A DNA stretch of 64,000 nucleotides from Henckelia pumila (taxonomy: Eukaryota > Streptophyta > Magnoliopsida > Lamiales > Gesneriaceae), in the NCBI RefSeq assembly GCF_033568475.1, contig NC_133122.1, positions 9,972,701 through 10,036,700 on the forward strand, in the 5' to 3' direction. A program made the position numbers and the translations under genes. The notes under the pieces were generated by a model. That model had not been told where the DNA came from. It ran no database searches and saw only the letters and a list, made by a program, of their open reading frames with translations. Shown here in pieces: positions 1-64,000 of the stretch (position 1 is the first letter of the stretch; each line of letters begins with the position of its first letter).

Positions 1-928
1 CCAACATCAGTCGAGGTTTAGGAGTATCAGTAGGTTTCTTTGGAGACTGTTCTGGTCCAGTAATTCTCAAAGGCTTGTTAGAAAACATTGGAGCCTTGAG
101 TTTTTGATCCGTCTTCCTTGTCTCTTTCATCTTCTTCAGATAATCATTGAATTTCCTAGTCATGAGTGAGATCGAATCATCCTCTAAATTAGACTGATGA
201 ACTTCTTGGTGGAATTGAACATACTCCTCATATGTAGGCTTTGAAGCTTGAAGTGCTATAGATTTCCCTTTATCATTCTCTTGTGCTGATGAGTTCATCT
301 CGAATACTTGAAGGATACTTATCAGTTCAGTCATCTTCATCTTTGAAGTGTCTTTTACTTCTTAAAGCGCCAAAATCTTCCCATTGAATCTTTTTGGCAA
401 AGACCGAAGGACTTTGTTTACCATATTCTCACTGGCTATAGGTCCTCCAAGAGTATGTGCCTCTGTAGCTATCTCCCTAAGCTTCTTATCATAATCAGCA
501 ATAGTCTCATTCTCATCCATCCTGATATTCTCAAATTTTGCGTTCAACAATCTCAGTCTTGTTCTTCTCACACTATCAGTACCTTCACAGTGTTCTTGAA
601 GAGCATCCCACACATCCTTGGCAACTGTGCAGTCAGATATGATTCCAAACATTCTCATATCCACAGATGAAAAGATTGCATTGATTGATTTAGCATTGTA
701 GCTTGAGCTTTGTGTTTCCTCAGCGGTCCAAGTCTCTTCTGGCTTGATGATGTAATCTCCTTCTGGATCTAATATCTTTGGAGGATTCCAACCAGTCAGA
801 ATACTTTGTCATGCACGAACATCCATCGCCTTGATGGTATATCTCATCCTTGTCTTCCATAGTGCATAATTCGTGTCATCAAGAACCGGAGGTTTCAAAA
901 ACGAGTTTGCAACAGACGATGAGTCCAT
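1..928 (-). pseudogene. Copia retrotransposon gag, decayed and truncated by the window edge
   Basis: Read on the minus strand from the ATG at 928, the frame opens with MDSSSVANSF and continues as a Copia-type gag: an N-terminal DUF4219-like segment with NYALWKTRMR, then a UBN2/gag-polypeptide region (VWDALQEHCEG, RLRLLNAKFENIRM, IADYDKKLREIA). Two in-frame stops break it: TGA at 810-812, where a Trp or Arg codon would be expected, and TAA at 362-364. The frame is otherwise continuous to base 1, so protease, integrase and RT would lie outside the window to the left. A primer-binding site and LTR lie directly upstream at 987-999 and 1002-1807. A UBN2-type gag forms the particle that packages element RNA. 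This copy cannot make a full-length protein. Family assignment is firm; lineage within Copia is not resolved. Confidence 0.8.
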
Positions 929-986
929 CTTATTCTCTGTAATAAAATAAACAAACCAGGATCAGTTCTTAGTGTATCAATAATAT

Positions 987-999
987 GGCTCTGATGCCA
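987..999 (-). promoter_or_regulatory. Primer-binding site (tRNA-iMet type) of the left Copia element
   Basis: On the minus strand this reads TGGCATCAGAGCC, one base from the plant initiator-Met PBS TGGTATCAGAGCC. It lies 2 nt from the LTR end and 59 nt upstream of the gag ATG, the expected 5' LTR - PBS - gag order. Confidence 0.8.
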
Positions 1000-1001
1000 C
1001 T

Positions 1002-1807
1002 TGTAAGGAAATAAAGGTTGCACATAAACAGTTTGAGGTGTTGTCACAAGGTGTTGACAACACCTACAATAACATCTTGAGTAATTTGCAGCGAAATATA
1101 ATTAAGGCGTGAATAAAATAAACAAGCAACCAAAACAATAGACTCAATTGATTTAAGCAAGAGTATAAAATACTCTTGCAGCGCCTCAGGGCAAAACTTC
1201 ACTAGAAACGAATCAAAGAGTTTTACAAACCCTAAAACTAGTGATTATTGTAAAATCAATTTCTCAAAAAACATATGAGAAAATAAACTGTAAAAATAAC
1301 TCCTAAAAATTCTATGCAAGATAAAACAAATAAAATAGAGTAAGGAGTTGAAAATCTTGATGCCAAAACTTGTAGAGACGAAAACACTCTTTGATCAATG
1401 ATATACAAGTGTTCTTCAATGCATCAAGTAACCACGACCGATTCAAGCTTCCAGAAGATCTTCAATCCTTCGTTTCGACGTACATGAAGCTCTTAGACTC
1501 AATCTCTATCTCGGTCTCTCTTAAGTCCATATACAGGCTAGAGTCCTTCTTTAAGATGTTTCCTTGTAGACATAGGATTCTAGATCTTGTTCCTTTTTTA
1601 TCACGTCAAATCTACTAAGTAAAGAAAGATATATATTAGACTTGATATGATAAATATTATAATAAGCTTATCAATATCTCAAATCAATTTATTCAAGGAA
1701 ATAAATCACTTAAATAAATATTACTTCATGTCCAAGGAAGGCAAAAGATACTAAATAAAATCTTTTTAGAATTAAGAGATTTTAAGGAATAAAATATTCC
1801 TTTCACA
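1002..1807 (-). repeat. 5' LTR of the left Copia element (about 0.8 kb)
   Basis: In plus orientation the segment starts TGTAAGG and ends CCTTTCACA, so it has TG...CA termini with an imperfect terminal inverted repeat. It abuts the PBS. A hairpin (AGGTGTTGTCA paired with TGACAACACCT) lies near the left end at about 1034-1064. The right boundary at 1807 is inferred only from the terminal dinucleotide and inverted repeat, because the partner LTR is outside the window. Confidence 0.6.
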
Positions 1808-1843
1808 TGTGTTATGAATGCTATCTGTTGGAGTGAAATAATT

Positions 1844-2031
1844 GCCCCAGCAGGTAGAGCGATCGAACCATGGCGCTTGGGCTGCTGTGCGGTTTAAAAG
1901 ATTTGAGTTGCATCATTACCACCAGTTATAACTTTTGGTAAAGCGGCAAGCGCTCGGTCCTACAATTTGTATCAGAGCCAAGGTCATGGGTTCGATTCCC
2001 ATTGATTACAAGAAGTGCATGAGAAGTAGAT
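1844..2031 (+). mobile_element. Candidate tRNA-derived SINE with flanking direct repeats
   Basis: About 188 bp lies between two 18-bp direct repeats, TGTTGGAGTGAAATAATT at 1826-1843 and the same with one mismatch at 2032-2049, which look like a target-site duplication. Inside there is a perfect Pol III B-box (GGTTCGATTCC, 1989-1999) in a tRNA-like context. A-box-like matches sit near 1850 (GGTAGAGCG) and 1934 (TGGTAAAGCGG). There is no clear poly-A tail. It could instead be part of the surrounding LTR that happens to resemble a tRNA. Confidence 0.5.
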
Positions 2032-2693
2032 TGTTGGAGTGCAATAATTAAAACGTAAATAATAACACCAAACCAACTTAAAAATACTCAAGAATTAGTA
2101 CTTGTGCGGTGTCTCATGACAAAAACTTTCACTAAAAAATTGTAAATTATTTTACAAAAACCTTAATACTAGTTAACGACGTGAAAAATCAATTTTCTCA
2201 AAATATGTGAGAAAATAAAACATAAAAAGAAAAACTCCCTATGAAACAACTGATGCCAAAAACGCAGACAACCGGAATTCGACCCTAGTTGCCAAAACTC
2301 GAGAGACACAAAAAGTGCTCTCCACACTCCAAGGCAACAAGGGAAGTTGGCAAGCACGTCTGTGCAAAAATTCTCTTTCTTCAATGCTTCAGAACTTTGT
2401 AATGATTTTGCCTTTGCTTTTATGAAGTCTATATCTCTCAAACTCTTGTTTCTTTCATGCTCAATATCTCTCAATGTTCTTCTTTTCTGCTTCTCAAATT
2501 CTCCCTCTTTTTAAGTGTGAGAATCCTATCTTCATTTATCTTAATCTTGTATCCTTTTTCAAATGTGAAAAACAAATCCCTACAAAGAATAAAGAAATTA
2601 ATTAGAAGATAGATAATTGAGAGATGATATCTCCTAGTTTAAAATATATGCATCCAACTCTTTCCTAGTTTAAGATATCTCAACCCTTATCAA

Positions 2694-2842
2694 TTCAGTC
2701 GATGCTACCCCACCCGGGCAGTGCCCGAGTGGGGTAGCAACGGCCCGGATCACCAGAGAGATCACATGATGTGATCTCCCGGGTGATCCGGGCCATTGAT
2801 GCTGGCAGATCGGGCAGTGCCCGACTGCCAGCATCGACTGAA
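2694..2842. repeat. GC-rich cloverleaf-like triple hairpin inside the LTR
   Basis: A 13-bp outer stem (TTCAGTCGATGCT at 2694-2706 with its exact complement at 2830-2842) encloses three hairpins. The first is 2704-2738, with arms GCTACCCCAC/GTGGGGTAGC, an inner CGGGC/GCCCG and loop AGT. The second is 2742-2794, with arms GGCCCGGATCACC/GGTGATCCGGGCC and a perfect inner palindrome with GAGATCACAT arms at 2758-2778. The third is 2798-2835, with arms GATGCTGGCAG/CTGCCAGCATC and TCGGGC/GCCCGA around loop AGT. The surroundings are AT-rich. Confidence 0.9.
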
Positions 2843-2997
2843 CCCCCCTTATCTATGATATATACATGATAATAATTTTAATCAATAATCCAAGAAAGAC
2901 AAAACTCTTAAAGAGTATCTTTCAAATCATGAAAATATATTAATGAATAATTAAATCCTCTCAATCTCCATTTTTCACCTTTCTGAACAAGACACGC

Positions 2998-3045
2998 GAC
3001 TCCCCTTGAATTTAAACTTATCAAATCAGTACTCCCCCTGAATTT
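2998..3045 (-). promoter_or_regulatory. Duplicated polypurine-tract-like sequence
   Basis: On the minus strand two similar tracts occur about 32 nt apart, AAATTCAGGGGGAGT and AAATTCAAGGGGAGT, the second just before the LTR end at 2994. Paired AGGGGGAG tracts upstream of the 3' LTR are a known feature of some plant Copia elements. Confidence 0.6.
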
Positions 3046-3323
3046 AACGCAATTCCTGAGTGTTGTCTCTAGATGTTGGCAACAGCTGCACACAACACTC
3101 ACCAAATACCTGTTCAAATCAAAGCACGTAGTGACCTGAAAATTTAATCAAAACAACATAAACAATTATATATCAAACAAACTAAACCAGAGCAAAGAGA
3201 GTTTTAATACCAACTCAAAATACATAAAACCAATAACTTAAAAGCTTAAAACTGATTGCTCTGAGAGTAGCCAATGTTTTTTCCATCAGAGCCAGAGCCA
3301 GCACCATCAGCTTGTTCTTCTTC

Positions 3324-4145
3324 TTATCCCTTTTTTTGTCCAGAAGATTTGCCAACGCCAAGTAGACTTCTGTATTGAACCAAGAGGGCTTCATAATAAG
3401 TAACGTCTGTCTTGGCCTGAGTGATCTTCTGTGCATCATGCATCATCTGGGCTTGGTTAGATGCCGAGTCCAGTTGAAGAGTGGAACAGGGTGGTATTGA
3501 TGTGAAACTGACGAGTTCAGTATTGCTAATATCTGGCACAACATCTGAATCTGTCCAAGAAAGATCTAGCTTTCTTTGGCCTTTAAGAAAAGCAGGTGAT
3601 AGCTTCAGTTCTTCCACAGCATCAGAGAATGGTTCATCATCATTCTTCTCAGAACCTTGTGACTCCAGTATTGCATAAATCAGAGAAGGAAAAGGAAGCT
3701 TGTAAGTGACCAGTCCATAATCTGCATATTGCATCACTGTGTTGAACACAAGTCTTCCAAAGTTGAATGTTGTGTCAGTCCCTACAACATATAACACAGC
3801 GACCTGATGTTTTGGGACACTTGTGACATTTGAGGACGATGTCCAAGTCTTCACAACTGTTTTGTGAAGAACCGAATACAAATAAGTAAGCCTTGCTGCA
3901 GACAGTTTGTGGGGATGAGCAGGAAAGTGTCTTACATGACCACCTGTGATTACAGAGGTAATCACATCCAGAGTAGGCAGGACATCATCATCCACATCAG
4001 GAGAATTAAAGAACCCATTTATCAATGCTGGACTAAAAGCAAAAATCTGATCTCTCACATAAACTTTACCAAACTTTGCAGACTTGGGGTTCTTCACATC
4101 AGCAGTCAAATTTGTATAGAACTCTATAACGGTTAAACCAGTCAA
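3324..4145 (-). CDS. Putative plant transposon protein (TNP-like domain), 273 aa, N-terminus probably missing
   Basis: An open minus-strand frame begins MTGLTVIEFYTNLTADVKNP and contains YVRDQIFAFSPALINGFF and LTYLYSVLHKTVVKTW. These segments match my knowledge of the 'putative plant transposon protein' family, which occurs as an accessory ORF in plant LTR elements and whose molecular role is not established. The C-terminal third is low-complexity and polar and ends in a lysine-rich tail (SSGQKKG). It lies between an AT-rich segment upstream (4146 onward, probably a later insertion that cut off the start) and the polypurine tracts plus LTR downstream, which supports an accessory ORF at the 3' end of a retroelement. 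No catalytic motif is visible. Confidence 0.6.
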   Translation of the reverse strand: MTGLTVIEFYTNLTADVKNPKSAKFGKVYVRDQIFAFSPALINGFFNSPDVDDDVLPTLDVITSVITGGHVRHFPAHPHKLSAARLTYLYSVLHKTVVKTWTSSSNVTSVPKHQVAVLYVVGTDTTFNFGRLVFNTVMQYADYGLVTYKLPFPSLIYAILESQGSEKNDDEPFSDAVEELKLSPAFLKGQRKLDLSWTDSDVVPDISNTELVSFTSIPPCSTLQLDSASNQAQMMHDAQKITQAKTDVTYYEALLVQYRSLLGVGKSSGQKKG

Positions 4146-4850
4146 AACCGATCAAGAACTGATCTGACATGTCAAAAATTGGAAAACATGTTTTTCGAAT
4201 TTCTTTTATTTTTATTTGAAAAATTAAATTTTTATTCTTAAAATCTTTAATATTTTATTATATGTATATTATTATTTGAAATTTATATTTTGTGAAAATT
4301 ATTTTAGTAATATTATATCTTTTAATAAATTTATTTATTTATTTTAAAATCTATATCTTGAAAATATTTATAATTGTTCGGTCTTTAAATTATGATAAAT
4401 ATAATTTTTTTAGATAAATCTTTTAGTTTTTTAAAATTTAAAATAAAATATATTATTCAATATTTTATATTATATAAAAGATTTTCTAGTTCGATCAATT
4501 GAACCATTTTTTAAAAATAGATCAGTTCGATCACTAGTACGATTATAATAACATCTATATGAACAAAGATCGACTAACTTATCGAAGAAAATGACGATGC
4601 ATTCAACATCTTGAGAGCATGACGAGGAGATGGAGGGAAAAAAAAATAATTAAATCTTTCACTGTTATTTTAGTTTTGGTGCATCACAAACTATTACATG
4701 CTTTATTCATATAGAGGTAAGAAAAAGATTTACATATTTTGATTTTTTTTTAAAAAGCAAATATTATATTACAAAAATACATGTTTAATATTGAGTAAGT
4801 CTCTTGTAAAATGATATTACGTATCAAAATTCATAAAACGGGTCCTCAGT
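4146..4850. other. AT-rich spacer, possible degenerate MITE at its left
   Basis: No open frame of note. The ends of 4146-4545 carry loosely inverted GATC-AACTGATC sequences (about 4148-4168 and 4515-4535), suggesting a decayed MITE that truncated the TNP ORF. The rest, 4560-4850, shows nothing recognisable. Confidence 0.3.
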
Positions 4851-4959
4851 CCATAAGTTGAACATAGTACACCATAATAACATCAGAATACAAATAAAAA
4901 ATATAACTCGTTTAAACTCATTTTCAACACCACTTGATAGCCTCATAATTTCTTATTCA

Positions 4960-5745
4960 AACTTCCACAGAGCCCAGATACACATCATCAAGACCAACTT
5001 CACGAGAATTGGCATCAACCGAACTACCAGCGCTGCCATTTGCGAGACAAGAAGGAATCCTGGTACGTTTCACCCAAACAAAACCAATAAGAGAATACCA
5101 CTACACATTCATGTACACACTACCAAAAATTGTAAACATGCTTCAATAAACAGTAAAATTCTAAAAGACAGAAGGTCATGTTGAAGAAAAGTGAAACATT
5201 CGTTGAATATCTAAGCTCGTACTTGTAAGGCACATCACCAAAGTAAAAGAGGCAGCACAAACACGGTCATCCTTGCTGATATTTGCAAACAACAAAACTT
5301 TTAAATATCGTCGGATCCAATTAATCACAAGATAGACTAATGAACGGACAAGATGACTTTCCAATCAAGACAAACTTAAAGCTAGAATAAATAAATACTA
5401 AACTAACAAAAAAAACATCACATACCATTACAATGCTCAAGTCATCTCCAGCCCATTGTACTTTATTCGAAAAAGAGATTTTAATAGATAAACCATTAAA
5501 TTCATATTCATAAAGTACAAATGACCATATTGAAGAAAAGTGAAACGTTCATTGAACATAAGCTTGTGCTTGTAAGGTACATTAGTACTGACAATCACGA
5601 TCATTCTTAATGAAATTTGCAAACAAATGACACAAGATTTTTACTGTGCAAACAAATGACACCAAACACAACTTACATGGGATCCAATTAATAACATGAT
5701 ATACCAATGAATAGATAAGATGACTTTCCAACCAAGACAAACTTA
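4960..5745 (-). repeat. 3' part of host unit 1 with an internal tandem duplication
   Basis: This block is shared with the other units (about 15430-15830, 20265-20640, 36865-37500). In unit 1 a section of about 300 bp is present twice (about 5176-5450 and 5520-5745, the second continuing after a MITE at 6497-6560). Both begin with TTGAAGAAAAGTGAAAC and share GGATCCAATTAAT. A conserved patch at about 4970-5085 reads open in unit 1 (ending DDVYLGSVEV, then stop) and in units 2 and 4. It could be a further exon or 3' UTR; insertions and deletions between units argue against long coding stretches. Confidence 0.55.
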
Positions 5746-6496
5746 GGGAGTGTTTGGTAGAGCTTCTACAAAGTGCTTCTCAGCTTCTAGCTGCATAGAA
5801 GTGCTTTTGAGTATTTGTGAATGTTAAATTCTGCTTCAACTTCCACAACTTTTACCCAAAAGCAAAAACCTAAAATTTGATGTTTTTTCATCTTCTTCTT
5901 TTTTATTTATTTATTTAAGGTATAAAATTACAAGTAAACATATATACCGTTAAAAAAACTTATCATATTACATATGTTATTATTATTATTATTTATAAAA
6001 TATTTTTTTTTAATTTTACATTATTATTACAAGCATTTTTTTAAAAAATATTTTTTAAAATTTTACATTATTATTACAAGCATTTATTTAAATATATATA
6101 TATATATATATATTGCATTTTCATACATTTTCGTACATATCTTGTATATTTATACAAATTTTTTCATTTTTAATATTTTTATTAATCTTACATATTTTTT
6201 CAAGTATTCATCTTATAAAAAATAAAATATTTTTGATACAAAATTCATAATGTAAAATAATATATAAACTCATTTTTTATAGTGTGAGTATCAAAAATTA
6301 AATAATCAAATAAGGGTATGATTGTCATTTAGTTAAAAATTAAGTTTGGAAGCAATTATTTTCCAAACACTAAACTTTAGCTTGTATTAGCTTTCAACTT
6401 CTATTTTCAAACACTATCTACTTTAACTTCTCACCAACTTCAAAATAATTTCTAGTAAAATCACTTTTAAATAACTAAAAGCTCTTCAAAACACAC
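5746..6496. mobile_element. Harbinger-like MITE, 751 bp, TSD TTA
   Basis: Terminal sequences GGGAGTGTTTGGTAGAGC at the left and the inverted GTGTGTTTTGAAGAGC at the right flank an AT-rich core. TTA is present on both sides (5743-5745 and 6497-6499). The sister copy of the host sequence at about 5385 is uninterrupted (AAACTTAAAGCTAGAA), so the insertion point is exact. No transposase. Confidence 0.65.
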
Positions 6497-6559
6497 TTAA
6501 AGCTAAAACATATAGATACTAAACTAATGAAAAACATCACATAACAATGCTTAGGTCAT

Positions 6560-7200
6560 CTCCGCCCCCATTAAGTGATTTTAGTACTTCAAAACAACAC
6601 CATTTCTGCACCAAGGATAAAGTTGTTCTCCAATCCATCAACTCTTCTACAATCCATCAAAACTCTAAACTTAACTCCAAAATAAACATTTTAGAAATAG
6701 AAATTTCAGAAATTCATATAGTTTATATACAACAATTATTTTATTCCGTGAATTATTTATTAATCAATTAATATAAAAAATTACACTTAAACTATAATAT
6801 TAATTTATTCTTAACAATGAATTATAACTTAATTTAATCTTATTAAATAATTTTACCAAATAAGTTTAATAAAACCAATTCTTTACGAAAATTATCTTTA
6901 TTAATTAAATATAAAAATTAAATACTTACATAAAGAAATAAATAATTAAATTCAAGTCATTAATAAAATAGTTTACTTTAAATAACTTTATATTAAATAA
7001 TTTGTATCGTGAATCAAATACCAAACACAAATAAATTATACTATTGATTTGAATCTAATTTGAACTTTCGACATTTGTCCAAACATCAAAAGCACTTGAA
7101 AATGTTGAACTTTTTTTAGGTATTGATTGGAAGAGCTTGTAGGAAGCACTTTTCTAACTTTTCCTTCACATTTTTTTAAAATTACAGCTTCTGTATCCAA
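6560..7200. repeat. AT-rich composite insertion in intron/3' region of host unit 1
   Basis: About 640 bp absent from the equivalent place in unit 4 (near 37500). Its right part (about 7118-7180) resembles the arm of the MITE at 5746-6496 (GGAAGAGCTTGTAGGAAGC). The rest is AT-rich with no coding signal. Ends are not sharply defined. Confidence 0.4.
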
Positions 7201-7288
7201 ACTGACAATCTTAAAGCTATAATAAATACACAACCAAAGAGAAATAAATAAAGGAAAAATGCTTTAAGATATGATTTCATGATGAATT

Positions 7289-10200
7289 TTACCGTGAGCA
7301 GCTGAGAAGACAATTTTCAGCATGATCATCGGGAATCGTAATTTCTTTGCAACCCTAAAAATATATAACAAAAATTAACTTCCAAAGATGGTATGCCAAA
7401 GAAAAGATAACAGTGACAAAAAATTGAGCCTTTTGATGACACATTCATATTCCTCTTTTGCTCGTTCAATTCTACACTAAAATAATGGCTTTGATATTAT
7501 TTCAAACTTAATTGAAGACGACACTTGTGCTCATATCATGGCCTCAATCAATCATCAAACAACATTACTCAGCAACTCAAAGAATCTTTAAGCGTTTACT
7601 TCCAAATACCATGCCATGCGGAAACCACTCCATTTGATGCATTTAGAACTTGCTGAGCAACAAGGCACATATCTATGTTTTGTCTTCTATGTTACCTCTT
7701 TCCATCTCATATTTAATAGTTATTGACTGGGACAATAATATCAAAAAAGTAATGAATCCCTACTTTGAAAGCTAAAAGGAACCAGTAAAAATCCAAACTC
7801 CATAATAAACAGACGTGGGCTTTCATTTAATTTTAACTCAGTTTTGAATTTGCATGCCTAGCATGTGAGGCTATAAATGTTGTGGGCCCAAACGAATAGA
7901 GTCTCGTAGCAGGAGAGAAGCTATTCTGGAACAAGGCTCTGTTATGTCCCCACACGAACCCACACAACGAGTATACAAGAGGTTCACGCATGGGCGGTTC
8001 AAGCAGCCGCAGTTGGGCTAGTATATCCTTGCATAAAGATTGGAGTCTTCTATATTTTTAGATTACTTTATCCTTGTTTTATTTTATATTTATTTGAATT
8101 CTGCAGATTAGGATTATTGGTGGTTGTTTTTCTTTTGAATTTAAGATAGGGATAAGATCGTATTTGGCTTAGGTTGGAGTCTTTGAGTCTGATGTATTTA
8201 TTGAACCACAAGGAATGAATAAAGCATCAGAATTTTACCAAACAAAAACATCGTCAAGATCGAAGGTTCTCTTTTCAACGAGCCTTAAATTTACTCGTCA
8301 CCATTGGGCGCCAAGGTCGAAGATCGAACAAGAAGGAATTATATTCTGACTTGGACGATTTTATTCCCCAACGTCCCGTAACGAGATCTCAAACAAAGAA
8401 ACATAACAAATTGGTATCAGAGACAGGCGTTATGGGTGAATCGTCTGCGTCTCAGAAACAATTCGAGGCCTTCATGAAAATGTATATGGACGATAGAAAG
8501 GCACAGGAACAGGACCGGCAGGAGCTTCGTGCACAAATGGAGACATTATCACTGGAAATGGCGGCTATACGCACTGAAACTTTTGGTAACCGCGACAATA
8601 ACTCCAATTTCGACACCAACAGACAAAAGGAGAGGGATAACGGGGACTCCACTTCGAATTTTCCCAAATTTTCGAAACTGGTTTTTCCCAAATTTGATGG
8701 TCTCACCGACCCATTGGGGTGGCTCAGTCGCTGCGAACATTTTTTCCGCCACCACAACACAGCGGAGAATGCAAAGGTGGGTATGGCCTCTTACCACCTT
8801 GAGGGGGATGCGCAACTGTGGTTTTTGAAGGTGGAACGTGATGAACCAGTTTTGACTTGGGCAGATTTCAAGGAGCACTGTAACCAACGCTTTGGTCCAG
8901 CCTTGCGGTGCACCAAATTGGGGGAGTTAGCGAGGTTACGCCAAACTGGGACGGTTGATGAATATCAGCGACAATTTGAGCAATTGTCGACTCGGGCGAG
9001 TACCTTATCCCAAGATCAAGAAGTAGAACTCTTTATTACAGGTCTGAAGGAAAATATCTCAGCGGAAGTATTAGTGCATCTTCCCTTGACTCTACCCAGG
9101 GCGATGCAACTTGCGCGTCTCTACGAACAAAAATCTGGACAGCGTCGGCAAGATAGTGGGATTAACAGCAAGAAACCTTCAGGTACTCTTTCAACTCAAC
9201 CTTTTGTTAAACGTTTGAGTCGGGCTGAAATGGATGAGCGAAGAGCTAAGGGGTTGTGTTACAATTGTGACGAATTATATACATCGGGACACCGTTGCAA
9301 GAGGCTGTTCTGGATTGAGGCTTACGACCACCCGTATGTGGATGCAAATGACCCAGGCACCGAAGGACCCGAGATCTCCATTCATGCGATCACGGGCACC
9401 CAAGGGGCTCAAACTATGCAGATCCATGGTATCATCAGTCACCTTCCCTTCATTGTCTTAATTGATTCCGGCAGTACACACTGCTTCTTGGATGCTTCTT
9501 TGGCAGAGAAATTGACACTGATTATCGAGCCTCAGGCTTCTCTATGGGTGATTGTGGCCAATGGGCGTCGCCTACAATGTTTGGGGGTGTGTCGCAAGAT
9601 CTCTATCACATTGGGTGAACAACCATTCTGCATTGATTTTCTAGTGATTCCGTTACAAGGGTTTGGCGCTGTGTTGGGTGTGAATTGGCTCCGGAATCTC
9701 GGGGCGATACAGTGGGATTTTTCCAAGATGTGCATGTCCTTTACCCATAACAACCAAACAACAGTTTTGCAAGGAATAACAAAGGAACGTGATCACCATG
9801 TTGGCGAGCTTGCTGCCACACGAGTCGTGGACTCCACGCATGAGGATATGCCCTCTCTCTTGGAGGAATTCTCGTGTATTTTTTTGGAGCCTACTGGGCT
9901 GCCACCTTCTCGGAACTTTATGCATCGCATAATTTTGGAGCAAGGGACAAATCCAGTTGTCGTGCGACCTTACAGGTACCCCCATGCTCAAAAGGATGAA
10001 ATTGAGCGACAGTGTGCGGAAATGCTGGAAAAGGGCTTTATTCGCCCCAGTCATTCCCCCTTCTCATCACCGGTGCTGTTGGTAAAAAAATCAGATGATT
10101 CTTGGAGATTCTGTGTAGATTATCGTGCACTCAACACAAAGACAATCAAAGATAAGTTTCCGATTCCTATCATCGATGAATTATTGGATGAATTACATGG

Positions 10201-13200
10201 AGCTCAATTCTTCACGAAATTGGATCTCCGCGCCGGGTACCATCAAATTCCAATGGACCCCGACAGTATTCACATGACGGCATTCCGCACTCACCATGGA
10301 CACTTTGAATTTCTAGTAATGCCTTTTGGGCTTACTAATGCCCCCTCCACCTTCCAAGCGCTGATGAACTCATTATTTCGCCCATTTCTCCGGAGTTTTG
10401 TGCTCGTATTCTTCGACGACATTCTGATTTATAGCCAATCTTGGCACTCACACTTGCACCATCTGCGTACCATCTTCAGTGTTCTTCAGAAACATCAGTT
10501 GTTCTTAAAGAAATCGAAATGTACTTTCGGAGGAAAGGAGGTAGCTTACTTGGGTCACATTGTATCTCCTTCGGGCATCCATGTGGATCTCGCAAAGGTA
10601 GAGGCCATTACACGCTGGCCCCAACCCACGACCCCCACGGCTTTGAGGGGATTTCTCGGGCTGACTGGTTACTACCGTAAATTTGTCAAGAACTATGGGT
10701 CCATTGCCGCCCCACTCACTGGTATGTTGCGTAAGAATTCATTTACTTGGACACCGGCGTCACTACATGCATTTGGGGAACTAAAGGCAGCCCTCACTTC
10801 CACCCCGGTTCTTGCTTTACCTGATTTCTCACAAACATTCATTGTCGAGTGTGATGCGTCTGACTTAGGCGTAGGGGCTGTTCTACAGCAACTTGGGCGG
10901 CCTATTTCTTTTTTTAGCCAGGCCCTGGCCCAACGCCACCAAAAACTTCCAGCTTATGAGCGTGAACTTATTGGATTGACTAAGGCTGTGCGTCATTGGC
11001 ATGCATACTTTTGGGGACAGTCATTCGTGGTCCGCACTGACCATTACAGCTTAAAATTTCTTTTGGAACAGCGCCTTGCCACCCCGGCCCAACAGCGCTG
11101 GGTCACCAAATTACTTGGTTTCGATTTTTGTGTTGAGTATAAGGAGGGACGCACAAACATTGTCGCAGATGCGCTGTCACGGAGGGAAACTAGCGAAGGG
11201 CAGCTGGCCTCCCTCTCTACGGTTCACTGGGATTTTTTATCCGATATACAGAAGGAGTACTCCACTAACGAGGAATTACAACTCTTATTACAGCAAATGT
11301 CCGATGGACAACTACAGGGCCCTTGGGAGCACAAGGGCGGGGTTCTGCTGTACAAAAACAGATTCTACATCCCATGTGACTCTCCACTTGTCGACAAAAT
11401 CATCTCTTCTATCCACAATAGCTGTCACGAAGGGTATCAAAAGACTCTCTACCGTATTACTAGGGAATTCTTTTGGCACGGCATGCGTCGACATATTCTG
11501 AATTTTGTTGCTTCTTGTTTGGTTTGCCAACGCAATAAAGTGGAACAGCTGCGCCCCGCAGGGTTACTTCAGCCACTGCCCATTCCTCATCAGATTTGGT
11601 CTCATATATCAATGGATTTTGTTGAAGGCCTACCCTCCTCTCAAGGGAAGAATGTCCTTTTTGTGGTGGTCGATCGGTTCTCTAAGTACGCACACTTCTT
11701 GCCTTTGGCCCACCCATATTCGGCTGCCTCGGTCGCCCGCATTTTCTTTGATCACATTTTCAAACTCCACGGTCTACCAGAGTCGATTGTTAGCGATCGC
11801 GATGTCACCTTCACTAGTTCCTTCTGGAAGGAGCTCTTTCGCCTTCAAGGTACCAAGCTTTGCTTTAGCTCTGCCTACCATCCTCAATCCGATGGTCAAA
11901 CCGAGGCTGTCAACCGAGTGGTAAAAATGTACCTTCGCTGTTTCACAAGCGATTACCCAAAAAAATGGGTGAATTGGTTGTCTTGGGCAGAATTCTGTTA
12001 CAATACGAGCTTCCATTCTTCTCTGAAAGCCACACCATTTGAAGTAGTTTATGGGCGCCCACCCCCGCGCTTACTGTCATACTGCCCAGGGCTGTCCAGG
12101 ATTGCAGCAGTTGATCATGAGCTCCAAAGCCGTGATGCAACCCTGAAAAATCTCCGTGATCGCCTACTCCGTGCGCAACAGGTTATGAAGACCAATTACG
12201 ATGCTCGACACAGGGAGATAGAATTTGCCGAGGGCGAGCTGGTCCTCCTCAAATTGCAGCCTTATCGCCACCTGAGTTTGGCTGCCCGTGCCAACAGGAA
12301 ATTATCTCCACGCTTTTATGGTCCTTTCAAGGTCATCGCTCGCATTGGCAAAGTTGCTTATAAACTTGAGCTTCCGTCGTCGGCTAAAATACACCCAGTG
12401 TTCCATGTCTCTTGCTTAAAAAAATTCCGAGGGGACTTCAGCGTTTGCACTTCACTGCCTCCCCTACACTCCGAGGATTCCCGCCCACTTCCGCAGTCTG
12501 TGCTCGATACAAGATTCCACAGAGGCCGTGCAGAGGTTCTAGTTCATTGGCAAGGCCTTTCCCCAGCCGAGGCTTCGTGGGAGGATGCTGCACTTTTGGT
12601 AGAACGTTATCCTTCCTTCGTGTTTGAGGGCAAACACGCGTCTCATGGGGGGGGTGATGTTATGTCCCCACACGAACCCACACAACGAGTATACAAGAGG
12701 TTCACGCATGGGCGGTTCAAGCAGCCGCAGTTGGGCTAGTATATCCTTGCATAAAGATTGGAGTCTTCTATATTTTTAGATTACTTTATCCTTGTTTTAT
12801 TTTATATTTATTTGAATTCTGCAGATTAGGATTATTGGTGGTTGTTTTTCTTTTGAATTTAAGATAGGGATAAGATCGTATTTGGCTTAGGTTGGAGTCT
12901 TTGAGTCTGATGTATTTATTGAACCACAAGGAATGAATAAAGCATCAGAATTTTACCAAACAAAAACATCGTCAAGATCGAAGGTTCTCTTTTCAACGAG
13001 CCTTAAATTTACTCGTCACCATTGGGCGCCAAGGTCGAAGATCGAACAAGAAGGAATTATATTCTGACTTGGACGATTTTATTCCCCAACGTCCCGTAAC
13101 GAGATCTCAAACAAAGAAACATAACAGGCTCTCACACTCCCAAATAAATAAAGGCCACTGGAGTCGGTTATTCTTTTTCTCGAGTAGCATGCACGGGTTG

Positions 13201-14088
13201 TACAGAAAAATTTATCTGGTTTTCTTACCTTTCAATTGAGTATAACATATTCATCATATTTCAATTAAATACCTTTTTGTGAATTGTTAAATTATGGTTG
13301 CAACAGTGACAAAGGAGTTTTAAAGCTTGTAAACCAAGAAATTTTCAATTGGCATCACTATCAACACTACACATACCACTGAACACTCAAATAAACCAGA
13401 TCAAGGATAATATGAACCCAATTAAAAATAACGAAAATTGACTGTAGACAAATTTGGGGAGGGGAGGATAGTACCTTGATCTCACAAAGCAATACTTTTT
13501 TCCCATTCAGCAAATCAACAACTCCTCGAAAAAGACAGCTTTCATGACAGTCAGGAGCGCATGCCCAAAATGTCAAGCAAGATAATACAACAAACCTGTT
13601 AAGCTTGCCAACCTTCTTGAGATAGAAATTCTTTTTCTGTAACAAACACAAAAATAAAAACAAACTTACTCATTACGTGAGTTAAATAATCAAGGCTGCC
13701 AATAATATATTAAATAATTTCTCTAACTTCTTTCTCGTTGTAGAATTTCAAGGCCAACCCCGCCAAATAGTTGAAATTTTCTATCCCATCGCAGTAAAAT
13801 CGTGTGGTTCCTCCACCTGGGTGACATTCACGCGGGTTGAAATATGTATCACACATCTGCCAACAAATTTAAACTTTTAAGTTTTTCGATGTTCATTCAT
13901 GGTGTGATAACGTAGAGTGCTAAGCCCAATTAAATCGAATAATAATATCGTAACAACACTATAAAATCCAAAGGATCAATCAAATGTGGTAGAAGAAAGG
14001 AACAACTTACATTGCGCAGATATGAAAACTCTGAATCATCCACTGGAAATAACCCTGCAAAATCAGTATCCCATTCAACTGTACTCAT
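7289..14088 (-). CDS. Small cystatin/monellin-fold-like protein, array unit 1 (4 exons, 144 aa), Gypsy in intron 3
   Basis: Minus-strand exons are 14011-14088, 13728-13856, 13475-13636 and 7289-7354, with stop TAA at 7289-7291. All introns are GT-AG and phase 0, giving 26+43+54+21 residues. The start is the ATG at 14086-14088, shared with units 2 and 3. The product opens MSTVEWDTDFAGLFPVDDSE. A helix-like stretch LAGLALKFYNEKE is followed by strands YLKKVGKLNRFVV, LSCLTFWA and KKVLLCEIK, with LFRGVV between. That order (helix, then strands with V-K-V and LTF-A) recalls plant cystatin and UPF0725-type folds, but the QVVAG inhibitory loop is absent, so inhibitor activity is not implied. No signal peptide is evident. 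Intron 3 is 6120 nt; without the Gypsy element it is about 928 nt, close to 946 nt in unit 2. The exon structure is well supported; the family name is tentative. Confidence 0.6.
7940..8408 (+). repeat. 5' LTR of the Gypsy chromovirus
   Basis: Starts TGTTATGTCC and ends ACATAACA, with TGTTATG/CATAACA terminal inverted repeats. By eye I see no difference from 12658-13126. Confidence 0.95.
8412..8424 (+). promoter_or_regulatory. Primer-binding site, tRNA-iMet type
   Basis: TTGGTATCAGAGA begins 3 nt after the 5' LTR and matches the first 10 bases of the usual plant PBS. Confidence 0.85.
8432..12739 (+). CDS. Gag-Pol polyprotein of a Ty3/Gypsy chromovirus, intact, 1435 aa
   Basis: I start it at the ATG at 8432, just after the PBS; the frame is open upstream into the LTR but only from a TTG. 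Domains in order, by approximate residue: retrotransposon gag (about 60-230); zinc knuckle CYNCDELYTSGHRC (about 275-290); aspartic protease with IDSGSTH (about 343); reverse transcriptase with YRALNTKTIKDKFPIP and catalytic FDDIL (about 660); RNase H with DASDLGVGAVL (about 805); integrase with H-C-C zinc finger (about 995-1033) and D,D,E motifs in VVDRFSKY, VSDRDVTF and SDGQTEAVN; and a C-terminal chromodomain with VHWQGLSPAEASWEDA (about 1356-1400), which in this lineage directs integration toward marked chromatin. The last 27 residues are encoded by the 3' LTR, so the frame runs through the polypurine tract. No stop or frameshift is seen. Confidence 0.95.
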   Translation: MGESSASQKQFEAFMKMYMDDRKAQEQDRQELRAQMETLSLEMAAIRTETFGNRDNNSNFDTNRQKERDNGDSTSNFPKFSKLVFPKFDGLTDPLGWLSRCEHFFRHHNTAENAKVGMASYHLEGDAQLWFLKVERDEPVLTWADFKEHCNQRFGPALRCTKLGELARLRQTGTVDEYQRQFEQLSTRASTLSQDQEVELFITGLKENISAEVLVHLPLTLPRAMQLARLYEQKSGQRRQDSGINSKKPSGTLSTQPFVKRLSRAEMDERRAKGLCYNCDELYTSGHRCKRLFWIEAYDHPYVDANDPGTEGPEISIHAITGTQGAQTMQIHGIISHLPFIVLIDSGSTHCFLDASLAEKLTLIIEPQASLWVIVANGRRLQCLGVCRKISITLGEQPFCIDFLVIPLQGFGAVLGVNWLRNLGAIQWDFSKMCMSFTHNNQTTVLQGITKERDHHVGELAATRVVDSTHEDMPSLLEEFSCIFLEPTGLPPSRNFMHRIILEQGTNPVVVRPYRYPHAQKDEIERQCAEMLEKGFIRPSHSPFSSPVLLVKKSDDSWRFCVDYRALNTKTIKDKFPIPIIDELLDELHGAQFFTKLDLRAGYHQIPMDPDSIHMTAFRTHHGHFEFLVMPFGLTNAPSTFQALMNSLFRPFLRSFVLVFFDDILIYSQSWHSHLHHLRTIFSVLQKHQLFLKKSKCTFGGKEVAYLGHIVSPSGIHVDLAKVEAITRWPQPTTPTALRGFLGLTGYYRKFVKNYGSIAAPLTGMLRKNSFTWTPASLHAFGELKAALTSTPVLALPDFSQTFIVECDASDLGVGAVLQQLGRPISFFSQALAQRHQKLPAYERELIGLTKAVRHWHAYFWGQSFVVRTDHYSLKFLLEQRLATPAQQRWVTKLLGFDFCVEYKEGRTNIVADALSRRETSEGQLASLSTVHWDFLSDIQKEYSTNEELQLLLQQMSDGQLQGPWEHKGGVLLYKNRFYIPCDSPLVDKIISSIHNSCHEGYQKTLYRITREFFWHGMRRHILNFVASCLVCQRNKVEQLRPAGLLQPLPIPHQIWSHISMDFVEGLPSSQGKNVLFVVVDRFSKYAHFLPLAHPYSAASVARIFFDHIFKLHGLPESIVSDRDVTFTSSFWKELFRLQGTKLCFSSAYHPQSDGQTEAVNRVVKMYLRCFTSDYPKKWVNWLSWAEFCYNTSFHSSLKATPFEVVYGRPPPRLLSYCPGLSRIAAVDHELQSRDATLKNLRDRLLRAQQVMKTNYDARHREIEFAEGELVLLKLQPYRHLSLAARANRKLSPRFYGPFKVIARIGKVAYKLELPSSAKIHPVFHVSCLKKFRGDFSVCTSLPPLHSEDSRPLPQSVLDTRFHRGRAEVLVHWQGLSPAEASWEDAALLVERYPSFVFEGKHASHGGGDVMSPHEPTQRVYKRFTHGRFKQPQLG
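12658..13126 (+). repeat. 3' LTR of the Gypsy chromovirus, overlapping the end of pol
   Basis: Same 469 bp as the 5' LTR. A tract of eight G (about 12647-12654) just upstream is the polypurine tract and is translated as part of the Pol C-terminus. The pol stop TAG at 12737-12739 lies 80 bp inside the LTR. Confidence 0.95.
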
Positions 14089-14201
14089 TTTCTTTGATCC
14101 CTCGCATTTTATATGCACACAAAATTCAATGATTTTTACCCAAAAATAAAGTCATCGATAAGCGACCTAACAAAACTCATAATACAGGTTCATGATATTT
14201 A

Positions 14202-14380
14202 GGCACCGTTTGGTTCATGGATTTGATGATGATGGATAAATAATCTAAGGATTATAAATCAATATACTTGGATTAGACAATGGTGTATGACATCAATCCT
14301 TGGAAGAACTTGAGTCAAACATTGAACATAAAAAAGATGATTAATCAATCAATGTGTTATCCTTCGCACCAAACGATGCC
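14202..14380. mobile_element. Short MITE (179 bp) with GGCACCGTTTGG ends
   Basis: Starts GGCACCGTTTGGT and ends in the inverted GCACCAAACGATGCC. TTA precedes and TAA follows, so a 2-3 bp TA-type duplication is possible. End sequences are PIF/Harbinger-like. The equivalent stretch in unit 2 (about 18250) lacks it. Confidence 0.65.
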
Positions 14381-15140
14381 TAAGAAGTAGTAAAGATTAT
14401 TTTTAAGATATAGCATACCTTAAAAAATTGCTTTTAAATATAAGCATGAAATTGTCATCTCAACGGGGTATAATGCAAGTTTTCAACAGCCTTAACTGGT
14501 TATCATCATCTTCCTAAGATTCAAGGACATGCACGTGTGAAGATGAGAACCAAAGTTCAACAACATGCAACTTATTTACACAGTAAAATATGTTTACAAA
14601 TTAAACTTCTAGACTTAGCCAGTATACCCAAAACCTGAGACTTCCCAGGTCTCAAACTCTTCACCAACTTGGAACTTGGTTCAGCTCCAAGATCTCTTTA
14701 ACTCAAAATATGAAGTGAGCATGATAGAACACGAGGAGGCTTAGAAATCAACAATATGAACTAGGGCAAGCTAGTTTCTCATGTGAACTCGTCTACAATA
14801 TGAACAAGGGTAAGTCAACCTCAAGACAGCACCAAAACAAAATTTATGCAGTCGGGTTTCAATTCCAATTTTGTCAAACTAGATTTGTATTTTGTATCCA
14901 GTCCTAATGGACTCAATTTGTCCCGAATTCAGTCAACCCACATCCCACAGCTAGCCAAGCACAAATTCAATTCAATAGATAAAAAACAAAACCTGTTAGA
15001 TGAGTCCGGGCAAACTTGTTGACATCCCTTAACTTTAGATGATGAGCCGGGTTAGCGAAGGGAAAATACGAGGAGATTGAAAGGGAGAACATGCACGATT
15101 GCACCCTAATCCTCCATGAGTTCTGCTCCCAGTGACAGAC

Positions 15141-15146
15141 TTTATA
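15141..15146 (-). promoter_or_regulatory. TATA box of host unit 1
   Basis: Minus-strand TATAAA lies about 1.05 kb upstream of the ATG. The downstream stretch to about 15000 is shared with units 2 and 4 and looks like a 5' untranslated exon. Confidence 0.5.
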
Positions 15147-15840
15147 GGTGAGGTGAGCTGAACTTCGGGTATGGGCTCACACTTACTCCTCCATTTGTAT
15201 TTCTTTTATTATTATTATTATTAAATATTTTTTATATTTTAAGAGAGTGTCTCTTGTTTTAATTCCAATAGTACCCTTTGATAGCCAAAAAAGGTTTAAA
15301 AGACTTGAGAACATCAAAACTGAAAAAAAAAAAAAAATTTGCTTTGGTCTCTAAATAAGTTATTCCTTTCCGATAAACACTAATAGCACACGATATATCC
15401 ATAAAATGTAAATTTCAAGATTACGTACCATCCACTTTGAACAGATCTACACCACCACGACAAACAGCTGCCCCAAAACTGCCATCAACCGAACCACCGG
15501 CAGTTTCACTAGCGTCGTAATCATCAATCCTTGTAGATTTCACCCAAAAAAACTCAATAAGAGAATACTATGAATACTGTACATGCATGTAGACACTGCA
15601 AAAAACTATGTTTCAATCAAAGAAGAGATTGTAATGAATAAACCAAAAAATTCTAAAGTAAAAATACAAAAGGCCATAATGAAGAAGAGAAACAGTCCCT
15701 GAACATCTATGCTCACACTACTAAGGCACATAACCAAAGTACAATAGGTAGCCACAATCACAGTCCTGACTGGAATTTTTAAAAAGATAATATAAGACTT
15801 TTAATAACGCCGAATCCAATTAATCACATTATATACAGAT

Positions 15841-16309
15841 CAGTGTTCCAAAAGGCAGCGCCTAGGCGGTAGGCGGTTGCCCACCACCTCGCTTTTTTGC
15901 TAGGCTATGCCTCTAGGCGTTGCCCGCCAAATCTCCCGCCTAGGTGGTGCCCAAGCCGCCTAGGCGGTTACTATTTTTTATAAAAAAAATTTAAAATTAA
16001 AAACTAAAAGAGAGAGGCGACGCGAGAAACAAACACAGAAGAAAAAAAGAATCGCAGAAAAAAAAAGTCAAGCAAAAAATTAAATATCTTATTAAATACG
16101 AATACTTGATATCTATTAATATTAGTATCTATGTAATTATTATTATTATATTTTATAAGAGTTTCGTACAAAAACTGAGTATAAGACATAAAAATTATAT
16201 TTTATAGTAAAACTCTTAATATCCTAAGTTATTTATTATTTAGGTTTTTTAAAAAAATCGCCTAGCTAGGCGGTGGGTCGCCGCCCGCCTACCGCCTTTT
16301 AGAACATTG
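15841..16309. mobile_element. hAT-type MITE, 469 bp, 8-bp TSD ATACAGAT
   Basis: Left end CAGTGTTCCAAAAGGC and inverted right end CAATGTTCTAAAAGGC, continued in both by GGTAGGCGG-type sequence, form GC-rich terminal inverted repeats around an AT-rich core. ATACAGAT is duplicated exactly at 15833-15840 and 16310-16317; 8-bp duplications mark hAT elements. No transposase inside. Confidence 0.9.
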
Positions 16310-16472
16310 ATACAGATGAATTGATAAGATGACTTTCCAACCAGAACCATCTAGAGCAAATGACTTCCCATCTAAGACAATCTTAAAGCTAGAATATATA
16401 ATAAATTCTCAACATAACCAATGACAAATCAATAAAGGAAGAACATGTTGAGGTATGATTTCATGATGCATT

Positions 16473-18144
16473 TTACCGTGGACGTTTGAGACAAGAATTT
16501 CCAGAATTATCAACTGGACTCTTAATTTCATCCTCATCCTAAAATTAAATGACAAAAATTAATTTCCCAAATATCATGTCAACAAAAATAAAAACAGTGA
16601 TAAAATGTAGAGGCTTTGATGATGCAATCTTATTCCTCTTTTGCATGTTCAAACATAATCTAAAATTATGGCTTTGATATTTATTTCAAACTTAGTTGAA
16701 GACTACTCGGGAACTCAAAGAATTTCAAGCATTTACTTCAAAACGCCCTGCCACAAGAAAACCACTCCATTTGATGCATACATATAGAAATAGCTGACCA
16801 ATATGACACATCTCTGCTTTGTCTTCTATGTTACCTTTCTCCATCTCATATTTTATAGTTATTGACTGGTACAATAACTGAATCAAAGATAAATTCACAT
16901 GGCTAGCATACAACAAGTAATGAATTCCTAGTTTGAAAGCTAGTTAAAAATCCAAATCCCGTACTAAACAGGCTTGGTCTAATCTAATTTAAACTTGATT
17001 TTGAAATTGCATAACTGGCATGAGGCTAAAACTGTTATGGGCCCAAAAGACAGTCGCATAATGCGTGAGAAGCCCAAAATTGTATTTGTTTGTTCTAGAA
17101 GAAATAAGGCTCACACACACTAGAGGTTGAGAATATATGGAGAGAATAGAGCTACTGGGGAGTTGGCTATTTCTTTTTCCTGTGTAACACATTCTAGCCT
17201 GTGCTAGGGTTGTACCAGAAAAAAAAAAAAATTCAGCCTTCTTTCCTTTCAATTCAACAGAACATATTTATCATATCTCAATTAAATACCTTTCTGTGAA
17301 TTGTTAAATTGTGGTTGCAACAACAAATGAGTTTTAAAGATAATAAACCAAGAAGTTTCATTTGGCACCACCATCAACACAACACACAGCACTGAACATT
17401 CAAATAAAACAGGAACAAGGATAATATGAACTCAATCGAAACACTAATGAAAATTGACCAAAGACAAAACAGTGAGAATGATACCTTGAACTCACAAAGC
17501 ACTACATTAACCCCACCCAGCACATCAACAAAACCTCGAAAAAGATGGCTCTCATCACTTTCAGTAGACCCAGCCAAAAATGTCAAGCAATAATATGTGA
17601 CCAATAAGTTAAGCTGGACAAATTTCTTGACATAGAGATTCTTTTGCTGTAACAAACCCAAAAAAATAACTAACAAAATAAGTAACAAAATCATTATAAG
17701 TGTTAAATAATCAAGGCTTAAATAATTTGTCTAACTTCTTGTTCGTTGTAGAATCTCAAGGCTGATTCCGCCAATTCTATGACATATTTTAACCTATCAA
17801 AACGAAAAAGTGTGACCCTTGCAGCTGGATCACGATCACGTGAGTTGAAACGTTTATCACACAGCTGCCAACAAATTTAAACAGCGTTAAGTTTCCGATG
17901 TTCATGAAACGTGGTGTGATAATGCAGAGTGTTAAACCGAATCAAATATCAAATAATAATACAGTACAAAACTAAAAATTCCCAAGGATCAAATCAAATG
18001 TAGTAGAAGAAAGGAATAATGTACTTCACGTCAAATCAAATGTAGTAGAAGAAAGGAATAATGTACTTCACGTAGTGATGACAACACCGAGTCATTCATT
18101 CGAAAAACCCTTGCAAAATTAGTATCCCATTCAACTGAACGCAT
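16473..18144 (-). CDS. Small cystatin/monellin-fold-like protein, array unit 2 (4 exons, 144 aa), intact
   Basis: Exons are 18067-18144, 17736-17864, 17485-17646 and 16473-16538, all phase 0 with GT-AG borders and the same four exon lengths as unit 1. The product begins MRSVEWDTNFARVF, has the helix-like ELAESALRFYNEQE, then YVKKFVQLNLLVTYYCLTFL, LFRGFVDVLGG and VVLCEFK, and ends SCLKRPR before TAA. This is the only unit without a large transposon and the best template for the family. Compared with unit 1, exon 3 is better conserved than exon 4. A 42-bp tandem duplication gives it two identical exon-1 donor sequences. The cystatin-like fold is inferred from the pattern only; the QVVAG loop is missing. 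It may be a plant-specific family with unknown function. Confidence 0.65.
17988..18071. repeat. 42-bp tandem duplication across the exon 1 donor of unit 2
   Basis: The stretch containing AAATGTAGTAGAAGAAAGGA and ending GTACTTCACG occurs twice with a 42-nt period, duplicating the exon-1 donor context. The proximal donor keeps the frame used in unit 1. Confidence 0.85.
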
Positions 18145-18598
18145 TTTCCTTGATCCCTCACATTTTATATGCACAGAAAATCAATTATTTTTACACAAAA
18201 TCCAGTTATCTAAAATAGTCAAGCGCAAAACTCATAATTCAGGTTCATGATATTTAAAGTAGTATACATAATTGTTAACATATGGCAGACCTTAAAAATA
18301 GATTTTCAACATAAGCATGAAATTGTCATCTCAACAGGGTATAATACATAAGGTCCCCATAGAGTAACGGTCTATCGTCTTATTACTATTCAAGGGCATT
18401 TGCACGTGAAGATAAGCACCAAATTCAGACTCAAAGTTCAACACCACGTACTCATTTACATAATAAATACGATTACAAATTAAACTTGTAAACTTAGCAA
18501 TGTATCCAAGCCTGAGACTTCCACGACTCAAACTCTTAACTATCTTGGAACACAGAAGAGAGTTAAGCTTCAAGATCTCTTTAACTTGAAATAATAAG

Positions 18599-18770
18599 GG
18601 TCCGTTTGGAGTGGGTTATAAGATAGATAATATAGAGATAAGTAATATATTGTAATAAAAAATAAAAAATAAAAAAGATAGTTAATATATGATTTGATTT
18701 GATTGATATATTATGGTTTGTTTGATTTGATTGGTTATATTTTATATAAAAATTTGTTCGTTTCTCAAGT
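18599..18770. mobile_element. Possible truncated MITE in the unit 2 upstream region
   Basis: Starts GGGTCCGTTTGGAGTGGG, a common MITE terminus, and is AT-rich. It is absent from unit 1 (about 14710). I cannot find the matching inverted right end. Confidence 0.35.
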
Positions 18771-19274
18771 GTCCAGTTGGCTGATAAAGGGGATGCATGC
18801 TTAATCCACATCTTCCAATAAGGAACAGAGATTTTCGCATTGGGCCATGCTTTGCGGTTTCAATTATCCAGCAAGAAGTTTGATTTAACTATCTACCATA
18901 TGACAGCAAGAGTTGGCAATTATACAAACCCCGAAACAGCACCAAAATGAAATTTGTGGCAGCAAGATTTAAATCCCATTTTTATATTTGTGAACTCAAT
19001 TTTTATATAGTCTCTGTCTTGTCAGATTAATTTTGGCCCACATTCAACTAACCCACGGCTAGCCCAGCAAAATTTCAATACAGGAAAAGAGAGAACAAAC
19101 CAAACATTTATCATCGTCTCTTACTGTTGGATGATGAGTCCAGGTAAACATTCATTGCCATCTAGTACCAATGGATGATGACCCAGCCTTGCAAAGGGAA
19201 AATACGAAGAGATCGAAGGGAAACAGCACCAGCCCAATTGTGGCCTAATCCTATGGGTTATACTCTGTCAGTTT

Positions 19275-19281
19275 TTTTATA
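19275..19281 (-). promoter_or_regulatory. TATA box of host unit 2
   Basis: Minus-strand TATAAAA at the same relative place as in units 1 and 4, preceding the shared 5' untranslated block (about 19130-19260). Confidence 0.5.
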
Positions 19282-19339
19282 TCACTAAGGTAAGATGGGC
19301 TGAACTTTGGGTGTGGTCTCACACTCACTCCTCCATTTG

Positions 19340-20265
19340 TATTTGTACATTTATAATATAACGAGTTCAAATTTATATGTTATTTTAATGTTAATACATT
19401 TTGAAATTTGGTTGAATAATTCGCAAAATCTTCACACTTAATTTTGTTTGTCAAGTGTGGGGGGTTGTGGATAAGCGAGGATAGTTTGCAAGGAATATAT
19501 TAAACCTTGTGTATAGATCAAATCGAGTACGGGTTTAAGTTTTGAAAGGTCGGGGTGGGTAAGGACCCGTCAATATATTAAAAAGCGCTCTCAGGTCTCC
19601 GGTCCTAGCCAGGTTGTGTGTCATACTTGATTAAATTTGACTATATTGTGCAAGTACCTCATTGTATTCAAGTTCATACATCTTGATGCATACCTCTTGT
19701 CAGACTTACAAATACGCATAATTTTCAAGCATTGGTTATGATCATATCATATTTGGTAATCATTCCCTCGGATTCCCAGATCGTATGAAATATAAGCTCT
19801 GGTTGCAGGAGAAGGTGATGGCAGCATCTATGGAAGAGAGCATTGGACCACTTCAGCCACAAAGGAAGAGAGCATTGGACCACTTCAACCTCATGGGAGG
19901 TAGTCCATGTTAAGTTAATTTTCAAAAGCATTTTGAATGAACAATATTTCGTTAGTTATCTGTATATTTTTCAAGTCAGTTTCCATTAATTACAAATTTC
20001 CATGAAATCACCAAAGAAGACAATGCTGGAATTACAAAAAAGACTTCACCATCACCATAAAATTATAATTAAAGCGGGTAAGCCTACATCATTACGAGAA
20101 AAAAATTGACAATAATTCAATAACGTTAATAAAATAATTAATTAAATTCAACCTTTATAAAGTTGAATTGTTGAAAATTTGTGAATTTTGTTTATTCATA
20201 ACAAGCTTCAAACATATTTAGACGATAAACAACACACTTCATATACATTGAATTTAAATTTCACG
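19340..20265. other. Spacer between array units 2 and 3
   Basis: No gene. It is partly shared with 35800-36840. It holds a 32-bp tandem repeat at about 19829-19893 (GGAAGAGAGCATTGGACCAC twice) and otherwise AT-rich sequence. Confidence 0.6.
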
Positions 20266-20847
20266 CTTACGTACCATCCACCTTGCCCAGATCTGCACAA
20301 CAATGACGTACAGCTGTCCCAAACATGCTTCATTCAAAAAAAAAATTGTTAATGGATAAACCACAAAATTCTAATCTAATCTAAAAATATGAAAGACCAT
20401 AATAGAGAAGTGAAACATTCATCGAGCATTTAAACCTGCACTACTAAGACACATCACCATAGTTGCACAATCATGGTCCTCCTTACTGAAACTTGCAAAT
20501 AAATAAGACGAGACTTTTAATATAATCCAGTTAATCACATGGCATACTAAAGAATACATGAGATAACTTTCCAACCAGGACCATCTTAAAGCAAGAAACT
20601 ATAAATACTAAACTAATGAAAAACATCACATAACGAATCTTGGATCAAATGACATCCCGACTAAGACAATCCAAAAGCTATAATAAATACACAACCACTG
20701 ACAAATAAATAAGGGAAGAACACATCAAGGCATGATTTCATAATGCATTTTACCGTGACCATTTGAGACGATATTTTTCCAAAACATCAACCGGAACGAA
20801 ATTTCATCGTCATCCTAAAAAATAAATAACAAAATTAACTTCCAAGC

Positions 20848-22694
20848 TGAAAGAGTAGGTGCCCGTTGAGCCAACTTGTGGCTAAGGGCTTTGATGACTC
20901 TTTGTATAAACAATCTTTTGTTTAATTTAATTTACACTTTTATTAATGGCAATGACTTTATCTTTCTTCATATTGTTATATTGTGATATACTATTGTTGT
21001 TTTGATAAAGACCTTGAATATACTATAGTGTATGTAAGATGTGGTAGAACATGGAGATGTCTATCATGAAACACATCTTATAGTCACTGTGTATTCTAAA
21101 CTGTTCCTAGTCGATTGAGCCGTCCGATAATAAGGATAAGGATCGCTCGAGTTTGAGACTAGCATTTGCGATGCAGAGTACCACGTTTCATTGGTAAGGA
21201 ACATAGAGATGTTCGAAGCATGCAAATAGATATTCATACGATGAATGATCGAACTACCCTATCCGGACTTTCCAAGTGGTTATCACTTATCGAGTGGATA
21301 AAGTCCGCGGTTTTGGTTGTACACCATTAGTCCTTACTACTTGAAACATCATTGAGACTCTATATGCTAGTACTGTGCTTTGACTCGTTTACCGACTCTA
21401 TTGGGGTCATCAGGTGTCGGGATTGGGTACAGTTACAACACATATAGGAGTCGATGCTTTGTTGTCAAGGGTTCACCACATACTTGTGAGTGTGGATATC
21501 CTATGCGATCTGAGGAGATATTAGTGTGACGAATCTCTGGCCAGAGTACATGATGTGTTTTAAGAAATGGTTTCTTAGTAACACATGCGATGTCACTATT
21601 TGATCTTCAAGATGTATTGCATAGTTATCGAATCTCGAACGACTCTCGATATACCAATGGTTGTTGATTCGATCGGGATATATGGATGAAGGGACCGTAC
21701 TGTACGCTAACCAAAATCTATTGGTTCTTGCAGGCACTATCAGTGATACCTAGGGAATCATGGGGCGATGTTGCTAGGCGCTCTTACCATGATTCGATGG
21801 GTAAGTCGGAAATTGTTGTTCCGAGTCACAAGGAGTTGTGAGCCCACGGCTAGCTGTATCCCTGAACCATTGAGGATCACACAGAGTAATGAATTTTTAA
21901 TCCCCGTTGAGATAGTTAAATTTAAAGAGTTAAATTTAATGAACAAAGAAGTTGGACTTCTTATTTAAGAGTAGAGGAGTAAGATTTCCTAAAATGACAT
22001 AGGGATGGGCATTTTTGGAAACCACTGAATTCGGATTCAGAAAAATTTATCTTGACTTTAAAAGGTGCAGAAATGGTTTCTGTACACATTGGTGAAATCA
22101 GTTTATCAATCGGAGTCATGATGAATTTTATATTAATTTCTGAACATGCGGGCTTTGCTTGTCGGGCTTGAACTTATGACTAATGGGCCCTAAGCTGTTA
22201 GTGGCCTACATTATAAATAAGTTATTGCAGTACAGAAATTGAACAGAACAGGTCACAAATTTTCGAAAACCTAGTTATTTTATCTCAATAGTGGCCGCCC
22301 CCCTCCCTCTCTACTCGGAAAAATCCAGCCTGTGAATTTTGAATTATAGTCTGGTTTAACGGATCAAATTCGTTAATTCTCTTCGTAGAAACTTCTGATA
22401 GATTTTCTAGTGCAATCTATCAGAGGGATTAATTATCCGTTCGTGGACCTGATTGAAGAACAGTTCGTCCATCAGTTCCAGGGATATACAATAAGAGCAG
22501 AGCAATCTGTTGGTGTCCATAATCTCGCTTCGAGATTGGAGGTAAAAATTTATAATTGTTATTTAATTTTTACACACACAATTTAATCGTAAAAGTTTTG
22601 ATACCCATTATGGAATCGTTCCATATAAAAATTTTTAAACTTCCGCTGCACCGGGTATCAATTCTGATTGATCTGATCGCCGCGTTCTCCAACA
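20848..22694 (+). repeat. 5' LTR of Copia copy 1
   Basis: 1847 bp, TG...CA. Short minus-strand frames inside it recur in all four LTRs of the family only because the LTRs are copies. Confidence 0.95.
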
Positions 22695-22695
22695 G

Positions 22696-22708
22696 TGGTA
22701 TAAGAGAC
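22696..22708 (+). promoter_or_regulatory. Mutated primer-binding site of Copia copy 1
   Basis: TGGTATAAGAGAC, one nt after the LTR. Compared with the usual TGGTATCAGAG there is a C-to-A change. Copy 2 has TGGTATCAAAGCC. Confidence 0.8.
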
Positions 22709-22812
22709 ATGTTGCTCAGATCAAGAGATTAAATTAATCGATTGTACAAAAATTTTTAAGCCTCGGTTTTTGAAACAAAATAAATATTTTAAAAATAAAT
22801 TTTTTTTTTTTC

Positions 22813-23004
22813 GGGCATAACCCGGGTAGCGATTGGATCGCTGCCCGGGGGGGGGGGGGGAAGCGATGGTCGCTGCCCAGCGCAGGGCGGCGCACGTCGC
22901 TGCCCATGGGCAGCGACGTGATCGCTGCCCTAGGGGCAGCCGGGCTGCGCGGCCCGAGCCCTTTGGGGCGCGGGCAGCCCGGGAGTGTCCCGGGCGGCCC
23001 GCGG
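22813..23004 (+). repeat. GC-rich hairpin array in the leader of Copia copy 1 (about 7 hairpins)
   Basis: 192 bp of almost pure G and C between AT-rich flanks, 118 nt after the LTR. It is made of successive self-complementary units, e.g. arms AGCGAT/ATCGCT at 22829-22843, a perfect 26-bp palindrome at 22894-22919 centred on CCATGG, and CCCGGGA/TCCCGGG near the end. A run of 14 G is at 22847-22860. The flanks match copy 2, where the array is 458 bp. Confidence 0.95.
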
Positions 23005-23220
23005 AAAAATTAATTTTTTAATTTTAAATTAAATTTTAATATGTTAAAATTCTATTTTTGGTCCGATCGAAAATTGTTTTGATTGGTCCACGAGGCGTCG
23101 GATCGAATTGTTCGAGTCCGAAAATTTTCAAATTGATTTTTGGATAAATTTGAATTTTTGGAAAATTTAAATATTTTATCCGTTAAATTGAATTTTGAAA
23201 TTAATTATTTTTGGTACAAT

Positions 23221-23590
23221 TGATGATAAGATATGATCTTATGGATATATTGAGTAAAATATGATTTTATGTATAAAATTGGATTTTATAGATAAAATAT
23301 GATTTTATTTGATAAAAAGATAAAATATGATTTTGTATGTAAAATAAGATTTTATATATGAAATATGATTTTATCCTTTTAAATTTAAATTGCCATTGCA
23401 TGTTATCCAATAAATTAATTTTGAATTAAATGTTAGTGGATAAGGATGATCTATTGCCATGACCAATTTTGTAGGTGTATGTTAGGAATTTACATTTGTT
23501 TTTATTGTTGTTGGATTTATTAATGGGCCTGGTTTATGGCCCAATATGAATTGTCATATGTAATAAAAGTGGGCTTGGTTTATGGCCCGT
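23221..23590 (+). repeat. AT-rich palindromic repeats and GGGCC hairpins in the Copia leader
   Basis: At 23221-23382 variants of ATAAAATATGATTTTAT, itself nearly palindromic, recur about seven times. At 23525-23541 and 23571-23588 the pair GGGCC/GGCCC (or GGGCT/GGCCC) frames TGGTTTAT in two similar hairpins. Both blocks are present in copy 2 (about 46870-46990 and 46665-46730). Confidence 0.75.
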
Positions 23591-24059
23591 TCCCACCCCT
23601 TAAAAATGTATCCCCTACTTGTCATTGTTATTTATTGTAAATACATTAGATTTAGTGGGAGATGAAGATTTGAAGACGGAGGTGGGCCCAGCAGACAATA
23701 AAGACAGAAGAAATGTAAATTGGAATCTCAATGTAATAGGATTGCATTGCATACTGCATATTACCTAGGATTGGACTAAGAATCGTGATTGGCAACCACG
23801 GGTCGATTAGAAATGGAATCGATCATCCTATATAATATGTGATATTATTTTTGTATGCATGTTTTAGACATAATTGTGTGAATCCGGCAAGCATACAAAA
23901 TTTTAAAAATGATGAGACAAATTTTCAAAATTAAAATCCCTCATTTTAAATATGATTTAAAATTGATATCAAGATAAATAAAGGAAATTTAAATTTGTTT
24001 AAATGTTCCTACCTTCCATCAACGATCAATGTATGAGATGCTATCCGCGGATACGGTCC

Positions 24060-24339
24060 GGCTCATATTATTGGGGGGGCCCGTTCGTCGGAAAGCTGTA
24101 CATTGGATCGACACATGTTGTAAGTTGGGTGGAACTCCGATGGGATTGGCTCATATTATTGGGGGATCCACATGGCGACCGTCCATCACAACTTAATATT
24201 GATGGGTCATCTTGACATGTCACAATAAACGGCGTCATATTATTGGGCCCTTATTGGACATGAGGTAAAAACGTGGAGGTTGCTTTGGAAGCAATTGGGC
24301 TCTACCTTTTGAAAATATGGTTGGCTGATATTATTCGGG
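24060..24339 (+). repeat. Four spaced copies of GGCTCATATTATTGGG in the Copia leader
   Basis: Motif starts are at 24060, 24148, 24231 and 24323, a spacing of 83-92 nt. The last two are variants (GGCGTCATATTATTGGG and GGCTGATATTATTCGGG). Sequence between them is not obviously repeated. All four are kept in copy 2 at about 46176, 46088, 46005 and 45911. Confidence 0.85.
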
Positions 24340-24528
24340 ACCATAGTTTGTCAATTGGAATCCATGTTCTCACTAAGGAAAACAGTTTCCCGTTTTCACT
24401 AGAGGGTAGTGAAATCGTTAAAATAGTGGGAGTGAGATTCATAAAATAAATTTCGCCTATTTTATGTCTTAGTAAATTACTTAAACAATCACTGATATTT
24501 ATTTGTTTCTTTTCAGTATTTCATAAAG

Positions 24529-25308
24529 ATGAATTCGCGTAATCCACTTTTCTCGATCCTCGAACAAAATAAATTGACTGGCGCAAACTATACGGAATGG
24601 TTCCGTAAGTTGAAGATTGTCTTGAGTTCGGAGAAGATGCTCTACGTGTTAGAAAAATCTCCTCCGAAGGAAGCACCAGCTGACATAAGTTCGGAAGAGT
24701 TAGCCAAACTTGATACATGGTGGGACCATGATATCAAGGCCAAATGCTATATGCAAGCCTCGATGTCTGATGAACTCCAGAGGCGATTTGAGGACACCGT
24801 GAATGCTGCTGACATTCACGTACAACTCAAGGAACTTTTTGGGGCTCAATCGAGGGCTGAAAGGTTCGCTACTGTAAAGGAGCTAATGACGTGTCGCATG
24901 CGTGAAGGGACTTCGGTCCGTGATCATGGGGTACGAGTGATTTGGCTCATACAGAAGTTGGTAACCCTTGATTTGGTGTTGGAGCATGAACTCAATGTGG
25001 ACTTACTAATTCTATCTCTTCCTTCTTCGTTTGACGAATTTGTGGTGAATTTCAATATGAACAATATAAAGGCCTCCCTTGAAGAGATGGTCAATATGCT
25101 TGTGACATATGAATCCACATTAAAAAAGGATAAACCGGCTTTCTTGGTGGGCTCCTCTTCTTCTGCTAAGAAGGGGCCAAGTACAAAGGGTAAAAAACGT
25201 TCTACCCCACCCAAGAAAATCGAACCCGAGAAGAAGTACAAGACAAAGGCTTCAAACATGGAAAAATCCAAGGATGTTTGCCATTACTGCAAGAAGCCCG
25301 ATCATTGA
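24529..25308 (+). pseudogene. Copia gag of copy 1, stopped at the zinc knuckle
   Basis: ATG at 24529; 259 codons beginning MNSRNPLFSILEQNKLTGAN. It has a UBN2-type gag core (KCYMQASMSDELQRRFED, GAQSRAERFATVKELMTCRM), a lysine/serine-rich linker, then CHYCKKPDH. The TGA at 25306-25308 replaces the Trp codon that follows the knuckle histidine in copy 2 (CKKPGHWKRNC), so the knuckle is cut. In copy 2 gag and pol are one frame, so this stop also removes pol unless read through. The protein would assemble the particle and bind element RNA. Confidence 0.9.
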
Positions 25309-28300
25309 AAGCGTAACTGCAAGGAATATCTAGAGCAGTTGCGAACTGCGAAGGGTATGTTCTATATTGAAATAAATGTTTCACTTAATACTACTTCTTG
25401 GGTATTGGATACCGGATGTGGATCTCACATTTGCAATGATTTGCAGGTGATGACAAGAAGTCGTAGGCTTAGAATGGGTGAGACCAGCTGAGGCTGGGAA
25501 ATGGTTCCAGAGTTGAAGCTAAAGCTGTGGGAGATATTTATTTAATTTTGCAGAACGATTTTAAGTTACTTTTGAGAGATGTTTTATTTGTTCCGGATTT
25601 GATTAAAAACATTATTTCTGTTTCTATGCTTGATAGAGATGGTTATTCTTGCAATTTTGTGAATGAGATTTGCAATATTTACAAGAATGAATGTTTGATT
25701 GGAAATGGACAACTTGAAAATGATCTATATAACTTAAAACTAAAAGACGTTCCAATAAATTATGTTGATAAACCGGCAACAACAAACAAAAGGAAAATCG
25801 ATAGCCAAAACCCGGCAGACCTTTGGCACGCTAGGCTAGGTCATATTTCCTCAAGGAGGATGAACAAGCTAGTGGGAGAGGGCATGTTTGATATGTCTGA
25901 TATTAACTCTCTACCTACTTGTGAATCCTGCCTGAAAGGAAAAATGACTAAATCTCCTTTTAAGGGGAAACCTGAGCGTAGTCAAAATCTGTTGGATTTG
26001 ATCCATACAGATGTTTGTGGTCCATTTAGAGTTGGTACTCAATATGGCCACACCTACTTCATTAACTTTACTGATGATTATTCTAGGTATGGGTATTTAT
26101 ATTTAATGAAATATAAGTCTGAAGCATTTGAAAAGTTCAAAGAATTCAAGGCTGAAGTAGAAAACAAGCTAGGTAAAAGTATTAAAGCACTTCGATCGGA
26201 TCGAGGTGGAGAATACTTAAGTACCGAGTTTTTGGACTATCTGAAAGAGAATGGGATTCTCTCTCAGTGGACTCCTCCTATGACACCACAGCTGAATGGT
26301 GTATCGGAGCGTCGTAATCGAACTTTGTTGGACATGGTTCGATCCATGATGAGCTTCACTGAGCTTCCACCTTCGTTTTGGGGCTATGCGCTTGAAACGA
26401 CGGTATTGTTGTTGAACAACGTCCACACGAAAGCAGTGGACAAAACACCATACGAGTTATGGAATGGCAAAGCTCCTAAGTATTCGTACTTGAGGATTTG
26501 GGGATGTCCTGCTTACGTGAAGCAGACAGTGGGAGATAAGTTGGATAGTCGATCCACCTTATGTTATTTTGTAGGGTATCCGAAGAATTCAATCGGATAT
26601 TATTTCTATTATCCTGCTGAAACAAAAGTGTTTGTTTCAAGGAATGCCACCTTCTTGGAGAAGGAGTTCTTATTGGATAAGAAAGGCGAGATGATGGAAC
26701 TCGAAGAAATTCGAGAAGAACCCGAAATACAAAATAACGATCCTACACCTCAGGAACCATTGATAGACACGCCTGTACCTAGAAGATTCGAGAGGACTTC
26801 TAGACCTCCTATTCGATATGGCCTTCTTCTTGAAGGGGATCAAGATGAACCCGATGTTGGATGTGATCCAAGAAACTTCAAGGAAGCAATTTCTGATGCG
26901 GATTCAAATTTATGGCTTGAAGCTATGCAGTCGGAAATAGATTCGATGCATACAAACCAAGTTTGGTCTTTAGTAGATCCTCCCGATGGAATTGTTCCAA
27001 TAGGGTGTAAATGGATCTACAAGAGAAAGCTTGGGCCTGATGGTAAGGTATTGACCTACAAGGCGCGATTGGTGGCGAAAGGTTATACTCAAAGACAAGG
27101 AGTTGACTATGATGAAACCTTTTCACCAGTTGCAATGTTCAAGTCCATAAGAATCCTTATTGCCATAGCTGCTTGGTATGACTATGAGATATGAAAAATG
27201 GATGTGAAAACTGCTTTTCTTAATGGAGACATTAAGGAAGAAATCTATATGAAGCAGCCTGAGGGGTACACATCCATGGGAAGCGAGCATAAGGTATGCA
27301 AGCTTCAGAGATCAATTTATGGTCTAAAACAAGCATCAAGAAGTTGGAACCAGAAATTTGATGAAACAATAAAGGATTTTGGTTTCATCAAGAACCCGGA
27401 GGAACCATGCGTGTACAAGAAAGTAGTTAAGGATGCTGTGACATTCTTAGTACTTTATGTTGATGACATCCTACTCATTGGGAATGATGTAGGGATGTTG
27501 CAGTCAACAAAGATATGGTTATCAGGTAGATTCTCGATGAAGGATTTGGGTGAGGCATCCTATATTCTTGGGATACAGATCTATAGAGATAGATCTAAGA
27601 GAATGATAGGACTCACTCAATCAACCTACATCGACACCATATTGAAACGGTTTTCAATGGATGGGTCCAAGAGAGGACATCTACCCATGTGTCATGGAGT
27701 TTCTCTATCCAAGTCTATGTGTCCCAAGACGGATGAAGAGATAGAGAAAATGACACATGTACCATATGCGTCAGCCATAGGTAGTATCATGTATGGGATG
27801 ATATCTACCAGACCGGATGTAGCATTTGCTCTGAGTGTCACGGGCAGATATCAAGCTAATCCCGGTCAAATGCATTGGAAAGCCGTGAAGGACATTCTTA
27901 AGTACTTACGAAGGACTAAGAATATGTTCATGGTATATGGAGGAAGAGAACTAAAATTGGAAGGCTATACCGACTCTAGCTTCCAAAGTGACGTGGATGA
28001 CTCGAAGTAAACCTCTGGATTTGTGTTCATGCTCAATGGCGGTGCTGTCTCTTGGAAGAGTTCCAAGCAGGACACCACAGCGGATTCCACAACTGAGGCA
28101 GAATACATTGCAGCATCAGCTGCTACTAAAGAGGCCGTTTGGATGAGGAATTTCGTCCAAGAGTTGGGCGTCATTCCTGAAGTTGTTGGTCCAGTCCCGG
28201 TGTACTGTGACAACACGGGTGCCGTTGCTCAGGCAAAGGAACCAAGGTCTCATCAAAGATCCAAACACGTACTGAGGAAATACCACATCATCCGGGAGAT

Positions 28301-28442
28301 TGTGGAAAGAGGAGACATCACTATCGAAAGAGTGGCCTCTACAGACAATATCGCTGATCCACTTACTAAGCCCTTGTCAGGATCATTATTTGACAAACAT
28401 CGCGAAGCAATGGGTCTACGTAGTATGACTAGTTGGCTTTAG
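25309..28442 (+). pseudogene. Copia pol of copy 1: protease, integrase, RT, RNase H, disabled
   Basis: Continues the gag frame. Protease motif WVLDTGCGSH is at about 25399-25430. A net 1-bp deletion at about 25480-25504 (copy 2 has one more C in GACCC and differs at GGCTCGGG) shifts the frame. Then follow the GAG-pre-integrase domain (LWHARLGHISSRRMNKL), an integrase core with HTDVCGP and SDRGGEY, RT with MDVKTAFLNG and catalytic YVDDILL, and RNase H with TEAEYIAAS. Further stops are TGA at 27192-27194 (TGG in copy 2) and TAA at 28008-28010 (TCA in copy 2). The natural end is TAG at 28440-28442, just before the PPT GGGCAAGTGGGAGAT. It would need proteins from another copy to move. Confidence 0.9.
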
Positions 28443-28456
28443 GGCAAGTGGGAGAT

Positions 28457-30303
28457 TGAAAGAGTAGGTGCCCGGTGAGCCAACTTGTGGCTAAGGGCTT
28501 TGATGACTCTTTGTATAAACAATCTTTTGTTTAATATAATTTACACTTTTATTAATGGCAATGACTTTATCTTTCTTCATATTGTTATATTGTGATATAC
28601 TATTGTTGTTTTGATAAAGACCTTGAATATACTATAGTGTATGTAAGATGTGGTAGAACATGGAGATGTCTATCATGAAACACATCTTATAGTCACTGTG
28701 TATTCTAAACTGTTCCTAGTCGATTGAGCCGTCCGATAATAAGGATAAGGATCGCTCGAGTTTGAGACTAGCATTTGCGATGCAGAGTACCACGTTTCAT
28801 TGGTAAGGAACATAGAGATGTTCGAAGCATGCAAATGGATATTCATACGATGAATGATCGAACTACCCTATCCGGACTTTCCAAGTGGTTATCACTTATT
28901 GAGTGGATAAAGTCCGCAGTTTTTGTTGTACACCATTAGTCCTTACTACTTGAAACATCATTGAGACTCTATATGCTAGTACTGTGCTTTGACTCGTTTA
29001 CCGACTCTATTGGGGTCATCAGGTGTCGGGATTGGGTACAGTTACAACACATATAGGAGTCGATGTATTGTTGTCAAGGATTCACCACATACTTGCGAGT
29101 GTGGATATCTTATGCGATCTGAGGAGATATTAGTGTGACGAATCTCTGGCCAGAGTACATGATGTGTTTTAAGAAATGGTTTCTTAATAACACATGCGAT
29201 GTCACTATTTGATCTTCAAGATGTATTGCATAGTTATCGAATCTCGAACGACTCTCGATATACCAATGGTTGTTGATTCGATCGGGATATATGGATGAAG
29301 GGACCGTACTGTACGCTAACCAAAATCTATTGGTTCTTGCAGGCACTATCAGTGATACCTAGGGAATCATGGGGCGATGTTGCTAGGCGCTCTTACCATG
29401 ATTCGATGGGCAAGTCGAAAATTGTTGTTCCGAGTCACAAGGAGTTGTGAGCCCACGGCTAGCTGTATCCCTGAACCATTGAGGGTCACACAGAGTAATG
29501 GATTTTTAATCCCCGTTGAGATAGTTAAATTTAAAGAGTTAAATTTAATGAACAAAGAAGTTGGACTTCTTATTTAAGAGTAGAGGAGTAAGATTTCCTA
29601 AAATGACATAGGGATGGGAATTTTTGGAAACCACTGAATTCGGATTCAGAAAAATTTATCTTGACTTTAAAAGGTGCAGAAATGGTTTCTGTACACATTG
29701 GTGAAATCAGTTTATCAATCGGAGTCATGATGAATTTTATATTAATTTCTGAACATGCGGGCTTTGCTTGTCGGGCTTGAACTTATGACTAATGGGCCCT
29801 AAGCTGTTAGTGGCCTACATTATAAATAAGTTATTGCAGTACAGAAATTGAACACAACAGGTCACAAATTTTCGAAAACCTAGTTATTTTCTCTCAATAG
29901 TGGCCGCCCCCCTCCCTCTCTACTCGGGAAAATCCAGCCTGTGAATTTTGAATTACAGTCTGGTTTAACGGATCAAATTCGTTAATTCTCTTCGTAGAAA
30001 CTTCTGATAGATTTTCTAGTGCAATCTATCAGAGGGATTAATTATCCGTTCGTGGACCTGATTGAAGAACAGTTCGTCCATCAGTTCCAGGGATATACAA
30101 CAAGAGCAGAGCAATCTGTTGGTGTCCATAATCTCGCTTCGAGATTGGAGGTAAAAATTTATAATTGTTAATTAATTTTTACACACACAATTTAATCGTA
30201 AAAGTTTTGATACCCATTATGGAATCGTTCCATATAAAAATTTTTAAACTTCCGCTGCACCGGGTATCAATTCTGATTGATCTGATCGCCGCGTTCTCCA
30301 ACA
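28457..30303 (+). repeat. 3' LTR of Copia copy 1
   Basis: 1847 bp, same length as the 5' LTR. The purine tract at 28442-28456 immediately precedes it. Confidence 0.95.
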
Positions 30304-31201
30304 CAAGCATCATATGGCAAAGAAAGATAGACAGTGATAAAATGTTAAGCCTTTAATGATGCAATCATATTCCTCTTTTGCTTGTTCAAATCTACCGTAA
30401 AATAATGGCTTAAATATTTATTTCAAACTTGGTTGAAGACTCCACTTATGGTCCTAATATGGCCACAAGCTATCATCACATGATATTAATCTGCAACTTC
30501 AAGTATTTTAAGAATTTACTTTAAAATACCCTGCCGCAAGGAAACCACTACATTTGATGCATACATTTAGAGCTTGCTGAGAAACATGGCACATATCTAT
30601 GCTTTGTCTTCTATGTTAGCACTCTCCATCTCGTATTCATAGTTATTGACTGGGACAGTAATTGAATCAAAGATAAATTCACATGGCATAGCATAAAAAA
30701 AGTAATGAATACCTAGTTTGAAAGCTAAAAGGAACCAGTAAAAATCCAAATTCCATAATAAACAAACTTGGATTTCATTTAATTTTAACTCAGTTCTGAA
30801 TTTGCATGCTAGAATAGATGGTTATACCTGTTGTGGGCCCAAAAGAAGAGAGTCGTGTAGAGGGGGAGGAACCCAACTGTATTTGTTTATTCTAAAAGAA
30901 AAAAGGCTCACAAACACTCGTGAGAGGTGGGTAGAGTACATGGAGAGAATAGGGCAGGGCTACTGGAATCAGTTGTTTCTTTTTCTCCAGTAACACATAC
31001 AAGTTGTAAAGAAAAATTTTCTTATGGGTTTCTTTCCTTTCAATTCAGCAGAATATATATTCATCAACTTTGAACTAAAAAACTTTTTGTGAAATATAAA
31101 ATCGTGGTTACAACAATAACCAAGGAGTTTTAAAGATTGTAATTTGTAAACAAAAAAATTTGATTTGGCATCACCATCAACACAACACATACCACTGAAC
31201 A

Positions 31202-31416
31202 TCTTTCTATCTTTCTATTCCATTATATTAAAAATCTGTATTAATTAATAGAGACAAAAAAAATTGTAGGTTGGTGTGGCTAAAATAAAAAATAGCAACA
31301 GGGTCCCTCAAAGTTTTTGAAAATTATGATATTACCCATATTTTAATATAAATCAAATTTAAGTAAAAAAAATTGTACAAGCACGCAACGCGTGTGTAGG
31401 AGCACTACTGCACTAG
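31202..31416 (+). mobile_element. Non-autonomous Helitron, 215 bp
   Basis: Begins TCTTTCTATC and ends GCACTAG followed by T, the TC...CTAG ends of Helitrons. A short hairpin (CACGC/GCGTG) lies about 20 nt before the end. It lies between A and T of host sequence without duplication: unit 2 has the uninterrupted ACTGAACATTCAAATAAA at about 17390. It is in intron 3 of unit 3. Confidence 0.85.
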
Positions 31417-32324
31417 TTCAAATAAACCAGGAATAAGGATAATGTGACTCAACTAAAACACAAACAAAATTGATCAAAGACAAAATGGCAAGGATGGTAC
31501 CTTGATCTCACAAAGCACCACCGTCATTGCACCCATCACATGAACTACACCTCGAAAAAGATGGCATGCATCACCTTCAGCAGTCCAAGCCCAAAATGTC
31601 AAGCAATAGTACGCAATAAATATGTTAAGCTCGACAACCTCCTTGAAACAGAAACTCTCTTTCTGCAACAAACCCACAAATACATTAACAAAATAATTAT
31701 GCTTGTTAAATGATCAAGGCTGCCAATAATATTAAATCATTTGTCTAACTTCTGTGTCATTGTAGAATTTCAAGGCTAATGACGCCAAGCAGTTGAGTTT
31801 TTCTTGCCCATCGACATCAATATGTGTGATCCCTGCACCGAGGTCACAATCACACCGGTCGAAATGTGTATCACACAACTGTCAAAATATAATGTAGAGT
31901 GTTAACCTGAATGAATATCGAATAAAATAATACAGTAAAAACTATAAAACTCAAAGGAACAAATCACATGTAGTAGAAGCAAGGAACAACATACATCACG
32001 CAGTGCCCACGACATTGAATGAGCTATTGGACAATTCCCTGCAAAAATAGTATCTCATTCAACTGAACCCATTTTCTTTGATAACTAAATCTCATATGCA
32101 CGGAAAATTCAATGATTTTTACCTAAAAATACAGTCAACCGGTAATCAACCCAGAATAGTAAGGCGCAACACTCGTAATTCAGGTTAATATATTTATAGT
32201 AGCAAACATTATTGTTAAGATATAGAATACCTTAAAAATAGATTTTAAACATAAGCATGAAATAGCCATCTCAAAAGGGTATATACTATGTAGCACAGAT
32301 ACTCCTGTTTTTTTTTTTTGAAGT

Positions 32325-32480
32325 ATCGGATACGGATACGATACAGATACGGATACGATACGCAAATACGCGTATCGGATACGGTAAAAAATATGTCATT
32401 GACTTTTTTGAAGTTTGACCAGTCCGATACGGCGAGGATACGGCACGGACACGGCACGGATACGGCATGAACACGGCTGG
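32325..32480. repeat. Left subterminal ATACGG repeats of the hAT element
   Basis: About ten copies of GATACGG, GATACGATAC and related GGCACGG words in 150 bp. The counterpart at the right end (about 35605-35700) is in the opposite orientation. Confidence 0.8.
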
Positions 32481-32679
32481 GATACGTTTGGGCTCAAATT
32501 GCAAAAAAATTAAAATTTCTAGGGTTAAATTGAAAACCAATAGACTTCTGAGGGCTATTTAATAAATATACTAAAATTAATTGGGCCTAAAAAGCCCTAA
32601 GTAGTCTAACTCCTGCGATTATTTTTCTGCCCATCCATCGCCCATCCATCGTCATTCGTCAAGCATCCGACTCATCCCA

Positions 32680-33010
32680 ATTCCCAACACCGATCGCCAG
32701 ACGCTGTCCCGCCACCACTCGCCGCCGCTCCCCGACTCGCCGCCGCTCCCTGCTTCTCTCTTTCTGGTATGCTTTTTTTTTTCTCCCTTTCTGAACGTTT
32801 TTTTTTCTTTTTTCTTCTGAAATCAGTGGCCACTACCTAGATTAATTTTTCTCCTGCAGCCCATCGCTCGCCGTCGCCACCACTCGCCGCCGCTCCCCTC
32901 TGCTCGCCGTCCCCTGCTGCTGCACTCCACTCTCCCTTTCTGGTACGTTTTCTTTTCCTCCCTTTGTGATACATTTTTTTTTCTTTTTGATTCTGAAATG
33001 CCCAGATTAT
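32680..33010 (+). repeat. Duplicated 5' untranslated segment of the hAT gene
   Basis: Two similar blocks (about 32690-32830 and 32875-33000) share CCACCACTCGCCGCCGCTCC, then CTTTCTGGTA followed by a T-rich stretch. Each looks like a short C-rich exon followed by a donor (CTG|GTATGC, CTG|GTACGT). An acceptor TTTTCAG precedes the ATG at 33192. Confidence 0.6.
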
Positions 33011-33191
33011 TTTTTGCTTTTTGGGATGTATCTTGATCTTCTCAATTGTTGTTTCTAGCAGAAAAGTCTTGATTGATATTGTACATTAGGCAGTAGGCAG
33101 TAGGTTGTACATTATGCACTAAGCAGTAGGTTGTTTCTTTGTTGGAAAGTCTATTGATCGATATGTTTGTATTATTTTCAGCCTATTTGTC

Positions 33192-35444
33192 ATGGAAAGC
33201 TTTGAAAATGAGAGTGGACAGGAGGATGTTGATGATTATTCTCCTTTGTGGAGATTTGTAACCAAGGTGGAAAAGGAAACTGGAGGTGGAAATGTCACTT
33301 GGTCATGCAACATATGTACTAAATTGTGCAAAGGATCATATACAAGGGTGAAAGCACACCTTTTAAAACAAAAAGGCGTTGGAATTGCTGGTTGTACGGC
33401 TGTTACAATGGACCAAATGAAGCGTATGCAACAGCTTGTGGATGATGCAGAATTGAGAAAGAAGAATTCTAAACCGAAAGAAGTTCCATTGCCTTCATCG
33501 TCTGTATCATCAAACATGGCTTCAAAATCTTCATTCAGTGGTCCTTTGCAAAGCGATGATCCAACAAAGAAGAGGAAACTACCAATTGGCCCTCTTGAAA
33601 AAGCTTTTAACTTGAATGCTAGAGATGAGCTTCACTCTGAAATTGCTAGGTTGTTTTACACCGGGGGATTATCTTTCAACATTGCTAGAAATCCTCATTA
33701 CGTTCGTGCATTCAGTTTGGCTACTCAACGAACGATTCCAGGTTATCTTCCACCTGGATACAATTTATTGAGAACTTCACTTCTTCAAAAAGAAAAAGCT
33801 CATATTGAAAAATTGTTGGAGCCAACAAAAGCTGCTTGGAAACAAAAAGGAGTTAGTATATGTAGTGATGGGTGGTCGGATGTGCAAAGAAGACCGCTAA
33901 TTAATATCATGGCAGTGTGTGAGAGTGGTCCTATGTTTTTGAAGGCGGTTAACTGTGAAGGTGAGTACAAGGATAAACTTTTCATCTCTAAGTTACTCAT
34001 TAATGCCATAAATGAAGTGGGACATCAGAATGTTGTACAAGTTGTCATTGATAATGCTTCTGTTTGCAAAGCTGCTGGGTTACTCGTTGAGGCAAAGTAC
34101 CCACACATATTTTGGACTCCTTGTGTTGTACACACATTGAATCTTGCTTTGAAAAATATTTGTGCACCGACTGACTCTCTACAAAACAGAGAAGCCTTTG
34201 ATGAGTGCAAGTGGATAGCTGAAGTAGCAAATGATGATTCAATGATCAAGAATTTTATCATGAATCACAATATGAGATTATCGATGTTCAACGATAGCTC
34301 AAACTTGAAGATGCTATCACTTGTGGATACTCGATTTGCTTCCACGATCATTATGCTTAAGAGGTTCAGACAAATCAAAAGATGTCTTGAAAACATGGTG
34401 ATTAGTGAAAGATGGGATCTCTACAAGGAGGATGACGTAGTGAAGGCTAGAGCAGTGAAGTACAAGATATTGGATGATCAATTTTGGGAAAATATTGATT
34501 ATATACTTGCTTTCACAAGTCCGATTTATGAGATGCTAAGGAAAGCAGACACTGATCAACCTTGTCTTCATTTAGTCTATGAGTGGTGGGATGAAATGAT
34601 ATAGAAAATGAGAGTTGCTATCTCAAAGGGGCCTCATAGTGGAGATTCAAAATTTTATGATGTTGTTCATAATATTCTGGTGGAGCGATGGAATAAAAGC
34701 AACACGCCTCTACATTGTTTGGCGCATTCTTTGAATCCAAGGAAAAATTCTAAAAAATTTCAACTATCTAAGTTTTATGCAAATTTGAAATATTAGTTCA
34801 TGAATGATGTTAAACTATAAATCTTTTTGTATAGGTATTATAGCCATGAGTGGCTTCAAGAATCTACCAATCGTCTTCCTCCTCATAGGGACATCAAAGT
34901 TTCAAGGGAAAGAAAAAAGTGCATTGAAAGATATTACTCCAATTCATCCGAACGAAGAAGTGTCAATGAGGAGTTTGCTTCTTTTTCAGCTGCCATTGAT
35001 GATTTTGTTGATAATGATGCAATGCGTGATCGAGGTTTGATGTCTCCAACTAAGTGGTGGGTTGTCCATGGTGCTTCTGCACCAACTCTTCAAAGTTTAG
35101 CTTTGAAGCTACTTGGACAACCATCTTCTTCCTCTTGTTGTGAGAGAAATTGGAACACCTACAGTTTTATACACTCACTAAAGAGGAACAAGATAACACC
35201 ACAAAGAGCGGAAGATTTGGTGTATGTTCACTATAATCTTCGTCTTTTATCTAGGAGAAGTCCACATTATAGTGAAGGAGAGAGTAAGATGTGGGATGTT
35301 GGAGCAGATGGATTTGATTCGATGGACATGGAGGGTGCTGCTATCCTTGAAATTGCCAATTTGTCTCTTGATGAACCTGAATTGGAGTCGGTCTTATTTA
35401 CTGACGAAGGCGGTGTTGGTGATGAGACCGATATGGATGTTTGA
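33192..35444 (+). pseudogene. hAT transposase with BED zinc finger, one stop and a damaged intron donor
   Basis: Exon 1 runs from the ATG at 33192: BED-type zinc finger (WSCNICTKLCKGSYTRVKAHL), DUF659-like region (KQKGVSICSDGWSDVQRRPL, VVQVVIDNAS), then the RNase H-like core. TAG at 34602-34604 interrupts WWDEMI...KMRVAI and is probably a changed Glu codon. The frame then continues to HSLNPR. An intron of 93 nt at 34742-34834 is inferred from the protein pattern: its acceptor TTGTATAG is normal but the donor reads GA instead of GT. Exon 2 (34835-35444) gives YYSHEWL and the hAT C-terminal dimerisation domain (LALKLLGQPSSSSCCERNW, NKITPQRAEDLVYVHYNLR). A full-length hAT transposase cuts and joins DNA at the terminal repeats. 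This copy is only lightly damaged. Confidence 0.85.
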
Positions 35445-35726
35445 TTTGTTTACTTGTTTAATATGGATTTGGTGTTTTATTATATTTTGTTATGTCTTGT
35501 GTTTGTGATGGATATTATGATTGATGAAATATGGTTTTCTAATCTAGGATATTTAATTTCTAATATTAAATTTATATATATTTAATATTTTATATTATTT
35601 AATATTCAACGTATCATAGCCGTATCGTATCTATATTTTCAAAATTTGCCGTATCGCCGTATTCATATCGTATCCGATACGATACTCGTACCCGTATCCA
35701 TGCAACATAGCAAACACCTTATTAGC

Positions 35727-35762
35727 TGAAAAATCACTTTTTCTTTAAAAAAAGTGATTTTC
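35727..35762. repeat. Perfect AT-rich hairpin next to the hAT end
   Basis: AAAATCACTTTTT and AAAAAGTGATTTT, separated by a short CTTTAA loop, lie just outside the hAT right end; probably a relic of a small inverted-repeat element. Confidence 0.5.
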
Positions 35763-35852
35763 TGGTCTAACTTTTAAAACCAAATGGGGCCTTAACGTGG
35801 TGGGTTGTAGATAAGCGGGATATTTTGCACCCATTATGTTAAAGCTCCTGAA

Positions 35853-36128
35853 TAGAGGGGTTATAGCAGGTTAACGAGACGGTCTGACCCACAACCCGTG
35901 ACAACCCACCATTAAACGGCACGGGACGGGCCCGGTTGGGATAACACCAATCCACCTATGTTAGATATTGAGGCGGGTCAACCCAAAAGACTTTTGTGTA
36001 ATATAGTGGGTTGGGCCGGGACGGCCCGTTCGCCAGTTTGGGGGATTAGGAAATTATCAACCCAACTCACCTATTTTATATGGCAGGGCGAGCTAAAGCG
36101 ATGAATCTAGTCCACTTTGACACCTCTA
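35853..36128. mobile_element. Old hAT-type MITE, 276 bp
   Basis: Ends TAGAGGGGTTATAGCAGG and the inverted TAGAGGTGTCAAAGTGG. The flanks CTCCTGAA and CTCATAAA match at 6 of 8 positions, a decayed 8-bp duplication. The host sequence on both sides matches 19450-19530, where the element is absent. Confidence 0.7.
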
Positions 36129-36860
36129 CTCATAAATAGATTAGGTCGAGTATGGGTTTGAACTTTAAAGGATAAGGTTAGGTATGAATCGTTTAATGCT
36201 TTAAGGAGACACTTTCGGGTCTTTGGGACCTAGTGGCCATGACGTAATGTCATCCCTAGCCTAAATTGATTATGGTATGTTTTTAAAGCTCATTAAGAAA
36301 ATCCTTCTTAACTCTCAAAAAATATAAACAAATGGGTTCATTTTATTTTTTGGTTTCTTAAAAACATTATATTTCATCTCAATTTTCACATTATTTCACA
36401 ATATTGATTCAAAATTTATTTGTTTAGAAAAATAAATAGAGAATGAATAAGCTACCAAAAATTTTATCTAGCTTTCCAACTCAACTAAACAAGTGTTAAT
36501 GGTGAAACTTGTTCTTGGGGTCGTGGATTCATAGATCGTACTGAAGAAAGGTACTGGTAGCTGTAGAAAAGATATGGCAGTATCTAAGGCGAGAAGTTTT
36601 CGCGTTGGGTTCAAACCATTGCCTCAGCCACAAAGAAAGATAGGTTTTGGGCCACTTAAACCTTATTATGGGTGGTAGTGCATGTTAAATTAATTTTGAA
36701 AAGCATTTCGAGTGGGCTATTTTTTGCTAGTTATTGGGAATAATTTGGACAGTTTCCATTAATTCCACCTTTCAATGAAAAGAAGAAAATGTTGTAACTA
36801 TGAAAAGACATCACCATAAACAACACACTGTATATACATAGATTGTAAATTTCATGATTA
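36129..36860. other. Spacer between array units 3 and 4
   Basis: Homologous in parts to 19500-20265 (e.g. the CAGCCACAAAG region at about 36620). No gene seen. Confidence 0.6.
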
Positions 36861-36952
36861 CGTACCATATGCATCCATGTCGCTCAGATCTAGACAAACA
36901 AGGCTAATCGAACCACTGACAGAGTTCTTTGCGCCAAAATCATAAATCCTTG

Positions 36953-37106
36953 AACCCCTCCCAGTCATCGAGGCTCAGAAGTGGGCGGGGCAGTAGCTAA
37001 ACTCACTTGCCCAGACCCAGGAGAAGGGATGCGTTTTGGGTAAGCTGTCCCCCCTCTAGCCAGTACCCTAGGGGGCGGGCACAGCAGCTACATGGACCAC
37101 TTCCTC
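36953..37106. other. Unidentified GC-rich insertion of about 150 bp in unit 4
   Basis: Between AATCCTTG and AAAGAAACACAATAAG, where unit 2 (about 15530) has only about 15 nt, unit 4 has about 150 nt of GC-rich sequence (AGTGGGCGGGGCAGTAGC, CTAGGGGGCGGGCACAGC). No TIR, Pol III box or open frame identifies it. Confidence 0.55.
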
Positions 37107-37502
37107 AAAGAAACACAATAAGAGAATAATACATAAGCTTAAAAACAATCCCAGAAACTGTAAGCATGCTTCATTCAAAAAAAAAAAAAGATGTTAATAG
37201 GATAACCATAAAATTCTAAATACCAAAAACCATAAGGAAGAAAAGTGAAACATTCATTGAACATCCAAGATCCTACTAGTAAGGAGCATCATCAAAGTAA
37301 AAGAGGTAGCATGATCATGGTCTTCCTTACTGACATTTGCAAACAAATTACAGACTTATAATATCAACGGATCCACTTAATGGCATGATTAACTAACGAA
37401 TAGATAAGATGACTTTCCAACCAAGACAAACTAAAATGTAGAATAAATAAATACCAAAGTCTAAACTAATGAAAAACAGCACATGACATAACAATGATTA
37501 AA

Positions 37503-37794
37503 GCAAATGACATCCCAACTAAGACAATCTTAAGTTGTAATAAATACACAACCAAAGACAAATAAATAAAGGAGGAACACAATAAGGTATGATTTCATGA
37601 TGCATTTTACCGTGAGCAGCTGAGACGACAATTTTCAGAATGATTAGAGAAAATGACCTCCCAACTAAGACAATCTTAAGTTGTAATAAATACACAACCA
37701 AAGACAAATAAATAAAGGAGTAACACAATAAGGTATGATTTCATGATGCATTTTACCGTGAGCAGCTGAGAAATGATTATCTGGAATTGTAATT
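37503..37794. repeat. 146-bp tandem duplication that splits exon 4 of unit 4
   Basis: The block with AAGACAATCTTAAGTTGTAA, AATAAATAAAGGAG and TTTTACCGTGAGCAGCTGAG occurs twice with a 146-nt period (starts at about 37521 and 37667). Confidence 0.85.
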
Positions 37795-39300
37795 TCATTG
37801 CCACCCTAAAAGAAAATAACAAAAAATTAACTCCCGAACATGGCATGCCAAAGAAAAAATAAACAGTGATTAAAAGTTAAGCCTTTGATGATGCAATCAT
37901 GTTCCTCTTTTGCTTGTTCAAATCTACTCTAAAATAATGGCTTTGATATTTATTTCAAACTTGCTGATCAACATGGCACATATCTATGCTTCGTCTTCTT
38001 TGTTACCTCTCTCCATCTCATGTTTTATAGATTGACTGGGACATTAATTGAAGATAAATTCACAATTTCACATGGCTAGCAAAAGAGAAGTAATTATCCC
38101 TACTCCGAAAGCTAAACAGAACCAGTAAAATCCAAATTCCATAATAAGCAGACTTGGGGTTTCATTTAGTTTTAACTCAGTTCTTAATTTGCATCTATAG
38201 CATAAGGGCCTATAAATGTTGTGGGCCCAAAAGAGAAGAGTCACGTTGGGGGAGGGAAGCCCAAAACTGTATTTGTTTATTCTGGAAGAAACAAGACTCA
38301 CACACACACCCCTGAGAGGTGGGGGAGAATATATGGAGAGAATAGGGCTATTGGAGTCAAGAGTCAGTTAATTGTTTTTTTAGTAGCAGGTACTAGCTTG
38401 TGCTAGGGCTGTACAGGAAAATTATCTCTGGGTTTCTTTCCATTCAGCAGAATATACTCATCATATTTCAGTGAAATATCATTTTGTGAATTGTTAAATA
38501 GTGGTTGCAACTATAGCAAAGGAGTTTTAAAGAATGTAAATCAAGAAATTTCATTTGGCATCACCATCAACACAACACATACCGCTCAACATTTAAATAA
38601 ATCAAGATCGAGGATAATATGAACTCAATTATAAGTTTAAAACAATAACGAAATCGACCAAAGACAAATCGGGGAAGACGGGACCTTGATCTCACAGAGC
38701 AATACTTTCTTCCCATCCAGCTAATCAACAACACCTCGAAAAAGCTGGCTTTCATCGCTTTCAGCAGTGCGTGTCCAAAATGTCAAGCCACAAACCACGA
38801 TAAACCTGTTAATCTTTCCAACCTTCTCAAGATAGACATTTTTTTGCTGTAACAAACCCAAAAATACGCAAATAAAATCATTGAGCGAGTTAAATAATCA
38901 ATGCTGCCAATAATATTAAATAATTTGTCTAACTTCTTTCTCATTGTAGAATTTCAGGGTTAATTCCGCCAAATAGTTGGCATGTTCTATCCCATCGCTG
39001 TAAAATCGTGTGATCCCTGCACCTGGGGCACAGTCACCCGGGTCGAAATATGTATCACAGAGCTGCCAACAAATTTGAACATCGTTAATTTTTCCATGAT
39101 CATGAAAACATGGTGTGATAATGTAGAGTGTTCACCCCAATTAAATATCGAATACTAATACATACAATAAAATAAAAAATCCAAAGGATTGTAAGTAGAA
39201 AAAAGGAACAACGTACGTCACGTAGATATGACAACCGTGAATCCTCCACTGGACAAAGCCCTGCAAAATCAGTATCCCATTCAACTGAACCCGTTTTCAT
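37608..39300 (-). pseudogene. Array unit 4, disabled copy of the cystatin-like gene
   Basis: Exons are at 39217-39300 (start ATG two codons upstream of the ATG used in the other units, which is ACG here; MKTGSVEWDTDFAG), 38934-39062, 38685-38846 and a damaged exon 4 near 37608-37805. Exon 3 carries TAG at 38721-38723 within LFRGVVD-LDGKK, where units 1 and 2 have a Leu codon. The 146-bp duplication splits exon 4: the 5' portion (GGNEITIPDNH) sits in one copy and the normal end (NHSENCRLSCSR, stop) in the other. Splice borders of exons 1-3 are normal and the TATA box is kept, so transcription is possible. Confidence 0.65.
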
Positions 39301-39563
39301 TGATCCCTCGCATAAATTAAATGATTTTTACCCAAAAATAAACTCACTCAATAATCAACCAAAAACAAACGCAAAAATCCATGGCTACCAAGCATAAATT
39401 CAATTCAATACATAGAACAAGAAGAATAAAACCAAACATCCATCGCCATCTCTTACCCATGGCTCTAGGGAAAGAATACGAAGGCATCGAAGGGGTATAC
39501 GAAGACATCGAAGGGGTATACGGAATACGAGCAAGATTGCGCCCTATTTCTCTATGAGTCGGG

Positions 39564-39570
39564 TTTTATA
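39564..39570 (-). promoter_or_regulatory. TATA box of host unit 4
   Basis: Minus-strand TATAAAA, about 265 nt upstream of the ATG, preceding a 5' block shared with units 1 and 2. A candidate untranslated-exon donor ATGG|GTAAGAG is at about 39455-39465. Confidence 0.5.
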
Positions 39571-39923
39571 CAACCTAGGTGAGCCGAACTTAGGGCATGG
39601 GCTGACAAGAAAAAGATCAAGATAGTTTTTTTAAATGGTCCTCAGCAAATATCCAGAGTCAATTTTGGCCTTAATTTAAGATATTTTTTTAATTAGTATA
39701 TTTTTTAACCATGTAAAGTTACAAAATGTTTAAACTCTGTCATCACCTGCCAGTCTGCCACCACTAATTTATGATTCTATATAGTCTTCGACAACTCATT
39801 TACTCACCCCAATCAATATTTCAATTGATTGGGGGTTGTGAATCAGCACAATTTGATGCTCAAATTGTTTCTGTTCGAAGCTCTCTTCTCCAGTCGTCTT
39901 CTTCGTTTTTCTCTTCATTAAAT

Positions 39924-41791
39924 TGTTGGAAAACGCGGCTCTCAGATCAATCACGATTAATACCCGGTGCAGCGGAAGTTTAAAATTTTTATTATGGAAC
40001 AATTCCATAGTGTGGGTATCAACCGTTTAACGATTAAATTATAAGTGTGTGTAAAATTAAATAACAATTATTAAATTTTACCTTCAATCTCGAAGCGAGA
40101 TTATTGGACACCACACAGATTTTTCTGCGCTTCTTGTATCTCCCTGGAACTGATGAATATTCTGTCCTTCAATCAGGTCCACGAATGGAGGTTTAATCCC
40201 TCTGATAGATTGCACTAGAAAATCTATCAGAAGTTTTCTACGAAGAGAATAAACGAATTTGATTCGCTATTCCAGACTGCAATTCAAAATCACAGACCGG
40301 AATTTCTCACGCAGAGAAGGGAGGGGGGCGGCCGAAATATTTTAGAGAGAGCTAGGGTTTTCGAAAAACTGTCTCTTAAATTATGACCTGTTGTGTGTAA
40401 TTTCTGTACTGCAATAACTTATTTATAATGTAGGCCACTAACACCTTAGGGCCCATTAGTCATAAGTTGAGGCCCGACAAGCAAAGCCCGCATGTTCAGA
40501 AATTAATATAAAATTCATCGTGACTCCGATTGATGAACCGATTTCACCAATGTGCACAGAAACCATTTCTGCACATTTTAAAGTCAAGATAAATTTTCCT
40601 GAATCCGAATTCAGTGATTTCCAAAAATGTCCATCCATATGTCATTTTAGGAAATCCTACTCCCTTACTCTTATTTAAGAAGTCCAACTTCTTTATTCAT
40701 TAAATTTAACTCTTTAAATTTAACTATCTCAACGGGGATTAAAACTCCATTACACTGTGTGACCCTCAATGGTTCAGGGATACAGCTAGCCGTGGGCTCA
40801 CAACTCCTTGTGACTCGGAACAACGATTTCCGACTTGCCCAACGAATCATGGTAAAGCGCCTAGCAACATCGCCCCATGATTCCCTAGGTATCACTGATA
40901 GTGCCTACAAGAACCAGTAGATTTTGGTTAGCGTACAGTACGGTCCCTTCATCCATATATCCCGATCGAATCAACAACCATTGGTATATCGAGAGTCGCT
41001 CAAGATTCGATAACTATGCAATACATCTTGAAGATCAAATTAGTGACATCGCATGTGCTACTAAGAAACCATTTCTTAAATCACATCAAGTACTCTGGCC
41101 AGAGATTCGTCACACTAATATCTCCTCAGATCGCATAGGATATCCACACTCGCAAGTATGTGGTGAATCCTTGACAACAATGGATCGACTCCTATATGTG
41201 TTGTAACTGTACCCAATCCCGACACCTGATGACCCCCATAGAGTCGGTAAACGAGTCAAAGCACAGTACTAGCATATAGAGTCTCCATGATGTTTCAAGT
41301 AGTAAGGACTAATGGTGTACAACCAAAACCGCGGACTTTATCCACTCGATAAGTGATAACCACTTGGAAAGTCCGGATAGGGTAGTTCGATTATTCATCC
41401 TATGAATATCCATTTGCATGCTTCGAACATCTCCATGTTCCCTACCAATGAAACGTGGTACTCCGCATCGCAAATGCTAGTCTCAAACTCGAGCGATCCT
41501 TATCCTTATTATCGGACGGCTCAATCGACTAGGAACAGTTTAGAATATACAGTGACTATAAGATGTATTTCATGATAGACATCCCCATGTTCTACCACAT
41601 CTTACATACACTATAGTATATTCAAGGTCTTTATCAAAACAACAATAGTATATCACAATATAACAATATGAAGAAAGATAAAGTCATTGCCATTAATAAA
41701 AGTGTAAATTATATTAAACAAAAGATCGTTTGTACAAAGAGTCATCAAAGCCCATAGCCACAAGTTGGCTCACTGGGCACCCACTCTTTCA
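39924..41791 (-). repeat. 3' LTR of Copia copy 2
   Basis: About 1868 bp, preceded on the minus strand by the purine tract GGGCAAGTGGGAGAT at 41792-41806. Confidence 0.95.
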
Positions 41792-41805
41792 ATCTCCCAC
41801 TTGCC

Positions 41806-43626
41806 CTATAGCCAACTAGTCATCCTACGTAGACCCATTGCTTCGCGATGTTTGTCAAACAATGGTCCTGGCAAGGGCTTAGTAAGCGGATCAGCGATAT
41901 TGTCTGCAGAGGCCACTCGTTCGACAGTGATGTCTCCTCTTTCCACAATCTCCCGGATGATGTGGTATTTCCTCAGTACGTGTTTGGATCTTTGATGAGA
42001 CCTTGGTTCCTTTGCTTGAGCAACGGCACCCGTGTTGTCTCAGTACACCGGGACTGGACCAACAAATTCAGGAATGACGCCCAACTCTTGGACGAACTTC
42101 CTCATCCAAACGGCCTCTTTAGCAGCAGCTGATGCTGCAATGTATTCAGCCTCAGTGGTGGAATCCGCTGTGGTGTCCTGCTTGGAACTCTTCCAAGAGA
42201 CAGCACCGCCATTGAGCATGAACACAAATCCAGAGGTTGACTTCGAGTCATCCACGTCACTTTGGAAGCTAGAGTCGGTATAGCCTTCCAATTTCAGTTC
42301 TCGTCCTCCATATACCATGAACATATTCTTAGTCCTTCGTAAGTACTTAAGAATGTCCTTCACGGCTTTCCAATGCATTTGACCGGGATTAGCTTGATAT
42401 CTGCTCGTGACACTCAGAGCAAATGCTACATCCGGTCTGGTAGATATCATCCCATACATGATACTACCTATAGCTGACGCATATGGTACATGTGTCATAT
42501 TCTCTATCTCTTCATCAGTCTTGGGACACATAGACTTGGATAGAGAAACTCCATGACACATGGGTAGATGTCCTCTCTTGGACCCATCCATTGAAAACCG
42601 TTTCAATATGGTGTCGATGTAGGTTGATTGAGTGAGTCCTATCATTCTCTTAGATCTATCTCTATAGATCTGTATCCCAAGAATGTAGGATGCCTCACCC
42701 AAATCCTTCATCGAGAATCTACCTGATAACCATATCTTTGTTGACTGCAACATCCCTACGTCATTCCCAATGAGTAGGATGTCATCAACATAAAGTACTA
42801 AGAATGTCACAGCATCCTTAACTACTTTTTTGTACACGCATGGTTCCTCCGGGTTCTTGATGAAACCAAAATCTTTTATTGTTTCATCAAATTTCTGGTT
42901 CCAACTTCTTGATGCTTGTTTTAGACCATAAATTGATCTCTGAAGCTTACATACCTTATGCTCGCTTCCCATGGATGTGAACCCCTCAGGCTGCCTCATA
43001 TAGATTTCTTCCTTAATGTCTCCATTAAGAAAAGCAGTCTTCACATCCATTTGCCATATCTCATAGTCATACCATGCAGCTATGGCAATAAGGATTCTTA
43101 TGGACTTGAACATTGCAACTGGTGAAAAGGTTTCATCATAGTCAACTCCTTGTCTTTGAGTGTAACCTTTTGCCACCAATCGCGCCTTGTAGGTCAATAC
43201 CTTACCATCAGGCCCAAGCTTTCTCTTGTAGATCCATTTACACCCTATTGGAACAATTCCATCAGGAGGATCTACTAAAGACCAAACTTGGTTTGTATGC
43301 ATTGAATCCAATTCAGACTGCATAGCTTCAAGCCATAAATTTGAATCCGCATCAGAAATTGCTTCCTTGAAGTTTCTTGGATCACATCCAATGTCGGGTT
43401 CATCTTGATCCCCTTCAAGAAGAAGACCATATCGAACAGGAGGTCTAGAAGTCCTCTCGGATCTTCTAGGTTCAGGCGTGTCCAGTAATGGTTTCTGAGG
43501 CGTAGGATCGTTATTTTGTATTTCGGGTTTTTCTCGAACTTCTTCGAGTTCCATCATCTCGCCTTTCTTATCCAATAAGAACTCCTTCTCCAAGAAGGTG
43601 GCATTCCTAGAAACAAACACCTTTGT
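41806..43626 (-). pseudogene. Copia pol of copy 2, C-terminal half: RT and RNase H, two stops
   Basis: Continues the gag-pol frame after TAA at 43627-43629 (GAA in copy 1). It contains the integrase C-terminal part (RTSRPPVRYGLLLEGD), RT (MDVKTAFLNG, catalytic YVDDILL) and RNase H (TEAEYIAAS). TGA at 42040-42042 replaces the Cys codon in the RNase H segment YCDNTGAV. The natural stop TAG is at 41806-41808. These two stops are the only defects I find in this copy. Confidence 0.9.
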
Positions 43627-45720
43627 TTAAGCAGGATAATAGAAATAATATCCGATTGAATTCTTTGGATACCCTACAAAATAACATAAGCTGGATCGAC
43701 TATCCAACTTATCTCTCACTGTCTGCTTCACGTAAGCAGGACATCCCCAAATCCTTAAGTACGAATACTTAGGAGCTTTGCCATTCCATAACTCGTATGG
43801 TGTTTTGTCCACTGCTTTAGTGTGGACGTTGTTCAACAACAATACCGCCGTTTCAAGCGCATAGCCCCAAAACGAAGGTGGAAGCTCAGTGAAGCTCATC
43901 ATGGATCGAACCATGTCCAACAAAGTTCGATTACGACGCTCCGATACACCATTCAGCTGTGGTGTCATAGGAGGAGTCCACTGAGAGAGAATCCCATTCT
44001 CTTTTAGATAGTCCAAAAACTCGGTACTTAAGTATTCTCCACCTCGATCCGATCGAAGTGCTTTAATACTTTTACCTAGCTTATTTTCTACTTCAGCCTT
44101 GAATTCTTTGAACTTTTCAAATGCTTCAGACTTATATTTCATTAAATATAAATACCCATACCTTGAATAATCGTCAGTAAAGGTAATGAAGTAGGTGTGG
44201 CCATATTGAGTCCCAACTCTAAATGGTCCACAAACATCTGTATGGATCAAATCCAACAGATTTTGACTACGCTCAGGCTTCCCCTTAAAAGGAGATTTAG
44301 TCATTTTCCCTTTTAGACAGGATTCACAAGTAGGTAGAGAGTTAATATCAGACATATCAAACATGCCCTCTCCCACTAGCTTGTTCATCCTCCTTGAGGA
44401 AATATGACCTAGCCTAGCATGCCAAAGGTTCGCCGGGTTTTGACTATCGATTTTCCTTTTGTTTGTTGTTGCCGGTTTATCAATATAATTTATTGGAACG
44501 TCTTTCAGTTTTAAGTTGTATAGATCGTTTTCAAGTTGTCCATTTCCAATCAAACATTCATTCTTGTAAATATTGCAAATCACATTCACAAAATTGCAAG
44601 AATAACCATCTCTATCTAGCATAGAAACAGAAATAATGTTTTTAATTAAATCCGGAACAAATAAAACATCTCTTAAAAATAACTTAAAACCGTTCTGCAA
44701 AATTAAACAAACATCTCCAATGGCTGTAGCTTCAACTCTGGAACCATTCCCGAGCCTCAGCTGGGTCTCACCCATTCTAAGCCTGCGACTTCTTGTCATC
44801 ACCTGCAAATCATTGCAAATGTGAGATCCACATCCGGTATCCAATACCCAAGAAGTAGTATTAAGTGAAATGTTTATTTCAATATAGAACATACCCTTTG
44901 CAGTTCCCAACTGCTCTAGATATTCCTTGCAGTTGCGCTTCCAATGACCGGGCTTCTTGCAGTAATGGCAAACATCCTTGGATTTTCCATTGTTTGAAGC
45001 CTTTGTCTTGTGCTTCTTCTCGGGCTCGACTTTCTTGGGTGGGGCAGAACGTTTCTTGCCTTTCATACTTGGCCCCTTCTTAGCAGAAGATGAGGAGCCC
45101 ACCAAGAAAGCTGGCTTATCCTTCTTAAGTGTGGATTCATATGTCACAAGCATATTGACCATCTCTTCAAGGGTGGCCTCTATCTTGTTCATATTAAAAT
45201 TTACCACAAATCCGTCAAACGAAGAAGGAAGAGACAGAAGCAGTAAATCCACGTTGAGTTCATGCTCCAACACCAAATCAAGGGTCGCTAACTTTTGTAT
45301 GAGCCAAATCACTCGTACCCCATGATCACGGACCGAAGTCCCTTCACGCATGCGACACGTCATCAGCTCCTTAACAGTAGCGAACCTTTCAGCCCTCGAT
45401 TGAGCCCCAAAAAGTTCCTTGAGTTGAGCGTGAATGTCAGCAGCATTCACGGTGTCCTCAAATCGCCTCTGGAGTTCATCAGACATCGAGGCTTGCATAT
45501 AGCATTTGGTCTTGATGTCATGGTCCCACCATGCATCAAGTTTGGCCAATTCCTCCGGACTTACGTCAGCTGGTGCTTCCTTCGAAGGTGATTTCTCTAA
45601 CACGTAGAGCATCTTCTCCGAAGTCAAGACAATCTTCAACTTCCGGAACCATTCCGTATAGTTTGCGCCAGTTAACTTGTTTTGTTCGAGGATCGAGAAT
45701 AAAGGATTACGCGAATTCAT
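43627..45720 (-). pseudogene. Copia gag-protease-integrase of copy 2, 697 codons to a premature stop
   Basis: Starts MNSRNPLFSILEQNKLTGAN at 45720. Gag core, Lys-rich linker and intact zinc knuckle CHYCKKPGHWKRNC (about residues 247-260), then the protease motif WVLDTGCGSH (about 293), GAG-pre-integrase LWHARLGHISSRRMNKL, integrase zinc-binding CESCLKGK, and core D,D,E residues in HTDVCGP, SDRGGEY and LNGVSERRNR. The frame ends at TAA 43627-43629, just after YFYYPA, where copy 1 continues ETKVFVSR. Gag and pol are one frame in this family. Fragments may still make Gag, protease and integrase. Confidence 0.9.
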
Positions 45721-45910
45721 CGTATGAAATACTGAAAAGAAAAACAGACATATATCAATGATTGTTTAAGCAATTTACTAAGACATAAAATAGGCGAAAT
45801 TTAATTTTATGAATCTCACTCCCACTATTTTAACGATTTCACTACCCTCTAGTGAAAACGGGAAACTTTTTCCTTAGTGAGAACATGGAGTCCAATTGAC
45901 AAACTTATGG

Positions 45911-46193
45911 TCCCGAATAATATCAGCCAACCATAATTCTCAAAAGGTAGAGCCCAATTGCTTCCAAAGCAACCCCCATGTTTTTTACCTCAAGTCCAAT
46001 AAGGGCCCAATAATATGACGCCGTTTAAAGTGACATGTCAAGATGACCCATCAATATTAAGTTGTGATGGACGGTCGCCATGTGGATCCCCCAATAATAT
46101 GAGCCGATCCCATGGGAGTTCCACCCAACTTACAACATGTGTCGATCCAATGTACAGCTTTCCGACGGACGGGCCCCCCCAATAATATGAGCC
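45911..46193 (-). repeat. Four spaced GGCTCATATTATTGGG motifs in the leader of copy 2
   Basis: Minus-strand motifs at about 46176, 46088, 46005 and 45911, with the same order and variants as in copy 1. Confidence 0.85.
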
Positions 46194-47247
46194 GGACCGT
46201 ATCCGCGGGTAGCATCACATACATTGACCGTTGATGGAAGGTAGGAACATTTAAACAAATTTAAATTTCCTTTATTTATCTTGATATCAATTTTAAATCA
46301 TATTTAAAATGAGGGATTTTTTTTTTAATTATAAAAATTTGTCTCATCAATTTCAAATTATTGCATGCTTGCCGGATTCACGCAATTATGTCTAAAACAT
46401 GCATACAATCATAATATCATATATTATATAGGATGATCGATTCCATTTCTAATTGACCCGTGATTGCCAATCACGAGTCTTAGTCCAATCCTAGGTAATA
46501 TGCAGTATGCAATGCAATCCTATTACATGTGCTTCCAATTTACATTTCTTCTGTCTTTATTGTCTGCTGAGCCCACCATCTTCAAATCTTGATCTCCCAC
46601 TAAATCTAATGTATTTACAATAAATAACAATGACAAGTAGGGGATACATTTTTAGGGGTGGGAACGGGCCATAAACCAAGCCCACTTTTATTACATATGA
46701 CATTCATACTGGGCCATAAACCAGGCCCATTAATAAAACCAACAACAATAAAAACAAATGTAAATTCCTAACATACACCTACAAAATTGGTCATGGCAAT
46801 CGATCATCCTTATCCAATAACATTTAATTCAAAATTAATTTATTGGATAACATGCAGTGGCAATTCAAATTTAAACAGGATAAAATCATATTTTATATAT
46901 AAAATCTCATTTTACATATAAAATCATATTTTATCTCTTTATCAAATAAAATCATATTTTATCTACAAAATCCAATTTTATGGATAAAATCATATTTTAC
47001 TCAATATATTCATAAGATCAAATCTTATCATCAATTATACCAAAAATAATTGATTTCAAAATTCAATTTAAGGATAAAATATTAAAATTTTCCAAAAATT
47101 CAAATTTATCCAAAAATCAATTTTAAAGTTTACGGACTCGAACAATTCTATCCGAAATCTCGTGAACCAATCAAAAACAATTTTTGACCGGACCAAAAAT
47201 AAAATTTTAACACATTAAAATTAATTTTAAATAAAAATTTAATTTTT

Positions 47248-47705
47248 CCCGCGGGCCGCCCGGGACACTCCCGGGCCGGCCCGCACCCGTGGGCGCGGGC
47301 CGGGGCAGCCCGGCTGCCCCTTTAGGGCAGCAATAGTTGCTGCCCTGGCGGCGCCGTGCGCCGCCCTGGGCGGTGCCGAGCGTCGCCCATGGGCGGCGCC
47401 GTGCGCCCCCTTTGGGCGGCGCTGTGCGCCGCCCGGGGCAGCAACAATTGCTGCCCCACCGGGCAGCGATCTAATCGAGCGTCGCCCCTGGGCGGCGCCG
47501 TGCGCCGCCCTGGGCAGCGCCGAGCGCTGCCTTGCGCAGCGCCGAGCACTGCCCTGGCGGCGCTGAGCGCCGCCCCTGGGCGGCGACGTGCGCCGCCGTG
47601 GGCGGCGCTGTGCGCCCACTTTGGGCGGCGCCGTGCGCCGCCCGGGGCAGCGACCGTCGCTGCCCCATCGGGCAGCGATCCAATCGCTGCCCGGGTTTTG
47701 CCCGG
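47248..47705 (-). repeat. GC-rich hairpin array in the leader of Copia copy 2 (about 19 hairpins)
   Basis: 458 bp of back-to-back self-complementary units of 19-23 bp, separated by 0-5 nt. Minus-strand arms include GGGCAGCGAT/ATCGCTGCCC, GGGGCAGCGAC/GTCGCTGCCCC, GGGCGGCGC/GCGCCGCCC (several times), GGGGCAGCAA/TTGCTGCCCC, GGGGCAGCC/GGCTGCCCC, GGCCCGC/GCGGGCC and CCCGGGA/TCCCGGG. Most loops are 1-3 nt. Flanks match copy 1, whose array is 192 bp. Open frames reported across it on both strands are by-products of GC composition. Confidence 0.95.
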
Positions 47706-47807
47706 AAAAATAAAATTTTTATTTAAAATATTTATTTTGTTTTAAAAAACCAAGACTCAAAAATTTTTGTACAATCGATTAATTTAATCGTTTGATCTGA
47801 GCAACCT

Positions 47808-47820
47808 GGCTTTGATACCA
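47808..47820 (-). promoter_or_regulatory. Primer-binding site of Copia copy 2
   Basis: Minus strand TGGTATCAAAGCC, one mismatch to the initiator-Met PBS, one nt from the 5' LTR. Confidence 0.85.
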
Positions 47821-47821
47821 C

Positions 47822-49688
47822 TGTTGGAAAACGCGGCTCTCAGATCAATCACGATTAATACCGGTGCAGCGGAAGTTTAAAATTTTTATTATGGAACAAT
47901 TCCATAGTGTGGGTATCAACCGTTTAACGATTAAATTATAAGTGTGTGTAAAATTAAATAACAATTATTAAATTTTACCTTCAATCTCGAAGCGAGATTA
48001 TTGGACACCACACAGATTTCTCTGCGCTTCTTGTATCTCCCTGGAACTGATGAATATTCTGTCCTTCAATCAAGTCCACGAATGGAGGTTTAATCCCTCT
48101 GATAGATTGCACTAGAAAATCTATCAGAAGTTTTCTACGAAGAGAATAAACGAATTTGATTCGCTATTCCAGACTGCAAATCAAAATCACAGACCGGAAT
48201 TTCTCACGCAGAGAAGGGAGGGGGGCGGCCGAAATATTTTAGAGAGAGCTAGGGTTTTCGAAAAACTGTCTCTTAAATTATGACCTGTTGTGTGTAATTT
48301 CTGTACTGCAATAACTTATTTATAATGCAGGCCACTAACACCTTAGGGCCCATTAGTCATAAGTTGAGGCCCGACAAGCAAAGCCCGCATGTTCAGAAAT
48401 TAATATAAAATTCATCGTGACTCCGATTGATGAACCGATTTCACCAATGTGCACAGAAACCATTTCTGCACATTTTAAAGTCAAGATAAATTTTCCTGAA
48501 TCCGAATTCAGTGATTTCCAAAAATGTCCATCCATATGTCATTTTAGGAAATCCTACTCCCTTACTCTTATTTAAGAAGTCCAACTTCTTTATTCATTAA
48601 ATTTAACTCTTTAAATTTAACTATCTCAACGGGGATTAAAACTCCATTACACTGTGTGACCCTCAATGGTTCAGGGATACAGCTAGCCGTGGGCTCACAA
48701 CTCCTTGTGACTCGGAACAACGATTTCCGACTTGCCCAACGAATCATGGTAAAGCGCCTAGCAGCATCGCCCCATGATTCCCTAGGTATCACTGATAGTG
48801 CCTACAAGAACCAGTAGATTTTGGTTAGCGTACAGTACGGTCCCTTCATCCATATATCCCGATCGAATCAACAACCATTGGTATATCGAGAGTCGCTCAA
48901 GATTCGATAACTATGCAATACATCTTGAAGATCAAATTAGTGACATCGCATGTGCTACTAAGAAACCATTTCTTAAATCACATCAAGTACTCTGGCCAGA
49001 GATTCGTCACACTAATATCTCCTCAGATCGCATAGGATATCCACACTCGCAAGTATGTGGTGAATCCTTGACAACAATGCATCGACTCCTATATGTGTTG
49101 TAACTGTACCCAATCCCGACACCTGATGACCCCCATAGAGTCGGTAAACGAGTCAAAGCACAGTACTAGCATATAGAGTCTCCATGATGTTTCAAGTAGT
49201 AAGGACTAATGGTGTACAACCAAAACCGCGGACTTTATCCACTCGATAAGTGATAACCACTTGGAAAGTCCGGATAGGGTAGTTCGATTATTCATCCTAT
49301 GAATATCCATTTGCATGCTTCGAACATCTCCATGTTCCCTACCAATGAAACGTGGTACTCCGCATCGCAAATGCTAGTCTCAAACTCGAGCGATCCTTAT
49401 CCTTATTATCGGACGGCTCAATCGACTAGGAACAGTTTAGAATATACAGTGACTATAAGATGTATTTCATGATAGACATCCCCATGTTCTACCACATCTT
49501 ACATACACTATAGTATATTCAAGGTCTTTATCAAAACAACAATAGTATATCACAATATAACAATATGAAGAAAGATAAAGTCATTGCCATTAATAAAAGT
49601 GTAAATTATATTAAACAAAAGATCGTTTGTACAAAGAGTCATCAAAGCCCATAGCCACAAGTTGGCTCACTGGGCACCCACTCTTTCA
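47822..49688 (-). repeat. 5' LTR of Copia copy 2
   Basis: 1867 bp, nearly identical to 39924-41791. Confidence 0.95.
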
Positions 49689-49965
49689 TAAATTTCTTCT
49701 TTTTTTAAGTGCAATTTAGAAGAGAAATAGGAAATCCGGTTGTGGACCTGATTCGAAGATTAAAGAAAGAAGATAATCCAGTTGATCGTTCCTAGGGATT
49801 TACAACAAGAGCTATTTTTGAAATTGTTTCGAAATAGTTGAAGCCATCGTCAATATTTTACGATTGATATGTATAAATTTCATATACTCCCTATGAATGT
49901 TATTTTTAAACCATACGAGTGTCCAAGAATATTGAATGTCAAAATAAAATTTTAAACTTCCGATG

Positions 49966-51771
49966 TGTTAGGATCGAAATACGTGTGTAGAGGGGGGGGT
50001 GAATACACACTTAAAAATAAATAAGAGCTACAATAGCTCGTTCTTGAAATGTTAAAAAAAATAAACCGAGTACCGATGAATTATATCGAGTTTGGTTTTC
50101 AAATCAAGCGGAATAAACTCGAAATAATCCTTCGTAGAAACCAAATAAACATTTTATAAATCATTTGAACTAATGCAAGTTGAAATAATAAAAACAGTTT
50201 GGTTGAAGCATTTTATCAAACACTTTGTATGCTATATTTTGATCTATGAAGAACACATAAAATGCTTCAACAATGCATCTTAAAACAGTGGCAATAATAA
50301 TGTAAATGCGATAAACAAATAGACATGAATTTGTTTATGGATGTTCGGAGCTCAATCTCCTATGTCACCCCTTCTTCCATCTCGAAAGGATCCACTAGAA
50401 GACTTTGATTTATACAAACCCATTTGTACAAACCCAATCCAATTTAGGACTTATCTCATGCCTAAACGAGAACTCCTAGCCACTCTCGATTGTAGGCCTC
50501 AACCTCACAATCCGCATATTGTTTAATGTCTCTTATGCCAAGACTACAAACACAATGTTTAATGTCTTTGTGCTAAGACTTTCACTCAACTAATCTATGA
50601 ATACATCTCTCGAATATGTGAGTGAGTTGGGTGTGAAGAACTAAGGCTGCTCACGCTCAAGATTCTGATGATGTTCTTCACACTTTGGGCTTTGCTCTCA
50701 TCTAGCTTGTTTTCTTCATGTAGGCTGCCCACACTTTGAATCTCATGCCCAAGCTTTTGTTTAATCTTCAAAGTGTTGTATTTATAAGCTCCAAGAATTA
50801 TTTGAACGTTAGATTCAATAATATGACCGTTTGGGATGTTTCTGGACACTTTCTGGAGTTGCAATGATCATATTTGAGTTGCTGTCAATTTTCTGAGTTC
50901 GAGCTGATTTTACTGTTCATCGGACTGGTTTGACTGATTCGATCTGGTCAAACTCATCTGGTCTGGTCAAGCTTTGATCCGGTCTGGTCCGACTTTGATC
51001 TGGTCGAACTTTGATCTTGTTCTCATCAAGCTTGATCTGCATCATTCCAATTGATCTGGTTTGTTCCAGATTCAAGCTGATCTATTCATTTGCTTCTAGC
51101 TCTTGATTCACTGATTTCTGGGCAAAGTGATAAACATAAAAGTTGTATCCCTTTGTCTTGGCTTTCCATGGAATCAAGAATCAATCGATTTTGAGTTTGT
51201 ATGTGAAAGATATACTCGAAATACTAAGCTGTGTCAGAAATTCTGTTCTGCAGAATTTCTGTGCAGATCTCTAAAATTCATCATGCTTTATCTGCTTCTT
51301 ACACTCCGATTCAGATTTAGGTGCTTGAAGATGATTTGTAGATCATTGTCTTAGCTTCGTAACGCATACTGAATCATCCCGTTTGGATAAGTGAGCTGTA
51401 AGTTGTGACCAAAATACCAGAGATGGTCTGTTTGATCTGGTGGCTGTAACTTTGATCTGGTTCGCATCCAGATCGATATTGCGACCACTTTTTCACCTTG
51501 ATAACGTCCTAATTAACTCATCTAGCCTGAGATATAACTTGTAGATATTGGAGTAAGATTTCTAACCGTTTTGGCCTCAAGTCATTTGAATACCCGAGCT
51601 GTGAGATATGATTGATTTACTGAGCTGCGCCAACTTGAGTTATTTGATTTCCAGCTCAAAGACTTCCAACTTTGATCTACTAACTACAACACTTGATTAA
51701 ATATGTTAGAAACACAATAACAAGTTTTGTTAGCATCAAAATCAAGATTGCTTGTGTTTCACAACCCAACA
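49966..51771 (-). mobile_element. Solo LTR of another retrotransposon, 1.8 kb, nested in an LTR
   Basis: Plus-strand ends TGTTAGGATCG and CAACCCAACA form a TG...CA, TGTTRGG-type inverted end. Flanks are CGATG (49961-49965) and CGCTG (51772-51776), a 5-bp duplication with one mismatch. Minus-strand TATAAATA near 50775 and the G-run GAGGGGGGGGTG near 49990, a common U5 feature, suggest minus orientation. No PBS, gag or pol inside. Repeated TTGATCTGGTC words lie at about 50930-51060. Confidence 0.7.
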
Positions 51772-51810
51772 CGCTGCGTCTTCGGCACGAGAGATCCGGT
51801 ATCCCAACAG

Positions 51811-51822
51811 TGGTATCAGAGA
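51811..51822 (+). promoter_or_regulatory. Primer-binding site of the outer Copia-like element
   Basis: TGGTATCAGAGA, one nt after the LTR end CCCAACA; matches the tRNA-iMet PBS. Confidence 0.8.
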
Positions 51823-52100
51823 CAAGTTCTCTGTATCGTATGATTTATTTCATGTTGAGAATTTTTAATTTCTAACCGCATAAAAATATTCACAAAATTG
51901 CATCGCATCAATATTATTATTTTTCAGATTATATATATATATATATATAATACCGATATATATAATGGTTATATATATATTGGTTATATATATTATAATA
52001 ATATTAAGTGGTGTCGGCCATTATGGCCGACACACTTATATGTTATATATATTATATTTTTAGGAAGGATTGATTAAACATAAAAATTTATTGTTGTTTA
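51823..52100 (+). other. Leader of the outer element with a perfect GC palindrome
   Basis: AT-rich leader, including (AT)n near 51930-51990. At 52011-52033 two 11-bp arms, GTGTCGGCCAT and ATGGCCGACAC, flank a single T, and the stem can extend with a bulged G to AAGT/ACTT. It is 200 nt after the PBS, comparable to the hairpin array of the related family. The coding region of this element is missing; another sequence begins by about 52100. Confidence 0.7.
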
Positions 52101-53489
52101 ATCTTTTTCTTTTACAAAAAATATAAGGAGTTTACCGGAACTAATTAAGCAGATCTAGATTCAAAATAAATACCCACAATGCTCTAAAAGCCATTTCTAG
52201 GCATAAATGAGCTGAAGGGTAGTACATGAATCAGATCTACTTAATATTTACCCCGAACCTTATAAAAAAATTTAACCATCCTTCAGATCACCATAAATCT
52301 CAAACCATCACAATACCATGGTCATTTTGTAGGAAAGTTATGATCTAACATAAATAACTTAGTCTGCCATAAGGCTCAATCAATAAAAGAAAATATTAAA
52401 TAAAACTTAAAATAAAGGGGAAATAACTTACAAAAATTGTTACCAAGAAGCTTCAGACTTTATTTGCAGAATTGTTTTTATTACAAGAGAGAGAAAGAAA
52501 GAGAGGCGAGCAAACTCAAGCATGCCTCTAAACTTACAAAACACACTTATAAATAGGAAGAGCCGGACATCAAATCCCGGATTCCACGCTAAGCTTATAA
52601 TACAACTTTTATTAAAATAATAAAAAGTAAAGATGCATTATTACATCTTTTAAAAGTAATATGACTTCTAACAATCTTTATAAAAGATGAAAGATATATT
52701 ACCTAAAAGATTCCTTTCTTATCCAATCTTGGACTTGAGCTATGCTTTTAGTTTTTCAAAAGTTTCATCAATTTGATTTTCTTCAAGATTATCATCTTCG
52801 AGATCTTGTCCATCTTGCATATGCATTAATTTGATAAACTGATTATGGTTGTCATTTGAAGTCATGGACTGATCAGATTTTGAATCAGTACTACCAATAT
52901 TTTTAAACAAATCTTTTTTCATTTCTTCAACATATAAGTCGATCATCTGTTCTTTTGAGTAGATGTCTTGATATTTCTGAGTGATAATTTTGAAGGGACT
53001 TATCACATCAGATTGTTTTCACTTCTCCTGTTGTGCAAAGTCATTTTTGTATTGAGAGATATTTTCTTCCATTTTTTTGTAATATCTCCATGCCATATGG
53101 TTTTCCAGTTTCAGGATCATTTCTGAGCAATTTTTCCCAGAATTTTGATAAACTTTTTCTCCATAAGCAAGGGATTCCCGGATCATTATATCCGAATTCT
53201 GGTTGCCATTTCCAGATCTATGAGATGCCAAATTCAATAAAGAAATTGCAGGATAAATTATTGTTGACCCAATTTGTAGTCATGTTCTGTATAACCTTTG
53301 GAGAGAATCTGATCCAATCTTCAAAGTAATTTTTGAAGTCTTCAGGTAAGATTTTTGAAGAAGGCCCAAAGAATTGCCACCAGTTTATGAACCAGCTAGG
53401 AATATTATCATGTGAATTATTTTCACATATTTTCAAGAACCAAGAATGTTTTATTTTTGAATTTTCGTAGAATAGAGTTGTATAAAAAC
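52100..53489 (-). pseudogene. Possible endogenous caulimovirid (pararetrovirus) fragment
   Basis: Minus-strand frames 53218-53436, 53019-53237 and 52740-53006 overlap and appear to be one decayed coding region: PSWFINWWQFFGP, then WAWRYYKK-like and KKDLFKNIGS segments, followed by an acidic C-terminus. The WWxxFGP pattern recalls a region I associate with plant caulimovirid polyproteins. Downstream on the same strand is a TATA-like CTATTTATAAG (about 52548-52558), a CT-rich stretch and an AATAAA (about 52465), then a leader-like region with short AUG frames, an order seen in caulimovirids. No RT, protease or movement-protein motif is present. Frames are broken and the fragment cannot be functional. 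Other retroelement origin is possible. Confidence 0.4.
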
Positions 53490-55757
53490 TGTAAGGCCCG
53501 AAAATATTAAATTATTAATTATTGGATGTGAGAATTAAATTCCATATTTTGGGCAAATACTGATTTGAAAAGTTATGGAAATTATAGATTTAATGTCTGA
53601 GCCAAAAATATTTAAATTGAGAATTTACGGATGTTGAGAATTAAATTCCGAGAATTCTTAAATTTAAAGAATAAATATTGATTTGAATATTTATGGAATT
53701 TAAGATTAAATTCCAAGGTTCGAGAATGAATATGATTTAATTCGAAGGTAAAACCCGATCAGAGACTGGTTTGAAATATCAAAGTTTCAAGGGCTGAAGT
53801 ACAAAAGGCCGGGATTATTTGATTTAATCCGAATTTATTTAATTTTAATCCGAGTATATTTAATTTGGGAATATTTAGAGTTTTGATTTAAATTCTAATA
53901 TTATTAAATTATTTAGGATTGAAATTGAATTAAAAAGAAGGTCGATGACTGAATTGTAATTAATGAAGACTTGAGGGACTAAATTGCAATATTGATTGAA
54001 TATATCCGAAATTACATGTCTTAGTCACCTTCAACGTGTATTTCATATATGTCATTCAGAATTTTGAGCAGAGGTAGCCGAGACCTTCAATTTCTTTTGA
54101 TTTTCGATTTTTCAAATCTCCGTAACTTTTGATCCGATCGTTCGATTTCAATTCCGCAAATTGTTCTGGAATCCTTGCAATGAGGACTTCGATTTGATGT
54201 AAGTATTCCTATGAGTTAGCAAGGTTTTGAATAGATGATAAACCAGAAATCCGATTTTATGTGTCTATTTGTGTTCTTGAGAGTTTATTTGGTTCGATGT
54301 CGAAAACGGTTCAATGATTTGATATTGTATGCTATTATGAAGATGTCCAGCTTAGATTTGAACATATACCTATTGAATTCGAGTAGTTTATGAGGTGTTG
54401 AAGCTGGTATGAAGTCGTGTATCATGGTTATGTTGAAATAATGATTTCGATATTATTTCGGTTACCGATTTTCAATCGCTACGCCGCCAGTTTGAGAAGT
54501 TGATTGAGTTTGCATATCGAATGTCGAGCTGAACATGTTTGTAACTAGTGTTTATGTTTATAGCATTTGATTACTTCATTTCAGCATTGATAAGACTTGA
54601 CGACGCAATAGGGACGCATTTGAAACGAAGAAGATGAAGAAGGTTTGCAGTGCTTTGATTGTGAAGATATATTGATGATTTCGAACTGATTCTGAAATGA
54701 TTGAATAGAATGAAGTTGATATGAATGTTTTGATGCTATGTTTCAGATTTGAAGTGTTCAAAACAGAAGAAATATGAAGGTATAATGACGACATCGTAAG
54801 TCAGGGATTTTGAAACTCAAGAACGATTATTCTTGAGTTGTCCCGCCAAAACCACGTACTTTTTATGTTTTGATTTGATTTTGATGTTGTCGATCCATCC
54901 CAGGTAGTGGATCTTTGATTTAAGTCGATATGATTATGATATGAGATGATATTGAATTGATTCTATGCCGAAGTCGGAGGGTGACCTTATTGTTGAATCC
55001 GGAATGATTTCGATAGATGGATATCCATGTCAAGATCGGATACGAATCTTGATGGCAACGATGATATATGAATCAATTCTTAATTGAGATATGCGTTATT
55101 TACTCTATTGTTGAGTCGTTTACGATTAGAGTTGATATGATTTCTTTAACGCATTTATATGTCGAATGTTTTCTCACCGGAGTTTATTCGGTTGTTGCTT
55201 TGTTTTGTATGTGTGCATTGCAACAGATGGGACAGGAGCTATCTTGATAGGACGTTGATAGCTCGGGAGCGAGACTTAGCAAGTGTGGACTCGGGTTTAA
55301 GCTGAAGAATGGTAGTTAGATAACATTGAATTTGACATGAAACTTGTAATGTAGAAGCTCACTTTTGGAGACTTAGTGTAGCTTATCGTTTCATGCTTTT
55401 ACGCTATTCGATTGATGTATTAAACGCATGATTTGATTCTTGAAACTTTATACATGTTGATATGCATGTTTTAGATTTGATAAACTCTGTTTTGGAGTTG
55501 ATTTGTGATGATTCGGATTGAGGCCAAGCTTTGACAGCAAAAGATTGTTTGTGGGAAGTTTTTTGGTCGTCTGGGCGCACCCGCGCCCTGTTTAAGAAAA
55601 GTTTCTGCCACTCCGGGCGCACCCGCGCTAGGGAATGGGCGCACCCACGCCCATATTAAAAAAAAAAATTTGTTGTCTTGATTATTTACTTTTTGGTTTG
55701 TAATTAATCTTGATTTCCCATTAAGAAGAAAGAGTATCACCCGAGGTCCTCACAACA
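53490..55757 (+). repeat. 5' LTR of the decayed Gypsy element (2268 bp)
   Basis: TG...CA. Near the end, at about 55573-55652, GGGCGCACCC followed by CGCGC or ACGCC recurs three times. Its first 230 bp match the 3' LTR fragment with about six differences. Confidence 0.75.
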
Positions 55758-55759
55758 GG

Positions 55760-55772
55760 TGGTATCAGAGCG
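55760..55772 (+). promoter_or_regulatory. Primer-binding site of the decayed Gypsy element
   Basis: TGGTATCAGAGCG, two nt after the LTR. Confidence 0.8.
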
Positions 55773-58700
55773 TAAGTTTCTGAGATTGAAGCTGAGCGAG
55801 GTAGATTGAGTAACATGCATTTATATTATTACATGATTGTGCATTACTTGATTTGATGATTCGATGATTTGAAGAATTGCATGTGAACATGATTTACTCT
55901 TGAAGTGAAACTATTTGATTTACTCATTTGTAAATTTTTGAATTTATTATCGATGTTGTTATAAGATTTTCTCCGGGTGATGTAAGCACCCATAATTGAA
56001 TGAACAGTGTTCTTTGGGTGATGTAAGCACCCCAGACTGAACAGAAGGTTATGGTCAGACTGAACAGAATAGTATTGCTCAGCTGAAAGAAGTATATCTG
56101 ATTGACCAGAACAGAATATCAGCAAATGAATAGATGTTATTGCAGGTAGAAGTTGACTTGAAGAACTTGATTAGTTTTTCAAATACTTGAAAGATACAGA
56201 TGAATGTCGTATCAGATTGATTGAATACCCACTTTGAGACCTAGAAACCAGCTGATAGATTGTGACAAAGAAATGCTGAAAGAAAAGAGGTATATTATTT
56301 TGTTGTTGGTAAGTGCTTAGAACAGAGTTTGATTAAAGATTTTGTGCCACAACAACTAGAAATGAAGAGAAACAGAAGATTATACTAGAAAAGAAGAATA
56401 TACCAATCAAAAGAAGAAGGAATGAAATTGTAGATATATGACAGTGTGTAAGATAAACACAACTTTAGCTACAATTTCTATTCCAGAGCAGATATGAAGT
56501 AAACGATCTAAAAGTAGATCTTTAACTCTAATGAACCGAGACAGATTGTTCTGGGTCTGAATGCAGAGTATGTTAGAAATTATTACCCTGATTGTGGAGG
56601 GAGAAATCCTAGCAAGCAGTACCAAGATATTTTAAGCAAATGTACTAGAATATGTTCGAAGCAAATTAGATTTTGAGAACATTTGAATACAGAACAGGTC
56701 CAGAAATATACAGAGGATCAGAATGAAAATGCATCTAGAAATGAGATTACAGGTAACAGATTTATTTTGTTTTAACCTGTTTATGTTATTGATGCAAGAG
56801 ATATATGATAGCTGAAAGCTTATTATATTTTCACCTCTGTATCAGAAAAGAGAATTTGTGAATTGAACTGAGGAATGGAACTACTGCTTCGATGAAATGA
56901 AACTGAACATGTTGTTGTTCATACTTGAGATATTTGGTTTTGTGGCATGATAGATGATGATGCTATAACCAAGTGCTGATTCGTGATGTTTTTTTTTAGA
57001 TTATTGAAGCACTTGATTTTGTGATTGGAATATCGGCATATTTTATGCTTTCCGAAGTACATGTTTACCTGAATATCTGAGTTGATTGGAAGCATGTATT
57101 ACGTGAAAATGAAGTACAACTAGTTCTTGATCAGAACTCGAATTATTGAGAATGTAAGAATAGTCTGATCAAAGGAGGACTGAAATAGAATTGATGAATA
57201 GCAGAAGATTGATGATAAGAAACGATTCAATTAGATCAACAAGAACATAATGTGCATATGAATATGATAATATAGTATGAATCTAGAATTAAGATTCTTT
57301 GATTTCGGATCAGTGTATATTGTGTTGATTACAAATATAGTCCGAAATAAGTATATTTTATGCCCTGAATATGTTCAAGATCAAAACCAACATTGATAGA
57401 TATACCAATGAGTGGAAATTGCAGATATGTTCCAGTAAGAGTTCAACTTTAGTTTAAGTTGTGAACTGAACTTCAATAGCGCATTAATGAATTTATGAAT
57501 TGAATACTGCTTTTGAGGTTTATAGAATAGATGATGATATGAAAATCAGTTACAGTTGAGTATTTTCTTTGATTATGCTGAATCGATTACATCAATTGGA
57601 TATATGATTCTTGAAATGTTGATTTGAGTGGCTCTCCTTGTTTTGTTCATAGAGCCTGAGTTAATTTACTCATTTTGAGTTATGAGATGCAAGTGAGTTG
57701 TTTTCACTTCGCAGAGTTTGTTATCCAGCAGATTTGATTTTGGATGACCTTGATTGAGAGATTTTCTCAATCTTGATTTATTTCTTTTAATTTTAAGAAT
57801 TATTGATCCTTTGATGCAAAATTTCAGCGTATTTAAAGATTTATGGCTCGTAACGGATAGAAAGATTTGAATACTATTCAGATGTTGGATTGATTTTATA
57901 ATTTGTCAGTACTTTGGAAATAGAAGTGAGAAATGAAATAGGCATTGATCGATTAATTTTAGATTTCTGTGTATTTTGGTTTGAGTATATTCAGACGAAT
58001 ATATCACCAAACAGAATGATTTTTGATTGGAAGTAAGCCAGAACTGTTCAGAAGATGAAAGAAACACAGAAAGTAAACTAAAGCCAGAACTGTTCAGAAG
58101 ATGAAAGAAACACAGAAAGTAAACTAAAGCGATGAGACAGAATGCCAGATTGAGATATGAATTGAAGCCTCAGATCAGAATGGATGAATTCGTTTGTGAC
58201 TATTTATCTGATTGTGCCTGATATTTTCGAAAGAGATATTAGAATTTGAAGAATGGCACAACAATTGCACAACAATGAATTCAATATTCGTTCAATAATT
58301 GTTTTATCAGAAGATAAAGCAAACAGATGTAACACAATTAGTACGTTTTCGAAGTTAAACGTATAGAGAGTTTCTGATGAAATTGACAATCGTTGACCAG
58401 ATGAGTTCAGTGATAGTTTAGAAACTCCAGAAATTGAAACGATATTATAATTTGAAAGAATATTTTGCGAAACTACCATGATGAAGCAGTATAGAGGAGG
58501 TAAACATGTGGTAGGTATGATCAGATTGATTGAAGTTACTGAAGAAGATGATCTGTCTGTACGAATAAATCACTGAGCCGTGATCAGAATTGTGCGAGAT
58601 GTTACAGTAAGCCAAGAATTATTGTTCCAAATTGAAACATTAGGTTTATTAGTGAATTGTAATACAGACGATTAGAAGGCTCTGAGTACTTTTTAGATGT

Positions 58701-60070
58701 GAAAGTGCAAGATGTTATTCTTGAATTGAAGAATAGTCAGAACAGATGAATCGAATTTCGAGAACTAACTATATCTGACATGATACCGATTATCAACAAC
58801 TCTGAATATTTTAAAATCTGTGAATACAACCTATTATTTTCTGATTAATAGATAGTCTGAACAGACTAATCAGATTTTTAGAATACGCTGTCTAAGATGT
58901 GATACAGATATGACTAGATAGCTGTGAAGAAGATATGGATATGCTGAAATTGCAAGAATGATTAAAATCTATTGTCTTGATTCATGATTAAAACTTTAGA
59001 TTTATTCGATAGATGTGGCATCGATTGACTGATGTTCTAGGTATTGGTTATATGTGATTGCATTATACCATTATTCGATTGATGGATTATTTGACTTGAT
59101 TATACAGAATTTTTCAGAATATTCTCAGAACTTTAATACATGATTCGGTATTAATTGAGTTGATGTATTTCCACTTGATGATTATAATTCCTATAGCAGT
59201 TATCGAATGAATATTGAAGTGGTGCTGCGATGATGTGATGAGAAGAAATCAGATTTCTTTGTGTTGAAATGATACTACTGAAGTATACGACATTAGATCA
59301 GACATGATTTGCTGACATCAGATCATATTTGATTTGAGGAACACAAAGATGATAAATATGAATCTGTATAAAGCGAGAACAATGAAGAAGAATCAGAGTA
59401 AGTAATTGAATGGTAGATATAACTTTTGAAGCTGAAACTAATTCGTTAAGCGAAAGAGTTATTCTTGAAACATCATTCAATTCAGAATTTAGAAAGAGCA
59501 GAGTTGTTTTACAAATTCAGAATATGAATGGGAATACTGATCTTGAAGCGATGAGCAGAGTGACAATGTATATTTGATATATGTTCTATGCAGAGCATAG
59601 AATTATATAGAGAAAGAAACAAGTCGTCACTGAAGCTGAATTGCACTAACTGAGAGGTTAGACACAATTGATGATTTTCTTGAAAGATTTATTCTTTTCA
59701 TCTTGATATGATGGATCTGATTTGTTCCACATATCTAAGTGAATGAAGTATTAGTAGATTCTTCCTATGTGCTTTAATTAGATGACATATATACTAAAGA
59801 AATTTTGAGTTAAGTCGAATATTCGACAGATCATTGATTGAGGAAAGAAACAACTCAGAGAGAATTCTTTTCAGTTAATTAAAGTACAAATGAATAGAGA
59901 CAGAATACAAGATAATAGACGCAGATTAGAAGATATAATCTGATAAGAGATGAAGAGATGAAAGACGATGTTCAGAGATATATGATTGAAGTGAAAATCA
60001 CTTCAAATGATTATTCCGTCTATCATATTTGATATTTCGATTGGATACGATTTCGAGGACGAAATCATTC
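55773..60070 (+). pseudogene. Remnant gag-pol region of the Gypsy element, no usable frame
   Basis: About 4.3 kb, AG-rich on the plus strand, with no frame over about 90 codons and dense stops. One trace near 57318-57365 reads like the RT stretch VDYR-LN (here GTTGATTACAAATATAGTCC) with stops. The expected pol of such elements is longer, so deletions are likely. I cannot place the individual domains. Confidence 0.5.
58035..58126 (+). repeat. Perfect 46-bp tandem duplication
   Basis: AAGCCAGAACTGTTCAGAAG and what follows, to AAACTA, occurs at 58035-58080 and again at 58081-58126 without a mismatch. Confidence 0.9.
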
Positions 60071-60085
60071 TTTAGAGGGAGGAAT

Positions 60086-60317
60086 TGTAAGGCCCGAAAA
60101 TATTAAATTATTAATTATGGGATGTGAGAATTAAATTCCATATTTTGGGCAAATACTGATTTGAGAAGTTATGGAAATTATAGATTTAATGTCCGAGCCG
60201 AAAATATTTAAATTGAGAATTTACATATGTTGAGAATTAAATTCCGAGAATTCTTAAATTTAAAGAATAAATATTGATTTGAATATTTATGGAATTTAAG
60301 ATTAAATTCCAAGGTTC
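60086..60317 (+). repeat. Truncated 3' LTR of the decayed Gypsy element
   Basis: First 232 bp of the LTR, ending AAGGTTCG. The rest presumably lies beyond the LINE, outside the window. Confidence 0.75.
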
Positions 60318-60461
60318 GAAGTTTAAGATATCAGTGAAACAAGAACAAAACATTAAGGGTGATATGAAGCTAGCAAGTAAATCAAAAGCCACCAAGCAAC
60401 GACAGGTGGCCCACCCAAAAACAAACAACTACACTGGGCATACCCAGGACTAGAGATAAGG

Positions 60462-63400
60462 TCAAATCAAGTAACAAGTATCTCCCAAGGCTCGGTGAAT
60501 ATGGATAACAATCTTCCTGAAGATAGCGTCAACTTGGGGCCGCTCCGCATCAAAGATCATTCGATTACGAGCACCCCATATATGGTAGAACACTGCAGCA
60601 ACTCCAGTCTGGCACCTCCGCTTCTGAAAAGTAGTGCCCCTGTAGGACCTGCGCATAAATCTTAACAAACCCATTAAAGAACAAACATGATATTGAATAC
60701 CCAACCAATCCCAGAGACGAGCCCAAAGCTGCCGAGAGACAGTGCACTCGAAGAAAACATGTTGGGCATTTTCGTTCACGACCCCACAAAACCCACAAGA
60801 TTGGTCCTGGATGTATGGTTGACGGTCCTTAGTAAGGCATTTTCCATGGGCAACAAGCCAGAAAATAATTCTATGCTTAGGAAGGATGTATGGTTTCCAA
60901 ACAATTGGCTTCCAAGGCCATCTCCCCGCCCCATCAAAGAAGCTCTTATAGAGAAGTGTGAGTCCATCCCTCTTTTGAAACCAAGTATCCAATTGCAAAG
61001 CTGCATTAGCCCAACCGTTGAATCTAACGGCAAGTTCATCCCTAAGCTCGACCAATTTCTTGATGAGGATATTGTCATCTTTCCGAGCTCTCCAGTCCTC
61101 TAAGTTATCCCAGTAGTTGTGGTTGATCCATTTCACCCATAGTGTGTCCTTCTTTTTGTGAATGTCCCAGAGTGTTTTAGCTAATAGGGTCTTATTCCAA
61201 ATTCTCAAGTCATGAAGACCCAAACCCCCATCCTCCACAGGAGAGCAAACTTTCCTCCAAGCGATCGGAGGATGTTTTCTAGTCCACATAAAGTTCCTGC
61301 ATATCTTGTCAATTTTGTCAATGACCCCACAAGAGATAGGGAGAACAGAGAGCCAATAACACTCAACCCCTTGAACCATAGATCGAAGTAACTCAAGTTT
61401 TCCTGCATAGGATAGAGTATGTCTGGGCCAAGAGGCTATTTTCTTTGCAATCCCATCAACCAGGCCACTATAATCTCCTTCCCTGAGTCTTCCAGCGGCA
61501 AGTGGAATACCAAGGTACCTAAAAGGAAACGATCCAATCTGGTACCCACTTAACCGAATGATTTCACTGCGATCTGGTTCTTTGACAGCTGCCATGAATA
61601 GATTAGATTTCATCGCATTAGCACGGAGGCCAGCAATCTTCCCAAACTTACTAACACAATCCAGTATGATTTTTACACTTGGGACATCACCCTTTGACAA
61701 AATCAGCAAATCATCAGCATACACCAAGTGGGTAATGTTAAAGTGATCACACCTAGGGTGAAACTAGAAATCTGCCAGCGTAGAGGCATGGAGAAGGGAT
61801 CTAGAGAGCATTTCCATGCACAACACAAAGAGGAATGGAGACAAAGGATCCCCTTGGCGAAGACCTCTGGCCCCTTTGAAGAATCCAAACAATTGTCTAC
61901 CTAATGAAATGGAGTAGGAGGTAGAGCTCACACACTCCATGATCCAATCAATAAACCGAGGGGGAAAATTGAGGAAACGCAGAGTATCCTGTAGAAATTC
62001 CCAGTGAACCGTATCATAGGCTTTCTGGAGATCTATCTTTAAGATGCAACGGGGAGAGCCTCTCTTTCTCGCATAATGCTTCAACATTTCCTGGGCCATG
62101 TGAATGTTTTCCACAATAGACCTACCTGGAACAAATGCTGCTTGGTCTTGACTAATCAAAGGCTCAATCACATCCACTAATCTATTAGTCAGGATCTTGG
62201 CAATGATTTTATAGAACACTGTACAGCACAATATTGGCCTCACATCATTGACTGTAGTGGCATGGTCTGACTTTGGCACCAATGCTATGGAAGCGTGGTT
62301 CCACTGTTTGAGTAACTTACCACTTCTAAAGAATTCCAAGACAGCCGCAATAACATCACCGTCAACAGTGGCCCAAGCCTTCTTAAAGAAGGCAACCCCG
62401 AAACCATCTGGGCCAGGAGCTTTGTCATCCTCAATGTTGAACAGAGCACTCTTGACTTCCTCCACATTCACATCTCTAATTAATCCCTCCCAACTGGCCT
62501 CCTCCACCTTCGGACCAGGCGCAACAAGGGAGGTATCCAAGGTATCTCTCTCCAAACTCGAGCCCAACAAAGCCCGATAGAAATTCACAAATTCATCCGC
62601 TATTTCATTTTGATCTATGGATGTGGAACCATCTCTGAGAGTGAAGGCCACAATCTTATTTCTCTTGATGTTCCTTTTAATCATGCCATGGAAGAATTTG
62701 GAGCATCTGTCACTATGTTTGAGATACTCACATTTGGCCTTTTGGGAAAGAAACAAGCGCTCCACTTCAAGAAGGAATTCTACTTTTCTCCTAAGAGCCA
62801 CAATTGAGTTGTCTATAACTCCAGAGTTAAGGGCATTAGATTGGGCCTCTGCAAGCTCCTCACTCGCATGCTTTGCTCGACTAGAGATATGACTGAAATG
62901 ACGCTCATTAAGCTGTTTCAGCACTCTTTTCATCCCATGTAGCTTTTTCTTGAGGAGGAATTGTGCTGTGCCACCCCCACTGAACCACCAGTTGCTCCTG
63001 ACTAACTGTAGAAAGTCCGGGTGGGTAGCCCACATATTGAAGAATTTAAAAGGTGTGGCCCGACGGGAGCTATCCCTGAAGATGGAAACCACACAACAAG
63101 TATGGTCAGAAAAACAACCCGGTGTCACAAAGTCAGCAAATACATCCAAATTCGATTCACTCCAATGATGATTGACCATAACTCGATCAAGCTTAGAAGA
63201 AACAGCCAGGCTAAACCAAGTGTAGTAGCAACCTACATGATTCACGTCTGAAAGCTCCAACCGATTGATACAATTTCTCAGATCTGCCATATCTCTTGGG
63301 ACAATAGGAATGCCACCCATCTTCTCATGAGGGTATCTAACACAATTAAAGTTCCCTAACAGGATCCAGGGGAGGGAAATATTCTCCCCATGGTTGATCA

Positions 63401-63770
63401 GGAAATCCCAAAGAGGCCTCCTAGCCACCACCGAATTCTTGCCATAGATGAAAGAAGCTAAAAAGACTCTTTGAGAATGAAGGCACACGACTGAGACATG
63501 AATAACTTGGTCAGACATACCAAGAACATCTAGCCTCACATCCTTACTATCCCACATGACAAGGATACGACTGTTCGTGCACATATGAAAGTTGTGCATG
63601 AAAGACATACCAGAGAATTTAGTATCCATCATTCTATCCACAAGATTAACATTAACCTTTACTTCAAGTAACCCAAGGACGCTCAAGTTGTATTTTTTCA
63701 ACACTCCTTGAATGTGCCTTTGTTTGAGGGGCTTATTGAAACCCCTCATGTTCCAACTTGCAATCTTCAT
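60462..63770 (-). pseudogene. LINE ORF2: endonuclease, reverse transcriptase, zf-RVT, one internal stop
   Basis: Starts MKIASWNMRGFN at 63770. APE-type endonuclease (about residues 1-225) with LLEVKV, LLGNFNC (most relatives have GDFN; here the Asp is Asn) and SDHTCC. Reverse transcriptase (about 450-720) has LVPKSDHATTVNDVRPI, KIDLQKAYDTVHWEFL, GLRQGDPLSPFLFVL and catalytic YADDLL. TAG at 61764-61766 lies 13 codons before YADD; the frame continues unchanged to 60462. The C-terminus has a zf-RVT domain (HRIIFWLVAHGKCLT, CGFCGVVNENAQHVFFEC). Total about 1100 codons, near normal for plant L1 ORF2; no RNase H. Its ATG overlaps the ORF1 stop as ATGA, so coupled translation is likely in intact relatives. 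Damage is one stop and the D-to-N change. Confidence 0.9.
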
Positions 63771-64000
63771 GGGTGGCGTTCGACGATTTTACATCGCCGA
63801 GCCTTAATTTGGGCTTGGGTTAACAGAATAGATTTCGCTGACATGTTAGGAAGCCATGTTCTAGGATTCACCTCAACATATTCAGTCAGGCTCGAGCTCG
63901 AGCCCGCAGAGTTGCTCGGTTTAGCAAGGCGTTTGAGGTACTTGAAAGTCTTCTTGGTTTTCTTACTAACCACAGGCTCAAATCCCTCGTCATCAGCTTC
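63767..64000 (-). CDS. LINE ORF1, C-terminal end (runs off the window)
   Basis: Open from base 64000 to TGA at 63767-63769. The end has KKTKKTFKYLKRLAKP, a serine-rich stretch and VNPRTWLPNMSAKSI. Basic, consistent with the tail of a plant LINE ORF1 nucleic-acid-binding protein, but no zinc knuckle is in view. The stop overlaps the ORF2 start (ATGA). Confidence 0.65.
   Translation of the reverse strand, partial: EADDEGFEPVVSKKTKKTFKYLKRLAKPSNSAGSSSSLTEYVEVNPRTWLPNMSAKSILLTQAQIKARRCKIVERHP

Follow-up and report, generated by a model that had tools for sequence, protein, structure and literature searches.

Why does a plant Copia retrotransposon carry a dense run of GC-rich hairpins in the leader between its primer-binding site (PBS) and gag, and how do the two arms of each hairpin stay complementary? 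LTR retrotransposons fill plant genomes, and the way in which one RNA acts as both messenger and genome has been worked out for few of them. To our knowledge, few packaging signals have been described for plant Copia elements. We analyzed a 64,000-nt stretch of Henckelia pumila DNA (the window), for which an original prediction made from the sequence alone had described such an array, had noticed paired changes in its stems, and had considered roles in RNA dimerization, packaging, or translation.

The array belongs to copy A, which shares the window with a second member of the same family, copy B (Table 1). The sense strand of copy A is the minus strand. Its gag and reverse transcriptase pieces gave PF14223 and PF07727 matches well above the cutoff in a profile search. 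A Copia-type gag, an RVT_2 reverse transcriptase, two LTRs, and a PBS identify copy A as a Copia (Ty1) element, and we take the PBS (TGGTATCA...) to be of the initiator-Met type. The reading frame is broken near 43620, and the ORF list contains no env-sized ORF upstream of the 3' LTR. Searches for relatives of the gag piece gave no pattern match in viral contigs and 10 in bacterial and archaeal genome contigs, none of which was confirmed. Families with a related gag occur in Primulina, Dorcoceras, and Zingiber. As predicted, the array lies between the PBS and gag, about 130 nt past the former and about 290 nt downstream of a predicted splice donor.

Table 1. Positions of the element features within the window, with predicted features marked as such
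Feature	Coordinates	Strand	Remarks
Copy A 5' LTR	47822..49688	-	LTR comparison
Copy A 3' LTR	39924..41791	-	99.6% identity with 5' LTR
Copy A predicted exon 1 (5' UTR), 312 nt, zero ATG	47979..48290	-	start assumed ~30 nt behind TATA box
Copy A predicted intron, 2247 nt, GTAAAATTTA...TTCTTTTCAG	45732..47978	-	spans the end of the LTR, the PBS, the array, and the AT-rich leader
Copy A PBS	~47805..47820	-	TGGTATCA..., adjoins LTR end, read directly
Copy A GC-rich hairpin array, 19 hand-delimited units of 18-28 nt	47258..47692	-	sequence read directly
Unit 10, chimera of two units with broken stem	47461..47488	-	hand delimitation
Unit 17 (GGGGCAGC.CGG.GCTGCCCC)	47302..47320	-	by eye, closest to hairpin retained in related family
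Copy A first gag-pol ORF (gag, PF14223)	43627..45720	-	gag ORF begins 45720, 11 nt past predicted acceptor
Copy B, second family member	20848..30303	+	LTRs 20848-22694 and 28457-30303, 98.8% identical
Copy B short array, about 6-7 units	22812..23005	+	hairpin calling and folding

The array itself was as predicted, coordinates included. In addition to the 19 units delimited by hand, its tiled hairpin score was 83, compared with a maximum of 33 among 300 dinucleotide shuffles, and its sense RNA folded with a z of -17.9, a value equaled by 0/100 shuffles. Automatic callers with differing rules recognized 14, 16, and 17 nonoverlapping hairpins in the same block. In sense order, which runs from unit 1 (47670-47692) to the final unit (47258-47276), most of the stems pair perfectly or almost perfectly; one arm is shortened by a small deletion in units 4 and 13, and units 5, 7, and 14 have mismatched stems. 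In the register that we used, the loops comprise 3 nt. The array is 79% GC, with AT-rich surroundings. The shorter array of copy B folded with a z of -6.8. Within the window, no Rfam family was found at the gathering threshold. Both strands of the array are crossed by ORFs (126 and 129 aa); we rejected a coding role by the argument that GC-rich stretches are often open and that gain or loss of units shifts the frame. About 250 nt deeper in the leader, we observed a second array on the minus strand (46880-47007) that consists of short AT-rich hairpins of the TAAAAT.ATG.ATTTTA type with 3-nt loops; the region around it (46850-47247) reached a z of 5.7 against shuffles, compared with 3.1 and 3.7 for two AT-rich control windows.

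To place the array within its family, we searched the genome with the copy A array, the copy B array, and the array-free PBS flank as queries and scored the best 40 of 3259, 3250, and 1792 candidates, respectively, so that the sample is dominated by copies close to the query. These searches supplied 110 loci, of which 107 had a recognized PBS; removal of three duplicates left 104 distinct arrays, all from one genome. The arrays were 155 to 520 bp long and contained 4 to 22 units (median, 9). An array was present in 30/30 copies examined from the best 40 of the PBS-flank search, where it started 125 to 151 nt past the PBS motif, spanned 156 to 448 bp, and contained 4 to 17 called units; three of these 30 copies, copy A among them, were also found with the array query.

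Array length is hypervariable even among copies with nearly identical flanks. In the 25 closest-flank pairs of the 351 formed by 27 PBS-flank copies, flanks were 0.2 to 0.9% diverged over about 960 nt and arrays were 2 to 203 bp apart, with assembly errors in GC hairpin arrays as a possible source of some length differences. In contrast to array lengths, flank anchors shifted by a few nucleotides in most copies. The arrays differ by gain or loss of blocks of units with homologous junctions. Block deletions leave hairpins intact, with internal blocks lost and the first and last units usually kept, and units fused by deletions that join homologous points are again hairpins (L073, L091, and L100). 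We also found duplicated unit blocks in L006, L015, and L024. Terminal hairpins were not clearly more conserved than flanks, and the conservation comparison did not support the idea that hairpins are more conserved than their flanks. Short arrays of the copy B type (155 to 198 bp) were numerous among the best 40 of 3250 copy B matches (L101 left out); many of those in L041 to L070 have a run of up to about 14 G residues between the first two hairpins. Since copies with short arrays have spread well, a long array is not needed, and the expansion to 19 units seems to reflect the instability of palindromic repeats during copying, not a requirement for them.

Such instability is also what would be expected of a nonfunctional palindromic minisatellite that arises as a by-product of slippage or template switching on GC-rich inverted repeats, with gains balancing losses. 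The hypervariable length, the duplicated blocks, and the presence of a further, AT-rich array in this leader agree with this explanation, as do the strand-symmetric mismatches and loop inversions described below. We nevertheless consider it somewhat unlikely, as at least four called units occurred in 30/30 PBS-flank copies despite fast block loss and GC hairpins are retained at the same place in related groups (see below). Rapid loss of units together with the presence of an array in every examined copy suggests constraint, as far as a sample of close relatives can indicate.

The original prediction also held that a change in one arm is matched by a complementary change in the other, and this pattern extends across the family. 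In our pairing test, we used distinct units, excluded end units, and left the tested pair out when calling a unit. Among the 104 arrays, Watson-Crick pairing ranged from 74 to 87% at each of eight stem positions, with shuffle means of about 40 to 65%. The leave-one-pair-out z values were 5.2 to 13.8, and all eight pairs were above the best of 2000 shuffles. These arm shuffles ignore relatedness, and a change inherited by many units counts repeatedly, an effect that was reduced by using distinct units. Right arms paired with their own left arms at 94.3% of positions and with those of the next and previous units at 63.5% and 63.7%; the own-arm figure is biased upward because units were called by pairing, and the leave-one-pair-out figures are much less biased. 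Two to four Watson-Crick types occurred at the stem positions, some from units of other stem lengths in another register. Examples of double changes include GCGA/TCGC versus GCAA/TTGC in the second unit and GCCC/GGGC versus ACCC/GGGT in the last unit. Thus, paired changes exceed those of shuffled arms, as expected of a covarying helix (with relatedness ignored by the shuffles), and the arms did not vary independently across the family, an outcome on which the original prediction of maintained stems depended.

Covariation of this strength could reflect selection on the hairpins in RNA for dimerization or packaging, with paired changes arising by ordinary compensatory mutation, as proposed in the original prediction. 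The very stable fold and the location of the array behind a predicted splice donor are consistent with this possibility. Selection on the sense RNA, however, would be expected to tolerate G-U over A-C mismatches, and we found no such tolerance in distinct units (63 G-U versus 72 A-C). The ratio was 45:54 in single-copy units and 8:13 in units common to two or more copies; the comparison is weak for old changes, as single-copy changes are probably mostly postinsertion. Because G-U mismatches were no commoner than A-C mismatches, the arrays lack strand asymmetry. With 3-nt, variable loops as a further point against it, RNA-level selection appears quite unlikely to explain the paired arms.

The loops gave further information on how the arms are kept. 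In the first unit of L023, the stem is unchanged but the loop is CCA, which exactly reverse complements the TGG that 86 copies have on this stem. Of the 35 loop pairs without a shared base at any of the three sites, 5 were reverse complements, a modest excess (nominal P of 0.009 versus an expectation of 1 in 27, uniform loops assumed). The equal frequency of G-U and A-C mismatches and the exact inversion of some loops favor upkeep of the arms at the DNA level, and palindrome duplication with hairpin-templated DNA correction is a better fit than selection for pairing in RNA. The original prediction had left a choice between a maintained structure and the spread of whole palindromes; the gain and loss of blocks with homologous junctions speak for spread, and the G-U:A-C ratio speaks against maintenance by selection on RNA pairs. 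Template switching is described as creating and repairing hairpins, with loop inversion as an expected trace (PMC8794818, in the part available), and patterns of both arm repair and loop inversion were seen in the array. That description concerns rRNA genes, where inversions are rare, in contrast to an array in a retroelement. The array supplies many natural replicates for measuring the creation, correction, and loss of hairpins during copying.

A possible use for the array emerged from a point that the original prediction apparently did not foresee, as the leader of about 2.25 kb looks like an intron. We judged splice sites by the general consensus and by conservation. Counted from the presumed start of transcription, the unspliced leader of copy A contains 49 ATGs. 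The 312 nt before AAG/GTAAAA (the slash marks the predicted exon-intron boundary) contain none, compared with a shuffle mean of 4.7, and only 1/1000 shuffles was ATG free. In copy B, the 320 nt upstream of the donor are ATG free as well. Of the 69 copies for which sufficient sequence was available, 61 had no ATG within 300 nt upstream of the donor, 5 had one, and 3 had two, whereas all 100-nt (or 80-nt) bins further upstream contained ATGs in 69/69 copies. A low ATG content is not unique to the predicted exon, because the bin 80 to 180 nt past the donor is ATG poor as well (59/69 without), and in L117, from a related family, two ATGs fall within 320 nt upstream of its donor. A TATA box 280 to 450 nt before the donor was recognized in 64/69 copies, and the eight commonest TATA-donor distances (329 to 349 nt) cover 43 of these 64.

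The donor string AG/GTAAA was found in 108/109 loci, including L117; the exception was L116, which has other sequence there. In copy A, this donor scores 7 of 9 against the general consensus, tied with two other GT sites of 117. The best pyrimidine tract among the 38 YAG sites of the copy A leader belongs to the site 11 nt upstream of gag, and a T-rich tract with CAG occurs 10 to 15 nt before gag in 9/9 gag starts (copies A and B and L111 to L117, some of which are from one family). A donor, an acceptor, and an AUG-poor first exon, as expected for a leader intron, were therefore all recognizable in sequence, with the two ATGs of the L117 first exon as a qualification. By eye, we also observed a motif, CATATTATTGGG (variant GATATTATTCGG), four times in the gag-side leader of copy A (about 45910-46200) and of L115, L116, and L117; its conservation stands out in noncoding DNA.

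The predicted intron would place the array downstream of the splice donor and would confine it to unspliced genomic RNA. In retroviruses, packaging signals lie downstream of the splice donor and are thus in unspliced RNA. The array shares the 5' leader position of retroviral packaging and dimerization signals and of the Ty1 dimerization hairpins (PMC5454406) and, if the predicted intron is real, would likewise lie between the major splice donor and gag. The intron would also remove the need for reinitiation or shunting past the long leader, which the original prediction had considered.

On balance, we see roughly even chances that the leader is an intron in which the PBS and a hairpin cluster grown by slippage serve the unspliced genomic RNA. 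In this model, the donor would lie in the LTR upstream of the PBS and the acceptor directly before gag. Spliced RNA, with a short 5' UTR that is AUG free in copies A and B, would be translated into gag-pol, and unspliced RNA alone would retain the PBS and the GC-rich hairpins beyond it. The cluster would most likely mark or serve the unspliced genomic RNA through packaging, dimerization, or keeping part of the RNA unspliced. A genomic-RNA role is the likeliest use of the array, with packaging, dimerization, and splicing control inseparable on these data. One or two hairpins would be enough in related groups. We infer that slippage of palindromic direct repeats during copying by reverse transcriptase has expanded the cluster to between 4 and 22 units, with whole units and blocks gained and lost, and that the arms are kept complementary mainly at the DNA or cDNA level by palindrome duplication and hairpin-templated correction. 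More tentatively, and with slightly less than even confidence, we propose a retrovirus-like split in a plant Copia lineage: a leader intron would hold the PBS and a self-repairing hairpin cluster, the spliced RNA would be translated, and the unspliced RNA alone would carry the genomic-RNA signals, with a cluster that expands and shrinks yet is kept in every examined PBS-bearing copy. Division of the messenger and genome roles by splicing would be simple and testable.

Related groups showed how few hairpins may suffice. Gag identity to copy A was about 62 to 64% for L111 and L112, 60% for L114, and 52% for L113. L117 is the leader of a copy with a 70% gag match to P0017; because the gag of L114 matches P0017 at 71%, we take L114 as a sister of the L117 copy. 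The L116 leader belongs to a copy with a 73% gag match to P0028. We found two perfect GC hairpins in L117, 134 and 169 nt past the PBS, and two overlapping GC hairpins in L116 that start 123 and 136 nt past the PBS; in each case the hairpin count was reached by 0/500 shuffles of the first 300 nt. Seven further stretches of the L117 family included six with the PBS region (two recognized by eye only) and L120, which has other sequence. Each of the six had one or more GC hairpins with at least 7 perfect pairs. Loss of or damage to the first of the two hairpins was seen in L118, L121, and L122, both look fused into one in L119, and just an alternative 7-bp pairing is left in L123. In the L116 group, short clusters occur in L125 and L126, and L127 has other sequence. 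GC hairpins past the PBS were thus found in 10/10 PBS-bearing stretches from two related groups, one of which has a gag about 60% identical to that of copy A (sister L114). Neither a recognizable PBS nor a GC-rich window was present in 3 kb of L115, which is of the P0028 gag family. In L116, the donor-bearing part of the LTR (before about position 1300) is replaced by other sequence, perhaps through nested insertion or truncation.

These small clusters also bear on the possibility that the array is a splicing brake, a structured GC block in an AT-rich intron that lowers splicing to leave a pool of unspliced genomic RNA. Its strong structure inside the predicted intron would suit this function, but related groups have enough with one or two hairpins, and we regard a brake as an unlikely explanation.

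The statement in the original prediction that no plant Copia feature of this kind was described proved too strong, as Sireviruses have clusters of GC-rich palindromes in LTRs and before env (PMC2829016). These repeated motifs (RMs) are short palindromes, most of them GC rich, that have a short central segment, number 8 to 32 units per element, and often form CpG islands; the consensus arms in a sorghum Sirevirus element are GGGCGGCA and TGCCGCCC (PMC2829016). In form, RMs are nearest to the array. RMs, however, lie in the upper LTR half and upstream of env, and the available part of that paper reports them absent from classic (non-Sirevirus) Copia elements (PMC2829016), whereas the copy A array lies behind the PBS in the leader, between the PBS and gag, in an element with no env-sized ORF listed. 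The number of at least 8 palindromic units expected of RMs is reached by copy A (19) but not by every copy.

The likeness to RMs raises the alternative of a DNA-level regulatory cluster, in which CpG-rich palindromes act as an intronic enhancer or a CpG-island-like element. The CpG observed/expected ratio of the copy A array is 1.01 (73 CpG), 15 GCCGCC/GGCGGC sites are present, and Sirevirus palindromes form CpG islands (PMC2829016). In contrast, the copy B array has only 2 such sites, the hairpins of related groups have none by eye, and the array is located behind the promoter, downstream of the predicted donor and outside U3, which together make this alternative distinctly improbable. Maize Sirevirus palindromes attract small RNAs (PMC10760457, in part), and by analogy a silencing cost of the array is possible.

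The array and the predicted intron can also be compared with features of other elements. Ty1 dimerizes by kissing loops with 7-nt complementary motifs (PMC5454406, in part); the loops of the array are 3 nt and variable, which argues against dimerization of the Ty1 kind, and its stems are many and variable in number. According to the available part of PMC12786077, plant LTR elements are generally without introns, with Ogre and EVADE as exceptions, and BARE1 splices 104 nt out of its coding region (PMC3735527, in part). If the predicted leader intron is real, copy A resembles BARE1 and EVADE in that splicing gives a separate RNA for translation. The introns of BARE1 and EVADE are in the gag-pol region (104 nt; protease domain), whereas the predicted intron in copy A is the leader upstream of gag and holds the PBS (PMC3735527, PMC12786077). 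Diaspora, a soybean Ty3-gypsy element, resembles copy A in its long leader, predicted donors in the LTR, and predicted acceptors around the gag start; the available part of the 2005 paper left the relevance of these sites open and knew of no intron upstream of gag (PMC1142308). In plant LTR elements, hypervariable tandem repeats have been described in 3' UTRs (via the reference list of PMC6317226). Our literature search, mostly without subscription journals and thus weak evidence of absence, detected no leader hairpin array by title or abstract and no demonstrated leader intron in a plant element by title.

Other likely mobile elements lie near the two copies in the window. ORFs at 33192-35444 resemble a hAT-type transposase split into two pieces, and an ORF at 60462-63770 resembles a LINE reverse transcriptase, both by eye. 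A Gypsy-like element (7940-13126; class judged by eye) has a 1462-aa ORF and is probably very recent, because its two 469-bp repeats are 100% identical.
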